NCBI RefSeq assembly: GCF_964204865.1
Contig: NC_135263.1
Coordinates: 17,467,426-17,531,425 of the forward strand
Direction of reading: 5' to 3'
DNA: 64,000 nt
Origin: Styela clava
Lineage: Eukaryota; Chordata; Ascidiacea; Stolidobranchia; Styelidae
The position numbers and the translations under genes were made by a program. Positions 1-64,000 of this stretch are shown here, piece by piece. The notes under the pieces were generated by a model. It was given only the letters and a program-made list of their open reading frames with translations, had not been told where the DNA came from and did no database searches. Position 1 is the first letter of the stretch. Each line of letters opens with the position of its first letter.

Positions 1-1074
1 GCAGCCAAGTTCAGAATAACGTAACCCCAAACAAGTGGTAGAGAGGCTATAATAAATAATAAAACAAAGATAACGCATGCCAGCTCCTGATCCATTTCTT
101 CAAACGATGTCAGTAGCTTTGAGAGGTAGTCATCATAATAGGTCCAGAAGAGGTAAAACACAAGCAGAAATGGACACATACAGAGAACAGTGTTGAAAAA
201 CCATTGAGATCTGACCAAGTTACAAATGCAGTTGCCAGAACTATCAACATTGGAAGATACACCGGTGCATATACAACAGTTACATCCACAAGATGTGCAA
301 AATTTATTTGAGTTTGCTACATTGGAAACACATTTACTTGGCAAAATGAACTGGGCACATGGAAAAAATGGATAACATAAAGAACCTAGGATGCATGACA
401 GTATTGACCACTTTTCTTGGTATCCTTCATTCTGTTGTTTGTACAAATTTTCATTTGAATTCAAATTCTCATTTTCAGTATTGAAAACAGTATGATTGAC
501 CTCATTTCCTTCTTTCCATTGAGGTTCCAATGAATATTCTTTTTGTCGTATTCGCGGTTTCAATACACTAAGAACGGCTGTTCCAGCACCTTTAAGTTGG
601 TAAAGATACGATTCAGTTGCAGAAAATATTCGCTTCACACGATCAGTGGCAGCATGGTAATATCCCGCCATCTGCTTTTTAGAAGTATCACAAAGATAAG
701 GCACGAAGATTGTAAAATATCATAATTATATTCGATAAATGTTTTTTTATACTGTATGAGTGATGAATAAAAATACAAACAAAGGTATTGAGAATATGGC
801 ATTGAAAAGTCTCACATACGAAAATATAATAGTTTAGTACTGTAGTAGATCCCAGTATAATGACATTTTATAATTAGATAAATTGGCATGATGTATAGCG
901 GTAGCGGCGAATGATCAAGTATTAAGCGTTATCCAAGATTAATCGACTACAAAACTATTTGCAAAAAGTTTAAATACTGGTAACACATACAGACATACCG
1001 ATAACAGCATGAAGGTAACACTCACTCAGCATGGCAACAAAGTTTTCAAATTTAGATAAATACTTATAGAATCC
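1..1074 (-). CDS. Unidentified multi-pass membrane protein gene, 5' part only
   Basis: Minus-strand gene running off the left edge. Exon 671-1 stays open for about 223 codons from the ATG at 671-669. It reads through a charged segment and then three hydrophobic stretches that look like membrane spans; the last two are rich in F, L, V and W (around 190-120 and 60-10). Between spans one and two lies a Cys-rich stretch containing CTSCGCNCCICTG. An upstream exon at 1074-991 is preceded by TTGCAG, followed by GTATGT, and encodes YKYLSKFENFVAMLSECYL; with the donor at 990 it joins the next exon in phase 0 at the acceptor AAGCAG. Seen: open frame, hydrophobic spans and splice-like borders. Inferred: that the two exons belong together and that translation starts further upstream. 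I do not recognise the family. The 3' part lies outside the window, and the 5' side abuts the Harbinger element at 1589. Confidence 0.5.
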
Positions 1075-1588
1075 CTGCAATATGACCAGAAAAAGAAGTG
1101 AAGTCAAAATAATAATCCAGGTTACTCCTTTCAGAATAATTACGGTAAATGGGCAAATTTTATTATCTGTTTACTAATGCAGTAATGCTGTAATGTTATT
1201 TATTATCTGACAACAAACTAATAGTTTACCGGTAGATATTATAGGATTACATAAATTACACCGTACAGCGTATGCAGTTATGACTGTATCTGTATGATTA
1301 CATTTAAGTTATTCCTCCGTCAAAATATAAGTCTGTAAGTCAGCTACAGTACTGCCTGACTGCTGTAGCCTGCTAAAAACTTTTTTTCAATTACGTTACC
1401 AGTAGCAGTAACCAGGAACCGTATACAAGATACAGAGCTAAATTACCTACCGTACTTCTGCAACTGCCGATACCGTACCTGTGTTTTCTAGTGGACAGAC
1501 CGCTCTGCAGACTCTGTCAGTTGACAGCTCAAGTTTAGGTCCATTCTGTCACACTTTATAGTACACGCGTATACTATTAGATCACTCA
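1075..1588. other. Upstream region of the minus-strand membrane gene, nothing identified
   Basis: About 500 bases between the last recognisable exon and the Harbinger insertion. It contains several TACCGTAC-like stretches and no open frame of note. It presumably holds further 5' exons or the promoter of the minus-strand gene, but I could not place either. Confidence 0.3.
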
Positions 1589-1606
1589 GGGTGGAGATCA
1601 AAAAGG

Positions 1607-1760
1607 TAGTTTAACCTCGAATCGGAGTTTAACTTTGGATCGGTGGTTTAAATCCGGATCAAAAAGGTGGTTTAACTTTCTGTGACGTAAATCTCGACTT
1701 AAAATCGGCGATTTTTTAAACCTGGTCTGGAGGTGGTTTAACTGGGTTTTCTACGCGTGC
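1607..1760. repeat. Subterminal TTTAAC motif cluster of the Harbinger element
   Basis: Just inside the left terminal repeat the motif GTGGTTTAAC or close variants (GTAGTTTAAC, GAGTTTAACT, GTGGTTTAAA) recur five times. The right end (about 7680-7790) carries similar GTTAAAC/TTTAAC words in both orientations. Repeated subterminal words are typical binding sites for the Myb-like protein or transposase; that role is inferred. Confidence 0.55.
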
Positions 1761-2179
1761 ACTGACTGGGTATTTGTTAGATGGGCTAATGTAGCGCTGG
1801 TCAGAGAGGTCTGGGAGCGATATATAGGTGCAGTACCGTACCGGTACTGGCGACGTTGATTAGGTGCGGTCGTTGCGGGATGGGTGGTTCATGCACTGCA
1901 GGCAGCGGTAACTTCTGCGTACCGTACGGATATCAACAGCATATATTCTGGTTTCAAATAGGTTATCAATATATATATATTTATATGGGACATTCCAAGC
2001 AAAAGTTGAATTCCCTCAATTTTTTAAAAAGTTGTAAAGTATTGTATTGTAAAGTGGGTAATTGTTTGATATATTTTTTATCAAAAGACATTTGAATGTT
2101 AGTGGAATGCATTCATTTCACAGAAAAATTTAAAATTTCATCCAGGTTTTTGATGATTTACACAAAGTGATCTGAAATA

Positions 2180-2625
2180 TAGAAATTTTGGGTCTCCGGA
2201 AGTACTCGCCCTCAAGTACTTCTAGTGGGTGTAGCATAACGATTTTATTAGTATAATATTTGTAACGACGATTTGAGTACGTCATCCAAAAATTACATCA
2301 CTGAAACGTCACAATCACGTCGTAGAGCTTGCTGAGGTATAACTATAATCGTCCGAAATGGCATCTGTGCCGACTATAATGAACTCACTAAAGTCAGCGT
2401 TTACTCTCTTATCAGTATCGTTTCTACGAGAAATAGCTTGCTCGATTTCGGATGATTGTCTGCACGACCAGCCATACCTATACTTTGGTGAGCCGTATTA
2501 CGCCACTGCGACTTCACAGTAATGTAATTTTTGGATGAAATAGTCCGGTGGGGGTTAGGAATGACATATGCAAAAATTGTTGAGCCAGGCCAACTAGAAA
2601 TAGGTACTTGCGGTGACCCGAAATT
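2180..2625. mobile_element. MITE with long imperfect inverted ends
   Basis: The left end (from about 2182, AAATTTTGGGTCTCCGGAAG) is matched in reverse complement by the right end near 2590-2625 (reads back as AAATTTCGGGTCACCGCAAG). A second inverted pair lies inside: CATCCAAAAATTACATCACT at 2283-2302 against its complement at about 2518-2538. No protein is encoded. The end words resemble the GAAGTATGYGYACC MITEs found near 41160, 42981, 48748 and 52802. Exact borders and target duplication were not resolved. Confidence 0.6.
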
Positions 2626-2762
2626 TAATATATTCAACATGTTTTGTGATGAATCCTGAACTGAAGTGTTTTGATTGCCTGGTACAGTTATTTCATTTCA
2701 ATGGGATGCACTCACCACTGAATTTAAGTTTATAAAGCTCGGATGTCTGCAATGCTGTAGGT

Positions 2763-3079
2763 CACAGTGGTCGGCAACCACCGGGCCGCGGCCCATCGCC
2801 GGTCTGCAGAAAGGTGACACAAAAAACGTACGATGCCCTAATACAGTAATAGCATTGTTTCCTTTATGTGAGGTCAGGTTTTCAAAATTGACAACTACAA
2901 AAACGAAATATCGAAGTAGGCCTAGCGTAAGAAACACATTACATGAATAGTATCACCTTTGTTATTGAATGTATTGTAAAACTACATTTTCTAATGTATA
3001 TAATTTGTATAGAGGTGGTCCGCTAAAATTTTGGTCAAGCTTTACCAGTCCGTCACTGAAAAACGGTTGCCGACCACTG
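2763..3079. mobile_element. Non-autonomous hAT MITE (CAGTGGTCGGCAACC family)
   Basis: The left end CAGTGGTCGGCAACC (from 2765) and right end GGTTGCCGACCACTG (to 3079) are inverted copies. The flanks CTGTAGGT (2755-2762) and CTGTAGGA (3080-3087) agree at seven of eight bases, as expected for hAT insertion, with two extra bases at the left junction. The interior words CGGGCCGCGGCCCATCGCC and GTCTGCAGAAAGGTGACA are shared with the copy at 18815-19155. No coding capacity. Confidence 0.8.
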
Positions 3080-3219
3080 CTGTAGGACATGTCATCTCCT
3101 ATCTAACGATTTATTACCAAAATTCTAAGAGATGATAGAGAGTGCTGTCACTCAGTCACGTCCTATAAAGTCACATTCACATACATTGTGCCCCATTATT
3201 GGCATGGATATACAGTGTT

Positions 3220-3447
3220 ACATTAAGTTACTGCTAAGCGGTATGAATACGCTGCCACTGCATCTCTGATTTCTCTGCGTGGGTTCGCAGGTTCAATCCC
3301 ATGCAGGGATGATTATGTGAGAGAGGATTGCTGGACTCCTCGTCGCCGTTGGGTGGTTCACGTAACCGCTGGTCGGTTACAGCTTCCTCCACCATCAAGT
3401 CCATCCTTCCGAAAACAATCCCATACCCGACTTGGACCATCGCAGCA
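3220..3447 (+). mobile_element. tRNA-derived SINE, 3'-truncated copy
   Basis: Contains the tRNA-like head (GCTAAGCGGTATGAATACGC, then TGGGTTCGCAGGTTCAATCC as a degenerate B box) and the shared body (GGTGGTTCACGTAACCGCTG, then CATACCCGACTTGGACC). The family recurs at 11799-12140, 16146-16219 with 23156-23246, 31582-31689 with 36272-36510, and 38776-39110. This copy lacks the common tail ending in CGGGATAAATATG. Confidence 0.75.
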
Positions 3448-3736
3448 ATTTACATTATAACACAGTGAAACGTTAATATATGGTGGATTTGCTGTCCTGT
3501 AGAGTCACGCTATATTTTAATATATATTTTATATCCTCTAAGTAAGTCTTTTTTGTAAGTTTTGTGCAATTTTGTTTCAACCCCATAAAAAAACAACTGA
3601 TTGGAGATTAACACAAGACATGCAGCTGGAAAAGTAAAAATATATTGCATCTAACAACATGCATGCAAAATCACTTGGAATAGCCCATATAGTTATATCT
3701 TATACTCATATATTAAATACATTACAGTGTTATATA

Positions 3737-6140
3737 ATGGCAAGATCAGCAAATTTTGTATTAGCGGAAAAAAATGTTCTCGTACAGCTCATAAGTGAAC
3801 ATCCTGAGGTGGAGTGCAAAAAAACGGACAAGGTGTCAGTTGAACAAAAGAATTTGGCTTGGAAGCAAATCGAAGCCAAATTCAATGCAACTGGCACCTT
3901 GTGTCGCAGAACTGAGAAAAACTTGAAAGTTGCGTGGAAAAATATAAAAAATAAGGCCAAGCAGGACAATGCTCAGAGGAAACGTCATTTAAGGGGGACT
4001 GGAGGTGGTCCTGATCTGCCTTGCGATGAGTTAAGTGAGAAAGTGGAGGGTATGTTATCTGCATTTTTCACATATTTGTAGATCTGTTTCAAATATGATG
4101 TGTTGATTGATACAACATATATATCTTGTGACTATGAATGCATATCATCAAATGTACCTACTAATTTTCCTCAATTGTGTTTAACTATTTTCTCTATTCA
4201 GACTTGATTTGCTTTAATTATCAAATTGTTTTTCAGCTCTAATTCCAAGGCAGATCAATTGTCTCACGAACAACTTTGACGATGACTATCAAAGTCAAAG
4301 CTCATACTCACCACCTGAAGAAGAGACATGTATGTTATTAACAGTTTATATTTACTGCCAGTAATTGGTGGCATTAAAGTAATATGGCACCACAATATAT
4401 AACCGATTTTAGTTTCTTATGCCCCCTGAAATACTAGTTCTGCTTCTCTCTGTATTCATGAAATGCATTTTGTGTACGTATGGTTGCAAAATTTACTGCT
4501 GCTTGGATATTCGTAGTTTCCACATAAATTTAATAATGTCTGTTTATAATTTCATTAACCAGCCTTTTTCGATATCAATGAGCAGATATTTACCGGTAAT
4601 CATTTTGTAATATATATGCAACAAGGATATCTGCAGTGCCTAAAACGAATTCTTCATTTGTTGTGTCACTATCTACAACTTAACTGGTGAAATAGTGATA
4701 TTGTATAATTGAGATTCCCAATTTCTTTTCGCTTTCCAGACACACTTGTCCCAGTAGCGGAGGAGTTGTCATCTTCCTCAGCTGGTAAGTTCAATCATCA
4801 AAAAAATATTACTAAGATCCGCAATATAGGACTAAATTTGATAAGGCTCAATGAACTAGTGCAGGGATGGCCTGACTTTTTTAATGAATAGGTATATATA
4901 CAGGGTGTCTCAGGAGTAAGTGTACACTTTTAATTTTTATTTGCTTTTCAGGTATTCATCATAGATCGTTCATTTCTTCAGAAAATATAGTATGGATAGC
5001 TAGTAAAATTTAGGTATTGTTTGTATTTTCTTCAAACCACAGAATGAAATGGAGATTAACCCAAAGAAAAAGGTGCAATTTATGCAATTCATCGTAAGTT
5101 TATGGAAATTGGATATGTAGTTGATGCATAAGGATGAGGAAGACCAAGGATGGGATGCTCCTAGGAAAACACTCAGTGCTTTATGGATGCTTCTTGCCTA
5201 ACAGCAATTTGTACCTCATTTTTGGGTTAATCTCCTTGTCATTATGTGGGTTGATGAAAATGCAAACAATACCTTTCACTAGTAGTTATCCATACTATGT
5301 TTCCTGAAGAAATGAATGATCTATGATAAGCTGGAAAGCAAATTAAAATTGAAAGTGTATACTTTTTTTTGAGACGCCCTGTATATGTATTTGTTAAGGA
5401 GAAGGACTGTGGGTCATATAATCAATATCTGCTTGAGTGAGAAACTTGCTTTTTTGTAATTTAAGGCTTTATTCATGGCAGAGGCGACTTTCGATACTCA
5501 ATTTTGACGGTTGACTAATGATTTGAGGTCTAGTACCGAGAATTGTATTTCATTTTACTTTTGTTGTTTTTCAGGTCAAAAATCAACAGTTTTGCAAAAG
5601 ACATCTGAAGTTGCAAGTACAGGTATTCTAGTGATAATTGCCATTCAGATGCAACATATATCCCACTTGGGCAAGACTCTCTGTTTGTTCAGAACATATG
5701 GATAGTTTATTCACATGATTATGATGTTCCCGTCCCTGCGATGTATGTTTTAAAAATACTTTCATGATATAGTAGCTCAGCAGTAGCAACTTGACAACTT
5801 ACTCAGATAAACAGAACAGCAGTATTATTGAAAGTTTAAGCCGTATTCAATTCAAGAACTGTTTTTATTGCAAATATTGACAGAAGTAGCTTAAACGCAG
5901 GCAGGCAGGCATTCAATTTGAGAGCAATATTAGTTTAGTTATCATGTCATGATAGAAAATATCAGTAGCGGCATCATAACATTATTTCTAGATAGACAGT
6001 GTGGCAACACAATGGAAGACTTGAAAAGAAGGGTTTTAACAGAGAAATTGGAGGCAATGGTTGAGGAGAGGATAATGAGAAGGGAGGAGCATGTCATAAA
6101 AATGGAGTATTACCGAAAAAAAATAGCAATGTTGGAATGA
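3737..6140 (+). CDS. Harbinger Myb/SANT-like DNA-binding protein, five exons
   Basis: Exons 3737-4049, 4237-4329, 4740-4784, 5575-5622 and 5992-6140 join in phase 1 at all four junctions. Donors are GTATGT, GTATGT, GTAAGT and GTATTC; each acceptor is a clear pyrimidine-AG, except the last (TTTCTAG). The product is 215 aa. Residues about 5-95 form the Myb/SANT-like trihelix seen in MSANTD-type and Harbinger-encoded proteins: conserved aromatic spacing (NLAWKQIEAKFN, LKVAWKNIKNKAK) followed by a basic tail. The C terminus (EKLEAMVEERIMRREEHVIK) is a charged helix, probably a coiled coil. In studied Harbinger elements this protein binds subterminal sites and helps the transposase enter the nucleus and reach the ends; that role is transferred by family. 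The start is the ATG at 3737, upstream of the domain; a longer in-frame start at 3659 is possible. A poly(A) signal lies at 6378. Confidence 0.8.
4901..5381. mobile_element. Mariner-like MITE with about 135-bp inverted arms
   Basis: CAGGGTGTCTCAGGAGTAAG at the left is matched in reverse complement by the right end (reads back as CAGGGCGTCTCAAAAAAAAG). Similarity continues about 135 bases inward on both sides (for example GCTTTTCAGGTATTCATCAT against GCTTTCCAGCTTATCATAGA). TA dinucleotides flank both ends (4899-4900, 5382-5383), as for Tc1/mariner insertions. It lies in an intron of the Harbinger Myb-like gene. No transposase remains. Confidence 0.75.
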
Positions 6141-6377
6141 AGCAGTTTTTTTCATTGTTTTATTTGTTCTTGTTGCAAAATGGTGAATTAAAACATTTCT
6201 TTGATAATAGATTATTGTTAAAAAATATTTGGTGGGTATGTCAGTGCTGATATTATATTTTCTAATAGTTTCTTGTAAAGTCTTTCTAAGTTTTAGGAGT
6301 TGTATCCCACAATGAAATGTGTGTCTTGTCGCTATTATCCAAAACGGAGTGTGACCTTGTTGGAACATATTAGCAAT

Positions 6378-6383
6378 AATAAA
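6378..6383 (+). terminator. Poly(A) signal of the Myb-like gene
   Basis: AATAAA lies 238 bases after the stop at 6138-6140, in the gap between the two converging Harbinger genes. Confidence 0.5.
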
Positions 6384-6442
6384 ATCAATGTTAACAGTTT
6401 ACTAAGCAGGAATTGAAAATTGGTAAATAACTAGGAGAGTGG

Positions 6443-7486
6443 TCAAAAATATTGGTCAATAACGTTTGCGCGAGCTTGATGACCTGCTTGAGATGACTGT
6501 ACTTGGTGACTTTGGTGTGTGTCATCACGTGTGTCTACAAAAGCATCTTGTTCCAGGGATTGGTTTGTTTTGACAGCAAAATTATGCAGACAAGCAACTG
6601 CCACAATTATGGTTAGCGTGTTGTCCAGCCTCGTCCTCATTTTGTATTGAAGTACTCTAAAACGTTGTTTTAAAATACCAAAGCACTGCTCAATTCTAGC
6701 TCTGGTGTGGATGTGGGCCTTGTTGTATCTATTTTGTTTGCCACTTGCAGGGTTCAAAAGAGGGGTTAACAAATACGGTTTGCAAGGGTAACCATTATCG
6801 CCTAATAAATAACCATTAATCCCGTTTTCCTCTAGTTTATCATGTATGATGCTATTTGCAAAGATCCTGGAGTCGTGTGTGGATCCAGGCCATCTTACGA
6901 CGATGTTGGTAATGACTCTGTTGGAATCGCATATAGCCTGAACATTTATAGAGAAGTATCCTTTTCGATTTCGAAATATCTCCGCGTCTTCGCCCCCTGG
7001 TGACTGAATTGCCACATGCGTGCAGTCAATAGCTCCAATAACCGACGGAAACCCAGCCACATCAAAAAAATCTTGTTTTACTTTAGACAAATCTTGACTG
7101 AAAAAATCAATAAATGTAGGCTTCCGTTTAGCGAAGCAAGTCGCAACTCTGTGAATGGATCTGCGTGCGGTATGTCGACTCATTCCCATCAAATCACCAT
7201 CTGTCATTTGAAAATGGCCACAGGCGAAAAACCGTAAAGTAGTTAGGAGTTGAAGCATAGGTGGGAGGGCATGCTTGCGAACAGTTATTTCGACATCGTT
7301 CTTTATTATATCGAATAAAATCAGTACACTATCCTTCGAAAATCTGTACCTTTGTATGAACTCCTTCTCATTAAACAGCCCAAACGGATCTTGCAAGTCA
7401 CGCAAATACGTTCTCAAAATCATCCCCTGTCTCCCCAGGCCCAATTCCTCTTCATCTACTATTTCCACAATGTCTATAACATCCAT
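6443..7486 (-). CDS. HARBI1-type PIF/Harbinger transposase
   Basis: Single-exon 347-aa frame starting at the ATG at 7486, the length of animal HARBI1-like proteins (about 350 aa). DDE nuclease signatures are intact: GAIDCTHV with Asp154, GSTHDSRIF with Asp205, GDNGYP with Asp230 and RIEQCFGILKQRFRVL with Glu266. The N-terminal part contains the helix-turn-helix-like segment common to the family (LLTTLRFFACGHFQMTDGDL). It would cut and paste the element at its terminal repeats in the nucleus, assisted by the Myb-like protein encoded convergently at 3737-6140. No stop or frameshift is visible. Domesticated HARBI1 genes look similar, but the matching inverted ends around this copy mark it as part of a transposon. 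Confidence 0.93.
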   Translation of the reverse strand: MDVIDIVEIVDEEELGLGRQGMILRTYLRDLQDPFGLFNEKEFIQRYRFSKDSVLILFDIIKNDVEITVRKHALPPMLQLLTTLRFFACGHFQMTDGDLMGMSRHTARRSIHRVATCFAKRKPTFIDFFSQDLSKVKQDFFDVAGFPSVIGAIDCTHVAIQSPGGEDAEIFRNRKGYFSINVQAICDSNRVITNIVVRWPGSTHDSRIFANSIIHDKLEENGINGYLLGDNGYPCKPYLLTPLLNPASGKQNRYNKAHIHTRARIEQCFGILKQRFRVLQYKMRTRLDNTLTIIVAVACLHNFAVKTNQSLEQDAFVDTRDDTHQSHQVQSSQAGHQARANVIDQYF

Positions 7487-7808
7487 TTTAAATTATTTCT
7501 AATCACAAAAATTACACGGCTTACAGATTTCACTTCTTCAATCACAGAAACAGCACAACACGCTCTGCAGCTAAATATGGAGTAACTGTTTACAAACGTA
7601 TCACTATGGAAATACAGGGTCAAAGGGCAATACGCCACGACGTTTTGGTAAAATGCCTCGTGGCATGGAAATTAAACCAGGATTAGTTAAGTAAACAGTA
7701 AACTAGGTTTTTGATCTCAGATTAAGTTTTAAAGTTAAACTGAGTTCAACAAATCCGGTATCAGTCTTAATCCAGATTTAACTTAAATGAGGTTTTTGAT
7801 CTCCACCC

Positions 7809-7985
7809 TCAGACGCGAACGCACTGTTTTGAACTTGTTCACCTCGGCGTTTGTGAGAAGTGTCTCTAAATAGAATTAAAATACCAGGGTCGCAACGATT
7901 TTTTTGTTTACATCCGTGAAATTGGCTAAATGCAATATATCAAATGTGACATCACAACTAAAATTTTGTAAGCCGCTCAGAGACG
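7809..7985. other. Short spacer between Harbinger and hAT elements, nothing identified
   Basis: The sequence right of the Harbinger target repeat continues the DNA found left of 1589. No gene or repeat recognised. Confidence 0.4.
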
Positions 7986-9048
7986 CAGTGGTTCTCAACC
8001 TTTTATGGCTCGTGGCCCCCTTCCGGAGGCTTTTTACACTCGTGCCCCCCTGTTCATCATTCCAAAAATCAGACGTGTTGGATTGTACTATGTATTTGCG
8101 ACCTTTTATAGAATGCAAAAACACAACACAGGCAAGAAAGTCAAAGCTTTTTATTAAACAATCAATGGGAATCTTTCCAGCGTGGTATCAGTGGATTCAT
8201 CGAGTTGAAGGCTGGCTTGAAGCTTACTTTGCTTGATTTCGGAGCAAACTTGTTGGCATACAACGGCTGCCATGTCATCAATACGTCGACGGATTGTACT
8301 ATTGGAAAGAGGAACTTGCTGCATATTTCTTTTTTCTTTGGGACCTATCAGCAGTTCCACCATTTTCTCCGCACATGGCTTGATAAGATCCTCGGCAATA
8401 GTGTGCGGCTTTTTGCACTTTGCGACACGATATGCCACTTCATAGCTGCATTCAAGAGCAGGATTTTCCTCCGGCAGAAACCCGAAATTTGTCAATGTTG
8501 CTTCCTTGTCGAATCTGACTCGCTTGGCAGCCAATGCACCAATATCAACGTCTTTTACATGGGGATGATTTTTGTCACGGTGGTTTTGGAGTTTGGATGG
8601 ACGTAATGATTCATTGCTCATTACATACGAGCAATACATGCATTGAGCACATTCTCTGTCATCTCGATTTACTTTGGTAAAGCCAAAGCCAACGTAGCTG
8701 TCGTTCCATTTTCGTATTTTGGGCATTAGGAATTTACATATAGGCTTCTGCGTTTATAATACGATACCGACGGTTAACTCGCAGCCTATTGAAACTGCCC
8801 GTCCGCAGGTTATACGGCCTGCCAGCGAACTATTCCGATTAGTAAATTCCATTATGATCAAACAATCCGCGCACGAGAAAGTGAATACACCTTGTGACCG
8901 GAAATAACCTATTCTGGTAATGAAACTGAAGTGAGCGGGGAATATTTATTTACATGGAATGTATGCAAACGAAGTCGCTTTATAACCAATTATTAGCCTT
9001 GTGTCGTGGCCCCCTCAGGGGGGCACCGGCCCCGATTGAGAACCACTG
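7986..9048. mobile_element. Deleted hAT transposon (CAGTGGTTCTCAACC ends)
   Basis: The left end CAGTGGTTCTCAACC (7986) and right end ATTGAGAACCACTG (to 9048) form the classic hAT terminal inverted repeat, each followed by a GGCCCC-rich subterminal word (CGTGGCCCCCTTCC; CGTGGCCCCCTCAGG). The interior encodes the first part of a transposase on minus. The 8-bp flanks (CAGAGACG and GTATAGAG) do not match, so the target duplication has decayed or the borders shifted. Confidence 0.85.
8154..8726 (-). pseudogene. hAT transposase fragment, ZBED/SCAND3-like N terminus
   Basis: An open frame of 190 codons from the ATG at 8726. Residues about 25-60 form a BED-type zinc finger (CAQCMYCSYVMSNE, then LRPSKLQNHRDKNHP: two Cys then two His). 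The middle matches the conserved region of ZBED5/SCAND3-type hAT proteins (SYEVAYRVAKCKKPHTIAED, then STIRRRIDDMA) and ends just after LQLDESTD, which carries the first catalytic Asp. Autonomous relatives are about 600 aa, so two thirds including the dimerisation region is missing. The frame is cut by the downstream deletion, which makes this a non-autonomous relic. Confidence 0.85.
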
Positions 9049-9149
9049 GTATAGAGGGTCAGAGGTTTCACTCAAAGTGACTTTTTATAGTCACTTTGGT
9101 TTCACTCAGACACATTCTCCGACGTAGTTATATGCCTTAGCTTGTTGGA

Positions 9150-9239
9150 AACAAAAAGGGCCTAGATCAATGGTTCCTAAATTTGTTGAGTCGCGCCCCT
9201 CTTTGAAAATCTTGCAAACTTAGCGCCCGCTATTTTGCT
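9150..9239 (+). mobile_element. hAT end fragment
   Basis: CAATGGTTCCTAAATTTGTT followed by GAGTCGCGCCCC resembles the left end and GC-rich subterminal part of a hAT MITE. No matching right end was found. Confidence 0.35.
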
Positions 9240-9660
9240 TTGAAAAAGGGCCAAATTATATTTCTGATGGGCGGGGTCCTTTTTGTTTATATGCCATGTT
9301 GCAGCAGTGAAAGAGAAGATTTGTTCGTCTCTTTACTTTGTAAAATTCAGTCTATCATCGAAAACTCTTCTATATCCAATATTGTAATCATTGGAGATTT
9401 CCATGCTAGCAATTCAAAGATTTTTGGTCGTTTATTGGAAGATTTTTGCTTAGAAAATGGACACATTTTATCTGATATGGGACTTATGCAGCCTGGTTAC
9501 TACATACATAAGTGATGCCCTTGCAACAGCCAATTGGTTAGTTAGATTATTGCATTACAAGTGTGAAAATGCACAATCATATTGAATCTATAGATGTTAT
9601 CCAATGTTTCACACATTCCTCTCGTTTATGATTCGAAAAGTGTCTCGAGTTTTTAAAACC
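9240..9660 (+). pseudogene. LINE endonuclease fragment (L2/CR1-like)
   Basis: The frame 9240-9515 contains IVIIGDFHASNSK, the conserved GDFN-type core of the apurinic endonuclease domain of non-LTR retrotransposons, followed by FCLENGHILSD. The homology resumes in another frame after a shift near 9500 (YTYISDALATANWLDYCITS, then SVKMHNHIESIDVI). The domain is short, frameshifted and without its reverse transcriptase, so it is dead. Confidence 0.7.
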
Positions 9661-10374
9661 TAAGTTCTATAAAACTCCTTTGGGGCTATGCAATGTCGTA
9701 ATAGCAATTGTTGTTCTCACCGTGAAAGCACGGATAAATTTAACCATGATATATGTTTTGATAAAGATTTTGTGTTATCTTTTTTGAATTCTGATTTTGA
9801 CAACTGTTTTAGTGATTATTTGCTCACTGCCAATGCAGATGAAAGTATTATTTATTTTTTCTAAAATCATGTTGCTCCCCTGGTCCTGATAAGATAAGCA
9901 AGCAGCAATTGGTATATTCTCATTCAAATTTGTCAGTGCTTTTATGTTTGCACATTAACATCCGTATGAATCATGGTTATATACCTGCATCTTCTCTTTT
10001 CAAGCTCTATTCAGCCTATAATTAAGAACAAAAATGGTGACATTTGTGGTGAAAGTAACTATACAGGCTTATTGCACCGCTGTTTTATTCAAGATTTTCG
10101 ACCTTCAATACCTGATATCAACCGGGTCGGGGCCTTTATTAGATCCTTCAATTGTTGGGTACATTGGGATATTAAATGTGTCCCTTTCAATTACTTTCAA
10201 CATTTTGCTTTGCATATTTATGATGAACAAATTTAATTCATATTAGCTGTTATTTTGCCGATATTGCGTGATTTATCTGTGAATTTGATTCATATTAGCT
10301 GTTAGTTTTGCTGATATTGCGGTGTTTTAATGTGATATTTACTATATAAACTGTGCTCTATTCGTATTTCCCGA
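9661..10374 (+). other. Decayed LINE-like sequence with a short tandem duplication
   Basis: Short frames read like the endonuclease-to-RT linker of a LINE (CFDKDFVLSFLNSDFDNCF near 9750-9800), but with stops. At about 10230-10330 a unit beginning TTCATATTAGCTGTTA occurs twice (10236 and 10288), each followed by a TTTTGCYGATATTGCG word. Nothing else is identifiable. Confidence 0.35.
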
Positions 10375-10872
10375 GGAAGAACTATTCAATGCCACAGAAA
10401 AAATAGAGAAGCATGAACGACGATCCAGACTGGACAACCTAGAATTTTACGGTATTGCTCCTAAAGTTAATGAGGACACTGACCATTATGAAAATAGGCA
10501 AAATGATTAAATGTTGACATAAAACCTTCCGACATTTCTATTACCCATCGCTGTCCAACGCGCAACAACAAAATTCACAAGCCCATAGTAGCAAAATTTA
10601 CTAACAGAAAAATTTGTGCCAAGATCCTTAAGAATTGCCACCTCGTTAAAACTACCGCCAACACAACATCTACAAGAAACATCTCAAAAGTATTTATTGT
10701 GAAGAACCTGACCGACAGAAATAAGAACCTGTTCTACAAAGCGAAAGTCCTTAAAAAGCAGTGTGGCTACGCTTTCCTGTGGACTCCAAATGGAAAATTG
10801 TTGATTAAAAAGAGTAAAGACACCAACACTTTTCCCATTGATGATGAAGAAGATTTAAATAAAATAAGATGA
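10375..10872 (+). pseudogene. LINE ORF1 relic (RNA-binding protein)
   Basis: Reads KIEKHERRSRLDNLEFYGIA, then after a frame disruption near 10510 PSDISITHRCPTRNN, KPIVAKFTNRKICAKILKN, FIVKNLTDRNKNLFYKAKVL and finally NTFPIDDEEDLNKIR before a stop. The order (coiled coil, N-L-x-F-Y-G-I, I..-AHR-like, P-I-V-.-K-F, N-L-T-.-.-R, E-D-L) is the conserved C-terminal pattern of ORF1 proteins of CR1/Jockey-type non-LTR retrotransposons. It is followed by the endonuclease at 11230, as expected for ORF2. Confidence 0.75.
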
Positions 10873-11229
10873 ATCGAACCTTTATAACTTTTTTTAAAAA
10901 TGACATCCTTTATTCTCCATAAACCACTCAGTTACTTGTTTGTTTAATACCCGTATGATTTGAAACCCACTTGGCACTTGCAGTGTGACTTATGCCATAA
11001 GTTGTCCCATATGCCATGTATTTTACCTCCCTACATCAGACTCTGTGATGGTGCATGAGATCTCCTGTGCAAAAATTCTAATTATCCAACTTGATTGGTC
11101 CAAGAGCTAACTTCTAACCCCAACTTGCAATGGGATTTAGCGAGATTTCATCCACGTTTTGCTTCAATCCCATGTTGGCATATTGAAATATCGGATATCT
11201 ACAAAGTATCATCTATAGTTTTCTACCCT

Positions 11230-12757
11230 CAGATCTCAGTGTTCTACATCTCAATATAAGATCCCTGGGTAAATATGTGGATAACCTTGTTGAATTTATT
11301 ACTAAATTGTAATCCCTTCCTAAAATTATTGCGTTGAGCGAAACCAGGATAAGGAGGGATGCCACCGTTAATTACGTTGACATCCCTGGCTACACCTTTA
11401 TCCATGCGCCATCCCTAACTCAAGCGGGTGGTGTGGGTTTCTATATTAAAAATGGCATTAATTATCAAATAACGCAATATTTTGACTTAGTATTTAAAAA
11501 CTGTGAGGACATGTGAATCGAGCTGAAATGCTCTGTAAAAAACCCAAAGCCTTGTTATCGGTGTTATCTATAAGCATCCCGAGCGTAACATCCTATCCTT
11601 CACCGAAGCGATGTCTTCTCTATTCGAAAAGCTGGCATTGTCTAAAAAGCAATTCATAATTCTGGGTGACCCTAATATAAACCTCCTCAACACCCTCGAT
11701 ATCCCCACTTCCAAATACTGAGATAGGCTCACGTCCAATTTTGTACTCCCAATCATCATTAAACGCACAAGAGTTACTTCATCCTCCCACACGTTAATAG
11801 GATAGGATTTACATATTTATCCCGGGGGAGAGGAAAGCCGATATAACGGCATATCCATATGGCGAACCACGGCCTCTCGTCCGGTTACCATTCCAAGTCG
11901 GGTATGGGATTAGTTTTACTGTATTGTTTGTTTTCGGAAGCATGGACTTGGTGGTGGAGGAAGCCGTAACCGTCCAGCGGTTACGTGAACCACCCAACGA
12001 CGGCGAGGAGTCCAGCAATCCTCTTGCACATAACCATCCCTGCATGGGATTCGAACCTGCGAACCCACGAAGAGTAATTAGAGGTGCGGTGGCGAGCGTA
12101 TTCCTAACGCTTAGCCCGTTGAGCCACATCGCCGCGACACATTTACACCAACACCATAAAATTTTGCTCATCATCATTTATTATACTTTGTGATCTCACT
12201 GATCATTTTCCTATTATGTGTACCCTATCTTCAAGTCCAAACAAAAACACGCATGAAGCGTTATATGGCAAATTTTTCTGCTGACACATTCAGATTGGAA
12301 GTCAAGGTGATGTGTAACAATTATACCAGTGCTACTTTTTCAAAAGAAGATTTTAATAGCTCATTTGATCTCTTTCTTAGCCATTTTAAGTGGATAATGG
12401 ACAAACACGCACCATTACGCTCACTTACACGTAGAGAAAATAAATTATATTCTAAGCCATGGATTACCAGGGGAATTCAGAAGTCCATCAAACACAAAAA
12501 TAATATGTTCAAAAAAATGTTTCTGAGTGGCAATGGCAACGCATCACAGCGTCACCACTTCAATAAATACAAAAATATCTTGACACACTTGCTGAGGAAA
12601 TCGAAACAACAGTACTGCCATAATATTTTAGTCAACAACAAAGGCGATATCAAGCGCACATGGCAAACCATCAATGAGATTATCAAAATTAAGACAAGAG
12701 AGGACACAGCCATCTCAGAATTAAAACTGGAAAATAGTAGTACTGTGAGTATATGAT
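11230..12757 (+). pseudogene. LINE ORF2 relic: endonuclease and linker, split by a SINE
   Basis: The endonuclease domain begins LSVLHLNIRSL, continues IIALSETRIRRDA, GGVGFYIKNGINYQI, GVIYKHPERN and QFIILGDPNINLLNT; the last is the GDFN motif with F replaced by P. In-frame stops and a shift disrupt it near 11310 and 11510-11550. A SINE interrupts at 11799-12140. Beyond it a 188-codon frame (12190-12756) continues with the conserved linker: KHAPLRSLTRR, KPWITRGIQKSIKHKN and DIKRTWQTINEIIKI. Everything from the reverse transcriptase onward is missing: the sequence switches at about 12760 to an unrelated fragment. CR1/Jockey-like clade, inactive. Confidence 0.8.
11799..12140 (-). mobile_element. 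tRNA-derived SINE, near full length, inside a LINE relic
   Basis: Read on minus, the head contains TGGCTCAACGGG (12126-12115), a good RNA polymerase III A box, and GGTTCGAATCC (12058-12048), a perfect B box, with tRNA-like spacing. The body follows (GGTGGTTCACGTAACCGCTG) and the tail ends CCCGGGATAAATATG. It splits the LINE ORF2 relic and so inserted after that LINE copy. Best full-length reference for the family in this window. Confidence 0.88.
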
Positions 12758-12762
12758 GCCTT

Positions 12763-12990
12763 CACAATCCCGGCATTTGTTTGGTATGACTGGCCGGTCT
12801 GTTACAAAGCGTATGGTCTGGTCCATGCGCTGCTGCTTCACATGTTCCCAAATTCCCCCAAAATTACCTTTATCGCGGTTCATTTTATCTCCGTGCTTGG
12901 ACTGAAGATTTCGCTCAAACAAACTTGGTTCCATGACATTCAAAAGGGTTTTCTTGCAGACCACGCACTCCAGTAAACGTTCTCCATTAT
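12763..12990 (-). pseudogene. BED-type zinc-finger fragment of a hAT transposase
   Basis: Minus-strand reading LLECVVCKKTLLNVMEPSLF, then ERNLQSKHGD gives Cys-x2-Cys and a His-containing helix, the pattern of BED fingers in SCAND3/ZBED-type hAT proteins. It differs from the copy at 8154-8726. Only about 70 codons remain, wedged between the LINE break at 12757 and the long-TIR element at 12992. Confidence 0.5.
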
Positions 12991-13404
12991 AGGCCGCGAG
13001 CCGAGGCCCTGAAAAACGCCTAGAAAGTGAGTTTCGTAGCGCACATCAGGTAACTACCTGAAAATGATTTCAAAATGTTCCTTAAAAATTTAGTAACAAA
13101 TATTGCCTTGTTCCCACTTCCAAAAGTTGCACGTTTTACGGAAAAGACGCTTTTACTACAAGAAATATGTGCTACGATCTGTCCTATATTCTCTACATTT
13201 TCGGCACTGAACAATGACTTCTGCATGACGTAACAATTGAATTAAACCAGCTGTTAGCGAGCGGATGAATATTAGTTATTTCTGCTCGACCTTGCGCTGA
13301 GTTGGGCAGGCTTTCCATAGCCCTGTTTAGTTATTATTAGTTAAGTTATGCTAAGACGTTGTTGAAAAATGTATAAGTAAATTATTAAACACTTGTAAAT
13401 CCTT

Positions 13405-13480
13405 ACCACGGATATGGGCCGTGAGACGAAACCATGAAAACGCCCAGAAAATGAGTTTCGTAGCGCACATCTGGTAACTA
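13405..13480 (+). repeat. Internal duplicate of the element's terminal word
   Basis: GGGCCGTGAGACGAAACC, then GAAAACGCCCAGAAAATGAG and TTTCGTAGCGCACATCTGG repeat, in the same orientation and order, the terminal words at 12992-13050. The same internal duplicate is in copy B (about 32985-33060). Confidence 0.6.
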
Positions 13481-13667
13481 AATAAATTCTTCAGTTTTGT
13501 GTGAAAACGAACATAATGAACGCATTACAGCTTGTTCCACAATCCTGGTGCGAAATTGAATATAAGAGGTTCCCGGAAATTCAATAACCATAAGTTTACA
13601 ACGCATACATAAGAACTATACAATTCGAGAGCCCTACAGCACACTAACACAAATGTATTCCTGTAAT

Positions 13668-13698
13668 GTTTTGCCTGACCAAAATCGGACTTCCTCAG
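13668..13698 (-). ncRNA. Hammerhead-ribozyme-like motif, probably inactive (copy A)
   Basis: Read on minus: CTGAGGA, then a pairing segment (GTCCGA, TTTT loop, GGTCAGG), then CAAAAC. The hammerhead core is CTGANGA, helix II, CGAAAC; here the first part fits and the second has A in place of the conserved G. The block extends to 13624 and aligns with the hairpin at 44301-44394, where CGAAAC is intact but CTGANGA is broken. Hammerheads of this look are known in Penelope-like elements and retrozymes; activity and origin are inference. Confidence 0.35.
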
Positions 13699-14364
13699 TC
13701 AATCATAATTTATTAGGTAGATTACGAAAAATATGGCATACATGTAACCAACAACAAAAAATACTTTAATTGTGTGACAGGAGTCGGGAGTGACCTCGAA
13801 AGCAGCGACACCAACAACGCTGATTCACATTTGAGAATAAATTTTATGTAATAACCACAAGCAGTTGACAACAAGAACAGCATAAAAAGCTACATCCATT
13901 TTATAGAAGCTATCAAGTATCAAACGTATTTATTTTTAAGCAATGAAGTCACAAATTAACATCGTGAGCACGAAAACACAAATAAATCAGTTATTTCTCA
14001 CTTAGAAATTTACCGCAAAAGTCAAGAAAATTAAATGAATGTACAATATGTACATAACATAGTGAACAGAAATATTACAATTTACAAGTTTATGTGGTTA
14101 TGTATTTGAACAAAGGCAATAATATTTCTAGAAACAGGACTAGGACACTAACAAATGTCCGAAAACAAAAACAAATGTATGATACTTATTAAATCAACTG
14201 TAATATCTAATTCACTTTCTTCTGAATTGTTTTCGAAATCCACTATCTCAAAAATCGACTTTTCCTCTATAGGTGTACTGTGATATCTGCAGTCAATACA
14301 AAAACAAAAATCTGTGCAATTTAAGTTGATTTTGGCACACTTTCATAAATTATTTTGACTATTT

Positions 14365-14824
14365 TTCTTTGCAGTTTGCCAACTCAAGAACTGATTTGAG
14401 GGCCACATGCTTCTTCAGTGAATCATTGTTGGGTGAAGAGTATAATCCTTATGTTTGACAGTGTTAAATAGACGTGCCCTGGTATCATTTACATTCTTCA
14501 TATCCTCTTCAAATTCCTCAGCTTTATTTATTAATACCTCGTTAACCTCGAAAGATCTTCATAGTCGAGGGAAAAAAATGAATTGAAAATCTCAATGAAG
14601 TCTCCAACATGAATTTGATGGGCAGTTCCAATTGCAGAAAAGTGCTAAAGTATTTCAATATGAATAGCCCATCTAAGCTGTTTGCAACTATTATGATTCT
14701 CATATACCTTTAAGCTTCAAGACTTCTTGTTTAATCCATTTTATAGCACTGATAGCAGCAGGGATCAGAGCCTGCGTTAGGTCGGATTGGTGGAACATTG
14801 CCGTTTTCTTTTGTAGTACAGTAT
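14365..14824 (-). pseudogene. Degenerate multi-exon gene inside long-TIR element, copy A
   Basis: Exon 14824-14708 is preceded by ATTTTAG, followed by GTATAT, and reads KKTAMFHQSDLTQALIPAA, then ISAIKWIKQEVLKLK. A second segment from 14644 (after CTTTAG) reads FSAIGTAHQIHVGDFIEIFN, then SFFSLDYEDLSR. After frameshifts it continues VNEVLINKAEEFEEDMKNVN and SLKKHVALKSVLELANCKEK, then a stop. The order (helical stretch, then I-.-.-F-I-E-I-.-N-.-F-F) recalls the region of P-element/THAP9 transposases just before the Asn-Ser-Arg motif, but the match is too weak to assign. The downstream frameshifts are shared with copy B. Confidence 0.5.
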
Positions 14825-15924
14825 CTAAAATAAGGAAGAAAATAATATTTGGAGCAGCATGATTTTAAAAATACCCCTAAATACTAACTAATACCTTGAA
14901 TACATAATGCATTTTATCTGATGTACTAAATGAGCGTATATATGCTCATTGCATGTTCTACAGTCCAGCAGTGTTTGCATACCATTACTAGACTATATCT
15001 ACACTAAATTTTGATATATCACAGTCTGAAATGTCCTATGACAGTATGAGTATGGACTATAGACTATATTTTGAAACATCAACTGTTTGTCTACAACTTC
15101 ATTTCTCACCTCTCAATCATTTCCAATGCTACCTTTCTTTCCACTCCGGCATAACTTATCATTGCTTCCCAGGTTCTTGTCGACTCTATGAATTTAGATT
15201 TAGACCAACCGACATTAGTAAAATTGATTAATTTCTTCTCTTTCACACGACCGTGCATTACAGAAACAGCCATTCATTTCTATTTCCAAATATGCTGTGG
15301 CCTATATAGTAGTATAAGTCTGCTGAATAGTCAAGAAGAGTCATTAAATTAATCATAAACATTTCATGCAAGCCAGAAAATATCGTTGTTTGTGACATAT
15401 TATTCTAGGTCTACCCTTCCTTGGAGTTACCGTACCGCACCGTACCTATTTAACAACGTCTTATGAGCTAGTGCTCATCTAAAATTGCTATTTATGGCAA
15501 GGATATACAAGTGTTTAATATCTTACCTATACTTTTCAACACCTCCTTAGAATAACTGGACTAATATTGCCGGTAACTGAAAAAAACTATGGAAAGGCTA
15601 CTCAACGCAAAAGCGAGCAGTTGAGTACATCTGATATTCATCCGACCACTGGGGATCCACCTACAGCTGACTAACTTGACTGTTACCCCGTGCAGAAGTC
15701 TGCGTTCATTGGCCCATGATACCGGAAAAGCAGAGAAAATAGGACAGATGGTAACACATATTTATTGTAGTAAAAGCGTCTTTTCTGTAAAACGTGCAAC
15801 TTTTGGAAGTGGGAACAAGGCAATATTTGTTACTAAATTTCTAAGGAACATTTTAAAATCATTTTCAGGTAGTTACCTGATGTGCGCTACGAAACTGAAA
15901 GATAAATGGCCTCGGCTCGCGGCC

Positions 15925-16145
15925 ATCGACATCGATAGCAGCCTTGGTGTATTTGGAGGTATACTTCCGCTTTGACTTGCTTAAATATTAAGTTAAAAAA
16001 ATTACTGATAGATTAGACTTAAAACTTAGGATTATGGCGATCAGCCGATCAGCGAAAACATGCTCGTTTCGTTTTAGGTGGGTAGGAACGGGCGATGTCT
16101 GAAAACAAGGGCCGGTAGCCCAATAAATGCCGTACAGCGAATGCA
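15925..16145. other. Unassigned spacer
   Basis: About 220 bases between the long-TIR element and a SINE tail. No feature recognised. Confidence 0.3.
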
Positions 16146-16219
16146 TAGGATAGGATTTACATATTTATCCCGGGGGAGAGGAAAGCCGATATAACGGCAT
16201 ATCCATATGGCGAACCACG
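16146..16219 (-). mobile_element. SINE tail, left part of a copy split by the Foldback element
   Basis: Matches the tail of the tRNA SINE in reverse (ATCCCGGGGGAGAGGAAAGC and the following CATATGGCGAACCACG). The rest of the same copy continues at 23156-23246 after the Foldback insertion; CGAACCACG is present on both sides. Confidence 0.85.
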
Positions 16220-16319
16220 GGACAACACTAAAAGGCTGAAGGAAGAAACGGATGAAGTGGAGGGAAAACGGAAGTTGAAGTGTTCCCAAAGGTGAAAAAT
16301 TAAAAAACACTAAAAGGCT

Positions 16320-17820
16320 GAACACTAAAAGGAAGAAATGGATGAAATTTCTTCCGACGGGTAGTTAGGTGGCTGAAGTCACTAAAAAGCTGAACACTAA
16401 AAGGAAGAGGTGGATGAAATTTCTTCCGACGAATAATGAGGTGGTTGAAGTCACTAAAAAGCTGAACACTAAAAGGAAGAAGTGGATGAAATTTCTTCCG
16501 ACGAATAATGAGGTGGTTGAAGTCACTAAAAAGCTGAACACTAAAAGGAAGAAGTGGATGAAATTATTTCCGACGAATAATGAGGTGGTTGAAGTCACTA
16601 AAAAGCTGAACACTAAAAAGAAGAAGTGGATGCAATTTCTTCCGACGAATAATGAGGTGGTTGAAGTCACTAAAAAGCTGAACACTAAAAGGAAGAAGTG
16701 GATGAAATTTCTTCCGACGAATAATGAGGTGGTTGAAGTCACTAAAAAGCTGAACACTAAAAAGAAGAAGTGGATGAAATTTCCTCCGACGAATAATGAG
16801 GTGGTTGAAGTCACTAAAAAGCTGAACACTAAAAGGAAGAAGTGGATGAAATTTCTTCCGACGAATAATGAGGTGGTTGAAGTCACTAAAAAGCTGAACA
16901 CTAAAAGGAAGAAGTGGATGAAATTTTTTCCGACGAATAATGAGGTGGTTGAAGTCACTAAAAAGCTGAACACTAAAAGGAAGAAGTGGATGAAATTTCT
17001 TCCGACGAATAATGATGTGGTTGAAGTCACTAAAAAGCTGAACACTAAAAGGAAGAAGTGGATGAAATTTCTTCCGACGAATAATGAGGTGGTTGAAGTC
17101 ACTAAAAAGCTGAACACTAAAAGGAAGAAGTGGATGAAATTTCTTCCGACGAATAATGAGGTGGTTGAAGTCACTAAAAAGCTGAACACTAAAAGAAAGA
17201 AGTGAATGAAATTTTTTCCGACGAATAATGAGGTGGTTGAAGTCACTAAAAAGCTGAACACTAAAAGGAAAAAGTGGATGAAATTTCTTCCGACGAATAA
17301 TGAGGTGGTTGAAGTCACTATAAAGCTGAACACTAAAAGGAAGAAGTGGATGAAATTTTTTCCGACGAATAATAAGGTGATTGACGTCACTAAAAAGCTG
17401 AACACTAAAAGGAAGGAGTGGATGAAATTTTTTTCGACGAATAATGAGGTGGTCGAAGTCACTAAAAAGCTGAACACTAAAAAGAAGAAGTGGATAAAAT
17501 TTATTCCGACGATTGATGAGGTGGTTGAAGTCACTAAAAAGCTGAACACTAAAAGGGAGAAGTGGATAAAAAAATTTCCGACGAATGATGAGGTGGTTGA
17601 AGTCACTAAAAACTGTACACTAAAAGGAAGAAGTGAATAAAGTTTCTTCCGACGAATAATGAGGTGGTTGAAGTCACTAAAAAGATGAACAGTAAAAGGA
17701 AGAAGTGAATGAAATTTCTTCCGGCGAATAATGAGGTGGTTGAAGTCACTAAAAAGATGAACACTAAAAGGAAGAAGTGGATGAAATTTCTTCCGATGGA
17801 TAGTGAGGAATACTTGAAAA
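16320..17820 (+). repeat. 72-bp tandem repeat array, left arm of the Foldback element
   Basis: About 20 head-to-tail units of 72 bp, each starting GAGGTGGTTGAAGTCACTAA, continuing AAAGCTGAACACTAAAAGGA and ending TTTCTTCCGACGAATAAT. Units differ by single-base changes, and the inner edge (17560-17820) is more degenerate. The unit is a multiple of three without stops in one frame on each strand, so long frames run through it (24-residue period EVVEVTKKLNTKRKKWMKFL on plus; a 486-codon frame on minus). Replacement changes are as frequent as silent ones, so I do not call a gene. Confidence 0.95.
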
Positions 17821-17829
17821 TTCAATATA

Positions 17830-18806
17830 TTAGGAATTGGGTAATTTAATGTTTGTTCTGTTCGTATTTATGAGACAATGTCCTCGTGGATTCGTTTTTT
17901 GTTAATTTTTTATATGTTATGCTCAGTTCGAGCCTGGCGAATTGAAGGCCATGACATTCTCGTTATATTCTTTTTAATTTTGATGTAATGTGCAAACAAA
18001 TTAATATATATATATTTTCATATCTAGCTGTTCTAGATCAACAAACCTTGTAATTTATAATATGTTTGTGGCCCACCTCAAAATGCCTCTGAGGCTTACC
18101 AGTGGCCCATGGCCCATTGGTTGAGAACCAGTGGTCTAACAGGACTTCGATTTGACTAATACATCATTATTCAAAGTCTTCGTGCGTGAACTGCTTGCAA
18201 AATTTATAAAAACAGATATTAAGTTCAAGGAATGAAATACGGAATCAAAAATAAATTATATTCGGGCACAATATCACGGCAATCTATTATTAATCACGGC
18301 AATTATTATTAATTTTTTATTCCTATTTTCGTATTTACAAAATACAACGGCGATCCATGGACTTAAAATGTGTGGTAAACTGCCCGATTATAATTAATTC
18401 TTGATACATATTTTCGTATTTATAAAATAATAAAAGATATATATGCGGACATTGAAGTGCCCGAATATAAAAAAATCCATTCGTATTTACGTACTCACGA
18501 AAAAATTGTCGCAAGTCAGAAATATAATTTATACTTTATCCCGCTTTTTGGCAAATAATTTGGATAATGGTTGGTATTTAAAAGTATGGACTTTTACTAG
18601 GATGATTTTGTGTTGCGCAAAATGTTCAAATCTATGACCGATAGCACTATTTTAAATGCTTGCCGTATTAATTTAATTCTGATAACGTAACTCATGGTAT
18701 ATAAAAATATATCGCAGTAATCTGCAAACATGAAATGCATGGTAATATAGTCATGTTGTAGATAACAGTTATTCCATTGTTTATTGTATGCAAATTCCTT
18801 CATATA
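17830..18806. other. Foldback interior, left part; includes a hAT end fragment
   Basis: AT-rich sequence with no convincing coding region. At 18065-18135 the words GTGGCCCACCTC, GGCCCATGGCCCATTGG and TTGAGAACCAGTGG form the right end of a hAT MITE; no left end was found. Confidence 0.5.
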
Positions 18807-18814
18807 CTATAGAT

Positions 18815-19155
18815 CAGTAGTCGGCAACCACCGGGCCGCGGCCCATCGCCGGTCTGCGGAAAGGTCACTACCGGTCCGCAGAAAGGTGACATGAAAACGT
18901 ACAATGCCATTGTTATCTTCATGTGAGGTTGGGTTTTTAAAATGGCAATTACAAAAACGAAAGATCGAAGTGGGTTTAACGTAAGAAATACGTTACGTGA
19001 ATAGTATCACCTTCGTTTTTGAATGTATTGTCAACATACATTTTCTAACGCATATTATTTATTACATTAGATTAGTTCGTTTGTATAAAGGTGGTCCGCC
19101 AAAATTTTGGTCAGGCTTTACCGGTCCGTTACTGAAAAAAGGTTGCCGGCCACTG
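18815..19155. mobile_element. hAT MITE with perfect 8-bp target duplication
   Basis: Ends CAGTAGTCGGCAACC and GGTTGCCGGCCACTG are inverted. The flanks are both CTATAGAT (18807-18814 and 19156-19163). It shares its interior with the copy at 2763-3079, except for an extra repeat of the GGTCTGCGGAAAGGT word. Confidence 0.92.
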
Positions 19156-19163
19156 CTATAGAT

Positions 19164-20958
19164 CATTGATTTTCAACCGGTGTTCCGCGGAACACCGGTG
19201 TTCCGCGGGAGACCTCCGGGTGTTCCGCAGAAAATTGTTTTTTTTTTGCAGTATTATGACGTCATAACTGATATTTAACCGTCCGATGGATTTATATAAA
19301 TTTCACAAAGCGCGGTTCACAACCGCTTCCAATCTTGCTATCATTTTCCACTACCTATCTTTGCGAAATGACTTTTTAAGCATGGCCGGTCTAGGGCTGT
19401 GCAAAATATTCGAATAGCGAATACAATATTAAAATATTCGAATGCCATTTTACTATTCGTATGTACAATACCACATAATCTGTACCGCTTTGCTTGGGCA
19501 CGGAATTCACGCCGGTAAATCGATCGCTTGGATTACGCGAGAATTCACCCTCGGCTTCCACTGTTATTATGCAAAAATCGTGCCGACACTAGTCCGTAAA
19601 TGTAGAAACGTCAACACAAATAAGATATCTAAAATAAAGTTACCAGATTTTAAAGATGTTATTAGCCTCCGCATGCATGACCCGAATAGAAAATCATTTT
19701 CGGAAATTAAGAGTTACAAAGACGTTTTTTTTGGAGTGTTGAATTTGCAAATTCCGTAAATAAAATTTCCCGGTGACGATATTAGCTATGATATTGGTCG
19801 GGGTATTGATTTGTTGTAAAATAAATGGTGACTTGAGGTGATTAATTATAATTAGCGTCTTCCCTTCTACTAGGTACGAAAAGCACTTGGGCACAAAATT
19901 GTTTACAATTTTTTTGGTATCAGGTCGCGTATGTAAAATATCGTTCAAGAGTGCTGCCAAACGACAACGTAGAAATGCCTTTATTTCAGATTTTAAATCT
20001 TCACAGATTTAAGCTTCACAGATTTATCTAATCACAGTATCAAATTGATTTATTTCGAAAATAACACTGAGCCTAAGAAAGTCAATTGTCGTCTTAATAA
20101 TAAATGTGTGCATCCCGTTGACGATAATGATAATATTATTTGCTTGAAACTGGGACATTTAATTTGCAAACGGCGATAAGTTAGATCAGAGTCGGCGCAA
20201 AAGATAAATATCAGAATACAATTAATTTGGCTTTGAAATCACTCCTTAATGTCATTAAAATCTGTCGCTGATGTGAACTCATAGTTATATCAATAATATG
20301 AAACTTCGATCTCCGCCGACCCACGGGAATTAATAGTTGCGCAAAAGAACAAATGGCGGGAATTTAAAAACGTTCAGGGGGACAAAATATCAGCGCATAT
20401 GACGAAATTAACCAGTAAAAATCGCTTTGTTGCCGATTTTCAATGTTTCTATTGATTTCCAAATCTACCTCCGACGTTCTGGACCCTGCTGCGTATAAAA
20501 AATATTCGGTATTGGACTATTCGGTATTTGTTAAGAATATTCGAATTATTTGATTCGAAAAAAATATTCGATTTTGCCCACCCTTTTCTTGGCCGCCATA
20601 AGAGTATAAAAACACGAAAAATTGAGAGTCGTCGAGAAAGAGCTGCGTGTTTGTCTCTCTCAATTAAATTCCAGCCAGAATAAAAAATTGAAACTCATCG
20701 AAACAGGCCCAGATATTACATTAAAATACCATTTCTGTTCCTAGCTCATCGGTAGCTCTGAATCGGAATATGTGTAACGTCTTTTCCAGCTGAAGTTGAC
20801 AAGCTAATATTAAATCTCGTTAATTTATTTTTTTCCGAAATGATCGATGTCAGTTAATTGCATAATATAGTTTATTTCCAAAAATCTCATTTGGTGTTCC
20901 GTCACAATTTTAGAATAAAAAAAGTGTTTCGCGATACAAAAAAGGTTGAAAATCACTG
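19164..20958. mobile_element. hAT-like element (CATTGATTTTCAACC ends), split by another hAT
   Basis: The left end CATTGATTTTCAACCGGTGT and right end GGTTGAAAATCACTG are inverted, with the GTGTTCCGCGGAACACC-type subterminal words typical of this hAT group (also TGGTGTTCCGTCAC near 20893). The flanks do not match. A second hAT sits inside at 19389-20587. No transposase is recognisable. Confidence 0.7.
19389..20587. mobile_element. Nested hAT-like element with AATATTCGAA ends
   Basis: Left AGGGCTGTGCAAAATATTCG and right (reverse complement AAAAGGGTGGGCAAAATCG) are inverted, each followed by TATTCGAA words. The flanks CATGGCCG (19381-19388) and CTTGGCCG (20588-20595) agree at seven of eight. A 105-codon plus frame inside (19442-19759) has no recognisable domain. 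Confidence 0.65.
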
Positions 20959-20961
20959 GTG

Positions 20962-21012
20962 TACGAGGTTAGGGATCAGGTTGTGCGACATCTTGGTGCG
21001 CATACTTCAGTA
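20962..21012. mobile_element. Half of a palindromic MITE
   Basis: GGTTAGGGATCAGGTTGTGC followed by GACATCTTGGTGCGCATACT matches the right half of the palindromic MITE at 52802-52915. The left half is absent. Confidence 0.6.
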
Positions 21013-21500
21013 GTACCAATATTTCAATTTCAACGAAGTTTAAATTAAATTTCAATCAAAATTAAATGTTTTCTAGAAGTCGGTATCTGATCGTTTATCA
21101 AATCATGTCAAGGCGTACCATAACTTAGTCGCAGAGAAGGTGTGCTGTTGCATATTTTTAACAAAATTGCAACGAACTTTCGGGTATACGATCCATTTAA
21201 ATTTGCGTGTGATAGAAACTTAGGTCAGTCACTCAACTGACAGATTGAAGGAAATTAATTACCCACACAGCACGTCAGCATCTCGAGTGATGATCAGGGT
21301 GTGTTGCGCTGAACATGAAAATGAATGAAGGCAGATCAATAAAATTAATAAAGAAAAATTCATTTACATTCCCGTCTGGCAATTGGTGTTATTTGGAGTG
21401 TTTGTTTTTCTTCGCTAAACGGCTCTCTTTCTTTCGAAATGCGTAAATCAGATTCGAAAAAAATTACGATTTGAATCGATTCAATTCATAAATCTAAAAG
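21013..21500. other. Foldback interior, right part, nothing identified
   Basis: No coding or repeat feature recognised. The sequence passes into degenerate 72-bp repeat units from about 21590. Confidence 0.35.
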
Positions 21501-21649
21501 GGGCATGCCTACTCATCAGTCCGCTTTCAGGGTCTTCATCCAATCTCACTTCCGTCGGGATATGTTTTGGCTATTTAACTCTCCCAATGTTCGGTATTTT
21601 AGTGACTTCAACCGCCTCAAAATTGATAGGACAAAATATCATCTAACCC

Positions 21650-23060
21650 TAACGTACTTCTTCCTTATAGTGATTAGATTTTTAGTGACCTCAGCCACCT
21701 CACCACCCGTCGGAAGAAATTCCATCCACTTCTTTCTGTTAGTGTTCAGCTTTTCAGTGACCTCCGCCACCTCATTATCCGTCGGAAGAAATTTCATCCA
21801 TTTCTTCCTTTTAGTGTTCAGCTTTTTAGTGACTTCAACCACCTCATTATTCGTCGGAAGAAATTCATCAACTTCTTCCTTTTAGTGTTCAGCTTTTTAG
21901 TGACTTCAACCACCTCATTATTCGTCGGAAGAAATTTCATCCACTTCTTCTTTTTAGTGTTCAGCTTTTTAGTGACTTCAACCACCTCATTATTCGTCGG
22001 AAGAAATTTCATCAACTTCTTCCTTTTAGTGTTCAGCTTTTTAGTGACTTCAACCACCTCATTATTCGTCGGAAGAAATTTCATCAACTTCTTCCTTTTA
22101 GTGTTCAGCTTTTTAGTGACTTCAACCACCTCATTATTCGTCGGAAGAAATTTCATCAACTTCTTCCTTTTAGTGTTCAGCTTTTTAGTGACTTCAACCA
22201 CCTCATTATTCGTCGGAAGAAATTTCATCAACTTCTTCCTTTTAGTGTTCAGCTTTTTAGTGACTTCAACCACCTCATTATTTGTCGGAAGAAATTTCAT
22301 CAACTTCTTCCTTTTAGTGTTCAGCTTTTTAGTGACTTCAACCAGTGATTTCGACCACCTCATTATTCGTCGGAAAAAATTTCATCCACTTCTTCCTTTT
22401 AGTGTTCAGCTTTTTAGTGACGTCAATCACCTTATTATTCGTCGGAAAAAATTTCATCCACTTCTTCCTTTTAGTGTTCAGCTTTTTAGTGACTTCAACC
22501 ACCTCATTATTCGTCGGAAGAAATTTCATCCACTTCTTCTTTTTAGTGTTCAGCTTTTTAGTGACTTCAACCACCTCATTATTCGTCGGAAAATATTTCA
22601 TCCATCTCTTCCTTTTAGTGTTCAGCTTTTTAGTGACTTCAGCCACCTAACTACCCGTCGGAAGAAATTTCATCCATCTCTTCCTTTTAGTGTTCAGCTT
22701 TTTAGTGACTTCAGCCACCTAACTACCCGTCGGAAGAAATTTCATCCACTTCTTCCTTTTAGTGTTCAGCTTTTTAGTGACTTCAACCACCTCATTATTC
22801 GTCGGAAGAAATTTCATCCACTTCTTCTTTTTAGTGTTCAGCTTTTTAGTGACTTCAACCACCTCATTATTCGTCGGAAGAAATTTCATCCACTTCTTCC
22901 TTTTAGTGTTCAGCTTTTTAGTGACTTCAACCACCTCATTATTCGTCGGAAAATATTTCATCCACCTCTTCCTTTTAGTGTTCAGCTTTTTAGTGACTTC
23001 AGCCACCTAACTACCCGTCGGAAGAAATTTCATCCACTTCTTCCTTTTAGTGTTCAGCCT
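21650..23060 (-). repeat. 72-bp tandem repeat array, right arm of the Foldback element
   Basis: About 19 units, the reverse complement of the left-arm repeat. Units near 21700-21780 and at 22640, 22730 and 23010 carry the variant ACCCGTCGG (with GGGTAG on the other strand), which in the left arm occurs only at its outer edge. Near 22340 a small rearrangement (ACCAGTGATTTCGACC) shifts the register. The sub-array from 21840 to 22340 is very homogeneous, suggesting recent local expansion. Confidence 0.95.
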
Positions 23061-23155
23061 TTTAGTGTTCTTTAATTTTTCACCTTTGGGAACACTTCAA
23101 CTTCCGTTTTCCCTCCACTTCATCCGTTTCTTCCTTCAGCCTTTTAGTGTTGTCC

Positions 23156-23246
23156 CGAACCACGGCCTCTCGTCCGGTTACCATTCCAAGTCGGGTATGG
23201 GATTAGTTATACTGTATTGTTTGTTTTCGGAAGCATGGACTTGGTG
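23156..23246 (-). mobile_element. SINE body, right part of the copy split by the Foldback element
   Basis: Continues the SINE interrupted at 16219: CCACGGCCTCTCGTCCGGTT, then TCCAAGTCGGGTATGGGATT and GGAAGCATGGACTTGGTGG. The tRNA head is missing; the sequence changes abruptly at 23247. Confidence 0.85.
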
Positions 23247-24421
23247 GCATACACATACAGTATGGAAGATAAAGCGTTGGCGGCGTATTTTAGCCAATCC
23301 AAAAGGTAATTGTTGTTTTAAATTGAAAGCTGATCGCGTACCACATGTTGAGAAGCACTGAGTTAGCGCGTTGCGCTGAGTTCGCCACTCGCCAACCGTC
23401 TGACCGTTAGAAGTTCTGCATTTGCAGTGTACTGTACGTTACTGTAGTCCGTGCGCGCGTTTCAGCGTTCGGGATAATTTCGCGAATAGGTTAGGGTTTG
23501 ACTGTGCTATACCTGGCTGCAGACAGCTTGTCGTGCAAAAATGATACCGGTATTCTAGTCCACTTTTCAACATTTGGAAACTTCCCGCCTCCAGAAACCC
23601 TATTTAGAATGTTGGCTTTCTACAGTGCGGCACCTGTACTGGTATGCCTTTGTATACGACGTAGCTTGCTCGATTTTCATTTTGGCATCCCTGATTACTG
23701 TATTACGTCACTCTGACATACCATAATTTTGAATGACCTAGTTAGATGGAGGTTAGAAAAGAAATATGCCAAAATTTTGTGCCACTCCTACTAGAAGTAT
23801 TAAACTAGGCTATACTAGATTCACCGAATTTTCCTTTCTATTTCAATACTGTATTTCAAATATTGGAACCAAATTTTTGATGTAATTGCATTCATCACTG
23901 ATAGGATAGGTTAGTACTTTGCTGTGCACATGCAGACATGCTTTTCTTCTATATCTGTATATCCTGACATCATATACACAGATTAGAGATTAAGATCTCA
24001 AGCCCGAAATTTGGGCCGGGTCGGGCTTTCTATCGCTGACTTTTTTTTTAAAATAAATATATGTTTATAAAAAATATAAACTAAAACTATGTGTGTATAC
24101 TCATCAACAAGACACATACAGACATACTGTACTAAACTCTTGCAATGACAATTCAAAGAACTAAATAAAATATGAAATTTGCTCCGGGCTCGGGCCTGCA
24201 AATCCAGTTAATTAGTCGAGCTGGGTAGGGTTTAATACCTACGGGCCTGGGTTGGGTCGGAATTTTTGGGCCCGATCTTACCTCTAACGCTGATACGCCA
24301 TTTAAATTTTGTCCAGATGGAATCAATGTAGATCGATTTTTCGATCATTTAAAACTAATTATATGTAGTAGGATATTCAACAACTTACTTCTTGGTTTGG
24401 TACAAACATTAAAAAAGTTGA
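23247..24421 (+). promoter_or_regulatory. Region upstream of the F-box/LRR gene
   Basis: No gene found. 23247-23360 ends in GTTGAGAAGCACTGAG, a hAT-end-like word. 23360-23520 is the most GC-rich stretch nearby, with several CpG (GTCCGTGCGCGCGTTTCAGC), and could hold the promoter or 5' untranslated exon. 23990-24290 has words GGGCCGGGTCGGGCTTTC and TTTTTGGGCCCGATCTTACC that look like ends of a decayed MITE. All inference. Confidence 0.3.
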
Positions 24422-27400
24422 ATGGGATGTGTGTGGGCCAAGATTGTTGGCCTATATGAAGCAGTATTCCGATGCTCTGGAGAACAAGCTGTCACGCAAT
24501 CACCAGTGGATGGAGACTTGGAAAATAAAAGCCTCATGGCAGATAAAAACACTGAAATAGATAATGGAATCAGTGATAAAAATTCTTTTGGCAATGATGA
24601 TGATGTTGGGAATGATCAAACCCTCGACAAACAACAAAGCATCATTCAACATACATTGGATCTCCGAAAAAGGAATGTTTCGCATGAAAATTGTACTGAA
24701 CCTTCAAATTGTAATGGTGCTTTGCATGATAATGGTATTCACGAATCTAAAAAGCTTGACGTTGACAACAGCGATTTGGTTCAGGTGATCGAAAGTAAAG
24801 ATGTTGATCAATGCCATGATGATTTTGAAGATTTGTTAAGCAGATGTCCATCCACTGTAGTACTGAAGGTATAAGTATAGAAATTAATGTCATATAAATA
24901 TATTAGTACCCTATATATATCTGATGAATCAGTAGCAAAATAATGTATTTCTAAATTGAAGATCTAGCTATTATAATATGCATTTCAACAGTGTCAACTT
25001 TTTTTTTTTTTCAAAATGCATTTGGGATCTCTATAAGCATAAATTTGAAAAACTGTAGAACAGTCTTTATTCATATTAATTTATCACTATTTATTGTTTC
25101 AGATTCTTGGCTATCTTTCGTACAAAGATTTAGTCCACAGTGTGAGTCCAGTATGTAAATCATGGCATAATATGGCGTTTGATCCATCTCTTTGGTGTGT
25201 AATTGACTTTCGTAGATATAAGGTAAGTCCAATTTGGGTTTGCAGAAAGGAGTGTGTGTTGTACCGGTACTAGATTTAATTGGATGGAGTTTGGATATGA
25301 TCTCGCTTCAATGGATTGAAAAGAAATATCAATGCAATTTGGAATCCTTCATTTTAATTTAAAATACCGTATATGCTCGTTTTACTGCCCGTTTTTGATT
25401 AAGGGCCCGTTTGAATAGCCGCCGTGTGAACAGAACATAAAAATAAATAAGGGCCGGTGCGTGAATACCCGCCCGATGTAAAAGCTGATTTTTCAGTGGT
25501 AGAGAACAATGAGAAATAAAAAGCTTTTGTCACAATGCTGTTGAATTTTAAGGCCCGGTAGATAACACTCACGCCTTTGGCGTCCAAGTACATAATAGAT
25601 AGCATTGATTACGTAACACCATGTTTCTCAAACTGGGCGTCGCGACGTCCAAGTGCCTCATTTCAATATTGATAGGGCATCGCAAAACTTTTCTTCTTTT
25701 GCGGATCTGTACCTGCGGTGCATAGAAAAAGTCAAAATTTTCGCTATTCTCGTTTAAATCACATTGAGAACTGGAAATAACAATATATCAATTATTGTAA
25801 TGATCGAAAATAACAAGCGCCCATGCTTGAATAAGGGCCCGGTTAGTGAGTTGGTTGGAAAAAATATGGGCCCGGGCTACAAAACGAGCAAATACGATAT
25901 CTGAAATGTAAGAAATATGGCTTGGAAAGATTCTCGATATCGATTTTTTTGAATGTATCCAATATAAATTATTATTATATTATATCTTAGTTTTACCAGT
26001 ATGATGATATCAAATGCAACATAATTTTGTCAAAAAATTGGATCAGTTTAGAATAACAATGAAATCATTGTAGTTCACTTTGTGTAGACGAATTGAACTA
26101 ATTTTGGTTGTTATTCCTATATATATGATACAGTATTTAAATATGATACAGAATATTGCACTTGTATTTGAGAATTGTCCAATGGCCATTAGTATATTGA
26201 ATAGAAATAAGTTTGAGGTAGTTTAGATTGAATTACTGTGTGGGTTTGGCTGAACTTCATTTCATGTTGGTAATTGAGCTAATTGAATTTACTTTTTGCA
26301 TGTTTTTGCCAGCTTTATGGATATTATTTCTCTCATTACAGATGATAAATTTAATTATTATTTTTACAGAGTAGGTTCAAAATTATCTGATGATGTTTTC
26401 ATTGCTTTTGCTGAAAATTGTCCTCGTTTAAAAAAATTTGTTCTGGAATGTTTGGAGATCACAGACAAAACAGTTCTCAGTGTAAGTTTATTTTTGTACT
26501 ATTGGATGTGATTAGCAACCAAATAATGTAGATAAATAAAAATATCATTATCTGGAATTAAACACTTTATTAGCGTGCAAAACTGTGCATAATTCTCCAT
26601 ACTGATATATATCCCTATACTTTTCATTGTAGATTCCTGAGTATGAACAAAAAATATACCCTATGACAGTGGCTCTCAAACTTTTTAAGCCGCCCCCCCC
26701 CCCCCCCTTTTTAGAAACTGTCAAGTCTCACGCCCCACCTCAAAAATAATTAACTACAAATAACTGATAGTAAGGCGAAACTGTGTTTTATTAAAGAAAA
26801 ACGCGTTTAAAATACGATGATGGAACGTGAATATCTAAAATAAGACAGGAAAGATTACATCTAACGAATATTTTTATATTTGATTAGCTTCACGCCCCCT
26901 CAAAAAATTGTCCACGCCCCCAACTTGTGGGTGATGCCCCACCATTTGAGAACCACTGCCCTAGGATATCCATGTCATTATTATTTTGAGCGTTTCGAAA
27001 TGATGACCCACAGTCCCACATATCAAAATTATGTTATCTTACATTTCACACTAGATTTCAACATGTGACGGATGCAAAATTCATCGATTACGAGACTAAG
27101 TTGTTGTAGATATTCTTTTGACACTATATTTTCAGTTGCAAAATATTGTTAAAATTTTCTTTATGTACAACAGATAGCTCACAATCTACATGATCTTGAA
27201 CATTTAAGTGTAAGTCAAATATCAAATATATCAAATGAAGCTGTTGCAGAAGTTATAAAATGTTGTAGAAAATTAAAATTGTTGAAAATCAGCCATAATA
27301 AACAGGTGAGAAGATATGTTATACATTTTAATCATATACAATTTTTCCTTTTTTTTTTGAATCTCAAGACAGGCAACTTGTTGAAAGTGAAAATACATCT

Positions 27401-30400
27401 ATACTAGTGATCGGCAACCTGTGGCTCCGTAGTCGCATGTGACTCTTTATTCATGAAGCACTGGCTTCCACAGATCAAAGTGATTACAGCAGTTTTTTAT
27501 TAAAAGCAGTAGGGATTCAATGAAAAAATGAGGTCTGAAGCCAAATACTAATCACTAATTACATCCCACAATGGTTCCCAAAGTATAAATCATGAGCGGT
27601 AAAAAATGGGTTGCTTTTGGTATATCAAGAGATTCAAGACAAACTTTTACTTTTCATTTTACAGGTTATTTTCATTTCAACGTAGACTGAACTATTGCAG
27701 CATTTGTATTTCATTTGGTTTCTTCTTAGTAACAACCAGATTATTGCATCACGAATGGTTTTCCGGGAGTTTTACTAGCCACTGACATTAGAGTAGATGT
27801 TGCAGCTCCGAGTAGGGTTGAATTTGATTGAAATGATGCCAAATGGCTCTTTCCATGCTAAAGGTTGCTGACTCGTGATCTATGCAGTAGCATAGAATAA
27901 TTTATTTTCCATCTGAAGAGCAAACTCTCAAAAAATAGGGGTTCTCCTTGCATATGCTTCTGTCTTCCCAAGATAATAAACCTCTATAATTCTATTTTTC
28001 AGATAACTGAGAAATGTTTGGTCACTATTCCTGAGAGTAGTTTGTCAATACAGACATTGGACTTTTTGATGTGTAATTTCAATCCCAATGGTATCGCAAT
28101 TCTCGGTGAATTATTAAATCTTGAAGATATTAATTTAAGTAAATGTGAAGATTTAACAACAGATGATCTGATGCCAATCATGGAAGGATGCAAAAATTTA
28201 AAGGCGATCAGTCTGAATCTAAATAAAAAGTTTGATGATAAGTGAGTTGATAAATTTTCATGTGTTTATATTATCAATAAGAGTCCAATTTGAAACCTCT
28301 AGCTCAGTGATCCTCAAACTTTTTAAGCTGCGCCCCCATTTTAGAGTTTGTCGAGCTGCGGCCCACCTCAAAAATAACTCTCTAACAATAAGCTACAAAT
28401 AACAGACAGTAGGGCGAAAGTATGTTTTATTCGAAAAACATGTTGAATGATAGTAGGTCGAAAGTATGTTTCATTCAAAAAACACGATGAAAATATGTGT
28501 ATGGAAGGTAAATATCCAAAATAAAGAAATGTAAATATCCGAAATAAGGCAGGCCAGATCAAATCTAACGAATATTTTGATTTTTAATTAGTTTCGTGCC
28601 CCCCTCAAAAAAAATGTCTACACCCTTCTTGTGGGGCGCGCCCCACCGTTTGAGAACCACCGCTCTTGTTATTTGAGCAGAAACAGGTTCAGATCATTTT
28701 ATTTTCCTATATCATTGACTAGATAAACATTTCGTTTGTTTGAGGTTCCAAAAATAAATCATATTTTGAAACATTTCTAAAATAGACTGCTTATTCCCAA
28801 TTTTACTACAGTATGTTAAAAACAAGGTATTTGGATTTTACTCCCTCTGGTAACAATGTTGATGCTAATCGCTGCAAATATCTTGTCTTCTTTTGTGTAG
28901 ATATATATTGTGAAAAATAGTTTTAAAAAATTTTGTTGCAGCTTTATCGATATCATTCTCACGAAATTACCAAATATGGAAAAATTTTATCTTGTTTCAA
29001 CTACGATAACAGATGAAGGTTGGTCGATCGTTATATATTTTTAATAGTGATACTTCTCAACCAGGACTGTGCAGATGGTGTTTGGCATTTTTTTCATTGG
29101 TATTGAAACTGGAGTCTTTATCCTCAAATTCCCTCGATTTCAATTCTAAAAATCATGATTTCACTTTTTACACTGCAGATTCTATAGTAGGGGTGGGCAA
29201 GGTTTTGGACCAGGGGCCAAAAATTTTGCCCACCTAGACTGACGGGCCATGTAAGTGTGACGTAAAAAGTTACATTTTATGATTTTATTTACAGTGTTAC
29301 AAAAAAATAGTGGAAAACAATAAGCCTCGTGCTAAAACTAAATTTAATCGCAATCTCTACAAGTTCCTTGAGCTATTTTTCAGCTAAATCATCAAAATTT
29401 GGTTTTAGTTTGATTGTGGCATCATCAGGCGGGCCAGATTAAATTACCCAACGGGCCGGAATTGGCCCTCGGGCCGTAGCTTGCCCATGTCAGTTCTATA
29501 GTGTAACCTCACAAAACATCATTTTCCAATTTGATATTTACCGTAGATATCTCTAGTGACTGGGAATAAATAGTATCCTAGGATTCTTGATTTACTTGCT
29601 CTATTTCACAAATTTAGGATATTCAACCAAAAATATTTTTTCCCATATTACTCGAAAAGCTGATTTATGATTGCAAGATATCGCTGAACACTTATATCTA
29701 ATATTATGGTAAATTGATTTATAAATTCAGCAACTTCCTTTTACAGCGTTGGTCATCATGGGGAAAAAGGGAAAAAAAATATCCGTGATCGATATTGGAT
29801 ATACTAAAGTTACGGGTTTCGGTGCTCGCTATGTCTCAGAAAATTGTGCATGTTTAGAATATTTGGGATTAATAAGATGCGATTCGGTAAGGACAAATTT
29901 CATATTTAGTAAGGATTTTCTCCGATCAGATTTTAGTTTGAATTTTTTTGTATTGTTTATCTTGTAAACATATAGATCAGGGTGATCCAAACCCAGGCTG
30001 CGGCCCGCAGCTTCATCATCCGGGGCCTGCATCACATTCGGAGAGTAATCAAAAAATCGCATTTGGTGTTATTCGGTTTAGTGAGTTTTTCGGTGGTTTT
30101 CACATGTTTTAGCGTGGTAAATGACAAATACTGTTTGCACAATAAAAGGGGTTTGTTTTGTGTGGCACTGTTTACCTATACTTGACACCATTTTGGCCCG
30201 CGAACAATGCAAAAATAATTTTGTGGCACCCGGAGTCGTCAACCTTGGACCACCCTGATATAGATGATGTTAGATAAAAGCTGATAGTAAACGATTTCCC
30301 CCTCTTGAACTCAGACGATGGGCAGTATATGATTAGTGAAAAATGGGAGACACTTTTCAATACTGTTTTTAATTTCAGGTTCCTGAAGAGGAAGTCGAGA

Positions 30401-30498
30401 AACTTGTTGTGGAATACCCACATATTATGTATTCCACTTTTATTCAAGACACCAAACGGATGTTTGCAAAAATTGAAAGGGATGGTAGATTAGATTAA
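24422..30498 (+). CDS. F-box and leucine-rich-repeat protein, nine exons
   Basis: Exons 24422-24868, 25103-25222, 26152-26210, 26370-26481, 27174-27305, 28003-28241, 28942-29018, 29747-29886 and 30379-30498 give 481 aa in one frame; phases agree at every junction. The third exon is the weakest: its donor would be GTTTGA. Residues 1-140 are acidic and probably disordered, beginning MGCVWAK. The F-box spans about 142-190 (CPSTVVLKILGYLSYKDLVH, then VCKSWHNMAFDPSLWCVIDF). Leucine-rich repeats of the FBXL type follow: LSDDVFIAFAENCPRLKKFV, LHDLEHLSVSQISNISNEA, LLNLEDINLSKCEDLTTDDL, then ISVIDIGYTKVTGFGARYVS. By family it would be the substrate receptor of an SCF (Skp1-Cul1) ubiquitin ligase. The substrate and orthologue are unknown. 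Most introns contain MITEs. Confidence 0.85.
25364..25900. mobile_element. MITE with CGTATATGCTCGTTTT ends, intron 2
   Basis: Left ACCGTATATGCTCGTTTTAC and right (reverse complement ATCGTATTTGCTCGTTTTGT) are inverted, followed by matching CCCG/GGGCCCG words (AAGGGCCCGTTTGAATAG; GAATAAGGGCCCGGTTAG). A hAT end (ATGTTTCTCAAACTGGGCGT) lies inside at about 25621. No coding. Confidence 0.65.
26667..26958. mobile_element. hAT MITE in intron 4 of the F-box gene
   Basis: Ends CAGTGGCTCTCAAAC and TTTGAGAACCACTG are inverted. The flanks CCCTATGA and CCCTAGGA agree at seven of eight. It carries a run of about 17 C near 26693 and the CGCCCCACCTC subterminal word. Confidence 0.88.
27406..27880. mobile_element. 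hAT-like MITE in intron 5 of the F-box gene
   Basis: Left AGTGATCGGCAACCTGTGGC and right (reverse complement ATCACGAGTCAGCAACC) are imperfect inverted ends, with CTGTGGCTCCG and AAATGGCTCTTT subterminal words. The target repeat is unclear. Confidence 0.6.
28305..28662. mobile_element. hAT MITE in intron 6 of the F-box gene
   Basis: Ends CAGTGATCCTCAAAC and GTTTGAGAACCACCG; flanks CTCTAGCT and CTCTTGTT agree at six of eight. Same family as 26667-26958 (CAAAAATAACTC, AACTAT-free interior, CGCCCCACC words). An internal segment with AAAGTATGTTT is duplicated. Confidence 0.82.
29190..29500. mobile_element. hAT-like MITE in intron 7 of the F-box gene
   Basis: GGGGTGGGCAAGGTTTTGG at the left and CCGTAGCTTGCCCATGTCAG at the right, with GGGCCAAAA and CGGGCCGG words, form decayed inverted ends. 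A truncated sister copy is at 36770-37030. Confidence 0.6.
29978..30257. mobile_element. hAT MITE with perfect 8-bp duplication, intron 8
   Basis: Left CAGGGTGATCCAAACC and right (reverse complement CAGGGTGGTCCAAGG) are inverted. Both flanks are ATATAGAT (29970-29977 and 30258-30265). No coding. Confidence 0.9.
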
Positions 30499-31300
30499 TT
30501 ATATTGTGATTCTTACTGTAATTTGCTTCCCATTGTTTTGTAATATATGCTTTTCCATTTCCTTTTGTGTACCAGCCAAATTTTAATATTAATTTGTAGT
30601 GTTTATTTTAATGTGTATATAATGTATGTTTTTGATTAGTCCGATATTTCCTATAAATTTATTCATGTGATTATAATAATAAATCATGTGCTTGTGATGC
30701 TTTTCGGGATGTAAGACCGCCAATTTTCCAAGTCTGGGCATCTTCCATTCAACGTGCTTAACCAGAGGGCACCAAATTACAATCCCTTGGCCGGTGCGAT
30801 AAGGAAGAGCGGAGATAAGTCTGTCCACTACACAAGCGATAAGAAATGGCCATATGATTATCGAATGTCCTCGTGGCGTTGACAGAATTTGCGAACCGAT
30901 ACGTATTTGATCACGCTCACCAAAACGAGCGGCGATTCCAACAAAACTAGCCCTGAGAGAACGCAGTCCGAGGGACTTTCAGTATTTCGAAAAACAAAAC
31001 CTGACAAAGTATGGTATAGCGTAAGGCTGAAAGCTGTCCTGCAAACGGAAATTTTTGAAACATGTGGCCTTCCTCGTTTAGTGAAGTTATACGCTAACAC
31101 TCGACTCTCAAATATTTTTTTGGCTGTCCTGATGAATTAGCAAATTGAGAAAAGAGAACAAAAACCAGCAAACGTAAATAGTAAAAACATGCCCCAGGCA
31201 CTGATCTTTAAATCCTGCGACAATCATTACGCGAAGGATAAAACCGCCGGCTGGGGGAAGAAGTGTGATACTGCGTCGGCATCGCTCGCGTTCTTGTGAA
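30499..31300. other. Tail-to-tail intergenic region
   Basis: Lies between the stop of the F-box/LRR gene and the stop of TEX11. It contains AATAAA at 30678-30683, 180 bases after the F-box stop. The open frames at 30858-31140 on both strands have no recognisable domain. Confidence 0.5.
30678..30683 (+). terminator. Probable poly(A) signal of the F-box/LRR gene
   Basis: AATAAA 180 bases downstream of the stop codon. Confidence 0.5.
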
Positions 31301-34300
31301 TTATGGGACTTGCATGCTGTTCACTTCTCGTCCTGTTGGCAATGATTCCTTTTTTGAAAGAATTTCTTGATAAACTTCATTCATCTATGGATAGAAGTCA
31401 CCATAATCGATGTTAGTATATCAAAAAAATAAATAAAAAGGTTAAATTTTAACAATATACAAAATGGACCAAAGGTGAGGTAACGGGTAATAAAATATAC
31501 CCATTTTATTGACGAAGATAAATGTTTATATGCGGAGTTATTAAATTTCGAGCTCATTCTACATATATAGTTATTTTTGTATATGGCTCGGCGGTGTGGC
31601 GCATCGTGCGATACTGCACCTCTGATTACACTGCGTGGGTTCGCAAGTTCGAATTCTATGCGGGTTCAATTATGTGCGAGAGGATTGCTTAGGGTGACCA
31701 TACGTCCTCCTTTTAGAGGATTTGTCCTCACTTTTCGTTAAAAATTTTATGTCCTCCGAGGACGCTCTAAAAAGTCAAAATGTCCTCCTTTTTTAAGGAG
31801 TCAAATATTTAAAATTCTTCTATGACATAATCAACATTTTATGATGGGTTAAGAAAATTTTAGAGTAAGTAGAAAGTTGTCATTACCAATACACATATGA
31901 CAAGCAAGGCATTGAGATACCATATAGGTTCATAAATACCCTAATAAACCCCAAATACAAAATGGGTTCAAAATATCTTCGGTTGTTATGGGTCTACACG
32001 TGTCTCACAATAAATTCTGTTACGTAAAGAATATGATCGTCAAAACAGCTGTTTTGACTAATTCAGTGAAGCGTCACGGGCCGTAGGTTGCCGACCCCTG
32101 CGCTAAGTCATATGGTAGACTATGTCAATTCCGGCAAAAATCCATGAAAAAACGCTCTAATCCGCATTCGAATGCAGTTTGAGAAACAACTGAGATACCG
32201 ACATTTTTGAGGTATCATATCATCTCCAAAGAGCAATTATAATACAGCGAAAGATTAATGCTGCCAGTGCCTTTGTGAAACAACAATGACTATTTCCGCG
32301 CTGCATATTGGTATCTAAGGTTACACCACAAAGATCATTTTTTATAACCATGCACAAAATTAGTTTCTTTATTGTGAGTTCTAATTGCGCTCCTATTTTC
32401 AGCCGTTGAATGGGGGTTTAAAGGGAGCTTGTACAATAGCTTCCGGGGTTTGGCAGACTCACAAATGTTAAGAACCACTGCTCAGTGTTAAATGCATACT
32501 TGTTCATCACCTAAAAATCGTGTCATTGCATCTTGTATTTAGCAATTTGGTGGATAGGCCGCGAGCCGAGGCCCTGAAAAACGCCTAGAAAGTGAGTTTC
32601 GTAGCGCACATCAGGTAACTACCTGAAAATGATTTTAAAAGGTTCCTTAAAAATTTAGTAACAAATATTGCCTTGTTCCCACTTCCAAAAGTTGCACGTT
32701 TTACGGAAAAGACGCTTTTACTACAAGAAATATGTGCTACGATCTGTCCTATATTCTCTACATTTTCGGCACTGAACAATGACTTCTGCATGACGTAACA
32801 ATTGAATTAAACCAGCTGTTAGCGAGCGGATGAATATTAGTTATTTCTGCTCGACCTTGCGCTGAGTTGGGCAGGCTTTCCATAGCCCTGTTTAGTTATT
32901 TATTATTAGTTAAGTTATGCTAAGACGTTGTTGAAAAATGTATAAGTAAATTATTAAACACTTGTAGATCCTTACCACGGATATGGGCCGTGAGACGAAA
33001 CCATGAAAACGCCCAGAAAATGAGTTTCGTAGCGCACATCTGGTAACTAAATAAATTCTTCAGTTTTGTGTGAAAACGAACATAATGAACGCATTACAGC
33101 TTGTTCCACAATCCTGGTGCGAAATTGAATATAAGAGGTTCCCGGAAATTCAATAACCATAAGTTTACAACGCATACATAAGAACTATACAATTCGAGAG
33201 CCCTACAGCACACTAACACAAATGTATTCCTGTAATGTTTTGCCTGACCAAAATCGGACTTCCTCAGTCAATCATAATTTATTAGGTAGATTACGAAAAA
33301 TATGGCATACACGTAACCAACAACAAAAAATACTTTAATTGTGTGACAGGAGTCGGGAGTGACCTCGAAAGCAGCGACACCAACAACGCTGATTCACATT
33401 TGAGAATAAATTTTATGTAATAACCACAAGCAGTTTACAACAAGAACAGCATAAAAAGCTACATCCATTTTATAGAAGCTATCAAGTATCAAACGTATTT
33501 ATTTTTAAGCAATGAAGTCACAAATTAACATCGTGAGCACGAAAACACAAATAAATCAGTTATTTCTCACTTAGAAATTTACCGCAAAAGTCAAGAAAAT
33601 TAAATGAATGTACAATATGTACATAACATAGTGAACAGAAATATTACAATTTACAATTAATCTTTTTTTAGTTTATGTGGTTATGTATTTGAACAAAGGC
33701 AATAATATTTCTAGAAACAGGACTACGACACTAACAAATGTCCGAAACAACAAACAAATGTATGATACTTATTAAATCAACTGTAATATCTAATTCACTT
33801 TCTTCTGAATTGTTTTCGAAATCCACTATCTCAAAAATCGACTTTTCCTCTATAGGTGTACTGTGATTTCTGCAGTCAATACAAAAACAAAAATCTGTGC
33901 AATTTAAGTTGATTTTGGCACACTTTCATAAATTATTTTGACTATTTTTCTTTGCAGTTTGCCAACTCAAGAACTGATTTGAGGGCCACATGCTTCTTCA
34001 GTGAATCATTGTTGGGTGAAGAGTATAATCCTTATGTTTGACAGTGTTAAATAGACGTGCCCTGGTATCATTTACATTCTTCATATCCTCTTCAAATTCC
34101 TCAGCTTTATTTATTAATACCTCGTTAACCTCGAAAGATCTTCATAGTCGAGGGAAAAAAATGAATTGAAAATCTCAATGAAGTCTCCAACATGAATTTG
34201 ATGGGCAGTTCCAATTGCAGAAAAGTGCTAAAGTATTTCAATATGAATAGCCCATCTAAGCTGTTTGCAACTATTATGATTCTCATATACCTTTAAGCTT

Positions 34301-37300
34301 CAAGACTTCTTGTTTAATCCATTTTATAGCACTGATAGCAGCAGGGATCAGAGCCTGCGTTAGGTCGGATTGGTGGAACATTGCGTTTTCTTTTGTAGTA
34401 CAGTATCTAAAATAAGGAAGAAAATAATATTTGGAGCAGCATGATTTTAAAAATACCCCTAAATACTAACTAATACCTTGAATACATAATGCATTTTATC
34501 TGATGTACTAAATGAGCGTATATATGCTCATTGCATGTTCTAAAGTCCAGCAGTGTTTGCATACCATTACTAGACTATATCTACACTAAATTTTGATATA
34601 TCACAGTCTGAAATGTCCTATGACAGTATGAGTATGGACTATAGACTATATTTTGAAACATCAACTGTTTGTCTACAACTTCATTTCTCACCTCTCAATC
34701 ATTTCCAATGCTACCTTTCTTTCCACTCCGGCATAACTTATCATTGCTTCCCAGGTTCTTGTCGACTCTATGAATTTAGATTTAGACCAACCGACATTAG
34801 TAAAATTGATTAATTTCTTCTCTTTCACACAACCGTGCATTACAGAAACAGCCATTCATTTCTATTTCCAAATATGCTGTGGCCTATATAGTAGTATAAG
34901 TCTGCTGAATAGTCAAGAAGAGTCATTAAATTAATCATAAACATTTCATGCAAGCCAGAAAATATCGTTGTTTGTGACATATTATTCTAGGTCTACCCTT
35001 CCTTGGAGTTACCGCACCGTACCGGTACCTATTTAACAACGTCTTATGAGCTAGTGCTCAACTAAAATTGCTATTTATGGCAAGGATATACAAGTGTTTA
35101 ATATCTTACCTATACTTTTCAACACCTCCTTAGAATAACTGGACTAATATTACCGGTAACTGAAAAAAACTATGGAAAGGCTACTCAACGCAAAAGCGAG
35201 CAGTTGAGTACATCTGATATTCATCCGACCACTGGGGATCCACCTACAGCTGACTAACTTGACTGTTACGTCGTGCAGAAGTCTGCGTTCATTGGCCCAT
35301 GATACCGGAAAAGCAGAGAAAATAGGACAGATGGTAACACATATTTATTGTAGTAAAAGCGTCTTTTCTGTAAAACGTGCAACTTTTGGAAGTGGGAACA
35401 AGGCAATATTTGTTACTAAATTTCTAAGGAACATTTTAAAATCATTTTCAGGTAGTTACCTGATGTGCGCTACGAAACTGAAAGATAAATGGCCTCGGCT
35501 TGCGGCCTAGGAGTTTCGATTTTAGCAGAAAATTACGTCAGTAGACACAGTAAATTAAGCCGAAAAGAAAAATATTTTTTTTCTACCCATCTACTGAAGC
35601 AAAAGTATTCATGCTCTAGATTTGATAGCGAAGCGGAGTGCATTACTTGTGGCTACAGTTGCTCGTTGCCAGGATTACCCGACCTTTGACCCCCGAAAAA
35701 TTCTTTCTATACTTTACCATTGCAAAATTTTCGGGACTATTTTGGGAGTAATTTTGCGAGTTGGCGCCTGTATGATGGAGTATGTGCTTCAAACCATCAT
35801 TTTATTCATCGCGTACGTCGTACAACAATAGGTTTTTTAAAAGTACCGGTAAATAATTTTAGCCTAGTCTATCACAGCTATTTCTACACTAATTTTTTAT
35901 CATTGCAATTAAATTAAAACTTCTAGGAAGACACCTAGACAAGAGTGATCATTGAATTATATGATTTATATTTAAGTTTCCGAAACACAACAGAAAACTA
36001 ACGAATAGAGGTAATGTTTACGACCACGCTTGAAAATCTGTCTGAGCAACGACACTTTTTGCATCTTGCTGATTGGCCAATGTCACGAAGTAAACAAGGA
36101 AGACGATGCTAGCGGAAAGGTCCATATTGCCGTCACATCGTCTATCGTCACTTAGATTTTTAATTGTGGAGAATTTAGTACATACATAATGTATATATCT
36201 CAGGCACGGTGTAATATTGTTCCACCAAACGATGTGTCCTCCTTTTAGGGGTTGGAAATATGGTCACCCTAGGATTGCTAGATTCCTTGCCGCTGTAGGG
36301 TGGTTGACGTAACCACTGGTTACGTTTTCCTCCACCTTCAAGTCTATGCATCTGAACACAAATAACTATGGCTAACTAATCCCATACCCGACATGGACTG
36401 GTAACCGGACGAGAAGCCGCGGTTCCTTATATAATTTAGCCGTATTATCGGCTTTCCTCTTTCTCGGGGTAAATATGCAAATTATATCCTATGTATGTAT
36501 ATACAATAACAAACACAATAGTACGTACGTGTGCATCGTAGCTTGACTTGTAATGTTTTAAATGAGACAGAAATCGCATCGCCATTGAACACCACTTATC
36601 GGCCTCTGTTATGTGTTCGCCTATGAATAATCTAGCCCCGACGTTCCAGGATTTGATAGTCAACCAAAGACACTCAAGTTCAGGATAGAATTTCTGAAAA
36701 TTAACAAACTGATAATAGACGAACATTTTTCTGCAGTAACACAATCAGAAAATTGGGAAAAAGTGAATAGTGGCGGGCCATGTAAGTGTGACGTAAAAAG
36801 TTACATTTTATGAACAATATTTACAGTGTTACAAAAGCAAAAGTGGAAAACAATAAGTCTCCTGCCAAAACCAAATTTAATCGCAATCTCAACAAATTCT
36901 TTGAGCTATTTTTAACTAAAACATAAAAATTTGATTTCATTCCGGTTGTGGCAGCATCAGGCGGGCCATACTGAATCACACAGCGGGTCGGATTTGGTCC
37001 GCGGGCCGTAGTTAGCCCATGTCAGTTCTAGACGCTACAAGTGATTGTAGATGTAATGAATTCATTATATATGCAGAAAAACAAAGAAAAATGTAATAGA
37101 AAAGTGAGCGACTCCTTGTGATGTAAACACAATCTCAAAAATGAGTTCCTGTTTACTGTTGGAGTTGCTGTAGTGTTGGACTAAAATATTCTCATTGTCT
37201 GCACCAATGATCATAGACATAATAGTGGCGTTGACAATTTTAGCTTGCCTTTAATTTTCCATCAACGAGTTCCAAGGCACTTCTGAAATAACTCAACGCT

Positions 37301-40300
37301 TCTTCTTTACTAGATGGATCAATTCTACTTCCATCTTGAAGAGCAAGATCAATTAGGCTTCTATATAGAGTGCTACAAAACAAAATATTGTATTTCGTCG
37401 TCAAAAAATATTCAATTAAAAAATGTCATTCAAACTATATTTACGAGAGTTTACTGAGATGCTACATGATAAAACTGTAACCACATCTTGAACAGATGGC
37501 AATTAATTGAAATACCATTTCTTTTTCATTTATTAAACCCAACGTTAAACTAGTTACATCATGGCCATACGACGTCGAATGTTGGCTCTTCCTCGCATAT
37601 AAATACAAAACCTGTACTGGTCCCGCTCAATAAAATGCTGTCAAAGAGTTATGAATATCTGCCATCGAACTTCAGTTTACATTGTTAAGATTCGAATTTC
37701 ATTTGGGACGATTACGTGCAAGAGGATTGCCAGACACAGTTTGCTCAGGATACGCTAGTCAACTTCCACTAGTCAACTGTGGCTTTATTCATCCATCTAT
37801 GCATCTGGAACAATTAACTATATTATAATATTGAAATGTTTTGGTAGCGATTACATTAACCTATGAATAATTCTACTATCTACCTATATTTGATCGCCTT
37901 CTGTCTTTGATATTGGTCATCGTCGCCATCCTGCGAGTCGAGTTTCTTGATAGCTATTTTCAAAGCTCTTTTGCTCAGATTCATATGATTGGCAGGCGGT
38001 TGCACAGCCAAAGCTAAACAAAGAATTTATATGTGATGCATAATAATAACCATCGTAAATTACTATATATACTGCACTGCTTATTAATTGATTTATCAAT
38101 TTTTCGTCATGTTATGCCTCACCAAGAAAATTTTCTTCCTACTGCAGTAATAATAAAGTATTGATCGAATATAGAATTGCATTTAATTCGATCATTTTAG
38201 TCGTGCCCTTTCGTGGTAAAAAAGTCATTCGTGAAAGCGCCAAGAAGATGTCCCGAAACTTGCCTGCTATCGTTTCGAACGTCTTCACAGTTGCTTGTGG
38301 AAGCAAAATAATACTTTCAAACAAGCGTTCCAATTCAGTCAAATCTGTTGCTTTTGGATTGTTACTTGTCATCTTTTCACGTCTAGATAGCTTGGAAAAT
38401 GCTTCGAATTCGTACAAAGCCCTCAAAACAGTCTCCTTTTCGTCTCTTTGAGAAGTCGTACCGTCGAACTTTTGCAGTTGGTTACAAATGTTTTTATGCT
38501 CTGTCACTTTGTTTGAAGCAAACCGAAGGTGATGTTCCTGGAAAGAGAGATTATTGGCACAAAATGTACACGAACATAATATGACATTTGGTTCGTATTT
38601 GTACGGTCAGGTCTGCATAAATCCAAGGGTTGGATTACTATCGGTTTATCACCCAAAGTACATTTCCTACAAGTGGCAATTTCTGACAAAGCATAAGCAA
38701 TGTATTAATAACCCATATATATCCACCGTATTCTATTCTTACTGTATACTACTGTACTTTATAAAGTGTCCGTAAAGTGTGGCTCATCGTGCTAAGCGTT
38801 AGGAAGATGCCCGCCACCGCACCTCTGATTACTCTGCGTGGGTTCGCAGTTTCGAATCCCATGCAAGGATGGATATGTGCGAGTGGATTGCTGGACTCCT
38901 CGCCGCCGTAGGGTGGTTCACGTAACCGCTGGTCGGTTACGGTTTCCTTCACCACCAAGTCCATGCTTCCGAAAACAAATTAACTAACTAATCCCATACC
39001 CTACGCCTACATGGTATGGTAACCGGACAAGAGGCCGTGGTTCGCCATATAACTAAGCCGTCTTATCGGCTTCCCTCTCCCCCGGGATAAATATGTAAAT
39101 CATATCCCGTCATATATAATGCTGTAAATCTGACCATTTCTGATTTATTGTTAGAATTTCTTCCAGCTTCTAATGCAGCAGCACAACTCATCAATAGACA
39201 CGTCTTCTGTCGTGTGAGAATTGCCTTGTCAGTTGTCAACAAACATAAAAACTGCAAAAAAAGATACGTTTAACTGTATGAATAGTCATAGTACCTGGGT
39301 TAGACCCAGCGTTGAAGAAATCAAATTTCTGACAATTAATGGTTCAAAATCAATTAGGATTTTTCTGTGGGTTATCATTATATTACTATATATATGCAAA
39401 CTTAGACTGGAATACTTTTCTTGAGCAATGCATACCTATGAAGTTTTGGATAGACTACTCCGCCTACATGCAGAAATATATTTTGAACTTGGTTTACATA
39501 TGTGATGAATAAATTATACTTGCCTTATAGCACAGATGAAACAGTTTCTGCATTAAATGAGAATACGATTTACTTTCCAGCGCCATATTCCAACCTTAAA
39601 ATAATTGATTCGTGTAAATCTTCAAGTTGATGAGGCATATTTTGCAGAAAATGAGACGTTAAATTTTGCAATTTTAATATCTATTTTAATATCCAGATTT
39701 TTTTCATACATCGATTGGTATCATTTATTTTGAGTATTAAATTAACAAATTGGACCTTTATATGCTAATTGTGATTCGTATAATATAACTCTTCAGAAGG
39801 AATAACAAAATAATTTTAGTAAGCGTTGCGTGCCATGATCAAGTCATGTCAGTCCCGCCATGAAAAATGTTTAAGTTTGAGCGAGACTTTAGACTTCTCG
39901 CCACTTTGGAGGTATGAATGCAAGTTATACCTATATACTTACTAGTTAAGTATGGTAGTATGAACGATCAACTTATTAAAATCAAGAAGAACACCAAGAT
40001 ATATGCAAAATTAAAAATGTTTATTCTTACATATTTTCATGAACCATTCAGCCTCGTCCTGTATTAATTCTCTCGTAATTTCTGCCGCATCATTCTGTGA
40101 TGATACAGACATTTGTCTTCTACTTTTTATCTCGAATTCGTTCAAGGATCGTTCGGAAATATCTTCTAAAATCTAACGGAAGAAAAAAAAATTAATTGGA
40201 AATTTCGCAAACAGATTTTGAATTACACTCGTCGATACCTTCAAAGCTTCTTCTACACTGGTAGTTGCCTTATTTAAGATATTCATTGTTGTTGAATTTT

Positions 40301-43300
40301 TTACATCAGATTGATCTTCGCTTATATCAGTGCTTTCTTCCATCTGTTGAAGATGCAGTCTTACCAGGCATCTGAAAATTTATACATGATGCAGAGTAGA
40401 AATGATAAATTGATGGTACTTAATCGGAGAATTGAGAATGGCCTCATAGTATTTTCTCATAGAAAAGCAGTGGTGAACTTCGTCTAACGAACAGTTTGAA
40501 GAATCGTGTGAAACTTTAGCTTCAAAATTTCTAAATCTTACTGTTTTTTTCGACGTTTTGAGGAATTACAAAAATGTTTCATATAGATTTAATTTAAGCC
40601 GTATAAAATGGAGATTGTGTATCAACTCCGAGTGAGTTGTAATGATGTAAAATAAACCAATGTTTCATTTCTGAAATATGGACTAAAATTGTTTTCGAAC
40701 ATATATATAGTGCAACGATACATTAACTTGCTATATATAAAAATTCCGATAATCGGAATATCGTTTTGATCTATGTTGCAGCACATCTACGTGTTCGATG
40801 TATTATTTTTAATACGAAAACCTGACCTTTGTGAAAGTAATTTTGCTGTTCTATCATCAGTTGTGTCTGAGACATGTTGCAAGGCTGTCATAGCAACAGA
40901 ACGTTCGTTTTTTTCAAAAGCAAGTTGCGCAGCAAGACAAACTAATCCATGAATAGTCGATGATGAATCCCCGACAGAAGATTCCTCATCATCAATCTGC
41001 ATATCATCATCACGTAAATAATTTTTTTTGAAGTTACCGACCAGTCGCTCGATTGATTCTATCGCTGAAAATAAATATGAGATTATAACTCGTTGTGAAA
41101 ATAAAAGTCTTTTTTCACAACTATTAGTCGGTTATTTTTCAATTATATACAATTTTTGGTACTCCCGTCGTATGCGTACCACGTTAGGGTTAGTCCATAA
41201 TTTTATTCCACTTTTCCTTATAGTATTTCTATTACGAGTTCGAGACTGTCTATATTGGCCAAGTGAATATACCCTCTGCCAATAGGTTTCAGTCACTTTA
41301 CACAACTTGATGTAAAATAGGCAAACAAAATTAGTTACCTCCATATTGGTACACACACTTCTGAAGCGCCCAATTTTTATCATAATACCATAATGCGTTT
41401 ACGACGGCTCACTCTTTTATGTCCTTATTCAGAACTGCATGCTTTAAATGCATAATTTTTCACCCTCATATTGAAAGTTAATTAAACCCAGAAAATTCGA
41501 TAGATAATGTGGTAGAAAGTAAGACTGTTTACAGACCTAAACGGGGCTCACATCAAACCTAAAACTTTACAATATCGTTATGTAGCAATGCGAATCGGGA
41601 AGATACTTACAAAACTATTGGAGTACATGTTTTTTGTTGTGAGAATAACTATTCCGTCAAAATATTGGCTACATCATTACCTTTGGTGTTATTGCCTTCA
41701 GCAACAGCAATCTTGAACAAGGCGAAATCGGTTCTAGGATTTTCGTTGCTCAACTTGGCAGCCTCTTCTGCGGCCTGCTTAGCCTGACATTTCATGAAAG
41801 AAAAGAATAGTAAAGTGGTAACCTTTATGTACTGTGCTACAACACAGTCCTAAACACAAGTGCAAGGTGTCGTTAATTATCCGAATTTGACTCTATCTTA
41901 GACGAAGAGCAATGGCTTTCCAGTGGATATATATGAAGAAAGTAGCAGGGCTGGATTAAGACTTTCATCGGTCTGGGGCTGTAGATGTCTTTATTTCATT
42001 CGATTCATTGCACAGCAACCAACACAAAATGAAATGAAAATAACAAATGCATACGAATTATTTTCCGCAACATTCAATGGCATGTTTTCTGACATTTGGA
42101 CAAATAAAAGCTCTTAATAACACCAACGGTCTATCAAAACTCTAAAATCGACCTGTCATTGATTCACTTATACAGTATGAGTTTGGCAAAAATCACTCAA
42201 GTGTATTTTAGATACTAGATTGGCATCGGTTTGCTTTTTTATACAGGTCGACTTGGGGCTACTGGGGCCAAAGTTAGATTCGATATTTCAATCAAAATGA
42301 CAAGTAATGAATGATTAAAGTAAAAACAACCTCGCGAAATCTTCCCAGAGTAATAAGACATGATGATCGATTGCGTTGTATTCTAGCAATGTTTTCCTTC
42401 ATTTCAAAATCATCAGAATCCGTCCCGTTCAATTTCAACGAAAGATCATACCAAGCTAAAGTATTTGTTATATCGTCTGAAAATAGAAAATATATCTAAT
42501 TGAAATCTTGATTTACACAAGTTATGTATTGTTTGTAATTGTTTTGCAGTCTGTATGTCTTGTGCCTATTTCCAATATTGTAAGAAAATAAACTACTGAT
42601 TACTGATCTTAATGAAAACGATACCAACTTTTTTCTTGAAATTTTTCAGCCTGTTCCCACATTAAAAGGTGAATGCTTTTCATTGATTCCCGGTCCATTG
42701 ATTGCATTACCTCTACGTCTGTTAAAAAGAACAGTAAAGTAATTTTTATTTTGTAGTAATATTAGGACAGATATTTACATTTTAATGGAGTCAGGTTGTA
42801 ATATTTCGCTTTTATTGGGACCAATGGAATTAGAGGGACATCAAGCTAATATGAATAGGATTATTCTATATGAATAAATATCCGTGTTTGACTGGTTTAG
42901 ATTCTAAATTTCATAAATCCACATTCTATTTGGAACATTCTAAAATCTAAATCAAGCCATAAATCAGTGCACAAAAGTGCGCTCCAGAAGTGTGTGTACC
43001 AATATGGAGGTAACTAATTTTGTTCGCCTACCTTACATCAAGTTGTTTAAAGGGACTGAAAACTATATTCACTTGGCTAACACAGTCCCCGAATTCGTAA
43101 TAGAACTAAAATAAGGAAAATCGGAATAAAATTAGGGTCTAACCCTAACTTTGTACACACACTACGGGAGTATCCATAAAAGTTATGAAACGGGTAAATT
43201 TCACATTGATAGTGTTTTCGTGGAAAAGAATTATTTTCGAATATCGGTTTTTGAAGTAAGGTAGCTCACCCTTTAAAAACGACTCAGCGAAGACCAGAGC

Positions 43301-46300
43301 TTCCTGCCCATCTAGTTTTTGCAACTTGCACTGGAAATGTTGCGCATGTATCCTTGCTACATGGGAAGAGCCAGAATATCTTTTCAATAGTTCTTTTATT
43401 CCATTTTCACATAACATAAATCTGTTAATATATCATCAAAATGAAAGCCAAGTATTGGATAAATTATTTTAATGATTCTTAGTTTTAACGCTAAAAAATA
43501 GTGCACGGAACAATGCACATTCAAATTTTCTGAATAGAGATCCAAAGATAGTCGTGAAGGGTTTTCATCAATAAATATAATATTTCATCACATCATCATT
43601 GCGTTTTATATTCATTACTATTCCGCCTTTTCTCGGTTTACTTGCAAATAGCTCATTATTTTCTATACATTGTATAGGGAAATATACATCAAAATTCTAT
43701 ACATTGTATTATTGAAATGGCGGGAAAACGCGCGTGAAATATAAAACGAACAACTGCCTGAATTCTATTAGTCTTGAATTCTATTTGACGATTTGATTCA
43801 AAAAGCTGAAAATAATTAATACCAAAAACGATACTTTAAACGAAATATGGTTCAACAAATTCAAATTGCGATATAAAAAGTTTATTTTCAAATTCCAGAA
43901 AACCAATTACGTCGGTATTGCAATTTTTTCCTACAATGATACCATACCTGCTATTCGTGTTCAGATGTCTGCATGCACTCAATCCCAATTCGACTGATAG
44001 ATCCTTGTGGCGCAATAATTCAAGTAAAACTTCATTAATTTGAGCATCAGGAGTGGACGAATTTCGTGCTAAAACTTTCAATCTATAATGATGTATGGTA
44101 TTATACATGGGTTTAAAATACTTCTGGACTTTCGAAGCATTTTACAGTGAAGGAACATGCCAATAAATCGTAAAATACGAATGGAAGCATTTAGACAAAA
44201 TCAAGCTTCTGCCAAACATTGTGTACTATTTTGGTATGAATTGTCTTGAAATGGAGTCAACTGACTTTTTAAATCCAATTCAAGAGTCTTGCGGCACCCC
44301 AACACAAATGTATTTCTGTAACGTTTCGTTCGACCAAAGTCAGACTGAAGCCTGACTTTGGTCGGACGAAACGTTACAGAAATACATTTGTGTTAGTGTG
44401 CGGCAGGGCTCTCGAATCGGATAGAATAGTCATGTTTATTCCTGAGAATCCTGCTACAGCATCCTTGCAGTATACGCATACGGATCCACTAGCATAAAGA
44501 CATAGAGGAAGGATAGGGAGTTAGTCTCGCGCAACCCAACTCAAAGTTGACTTATTAAAGCTCCGAAATTTATTTCATATCGTCTGCAAATGCAATAATT
44601 TACTTTCAAGTATTGTTGTTTACGAATAATATATATATTTCTTAAATTTAGAATTTAGTTATGAAAGCCTTCAGATATCTGGTAAACATAACACAAGTTA
44701 ATGAAGTTTTTGATAAATACGAAAATATTCAATTAAAGTTCGTTCCGGAACATAATATTTACAAAACACTCAATCATAAATATTGTTTTTTCGAGCGGAG
44801 AACAATGTGTGTAACAACATACACACGTTTCTGTTATTTGATTACTAACGTAAACTTATGTATGTGTACGCAATTTATGTTATATTTTGTTTTGATTTTA
44901 AGAATAATATATGGCATAAAATGCCTATGCTAATATGTATCTTACTTATCACTTCTTGTATTTTCGCTGATCCTGTGGGTATGGCATAAAGTATCACGAT
45001 GTCTTAATGTTTAAACCCCAACAGGGCTCATTCAGATTATGGTTTTTCGGTGATATTTTATGTCACAAGATGAGATTTCTTGTCCTATTTTCAAGTCGCA
45101 TGTTGAAATCTCATATTTGAGATTACGGCAACTTTTCTCAATAAAACCCTATTTTGTACTCCTCGATGTCTTACTAAATAAAATTTCTTATGAATTCGAA
45201 TTCACAGATGTCGTTTAATTACTGGATATTTCGCATGGTATGGTTTGATACTAAACAATATTTGCATATTCGAGTACGGAATAGAACGAAAGTCACAAAT
45301 TATTAAGATATAAAACAAGCTAAATAGCAAATATAAAAACATATGAATCACTGATGGGATTATATGATATTCAACGATCTGTTATTAATTTGTCAGCGTT
45401 ATTGAGCGTTTTCATATTGTGCAATTAATACTAAAAGATACTGAAGCGCTTATGCTTATTGTAAAAAATAAATTGCCTTTTCTATGGTGTTATCAGCGTA
45501 TATGATTTACGGTTGAAACTAGGAATATGTTTGTTTCGTGCCTTTTTCTACATAAAAATTTAATCAATACTAGCTTCTCTGTTAGGGTCTGAAATAAAAG
45601 GAATATTTCTCCATACCGCCCTCGCTTATTATGACGGATACAAAGACAATTCGACGGTTTAGTAAATAATACGTATATGACTTCGTCAAATCGTCACGAG
45701 TTTATTGTATAGAGAAGTGTGTGTTATTTGTGGAGAACAATACATTCGTCCTATGACGAAATAAAGTACAAACTTCCATGCATTGTGGCTCATAATACGA
45801 ACAAGACAAAATATAATTGAGGATATTTGAAACGGGGTAGTTAAACCACAACCGAGTTATTTAACTGTAAAAGCGAATTTACATACATGTCGCTTTAAAA
45901 CTAAACATTGAAGAACCTATCCAGACCCAATAATGTCAGGGTATTACAGAAAAAATCGAGCATTCAACTCAAGTTACTGCAAACAAATAACACTGAGTGT
46001 ATGCTAACTTTTATTTATTAAAACATGAAATATATATTATGATGTGAATGATTGGAAATATTTATACAGGTCGTCAGAAGTGCAAATAATAAATAAATAA
46101 AAATAGGTAAGCTTTATTTAATGTACATTCATATTTTTCAAAAAGAAAACAAGAAAAATTGGAAGAAAAAATTAAAACATTAAAATCCGTCCGTCGTCTT
46201 TGATTGGATGAATGTCTTGAAATACTTGTAAATATTTGATTCGAATTGCTGAATGCTAATTAAAGCTGTAGTTACAACTCATCTCAAACTGGATCGAAGA

Positions 46301-49300
46301 TAAGCAGCTGAATCATTAAAAACCAAATATCCAAATGCAATCGTACATCTCAAATTTCTATACCGAATGTAACTGTTAAATGCAAACAGCCATGGTTGGA
46401 CAATACCAAGCGAAATTGTTTATAACTGCTTCATCGTTCTTTATTTCATTCTCTCAGCATTCATATGCGCATATTCTTAACAATGTGTTAGTGAGTCGGA
46501 GATGCGTCGCCGACTCCGCCAAAAATTGACTTGGGACTCGAAAATCCGTTTCTTAACCTATCTTCGTGTTCTTGTTCCTTTACAATATCTTCATGGGAAA
46601 CAGTGACCGTTTCAGTTAAAAATTTGAATTTCGGTAACAAATGAACAACTTTTGCTTGCTGTTCTGCATTCTTGTTTTTCGACCTCCTTGCAAGCGCAGG
46701 TGTAGAATGGGTACTTGACGGCAATTCTTTTTTTGTTTTTCGCGATGAAGAAGCACTGACAGCTCTTCGTCGGTAGTTGCCTTTATGTTGCAAACTTTCC
46801 AGATCGAACTTTAAATTCTTCATTTCTTTGCGAATTCTTCTAGGAGAATTGTTTGGATGTTGGTCTTGGTGCTCTGGTTCATTTTGTTCGGGCTCCTTTA
46901 TTGTTGGTATATCATCTTGTGAAATTGCTGAATTGCTTTTTTTCTCTCCATCAGTGAGTTTGACGATTTCTGAAAACACTGCGGCAAACGCGGGAGATCC
47001 TTCCGGAAGACGATCCAGTATTTCTCCGATACTTTCCATGGAATCGGTTTTCTGAGGCAAAGGAGGGAATTGGCCGCCATCGCTCAAAAATCTGGAGATA
47101 TGTGTGTTGTGTGGCATAGCAGGAAGAGAAGTGCTCACTGTCGGAATAGCAGAAGGTGAATAAGATGACGGAGAGTTTTCTTGAGATTCGGAAGTTTCAA
47201 GAATGTTTTGATGAGTCCGCGTGAGTGTAGACAACTGTTAACGACAAAATTATATAATATAGTATGCAAGTTATTGCACAACTAATAATAGTAAGTAATA
47301 CCTAATTTCAAGTGGATTTATAGTTAAATTCCGGTATGTTTAAAGTCGAAAAGAAGATAATTCCTGATCGGTCTCCCGCTAATTATCTTTCAAAGTAATA
47401 TTCCAGAAATAACAATTGATGCCATCCTTTGCATCTTTCAAATTTATATTAATTAATTCATTCATATTCATTAATTGTGTTTACCTTTGCGTTTGGAATT
47501 CCAATTGGTGAACTTGTCCTTCGTTCCGAAGTTGTTCGATCGATCATCGGATCCATGGCGTCGTGTGATAGAACCATTTGGTTTACTGGGCGACAAGAAA
47601 ATTTTTGAGTTACTGTGTTGACCGTTTTACGTGCGACGTCGCTGACGAGTATCGTAGCAGAGATTGACCACTTTTGAGTTGTTTTGATCTGGACGTTACC
47701 AGTTATACATACAAAAACGCAGAAACGAGAAAGAAGTTCCTGATATCATAACAAAACATCTTTTGTACACACCACTTTCTTCGTCACAGAAACGCCTACA
47801 TTTGTACGCTTATCGCTAGCGGACGGAGATACACTGTTATTCGCGTCATTGTACCCTGCCCCACCTTCAAAATACCTGACGCACACTCCAGATCATATTG
47901 CTCGTGTTTACGACACTCAATACCATATCGCGACATGGTTTGGAGTATTGAAATATTTGTCTTCGGTATTTCCTATTTTCTACGTTTTTGTTAGTTTAAC
48001 GGTGGCATGAATCCTCTTTAGAACTTCATTTGAAATAAAAACTAACTTGCTAACAGATGACCAAAAGGAGATAATAGCCTTGGCAAACGCTATGTCACGA
48101 TTTTCCATGTTTCGTGCGTCATATATACTATTATAGACCATTGTCCGATTTTACACTTGAATTTACAATGATACTTCATTGTGTCGAATTGAATCACAAG
48201 AAATACACCTCTTTCTTTGCTGGTTTTTCATATCCGCACCGGCCAACGACATCCAAACATGACGGCTTATAATGTAGAATAGCATCTTGTTTTGAAAGTA
48301 CTTAGCAATGGCGCTGAACGGATTCGAACTATTATTTGATTAAGCTATACAAAAGTGCTCAGGCAAAGATACCATTACATTTCAACGTGACGTGAGTTTG
48401 TAATTGTTAATAGTATCACTTAATCTAACTTACATAGTGAAAATTTCCCAAATTACATTTATTAGTTTTTGGCTTCAGTGGAAAACAATTACCCTTTTGC
48501 CATATTTTCCTACTTTCTAGAGATAGTAAGTCATAGGGCCAGAGATTAAATGATACTAGCAAGACGAAGATGGCGTATACCGAAAAGGGTCGAGCAGCTT
48601 ATTTCCATAGAATAGATTCTATAAAATATTTGATGCAGAAGAGCGGAAAATGACACAGCGCCACAATAAAATTAAAAGTGGCAGCTCTTCACTCCCGTAC
48701 TTAATATACCGTGTTTATGTTTTGCTTAGAACCAATAGAATTTTTGGCGTTCCAGAAGTATGTGTATCAATATGGAGGTAACTAATTTTGTTTGCCTAGC
48801 CCTACTTCATCAAGTTGTGTAAAGGGAATGAAACCCATGGGCGGGGGGTATAATCACTTGGCTAACACAAACAGTACTCGAACTCGTAATAGAACTAAAA
48901 TAAGTAAAATCGGAATAAAATTATGCCCTTACCCCAACCTGGTACACATACTACGGAAATACCGAATTTTTTCAGTTATGAAATCTGATCATAACCAAGA
49001 AAATAAGATAAAAACAAAAAGAAGTTAGATCCGGAGTAAGCTGGATATCTTTAAAAAAGTACAAAATTCCAATTCAAACTATAATTTAAATACTTCGATT
49101 CGGAAAGAGTCACAACTCGTCGTTATGGTTGCTGCGTTGCCTGTAAAGAAATTCGATTCCAGAATATGCCAAAGAATTTACGTCAAACGCTACAAGTGAC
49201 GTCAATGTGTATTGTGAAAAATAATTAACGCTGGTTGTCGTCACTATTAAAACAAAAGTACTGTTTTATATTATGTTTTTTTTTATATTGAAAAGAGTCA

Positions 49301-52300
49301 ACAACTCACTTTCAAACAGGCGTATTCCAATAACAGTTCGCTTCCTCTCCTTTGTTTTACGTAAACTAATTGTAGGCTATATGGCATTCCTTTATTGGAC
49401 ACGTAGTGGACATATGGATCGTTTTGTTATTATGTTGCTGTTGTTCTTGTTTATTTATGTTTTAGGCCTTTAGTTTATATACGCTCTATGTATGACTTCA
49501 ACTCACATATAGTGACAATTGGACGATTGGTCTGTTTTTGTGCACTGTTTTTTATATGTAGGAAAATAATATTTCTTTAGGTGTAGTGATTGGGAGGGGG
49601 TCAAACCAGAAGGCGTACCGATTAGACCAGTGTTTCCTAACCCATGGATCGAGACCCAAAATTGGGTCGCCTAAAAATTTTCCTGGGTTGCTTGTTTTTT
49701 CAACAAAACTAGCTGTTACCAATTTTATTTTCTAGTAAATTTTATTGATTATTTTATATTTGTATTGAAGTGTTGCTCGATAATAATTGTATATATGTGT
49801 GCGTCTAACACAGCGTAAAAACTTGGCAGCTGTTTTTTATCTTAAGTAAAGCCACGCCACGATTTCAAAAACTGGCTTATGGAAAATAAGTGCAGATTTC
49901 TCACTTTGAGTTAATTTTTGGGAAAATAAATTTCATGCAAAAAAAATTGTTTTTCGTTAGTCAGCAAATTTTGCTGACTTTTAGTATTTGAGAATATCCG
50001 TGGGTCGCAAGATTTTACAAAATTTATTTTTCAAAAAATTTGGGTCGATTGAAAAAAAGGTTGGAAACCACTGGATAAGACCGTTTATTTTTTTACTTTT
50101 TTATTATTTTAAAATAATCTTGAAAACCATTTTACCTTTCAATTCTTTACAAACAGCAAGTCAGGTGTCATGAATGAACAATCACCTATTGTTATGATGT
50201 GGTCGCTGAAAGGTATATCATGGTTTATGACACCTCTTTGAAAGTTGTCAATTGTTTGACAAATCTTTAGAAACCAATTATACTATGAAAACATTCATTG
50301 GAAATGGTCATTTCATAAATTTAGCAAAATATTATAGATCTTTACAAACTCTTTTTTTTTTGTCGTTGTAATACAGACGAGATCTAGTCAGAATATTTGT
50401 ATTTACTAAAGTAAACAAAACGTGTCCAATGAACGTATCCAACTGAGAAAGCTTGACATTATAGGCCAAAACTATTATTCTATTGAAGCATTATTAAACT
50501 TTGTTTTCAATGCCCGTGCGCTAACTGACCTATTCAATCACCTATGGGAATGGTCGTGTCGAATTTTGTCGCGTCTGAGAAAAGTCTTTTATAATAGGTA
50601 AACAAGCCATACTTTTCATCTATCACGATTTGTGAAATTTGCATTACCATAAGGCTGCATACTCAGTCATGGTTATAAGTTGGTATAGGTAAAAACCCTT
50701 TAATTGAAGAAAATTGTTTTTCTTCGTATTTACTTGTTTTAGAAATTACAAGCTCGATGAACAATGCCTGTCAGTCAATAAAAGCAAATGATCGTCTTAG
50801 CAAAAGCAAACTTGAGAAAAAACAGATTTTACTGAGTGCCCATAACACGATTACACAAAACACTAGTCCAACTATTGCAAATCATATTACCTTATATGTA
50901 ATCCGGACGGATGACTGACATATCCATTTGCAAGCTCCGATGCATTTAACGCTTTTTTATCGCCATCCTCTGTTCGCAACTCGGAATACACGTGTGCCAG
51001 AAGTCGCAATACTTTCGCCTGTTAGAAAACGCAACTCGCTAAATAAATAGCATTGTAATGCCTATTGAACACATAATGTAGGAGCTTCAAACGTGCTCTT
51101 CGCTCTGAATTTAATTTCAATTTGATTCTTCTACAAAAGGGTCATAATTATTATGAATTTCTTTTTGACTTGCAGATAAGACAAACCGTTTCAAGCGTCA
51201 TGTGACTGAACGAGGGGCGTGGTTATATGATCAAGTCGCTTTCGTCACGTTCCTGCTGCTTTGCTGTAATGTTTAGAATTTTATCTGCAATTGAAAAACG
51301 AACCAGAACCAAGCCCTAAGCATGGATATTTGAATCCAAACAAACAACAACACATGCGCTATGTTTATATGGGGGTCAATAGTATCTATATATCGATTAA
51401 AAGAAACATATCAGAAAACGTTCTTAAGTTCCTACCTCCGCGCAGTTTAATAATCACTCACCAGAACTGAATGTCTTATATTTTTCTTGTTTTTCCCAGC
51501 TTCAAAGCTCTTGCTCAACCAGCGTACAGCGTCATCGAATCTTTGTTCATTGGCAGCTCGCACACCAAAGTTGTATGTCAAAGCACACAACTTTTCCCAT
51601 TCGTTCTGAAATTTTCCTTCACGGTCTCCCATGTTACCAGATAATATAGGTAAATTAGTAGCTTTTTCGATGTATTTGAAAGAATCGTCTTGAATTCCAC
51701 GTACATTTGCCTTAATTATGAAAAAAATAGAAATAAATATGCAGTGTTAATTGTTGAAATGAATTCATATCCTGCACACTGGTGAACAAAAGGCTCAAAA
51801 CTACCCTTGTGATATTGAATTACATTTAACTTTTCAGCAAAGTTAAATTTTTGCTCATACTCACTGAAGCCATGTTTCAAGAATCTAACTTTTTCGTTTA
51901 AAGACACATTTTTGAGGACATAACCAATTTAAAATTTAGACCAATTTTGTTGCCTGTTTCCGGAAATGAAGATTTACAATTTAATTTAATTGTTATTATT
52001 GAAGGATATCTTGCCAGTATGTGTATGATTTTCGTTCATGCAAATCACTCAAAATAACGATATTTAACGACGAATGAACTCACTATTTCGCTCATCAAAC
52101 AATAAACTGTGAATAAATCCTGCTGAAGGCTCATTTGGTCCTCGATATACCAATCTGTGGGACCTGAATATTATTATAACAATTTCGGTATTATTTTATT
52201 TTGCTTGAAAATAATATACCGATAAGACTGAAAGTCTCGCAAATCATTATGAACTTCGAGAGCACGATGAGCGAAAGCCAACATCTGTTAGGAATGGATA

Positions 52301-54651
52301 CTCAGATATACATAGCAATCCTATTGCTCATGGCTGTTCCTTATATGCAACTAATCCAAGTATTAGAAACTTTCTTGAAATTTACGCCAGGAAAAATTAC
52401 TTGTGCTAAGATCTTAGAAATGTTTTGCACTTATACGGTTGCTATTAGAATCCTTATTCATGTAAACTCAAATCATTTACATCTGTTGATAGCGTTAACT
52501 ACATAATGTACGAAAATAGTGGAGTCGAAAATTTGGAGCTGCATATTACCAACTGGTAGAGTGTTTGACAGGTGTGTTTCATGACACAAAATCGGGGTGA
52601 TAACTCTTAACAGACCATCCAGAATCCTATTTTGATAATGCTGTATTCTATGTTTGAATGAAGCTAAATCAATTGTGGAATTGCGTGTTTTACGAATCCA
52701 AGGTGTCTCGTTTAAATTATGCTTACACCAAAGTGGTTTTGTACTGATACAATTGACAATAATAAAGTAGATCAATAAAAGTCGACCATTTGTTACTATA
52801 TTGGGACCTCCTGAAGTATGCGCACCAAGATGGCGCGCAACCTGAACTCAGGTTGTGTACCAGGTTAGGGTTCAGGTTATGCGACATCTCGGTGCGCATA
52901 CTTGCGAGTATGAGTACCCTTCGACTACCCTGTATTACATTTACTATATAACTGTATTCAAGATTATTTCTGATTAAAATATAAACAGACATTCAGCATA
53001 CCTTCTTTGGATATTGTATCTATCAACAAATCTATATTATTCTTTGTGTCTGTCAAAACATCTGATGACTTATCAAGATCTCCAACATCCATCCATGCTT
53101 TGCCTACTTTCATCCCCATCTGTTAAATAAAGTAAACTGGTCTTTCATTTTCACTCATGTCATCATATTTTCTTCGCCAGCCTTGTTTGACACAGGATTT
53201 TAAGATATATACATATATGTAGTCAATGTAGTGTGAGTGCGTTAATACCTGATCATTCGGGTCTCGGAGGATCGTTTAGAACTTTAGATTGAGTCCCATC
53301 GCTCCCTACTAGGCAATCATCGTAACCATCAGATCAAATTCTGACGTTACGAGTCTACGACGTATACGATATTCCTGAATATCTGTAACTGCGATGATTG
53401 TTTAAGATAAAATTTGCTAACCTACGACCAAAACTACCATTAAGCAGTTATTTCACATAATGAAATCCCGTCCTGAGAATTCGAATATTTCCCCCCTTTT
53501 CTAAAAAACACACTCACCATTATACCGCGCCTGATTTCATTTTTATCTCCACCATTTATCTTTCCGCATGATAGCAAATCGTAACACATTTGACGAAGTA
53601 TCGCATTGTTTTTGTCGCTAAGAAGTCTGCCGGCATGTTTAGCAACCGTGGTATTCCACATTTTAACAGCAGCTTGGGTAACCTGAGGTAAAAAATTATA
53701 ATTTATTGCTTTCTTTTTCGACTTTCTACGCTAAGAGCCGTGTATTACGAGTTGAAGCCAGTTTGTTTTTGAGCAGCTGTTCATCGCTTTATCTCTATTC
53801 ATCTTTTGCAGCATAAATCGCCTTAAATAGCTTCATACTACCGAATCTTTACAAAATTAATCAATTTATAATTAGATTCTCGTGTTTACTTTAATGGAAA
53901 AGTCGATTCGCATACATTATAATAACTAACTTAGCGTTAAAATTGCGAAAAATACCACTTTTATTTTCATTGGCCATCAGGTAAGAGCACCACCACTCTA
54001 GCTAAAGCCGTATGCTTTATCTCAAAGGGTGATTGTAACATTTGTAAGGAATTATAAGTGAAGTCATGCAATAGCATTACTAAGGCGACGGCCGGGCTAT
54101 ATTCTAGCCATGTCTATACACCGTACCTTTTCAAAGCTTCCATATTTCTTAAAATCATCAGCATTTGTTGCCGAAACCATTCGTTTCATCCATTCGGAAT
54201 TAACTGTTGACGTTATTTTTTCTACATCGGATAATAGTCTATCATCCCCATAGTTTTGCTGTTCAACAGAAAGCCTTAGCCCTGAAATATTTTTTGCACT
54301 AATTATCAGTTAAATATCATATGCAAATCAAGACTAACGCGATCGTCGTGTCGAGTTTTACTACTGTCGTAAAATTAAATCCTAGATACATCAAACTTTG
54401 ATTGCAAAATTTCTCCTGCGGTATATCCGTTTTGAGTTTTGAGCAATTAACTAACACGCCGCCCGCTCAAGACAATGTCAAATTTACTTGATAAAAAGTA
54501 TATTCTTTACGTTTGATAGTTGAAGCAACTGCTTTTTTATCCCTAGCTATTGTATTCAGAACAGAATGTTTCAATTTTTTATATCATAATAGAAATACAA
54601 CTTCACATGGTACTTGCCTTCGATTGAAGCAACAAACGATGAACAATTCAT
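31301..54651 (-). CDS. TEX11: TEX11/SPO22 (ZIP4-like) meiotic crossover protein, 22 exons
   Basis: Exons, in order: 54651-54618, 54281-54127, 53682-53518, 53119-53002, 52163-52084, 51710-51462, 51018-50891, 44082-43948, 43421-43270, 42718-42629, 42476-42331, 41783-41681, 41064-40827, 40371-40239, 40172-40031, 39594-39524, 39251-39135, 38537-38264, 38013-37884, 37372-37249, 36693-36529 and 31384-31301. They total 3033 bases (1010 aa) in one frame, close to vertebrate TEX11 (about 930 aa). Family signatures: YNFGVRAANEQRFDDAVRWL in the SPO22 domain (about residue 230), HPSGLHIRLKVLAR (about 305), RQKTCLLM (about 730) and LWLTIKSWNVGARLF (about 940). The protein is a helical repeat (TPR-like) scaffold; orthologues act on meiotic chromosomes in synapsis and crossover formation. 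Four introns use GC donors. The start is the first ATG after an in-frame TAA. Weak donors: exons 10 (GTTGGT) and 11 (GTTGTT). Confidence 0.92.
31582..31689 (+). mobile_element. SINE head, left part of a copy split by a hAT-like element
   Basis: The tRNA-like head (GGTGTGGCGCATCGTGCG; B-box-like GTTCGAATTC) runs to GAGAGGATTGCT and then breaks. The copy resumes at 36272 with GGATTGCTAG, so GGATTGCT is duplicated. Confidence 0.85.
33237..33267 (-). ncRNA. Hammerhead-like motif, copy B
   Basis: Same sequence as 13668-13698 in copy A: CTGAGGA, pairing segment, CAAAAC. See that entry. Confidence 0.33.
33945..34406 (-). pseudogene. Degenerate multi-exon gene inside long-TIR element, copy B
   Basis: Same exons as 14365-14824. 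The first exon (from 34406) has lost one base (AACGCAATG instead of AACGGCAATG near 34382), giving a frameshift that copy A lacks. The downstream frameshifts after DYEDLSR and after NTVKHK are shared, so they predate the split of the two copies. Confidence 0.5.
36272..36510 (+). mobile_element. SINE body and tail, right part of the split copy
   Basis: Continues from 31689: GGGTGGTTGACGTAACCACT, then AATCCCATACCCGACATGG and the tail CGGGGTAAATATGCAAATTA. It ends 19 bases from the 3' border of TEX11 exon 21. Confidence 0.85.
36770..37030. mobile_element. Truncated hAT-like MITE, TEX11 intron 20
   Basis: GGCGGGCCATGTAAGTGTGA followed by CGTAAAAAGTTACATTTTAT matches the MITE at 29190-29500, ending CCGTAGTTAGCCCATGTCAG. 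The left end is missing. Confidence 0.65.
38776..39110 (+). mobile_element. tRNA-derived SINE, full length, in TEX11 intron 17
   Basis: Head GTGGCTCATCGTGCTAAGCG with A-box-like TGGCTCATCG, B box GTTTCGAATCCC, body GGTGGTTCACGTAACCGCTG and tail CCCCGGGATAAATATGTAAA. Uninterrupted and opposite in orientation to TEX11. Confidence 0.87.
41157..41372 (-). mobile_element. MITE, GTGTGTACCAATATGG family, TEX11 intron 12
   Basis: On minus: CAGAAGTGTGTGTACCAATA, GGAGGTAACTAATTTTGTTT, CACTTGGCCAATATAG and GGTACGCATACGACGGGAGT. Ends are inverted (AGAAGTGTGTGTACC against GGTACGCATACGACGG). Same family as 42981-43172 and 48748-48965. Confidence 0.7.
42981..43172 (+). mobile_element. MITE, GTGTGTACCAATATGG family, TEX11 intron 9
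   Basis: CCAGAAGTGTGTGTACCAAT at the left and TTTGTACACACACTACGGGA at the right are inverted. The interior GGAGGTAACTAATTTTGTTC and AATCGGAATAAAATTAGGGT is shared with the sister copies. Confidence 0.72.
44301..44394 (+). repeat. Near-perfect 43-bp hairpin with hammerhead-like arm
   Basis: Arm 44301-44343 (AACACAAATGTATTTCTGTA, then ACGTTTCG) and arm 44352-44394 are reverse complements at 42 of 43 positions, with an 8-base loop ACTGAAGC. The right arm and what follows (to about 44417, AGTGTGCGGCAGGGCTCTCG) align with the motif block in the long-TIR element. Across 44345-44372 it reads CTGAAG, helix, CGAAAC: one half of a hammerhead core is intact. It lies in TEX11 intron 7. Confidence 0.75.
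44395..46487. other. TEX11 intron 7, part between hairpin and nested gene
   Basis: AT-rich intron. The 90-codon frame at 44661-44933 shows no domain. No repeat element with recognisable ends. Confidence 0.35.
46440..46445 (-). terminator. Poly(A) signal of the nested gene
   Basis: AATAAA on minus, 43 bases after the stop of the two-exon gene at 46488. Confidence 0.55.
46488..47577 (-). CDS. Unrecognised two-exon gene nested in a TEX11 intron
   Basis: Exon 1 47577-47485 (ATG at 47577; MVLSHDAMDPMIDRTTSE, ending PIGIPNAK, donor GTAAAC) joins in phase 0 to exon 2 47234-46488 (acceptor TTAACAG), giving about 279 aa. The product is hydrophilic, rich in Ser, Pro, Glu and Lys, with short conserved-looking blocks: ISRFLSDGGQFPPLPQ, SIGEILDRLPEGSPAFAAVF, RRIRKEMKNLKFDLESLQ and KFKFLTETVTVSHEDIVKEQ, ending SPKSIFGGVGDASPTH. 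No known domain is recognised; it is probably mostly disordered, with a basic middle that could be a nuclear signal or binding region. It lies on the same strand as TEX11 inside intron 7 (50890-44083). The long intact frame, splice sites and AATAAA after the stop argue for a real gene rather than chance. Confidence 0.72.
47578..48747. other. Upstream of the nested gene, promoter not resolved
   Basis: The promoter or 5' untranslated exon of the minus-strand nested gene should lie here; 47620-47700 has a cluster of CpG (TTTTACGTGCGACGTCGCTG). No other feature found. Confidence 0.3.
48748..48965 (+). mobile_element. MITE, GTGTGTACCAATATGG family, TEX11 intron 7
   Basis: Left CCAGAAGTATGTGTATCAAT and right GGTACACATACTACGGAAAT are inverted. 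The interior matches 42981-43172, with an insertion CCCATGGGCGGGGGGTATAA. Confidence 0.7.
49628..50073. mobile_element. hAT MITE in TEX11 intron 7
   Basis: Ends CAGTGTTTCCTAACC and GGTTGGAAACCACTG are inverted. The flanks GATTAGAC (49620-49627) and GATAAGAC (50074-50081) agree at seven of eight. Subterminal words are GGGTCGCCTAAAAAT and GTGGGTCGCAAGA. Confidence 0.88.
52802..52915. mobile_element. Short palindromic MITE in TEX11 intron 4
   Basis: GAAGTATGCGCACCAAGATG at the left is matched by CATCTCGGTGCGCATACTTG at the right; ACCTGAACTCAGGTT forms the centre and GGTTAGGGTTCAGGTT follows. It lies close to exon 4. A half copy is at 20962-21012. Confidence 0.7.
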
Positions 54652-55792
54652 TTCAGGTCTTTTCGTCCAGGTGTATCTGACTTTACAATGTATATAAAGG
54701 AGAACTGATTATTCAAAAACTGATTCACTTGTGGTCCACTGAGTTACATCAAGCTTTAGCTATTTTCCCTGCTTTTTAAACCTGAATTAAGCCAATACCC
54801 GTAGCCCACGGATATACCGTGTATGTGAACATTGCGCAGACGTCATTGTGTAATATATTAGAAAAGTTATTGTGACGTAACACAAATTTTACATGTTGGA
54901 GCGGTGATGTAATGAATAACTAGCAATTGATGTTACCCCGACTCTTGATCAAAGAAGATTTTTTCCACACTTTACTTACAGCAAAATATTTGAAGGCTAT
55001 TTTAAGTATATCTCAGAATTTGTAGATGTTTGAGATTAGATTCATGGCGAAACCTTCTAAAAAACATTTAGGTTCGAGCCTTTGTGACGCCATCAACTAA
55101 TCTCGACGCAGACGGTGGCAACGGTATAGGTGGGAGTATTTGTTTGATTTGAAACTCGTTTACCTAAGTTAAAAGTAACCGTACCCGTTAAGTATACCAC
55201 TGTGAAGCTAGTAGCAAACCTTCTTCTAATTTTGCGCAGCGGTGCGTTAAATCTCGTTTTTGTGCTCATTGAAGCGCGATATTGCAGTTTTGTGCTTATT
55301 GAAGGGCGTTGGTGTAAATCATGGGCGAGTCCTAAATTCCACACTGAGAATAACACTTAGTTTACAGATACAGAAGAAATACATTGCGATAAGCAGTAAA
55401 TTCAAATATATTTACGGCAACTTGCGAATGAGTGGAGATCATCCCGGCGGTTCGATCGACTTTGGCGTTTCATTTGTTAAATTACATTGGCGAAAAGTTT
55501 ATATACTCGCCTGATAAAATGGGAACAGGAAAGATCCGTTGACAAAATGTTGGATTACGTATTCATATGTGTTATAAAAAAAATAAAACAAAAATAATGA
55601 AACTAGTCTTCCATGTCATCTGCATATGTTTAAGTATTTACTACTAATTAAAAGTTATGATTCTTTTACATGACATTTTGGGGTAATAGTTCTCATGACC
55701 GCAAACCTTTATACGGGGGTGTTAGATGGCACTCCAAGGAGAGAAATTATTAATTTCAACCGATCCAATGTTGAGGTCTAAATCATATGACC
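54652..55792. promoter_or_regulatory. Region upstream of TEX11, nothing specific identified
   Basis: The TEX11 promoter must lie on minus just beyond 54651; the first in-frame stop upstream is TAA near 54744. No TATA-like element is compelling. The frames at 55093-55356 and 55260-55514 show no domain. Confidence 0.35.
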
Positions 55793-55800
55793 ATCTAGAC

Positions 55801-56532
55801 CAGTGGTTCTTAACCTTTTTTGCATATTTTACCCCTTCATCAAACAGGATTACAAAATTTACCCCTAAAACATCATTAATTAAAAGTTATCAAATAAAGT
55901 ATAAAGGGCCCTAACTGTAGACGCGAAGCCTTTTTTTACTCTCTTTTTTAATCCATATTCGCTTCTGTATTGAAAAAAGGACCGGTTTTTACTTAATCAT
56001 GCTAAGTGCTGTTTTAGTTGGACAGGTTTCATGATACTATTTGAAAAGATTTCCATGCACAGAAGATACGTATACGTAAACTCAAAATCTAAATATTCGT
56101 CCTGATCAGGGGCGCAGCCAAGATTTTAAAGAAAGGGGGGAGGGGATCGAAATCTAAAAATCTCATTCACTGTTGAAACAGTGGTCGCGATTACGCGCTC
56201 GTTAAAAGAACCGTCTTTCCTCCAATCCCTGAGAATTTCTGTGCTATTTTTAGTAGCATTTTGTTTCAACAACTTTTAGTGTGCTATTTTGGGGACAACA
56301 TTTAATGGAATGGTTAAAATAACAAAGAACACCACTTAATTGAAGGTGTTGGTTTTCGGTTTCGTTTGAAATATAAGACTACTGTTAATAATACGATAAC
56401 ACTGATTTATCGCAACATAACGAGCCGTGGTTTATGTATGTTCATAATCATTTTTTACAATAACCAAATTTACCCCCAAGAACGAAGAAATTTACCCCCA
56501 GGGGTAAATTTACCCCAGGTTAAGAAGTGCTG
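55801..56532. mobile_element. hAT MITE with perfect 8-bp target duplication
   Basis: Ends CAGTGGTTCTTAACC and GGTTAAGAAGTGCTG are inverted. The flanks are both ATCTAGAC (55793-55800 and 56533-56540). Subterminal TTTACCCC words are repeated (ATTTTACCCCTTC; AATTTACCCCCAAG). A possible nested fragment starts at 56108 (CAGGGGCGCAGCCAAG). Confidence 0.92.
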
Positions 56533-56926
56533 ATCTAGACTTAATTTACTAAACACTAAGATACCGTTGGAAAATCGTCTATGAAAACTTACGCGGTTCC
56601 CCATTTGCATGTGCTTATTTTCCTCAAGTGTTAATCCAACAATGAGATGGACAAATGAATGACTTAGAATGCTTCAAAGCCTAGTAAATTATTAAAAAAT
56701 TTGATTGCCGTACACGAGTTATTACTTCGTATGAAATTGTGTATTGTATGACGTAACAATGGTTGAATTTCATTATTATATCTTGGTTATTTCAGAATTT
56801 TCACATGCATTTTGTGGTATATAGGCAGTAATCAGAGCGTAAAGGAGTTATTGTTATTTCAATATGTCTCGATTACGTGAATTCAAAAGTTGGTTTATTT
56901 TACGTCGTATGACGTATAATATCCAA

Positions 56927-59900
56927 GCAGCATGCCCTTCCGCTCAATAGTAGTCAAGTTTCAATATTTAATAGAAAAAAGGGCTAACTGAAGTATTTCT
57001 CGCAACTTGGACAAAGCTTTTCGAATTTTAGAATTTAGAGTATTCTCACAGCGAAAATGGATTCATTTGTTAAAATCACATATGTCAAAAAATGGTAAAG
57101 ATTACCATTTACAAGTCCAAGCAGCCAAAAAGAGGGTAAAATTACCATTTTCAAATCCTAATACAAAGCCATTCCGCCCAAGAGGCACGAGATTCAACTA
57201 TTCAATAATTAAGAGGGTTACCTTAAGTTTTTCATACAACTCGAAACAATCCCTGCAAAATTTTAGAAATTCGAGTATTGTCACAGACAAAATGCCCTTA
57301 TGTCAAAATACTTATAGCGAAAAAATCTGATTTAGCCAAATTTGAAAGCCTAGCAGCACACTCTTCCGCCCAAGAGGCATCCGATTTGATTATTTATTAT
57401 TAAAGATGTTTATCTGAAGTTTTTCACACAGTTCGAACCTAAGCCTTGTTTTTATTAGAATCTAGGGTATTATCGAAGCTAAAATGGCCTTATTTGGAAA
57501 AATTACTTATAGCGAAAAAAGCTGATTTAATCAAATTTCAAAGCCTAGCAGCACACCCTTCCGCCCAAGAAGCATCCGATTTGATTATTTATTATTAAAG
57601 GTGTTTATCTGAAGTTTTTCACACAGTTCGAACCTAAGCCTTGTTTTTATTAGAATCTAGGGTATTATCGAAGCGAAAATGGCCTTATTTGGAAAAATTA
57701 CTTATAGCGAAAAAAGCTGATTTAGCCAAATTTCAAAGCCTAGCAGCACACCCTTCCGCCCAAGAGGCACCCGATTTGATTATTTATGATTAAAGATGTT
57801 TATCTGAAGTTTTTCACACAACTCGAAGCTAAGCCTTATTTTTATTAGAATCTAGGGTATTATCGAAGCGAAAATGGCCCATTTTTGAAAAATTACTTAT
57901 AGCGGAAAAAGCTGATTCAATCAAATTTCAAAGCCTAGCAGCACACCCTTCCGCCCAAGAGGCATCCGATTTGATTATTTATTATTAAAGAAGTTTATCT
58001 GAAGTTTTTCACACAACTCGAATCTAAGCCTTGTTTTTATTAGAATCTAGGGTATTATCGAAGCGAAAATTGCCCATTTTGGAAAAATTACGTATAGCGA
58101 AAAAAGCTGATTCAATCAAATTTCAAACCCTAGCAGCACACTCTTCCGCCCAAGAGGCATCCGATTTGATTATTTATTATTAAAGATGTTTATCTGAAGT
58201 TTTTCACACAGTTCGAACCTAAGCCTTGTTTTTATTAGAATCTAGGGTATTATCGAAGCGAAAATGGCCTTATTTGGAAAAATTACTTATAGCCAAAAAA
58301 GCTGATTTAGCCAAATTTCAAAGCCTAGCAGCACACCCTTCCCCCCAAGAGGCATCCGATTTGATTATTTATTATTAAAGATGTTTATCTGAAGTTTTTC
58401 ACACAACTCGAACCTAAGCCTTGTTTTTATTAGAATCTAGGGTATTATCGAAGCGAAAATGGCCCATTTTTGAAAAATTACGTATAGCGAAAAAGGCTGA
58501 TTTAGCCAAATTTCAAAGCCTAGCAGCACACCCTTCCGCCCAAGAGGCATCCGATTTGATTATTTATTATTAAAGATGTTTATCTGAAGTTTTTCACACA
58601 TCTTGAACCTAAGCCTTGTTTTTATTAGAATCTAGGGTATTATCGAAGCGAAAATGGCCTTATTTGGAAAAATTACTTATAGCGAAAAAAGCTGATTTAG
58701 CCAAATTTCAAAGCCTAGCAGCACACCCTTCCGCCCAAGAGGCATCCGATTTGATTATTTATTATTAAAGAGGTTTATCTGAAGTTTTTCACACAACTCG
58801 AACCTAAGCCTTGTTTTTATTAGAATCTAGGGTATTATCGAAGCGAAAATGGCCCATTTTTGAAAAATTACTTATAGCGAAAAAAGCTGATTCAATCAAA
58901 TTTCAAAGCCTAGCAGCACACCCTTCCGCCCAAGAGGCATCCGATTTGATTATTTATTAATAAAGAGGTTTATCTGAAGTTTTTCACACAACTCGAACCT
59001 AAGCCTTGTTTTTATTAGAATCTAGGGTATTATCGAAGCGAAAATGGCCTTATTTGGAAAAATTACTTATAGCCAAAAAAGCTGATTTAGCCAAATTTCA
59101 AAGCCTAGCAGCACACCCTTCCCCCCAAGAGGCATCCGATTTGATTATTTATTATTAAAGATGTTTATCTGAAGTTTTTCACACAACTCGAACCTAAGCC
59201 TTGTTTTTATTAGAATCTAGGGTATTATCGAAGCGAAAATGGCCCATTTTTGAAAAATTACGTATAGCGAAAAAGGCTGATTTAGCCAAATTTCAAAGCC
59301 TAGCAGCACACCCTTCCGCCCAAGAGGCATCCGATTTGATTATTTATTATTAAAGATGTTTATCTGAAGTTTTTCACACATCTTGAACCTAAGCCTTGTT
59401 TTTATTAGAATCTAGGGTATTATCGAAGCGAAAATGGCCTTATTTGGAAAAATTACTTATAGCGAAAAAAGCTGATTTAGCCAAATTTCAAAGCCTAGCA
59501 GCACACCCTTCCGCCCAAGAGGCATCCGATTTGATTATTTATGATTAAAGATGTTTATCTGAAGTTTTTCACACAACTCGAAGCTAAGCCTTATTTTTAT
59601 TAGAATCTAGGGTATTATCGAAGCGAAAATGGCCCATTTTTGAAAAATTACTTATAGCGGAAAAAGCTGATTCAATCAAATTTCAAAGCCTAGCAGCACA
59701 CCCTTCCGCCCAAGAGGCATCCGATTTGATTATTTATTATTAAAGAAGTTTATCTGAAGTTTTTCACACAACTCGAATCTAAGCCTTGTTTTTATTAGAA
59801 TCTAGGGTATTATCGAAGCGAAAATTGCCCATTTTGGAAAAATTACGTATAGCGAAAAAAGCTGATTCAATCAAATTTCAAACCCTAGCAGCACACTCTT

Positions 59901-62900
59901 CCGCCCAAGAGGCATCCGATTTGATTATTTATTATTAAAGATGTTTATCTGAAGTTTTTCACACAGTTCGAACCTAAGCCTTGTTTTTATTAGAATCTAG
60001 GGTATTATCGAAGCGAAAATGGCCTTATTTGGAAAAATTACTTATAGCCAAAAAAGCTGATTTAGCCAAATTTCAAAGCCTAGCAGCACACCCTTCCCCC
60101 CAAGAGGCATCCGATTTGATTATTTATTATTAAAGATGTTTATCTGAAGTTTTTCACACAACTCGAACCTAAGCCTTGTTTTTATTAGAATCTAGGGTAT
60201 TATCGAAGCGAAAATGGCCCATTTTTGAAAAATTGCGTATAGCGAAAAAGACTGATTTAGCCAAATTTCAAAGCCTAGCAGCACACCCTTCCGCCCAAGA
60301 GGCATCCGATTTGATTATTTATTATTAAAGATGTTTATCTGAAGTTTTTCACACATCTTGAACCTAAGCCTTGTTTTTATTAGAATCTAGGGTATTATCG
60401 AAGCGAAAATGGCCTTATTTGGAAAAATTACTTATAGCGAAAAAAGCTGATTTAGCCAAATTTCAAAGCCTAGCAGCACACCCTTCCGCCCAAGAGGCAT
60501 CCGATTTGATTATTTATTATTAAAGAGGTTTATCTGAAGTTTTTCACACAACTCGAACCTAAGCCTTGTTTTTATTAGAATCTAGGGTATTATCGAAGCG
60601 AAAATGGCCCATTTTTGAAAAATTACTTATAGCGAAAAAAGCTGATTCAATCAAATTTCAAAGCCTAGCAGCACACCCTTCCGCCCAAGAGGCATCCGAT
60701 TTGATTATTTATTAATAAAGAGGTTTATCTGAAGTTTTTCACACAACTCGAACCTAAGCCTTGTTTTTATTAGAATCTAGGGTATTATCGAAGCGAAAAT
60801 GGCCCATTTTTGAAAAATTACTTATAGCGAAAAAAGCTGATTCAATCAAATTTCAAAGCCTAGCAGCACACCCTTCCGCCCAAGAGGCATCCGATTTGAT
60901 TATTTATTATTAAAGATGTTTATCTGAAGTTTTTCACACAGTTCGAACCTAAGCCTTGTTTTTATTAGAATCTAGGGTATTATCGAAGCGAAAATGGCCT
61001 TATTTGGAAAAATTACGTATAGCGAAAAAAGCTGATTTAGCCAAATTTCAAAGCCGAGCAGCACACCCTTCCGCCCAAGAGGCATCCGATTTGATTATTT
61101 ATTATTAAAGATGTTTATCTGAAGTTTTTCACACAGTTCGAACCTAAGCCTTGTTTTTATTAGAATCTAGGGTATTATCGAAGCGAAAATGGCCTTATTT
61201 GGAAAAATTACTTATAGATAAAAAAGCTGATTTAGCCTAATTTCAAAGCCTAGCAGCACACCCTTCCGCCCAAGAGGCATCCGATTTGATTATTTATTAT
61301 TAAAGATGTTTATCTGAAGTTTTTCACACAACTCGAACCTAAGCCTTGTTTTTATTAGAATCTAGGGTATTATCGAAGCGAAAATGGCCCATTTTTGAAA
61401 AATTACGTATAGCGAAAAAGGCTGATTTAGCCAAATTTCAAAGCCTAGCAGCACACCCTTCCGCCCAAGAGGCATCCGATTTGATTATTTATTATTAAAG
61501 ATGTTTATCTGAAGTTTTTCACACATCTTGAACCTAAGCCTTGTTTTTATTAGAATCTAGGGTATTATCGAAGCGAAAATGGCCTTATTTGGAAAAATTA
61601 CTTATAGCGAAAAAAGCTGATTTAGCCAAATTTCAAAGCCTAGCAGCACACCCTTCCGCCCAAGAGGCATCCGATTTGATTATTTATTATTAAAGAGGTT
61701 TATCTGAAGTTTTTCACACAACTCGAACCTAAGCCTTGTTTTTATTAGAATCTAGGGTATTATCGAAGCGAAAATGGCCCATTTTTGAAAAATTACTTAT
61801 AGCGAAAAAAGCTGATTCAATCAAATTTCAAAGCCTAGCAGCACACCCTTCCGCCCAAGAGGCATCCGATTTGATTATTTATTAATAAAGAGGTTTATCT
61901 GAAGTTTTTCACACAACTCGAACCTAAGCCTTGTTTTTATTAGAATCTAGGGTATTATCGAAGCGAAAATGGCCCATTTTTGAAAAATTACTTATAGCGA
62001 AAAAAGCTGATTCAATCAAATTTCAAAGCCTAGCAGCACACCCTTCCGCCCAAGAGGCATCCGATTTGATTATTTAATATTAAAGATGTTTATCTGAAGT
62101 TTTTCACACAACTCGAACCTAAGCCTTGTTTTTATTAGAATCTAGGGTATTATCGAAGCGAAAATGGCCCATTTTGAAAAAATTACGTATAGCGAAAAAA
62201 GCTGATTCAATCAAATTTCAAAGCCTAGCAGCACACCCTTCCGCCCAAGAGGCATCCGATTTGATTATTTATTATTAAAGATGTTGATCTGAAGTTTTTC
62301 ACACAGTTCGAACCTAAGCCTTGTTTTTATTAGAATCTAGGGTATTATTGAAGCGAAAATGGCCTTATTTGGAAAAATTACTTATAGCGAAAAAAGCTGA
62401 TTTAACCAAATTTCAAAGCCTAGCAGCACACCCTTCCGCCCAAGAGGCATCCGATTTGATTGTTTATTATTAAAGAGGTTTATCTGAAGTTTTTCACACA
62501 ACTCGAACCTAAGCCTTGTTTTTATTAGAATCTAGGGTATTATCGAAGCGAAAATGGCCCATTTTTGAAAAATTACGTATAGCGAAAAAAGCTGATTCAA
62601 TTAAATTTCAAAGCCTAGCAGCACACCCTTCCGCCCAAGAGGCATCCGATTTGATTATTTATTATTAAAGATGTTTATCTGAAGTTTTTCACACAACTCG
62701 AACCTAAGCCTTGTTTTTATTAGAATCTAGGGTATTATCGAAGCGAAAATGGCCCATTTTAGAAAAATTACGTATAGCGAAAAAAGCTGATTTAGCCAAA
62801 TTTCAAAGCCGAGCAGCACACCCTTCCGCCCAAGAGGCATCCGATTTGATTATTTATTATTAAAGATGTTTATCTGAAGTTTTTCACACAGTTCGAACCT

Positions 62901-63366
62901 AAGCCTTGTTTTTATTAGAATCTAGGGTATTATCGAAGCGAAAATGGCCTTATTTGGAAAAATTACTTATAGCCAAAAAAGCTGATTTAGCCTAATTTCA
63001 AAGCCTAGCAGCACACCCTTCCGCCCAAGAGGCATCCGATTTGATTATTTATTATTAAAGATGTTTATCTGAAGTTTTTCACACAACTCGAACCTAAGCC
63101 TTGTTTTTATTAGAATCTAGGGTATTATCGAAGCGAAAATGGCCCATTTTTGAAAAATTACGTATAGCGAAAAAGGCTGATTTAGCCAAATTTCAAAGCT
63201 TAGCAGCACACCCTTCCGCCCAAGAGGCATCCGATTTGATTATTTATTATTAAAGATGTTTATCTGAAGTTTTTCACACATCTTGAACCTAAGCCTTATT
63301 GTTTTTACAATCTAGGGTATTCTCGAAGCGAAAATGGCTTTTTTTGGAAAAATTACGTATAGCGAA
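56927..63366. repeat. 195-bp satellite array with higher-order repeats
   Basis: About 31 well-conserved tandem units of exactly 195 bp from about 57150, each with CCTAGCAGCACACCCTTCCG, CCCAAGAGGCATCCGATTTG, CCTAAGCCTTGTTTTTATTA and AATCTAGGGTATTATCGAAG. Units fall into types by the word after CACACA (ACTCG, GTTCG or TCTTG) and after AATGG (CCCATTTTT or CCTTATTTG). The order of types repeats: the five units from 57739 equal those from 59494, nine units later. Units at the left edge (56927-57340) are strongly diverged and the last (from 63199) decays and stops at 63366. No coding function. Confidence 0.97.
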
Positions 63367-64000
63367 TCTCTCCCCCCCGATGTAATCAATTGCTGTGAAT
63401 ACCTTATTCGAAGTTTGTTAGTTTAAATTGTATTATAGAAATTAAATATGTATGATTCTGAACACATCAAAGCATTTGTTAAATATGCGATATTACGACA
63501 CTGCAATATAAAACACAAGAAGTAACATTGTCTTGAAAAGTATCCTTCAGACTTCATGTTGCAAAATTCAACTGTTACCCCAGTTTGGGAGGTTTAGGGG
63601 GTGCTGTCACTTACCCAAGGTGAGCCCCCGGGCTAGTGGAGGGATGGAGATGCCTTAAAACTCCATTCTTTACTGAAACCTCTAGTAACAGTAAAGCCAC
63701 GACCCATTCCTGACGTTGACTCGATTTCTAAAAATAATAATCTTGTGATAAGTTGACTAATTCAAGTACAATTTATTATTTATATATTTCTATTAATTAA
63801 TGGGCTATCAAAATTCACACCTCATTCATTGAGATTTTGGTGAAAAACTGACTGTGTCTAATACGGTTCACATTTACCTCTAATTTGCAATGCAAGGATT
63901 ACAACGATAATATGTAAGACATAAGAATAAAACATATAATACAAATTAAGTTTTCAAGTCCCAAATTTTTTCCAAAATTAATAAACTTAGTTAAACATAC
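63367..64000. other. Right flank of the satellite, nothing identified
   Basis: AT-rich, with one GC-richer stretch at 63580-63650 (TGAGCCCCCGGGCTAGTGG, containing the palindrome AGCCCCCGGGCT). No gene or element recognised. Confidence 0.3.

Follow-up and report, generated by a model that had tools for sequence, protein, structure and literature searches.

The element at positions 16220-23155 of the window, by which is meant the whole stretch of 64,000 nucleotides of Styela clava DNA that was analysed, belongs to a young, very recently active family of foldback transposons and is itself non-autonomous, having no transposase genes of its own. Foldback elements of this kind are already known (FB, Tetris, Tm1). 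We consider it likely that the element is a young non-autonomous foldback of the MULE (Mutator-like) group, probably near Rehavkus, which is served by the transposase of long relatives and whose arms are arrays of docking sites.

The 6,936-bp sequence has near-identical inverted ends, opening with GGACAAC at 16220 and closing with GTTGTCC at 23155, and the right end matches the left one at 98.9% over 90 bases. The left arm consists of 20.9 copies of a 72-bp unit (94% matches) and the right arm of 19.4 copies (87%) in the opposite orientation, the longest ungapped inverted match between them being 814 nt at 96%. The ends and the arms of some 20 copies each, reported in a preliminary description made from the letters of the window, are thus present as described. 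The parts of the element and its surroundings are the following.

11797..11954, + strand: uninterrupted SINE copy, equivalent of the empty site (99.4% over 158 bp)
16211..16219, no strand: left 9-bp target site duplication CGAACCACG, identical in sequence to 23156-23164
16220..16307, + strand: left terminus, non-repetitive, 88 bp, starting GGACAACACTAAAAGG (sequence comparison)
16308..17808, + strand: left arm, about 21 tandem 72-bp units (tandem-repeat analysis)
17809..21655, no strand: non-coding core, about 3.8 kb long, with older nested inserts inside
18815..19155, no strand: non-autonomous hAT-like insert within the core (sequence; inverted pair I10)
21529..21592, no strand: inner flank on the right side, matching the transposase-bearing C6 element at the equivalent place in 63 of 64 bases
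21656..23067, - strand: right arm, made up of some 19-20 of the 72-bp units, inverted relative to the left arm
23068..23155, - strand: right terminus, non-repetitive, the left terminus inverted (98.9% over 90 bases)
23156..23164, no strand: right 9-bp target site duplication CGAACCACG (sequence)

The core contained no stop-to-stop frame of at least 120 codons, and an Rfam scan of the window gave nothing at gathering scores. The insert within the core has CTATAGAT on both sides (18807-18814 and 19156-19163), and is presumably a hAT element, judging from its end motif and the 8-bp duplication.

The exact 9-bp duplication that flanks the element lies inside a SINE. When the element flanks were joined, they matched the uninterrupted SINE copy listed above, in which CGAACCACG occurs once, and this confirms the earlier statement that a single SINE had been split cleanly. 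Exact 9-bp duplications were found in 24 of the 25 family copies that were read at both ends, all 24 being different, and the sole inexact one (L030) matched at 8 of 9 positions. The search for further copies proposed in the preliminary description has therefore yielded many other loci where both ends are accompanied by a target duplication, the lack of which would have spoken against a transposon. No preference for palindromic targets was seen in the 24 duplications: 96 pairs included 29 symmetric ones, against 25.3 expected, and 1130 of 5000 random draws reached this value.

The 29-bp terminus, with at most 2 mismatches, occurs 139 times in the genome (66 forward and 73 reverse), and the reversed pattern used as a control occurs 0 times on either strand; the copies elsewhere, together with the empty control, exclude a chance origin of the inverted ends. 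Together with the inverted tandem-repeat arms and the 9-bp duplications, these termini establish the foldback-type DNA transposon that had been proposed. The 28 elements that were read had the best-scoring ends (best 40 of 345 candidates), and the sample therefore leans towards young copies. Arms in the family hold 7 to 71 units, partial units included (49 of 50 arms, the right arm of L018 being left out of the counts because of an insertion). The core is common to other copies of the family, with 97.7-100% identity among 20 aligned cores, and is also carried by the one-ended copies L033, L035 and L037, in which the longest frames listed are either confined to the arm arrays or extend from the edge of the core into an arm. 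Over about 6,970 bp, 1 mismatch and a 7-bp indel are all that separate the C18 copy from the C5 copy, and no similarity was found between the 400-bp flanks of the two; near-identity in unrelated surroundings implies that movement has been very recent.

A transposase-bearing partner had been expected outside the window, between arms of the same type, and two long end pairs with the family ends indeed hold MULE-type transposase genes, namely C6:23733200-23747723 (14,524 bp) and C8:5467964-5480993 (13.0 kb). The genome search gave 82 MULE-domain matches, of which a single one is found at 20 kb or less from any of the 100 listed ends. This match is inside the C6 pair; the chance expectation for such a match inside the 34 end pairs is 0.05. 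A protein search with gene A, an open frame of 1,013 codons in C6, gave a single other close copy (96-98%), located inside C8, the second-longest end pair; the C8 copy is known from this table of protein matches and is absent from the MULE-domain search list. Matches to gene A beyond these two pairs are 22-47% identical. In both C6 and C8, gene A stands head to head with a diverged second transposase gene, B, and the spacer shared by the gene pair is 1.9 kb long. The C6 copy has the ends of the family, with 4 and 5 mismatches in 88 bases, and the C6 arms contain 41 and 13 units, whose consensus is identical to that of the family at positions 1-23 and departs from it at position 72, which belongs to the conserved stretch described below. 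The C6 target duplication matches at 8 of 9 positions. Compared with the core of the window element, C6 matches only in the right inner flank and in some short repeat stretches.

Pfam scans of C6 gene A gave Peptidase_C48/Ulp1 (E 7.7e-10) and, with scores below the Pfam cut-offs, PHD (E 0.0016), MULE (E 0.02) and SWIM (E 0.036). The PHD match (PF00628) is at the C-terminus, where it reaches 18.9 bits against a cut-off of 24 and a PHD-like Cys/His pattern is visible. The MULE match of gene B in C6 (E 4e-8) is above the cut-off. The residues D259, D325 and E440 are present in all three aligned sequences, and in C6 gene A a Thr replaces the His of the C-x2-H motif found in the other two. A stop and what looks like a frame break are present in gene A of C8, and the interruptions of gene B are at different places in C6 and C8, where introns are possible; both copies with transposase genes have a damaged or odd appearance. 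A further candidate partner, L038, which encodes a 992-codon protein with MULE and OTU domains, was rejected: no 72-bp unit was present in the 6 kb read, and its identity to gene A is just 23% over 249 positions.

The left terminus and the repeat unit have a 15+18-nt segment in common (29 of 33 bases), and the 25-nt segment in which the unit varies least, positions 71-72 and 1-23, overlaps this shared part; permutation support for the conserved stretch is modest (85 of 5000 for all units and 225 of 5000 for distinct units). The best-conserved part of the unit being the part shared with the terminus, the arrays are most likely extended transposase docking arrays related to the terminus, with binding predicted to centre on CACTAAAAAGCTGAACACTAAAA.

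The class assignment draws on several features. Long inverted tandem-repeat arms of variable copy number and a 9-bp duplication are those of a foldback; the duplication is also within the 8-11 bp given for the MULE superfamily (PMC6446971). In most members of that superfamily the first three terminal bases are G/C (PMC13359780); the family has GGA, with two of the three, which speaks neither for nor against membership. A MULE-type DDE transposase lies between the family ends (gene B over the cut-off, gene A under it). As regards Rehavkus, an element of arthropods or annelids, the PHD finger at the gene A C-terminus is a weak match, below the cut-off, and the minisatellite beside the terminal repeat is clear, since the arrays begin 88 bp from the ends. 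The P superfamily does not agree with the 9-bp duplication or with the MULE-type genes of C6, in which no THAP domain was seen in the Pfam scans of A and B (MULE, SWIM, Ulp1 and PHD being those recorded). The partner gene architecture thus appears to fit MULE/Rehavkus and not Galileo, the comparison with which in the preliminary description has to be given up, given a MULE-type partner and duplications of 9 bp.

According to the scheme we favour, the element would move by cut-and-paste. A MULE-type transposase from the C6/C8 relatives, or from better copies in other individuals, would recognise the GGACAAC termini and insert the element through a 9-bp staggered cut, the 72-bp arrays may act as its docking sites, and unequal exchange and conversion inside the individual arms would make the arrays grow and shuffle. 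It is tempting to go further and to speculate that the family depends on two long-diverged MULE paralogues transcribed divergently within a single element, a catalytic B and an A with Ulp1, PHD and the altered C-x2-H motif, for which the arms, with hundreds to thousands of bases of tandem docking sites, would be a shared platform; we regard this as unlikely, and if true it would amount to a foldback system run by two proteins and having a chromatin/SUMO arm. Ulp1 is a deSUMOylating module and PHD a chromatin-reading one.

The MULE gene pair might instead be cargo captured once in a foldback, the family being moved by an unrelated, unseen transposase. The two transposase copies, 96-98% alike, may indeed stem from a single event, and the missing C-x2-H His of gene A and the interruption of gene B in both copies would suit passengers; however, inverted ends of a separate MULE were sought around the gene pair in the C6 core and none was convincing, the protein search gave no close copy of the gene beyond the foldback ends, and a MULE enzyme is compatible with 9-bp duplications (PMC6446971). 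On balance this explanation seems rather improbable.

Far less probable is that the arrays encode a repetitive protein or a transposase C-terminus, as the earlier term protein-frame minisatellites would have it. The unit length is divisible by 3, long open frames traverse the arms, a 'minisatellite in Cterm' is tabulated for Rehavkus (PMC6446971), and N/S in frame -0 is slightly low (2.03 against 2.5 expected). However, a stop-free 72-bp unit extends an open frame by repetition alone. The three consensus-open frames are interrupted by stops in 115, 71 and 9 of 901 clean units, units of 71, 73, 66, 69 and 85 bp are present in the arms, and the nonsynonymous and synonymous counts for 91 variant types stay close to what neutrality predicts, whichever of the six frames is read. 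These per-frame counts are noisy: with biased unit cutting, since replaced by a later count, N/S was scattered from 1.51 to 6.22, and the 6.22 of frame +1 became 2.79 with the replacement. The C6 transposase frames, moreover, stop well short of the arms, and the description of the arms as coding was accordingly discarded. An assembly artefact, or a satellite folded back without transposition, has practically no probability: long inverted arrays are in general prone to assembly errors, but 24 different exact 9-bp duplications cannot be explained in this way, which also settles the doubt about assembly raised at the outset, and the uniformity of the 20 aligned cores and the uninterrupted SINE copy point in the same direction.

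The Drosophila Foldback FB4/NOF has tandem-repeat arms, 9-bp duplications and mostly non-autonomous copies, and on these descriptive points the present family resembles it, so that the comparison made earlier was apt in kind. Tetris of Drosophila virilis is a non-autonomous foldback with a flanking domain and tandem repeats of about 220 bp in inverted arms; the repeats, variable in number, have 37 bp in common with the flanking domain, and the duplications are 8-10 bp (PMC4079207). The family is like Tetris in being non-autonomous, in the segment shared by repeat and terminus and in the variable repeat number, and unlike it in the 72-bp unit; 25 two-ended copies compare with three complete ones of Tetris, and no transposase was found for Tetris (PMC4079207), whereas one is present in two long end pairs of the Styela family. 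Tm1 of Meloidogyne is similar in its composite tandem-repeat arms, mostly 9-bp duplications, many non-autonomous forms and a MULE-type transposase in a rare form; it differs in repeats of about 14 bp, asymmetric outermost motifs and a transposase described as Phantom-like with FLYWCH (PMC3169594), where the present family has a tail with Ulp1 and PHD and another transposase gene placed head to head. With Rehavkus, of which Rehavkus-1_TC has 164-bp units within inverted termini, the family shares the 9-bp duplication, the PHD finger and the minisatellite beside the terminal repeat, and it is distinguished by arms that are almost wholly minisatellite on both sides, the Ulp1 match and two genes (PMC6446971, PMC10218199). 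Galileo is alike in its long repetitive arms, whose lengths change independently, and in one Galileo the arm repeats bear additional transposase binding sites; its 7-bp duplications and P-type THAP transposase contrast with the 9 bp and the MULE-type enzyme found here (PMC3688188, PMC3573991). No equivalent of the paired MULE/Ulp1/PHD architecture was found for a foldback in the literature consulted, mostly outside subscription papers and Repbase.

Foldback families can resist linkage to a transposase, as with Tetris, for which none was found, so that neither their mobilising enzyme nor the reason for arms built as repeat arrays is easily established. In this case many very young copies, a near-identical pair, arms of 7-71 units and two transposase-bearing copies are available together, permitting a direct test of array length against transposition and of transposase binding to the repeat unit. 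Long inverted arrays at about 70 chromosomal sites are also a possible source of rearrangement.

By nearest-unit distance, no homogenisation between both arms of one element was seen: opposite arms were 2.21 of 72 apart within an element and 2.03 apart when they belonged to different elements, and same-side arms of different elements were closer (1.43 and 1.33). The elements L029 and L032 have equal unit counts in their arms (47 and 11) and differ by 1.84% in the left arm and by 0.37% in the core; 57 of the 62 left-arm differences are variants that recur in other elements (5 or more occurrences), which is what conversion or exchange among units would be expected to produce. The GGAAGAA/TTCTTCC inverted repeat within the unit showed no clear covariation among 901 units, a standard pair being changed on both sides in 2 of them, and in the C6 right-arm consensus one pair of this repeat is altered on both sides.

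The element at window positions 16220–23155 is 6,936 bp long, its inverted ends reading GGACAAC...GTTGTCC, and is flanked by a 9-bp duplication, CGAACCACG, of which both copies are exact. Its arms are composed of 72-bp tandem units:

16308–17808, orientation opposite to the right arm: left arm, 20.9 copies of the 72-bp unit
21656–23067, orientation opposite to the left arm: right arm, 19.4 copies of the 72-bp unit

A search of the window located an uninterrupted SINE of 158 bp at 11797–11954, which matched the joined flanks of the element at 99.4% and contained the 9 bp once. The ends, opposed arms, duplication and split SINE had been described accurately. The core, between the two arms, holds older inserts such as 18815–19155, flanked by CTATAGAT and presumably hAT-like from its motif; further inserts or deletions are present in some copies of the family. 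A near-identical open frame starting VHLIFIRPLGIHLQLTNLTVT occurs at 15625–15975 and 35208–35510, and represents a further repeat of which one copy adjoins the element.

A search of the genome (376.6 Mb in 379 contigs; eukaryotic, judging from size and content) with the first 151 bases of the element gave at least 81 matches, the best 40 of 345 candidates being scored. The 40 full-length ends were resolved into 28 elements, the window copy and 27 others, a set biased to copies with well-preserved ends. An exact 9-bp duplication was found in 24 of the 25 two-ended copies and an 8/9 match in the other (L030). Three elements (L033, L035 and L037) showed one end only in the retrieved stretch, and their core was that of the family. 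A 29-base terminal pattern, with at most two mismatches, occurred genome-wide 66 times in forward and 73 times in reverse orientation (control, 0 and 0). Among 100 listed ends (39 more exist) there were 34 pairs closer than 20 kb and 32 ends without a mate, the latter partly because 39 places lay outside the listed set. A family of about 70 copies in the genome is suggested.

The family is young. Pairwise identity of 20 of the 25 cores (L021, L036, L011, L014 and L024 omitted) was 97.7–100%, gaps excluded, and a tree of 21 cores (four omitted) was shallow, with many unresolved forks. The six copies whose core has 572 bp absent from the window copy (L009, L010, L013, L015, L030 and L031) cluster in this tree. 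L010 (contig C18) and L015 (C5) are distinguished by a single mismatch and a single 7-bp indel across about 6,970 bp; their duplications differ, and comparison of their flanks (400 bp) revealed no similarity. The insertions are independent, with 9-bp duplications, and movement has been very recent. The 25 cores contained no genes and no stop-to-stop frame longer than 153 codons.

Searching the genome for MULE domains yielded 82 matches. Of these, exactly one was no more than 20 kb away from one of the 100 ends listed, and it sits inside the end pair C6:23733200–23747723; chance alone would place about 0.05 matches inside the 34 pairs. This transposase-bearing copy has the ends of the family and one common inner flank: its termini differ from those of the window element at 4 and 5 of 88 positions, and its right inner flank is identical to window 21529–21592 at 63 of 64. 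It is 14,524 bp long, with the duplication CCACATTCG/CCACATTTG (8/9), and its arms have 41 and 13 units. The arm consensus agrees with that of the family at positions 1–23 and departs from it at 53, 54, 56, 57 and 72; the right arm departs at 27 and 45 as well. Its core contains two genes:

C6 core, minus strand: gene A, open frame of 1,013 codons
C6 core, head to head with gene A across about 1.9 kb: gene B, three overlapping frames

In Pfam searches gene A matched Ulp1/C48 (E 7.7e-10), PHD (E 0.0016), MULE (E 0.02) and SWIM (E 0.036), only Ulp1 passing the cut-off, and gene B matched MULE (E 4e-8, above cut-off) and SWIM (E 0.0094, below). Across 305 positions of their catalytic parts the two proteins share 45% identity, and D259, D325 and E440 are common to both and to the MULE protein of a separate locus, L038. 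The DNA of their start regions (378 bp, C6 element 6562–6939 and 8855–9232) is 95% identical, and that of the catalytic parts about 64%, pointing to recent conversion or exchange between the head-to-head genes.

When the first 713 residues of the gene A frame were compared with the genome, 32 matching places were obtained. Besides C6 itself, the only close match was C8 5470894–5472989 (96–98%), with gene B at 5474848–5476736; both are enclosed by C8:5467964–5480993, the second-longest end pair listed. Matches outside the two pairs were 22–47% identical, those near 47% covering fewer than 50 residues. Since close copies occur only on C6 and C8, inside end pairs, both loci with this transposase (2/2) are enclosed by these ends, and their two-gene order is the same, as judged for C8 from the matches and the end pair. 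Longer relatives with a transposase between the same ends, anticipated in the preliminary description, exist on C6 and, as judged by matches, on C8. Gene A of C8 has one stop and an apparent frame break, and gene B is interrupted in both elements, at different points. In the C-x2-H motif of gene A of C6, Thr replaces His, whereas gene B has the usual motif. Either gene may supply the working transposase: in C6 the frame of A is open, with the odd motif, and B has the usual one but is interrupted in both copies. A better copy may be present in other individuals.

The arms contain 7–71 units, partial ones included (49 of 50 arms, the right arm of L018 left out), and 922 of 1,156 units, that arm included, are exactly 72 bp long. 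Among 901 clean units (256 distinct), 91 variant types were seen at least twice; their nonsynonymous/synonymous ratios in the six frames were 2.03–3.79 against a neutral expectation of 2.5–3.09, and stops occur in some units in each frame. Therefore the proposal that the minisatellite follows a protein frame is unsupported. The quietest 25-nt stretch comprises positions 71–72 and 1–23 (mean variability 0.015 versus 0.048); when positions were permuted, one as quiet turned up in 85 of 5000 trials, and in 225 of 5000 when the test was confined to distinct units. It overlaps the part that the unit has in common with the 88-bp non-repetitive terminus, CACTAAAA(A/G)GCTGAA and then GGAAGAA..GGATGAA.T (29/33 bases in total), the two segments being separated by 9 nt in the unit only. 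When the 92-base end and the unit were aligned locally, the score was 35, compared with a maximum of 30 over 500 shuffles. Homogenisation between the two arms of one element was not seen; in the single pair examined, long-arm differences were mostly existing variants reshuffled.

Most likely, the MULE enzyme cuts the GGACAAC ends and joins them with a 9-bp stagger, and the 72-bp units supply extra binding sites, by likeness to Galileo. The arm repeats of the latter hold further THAP-domain binding sites, shown biochemically (PMC3688188). Non-coding copies would outnumber their source because the sites are kept.

Foldback elements with repeat arms and duplications in the 8–10 bp range include FB. 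Tetris (PMC4079207) and Tm1 (PMC3169594) are of this kind, with 8–10 bp duplications. Rehavkus is tabulated with 9-bp duplications, a PHD finger and a minisatellite (PMC6446971), and Rehavkus-1_TC has 164-bp units (PMC10218199). As these features are already known, the window element is a new family within the known foldback kind. The literature searched yielded no foldback in which two MULE paralogues lie head to head and one of them has Ulp1 and PHD parts. Membership in Rehavkus is likely on the features described.

A second MULE-type gene, with an open frame of 992 codons, occurs at 530–3505 of L038 (G000:C10:8544600-8550600). Its protein has a Cys-rich N-terminus and matches an OTU protease (E 2.5e-6); after the gene come 2.4 copies of a 166-bp minisatellite. 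Long frames resembling it on C2, C4, C10, C13 and C19 were observed; a young family, perhaps Rehavkus-like, is suggested. The window also contains two frames which we take to be the usual gene pair of a PIF/Harbinger transposon (3638–7492):

3638–4081, plus strand: Myb/SANT-like frame
6443–7492, minus strand: DDE_Tnp_4 frame, 349 codons

A satellite with a 195-bp unit (31 copies, 94% matches) occupies window 57305–63366.
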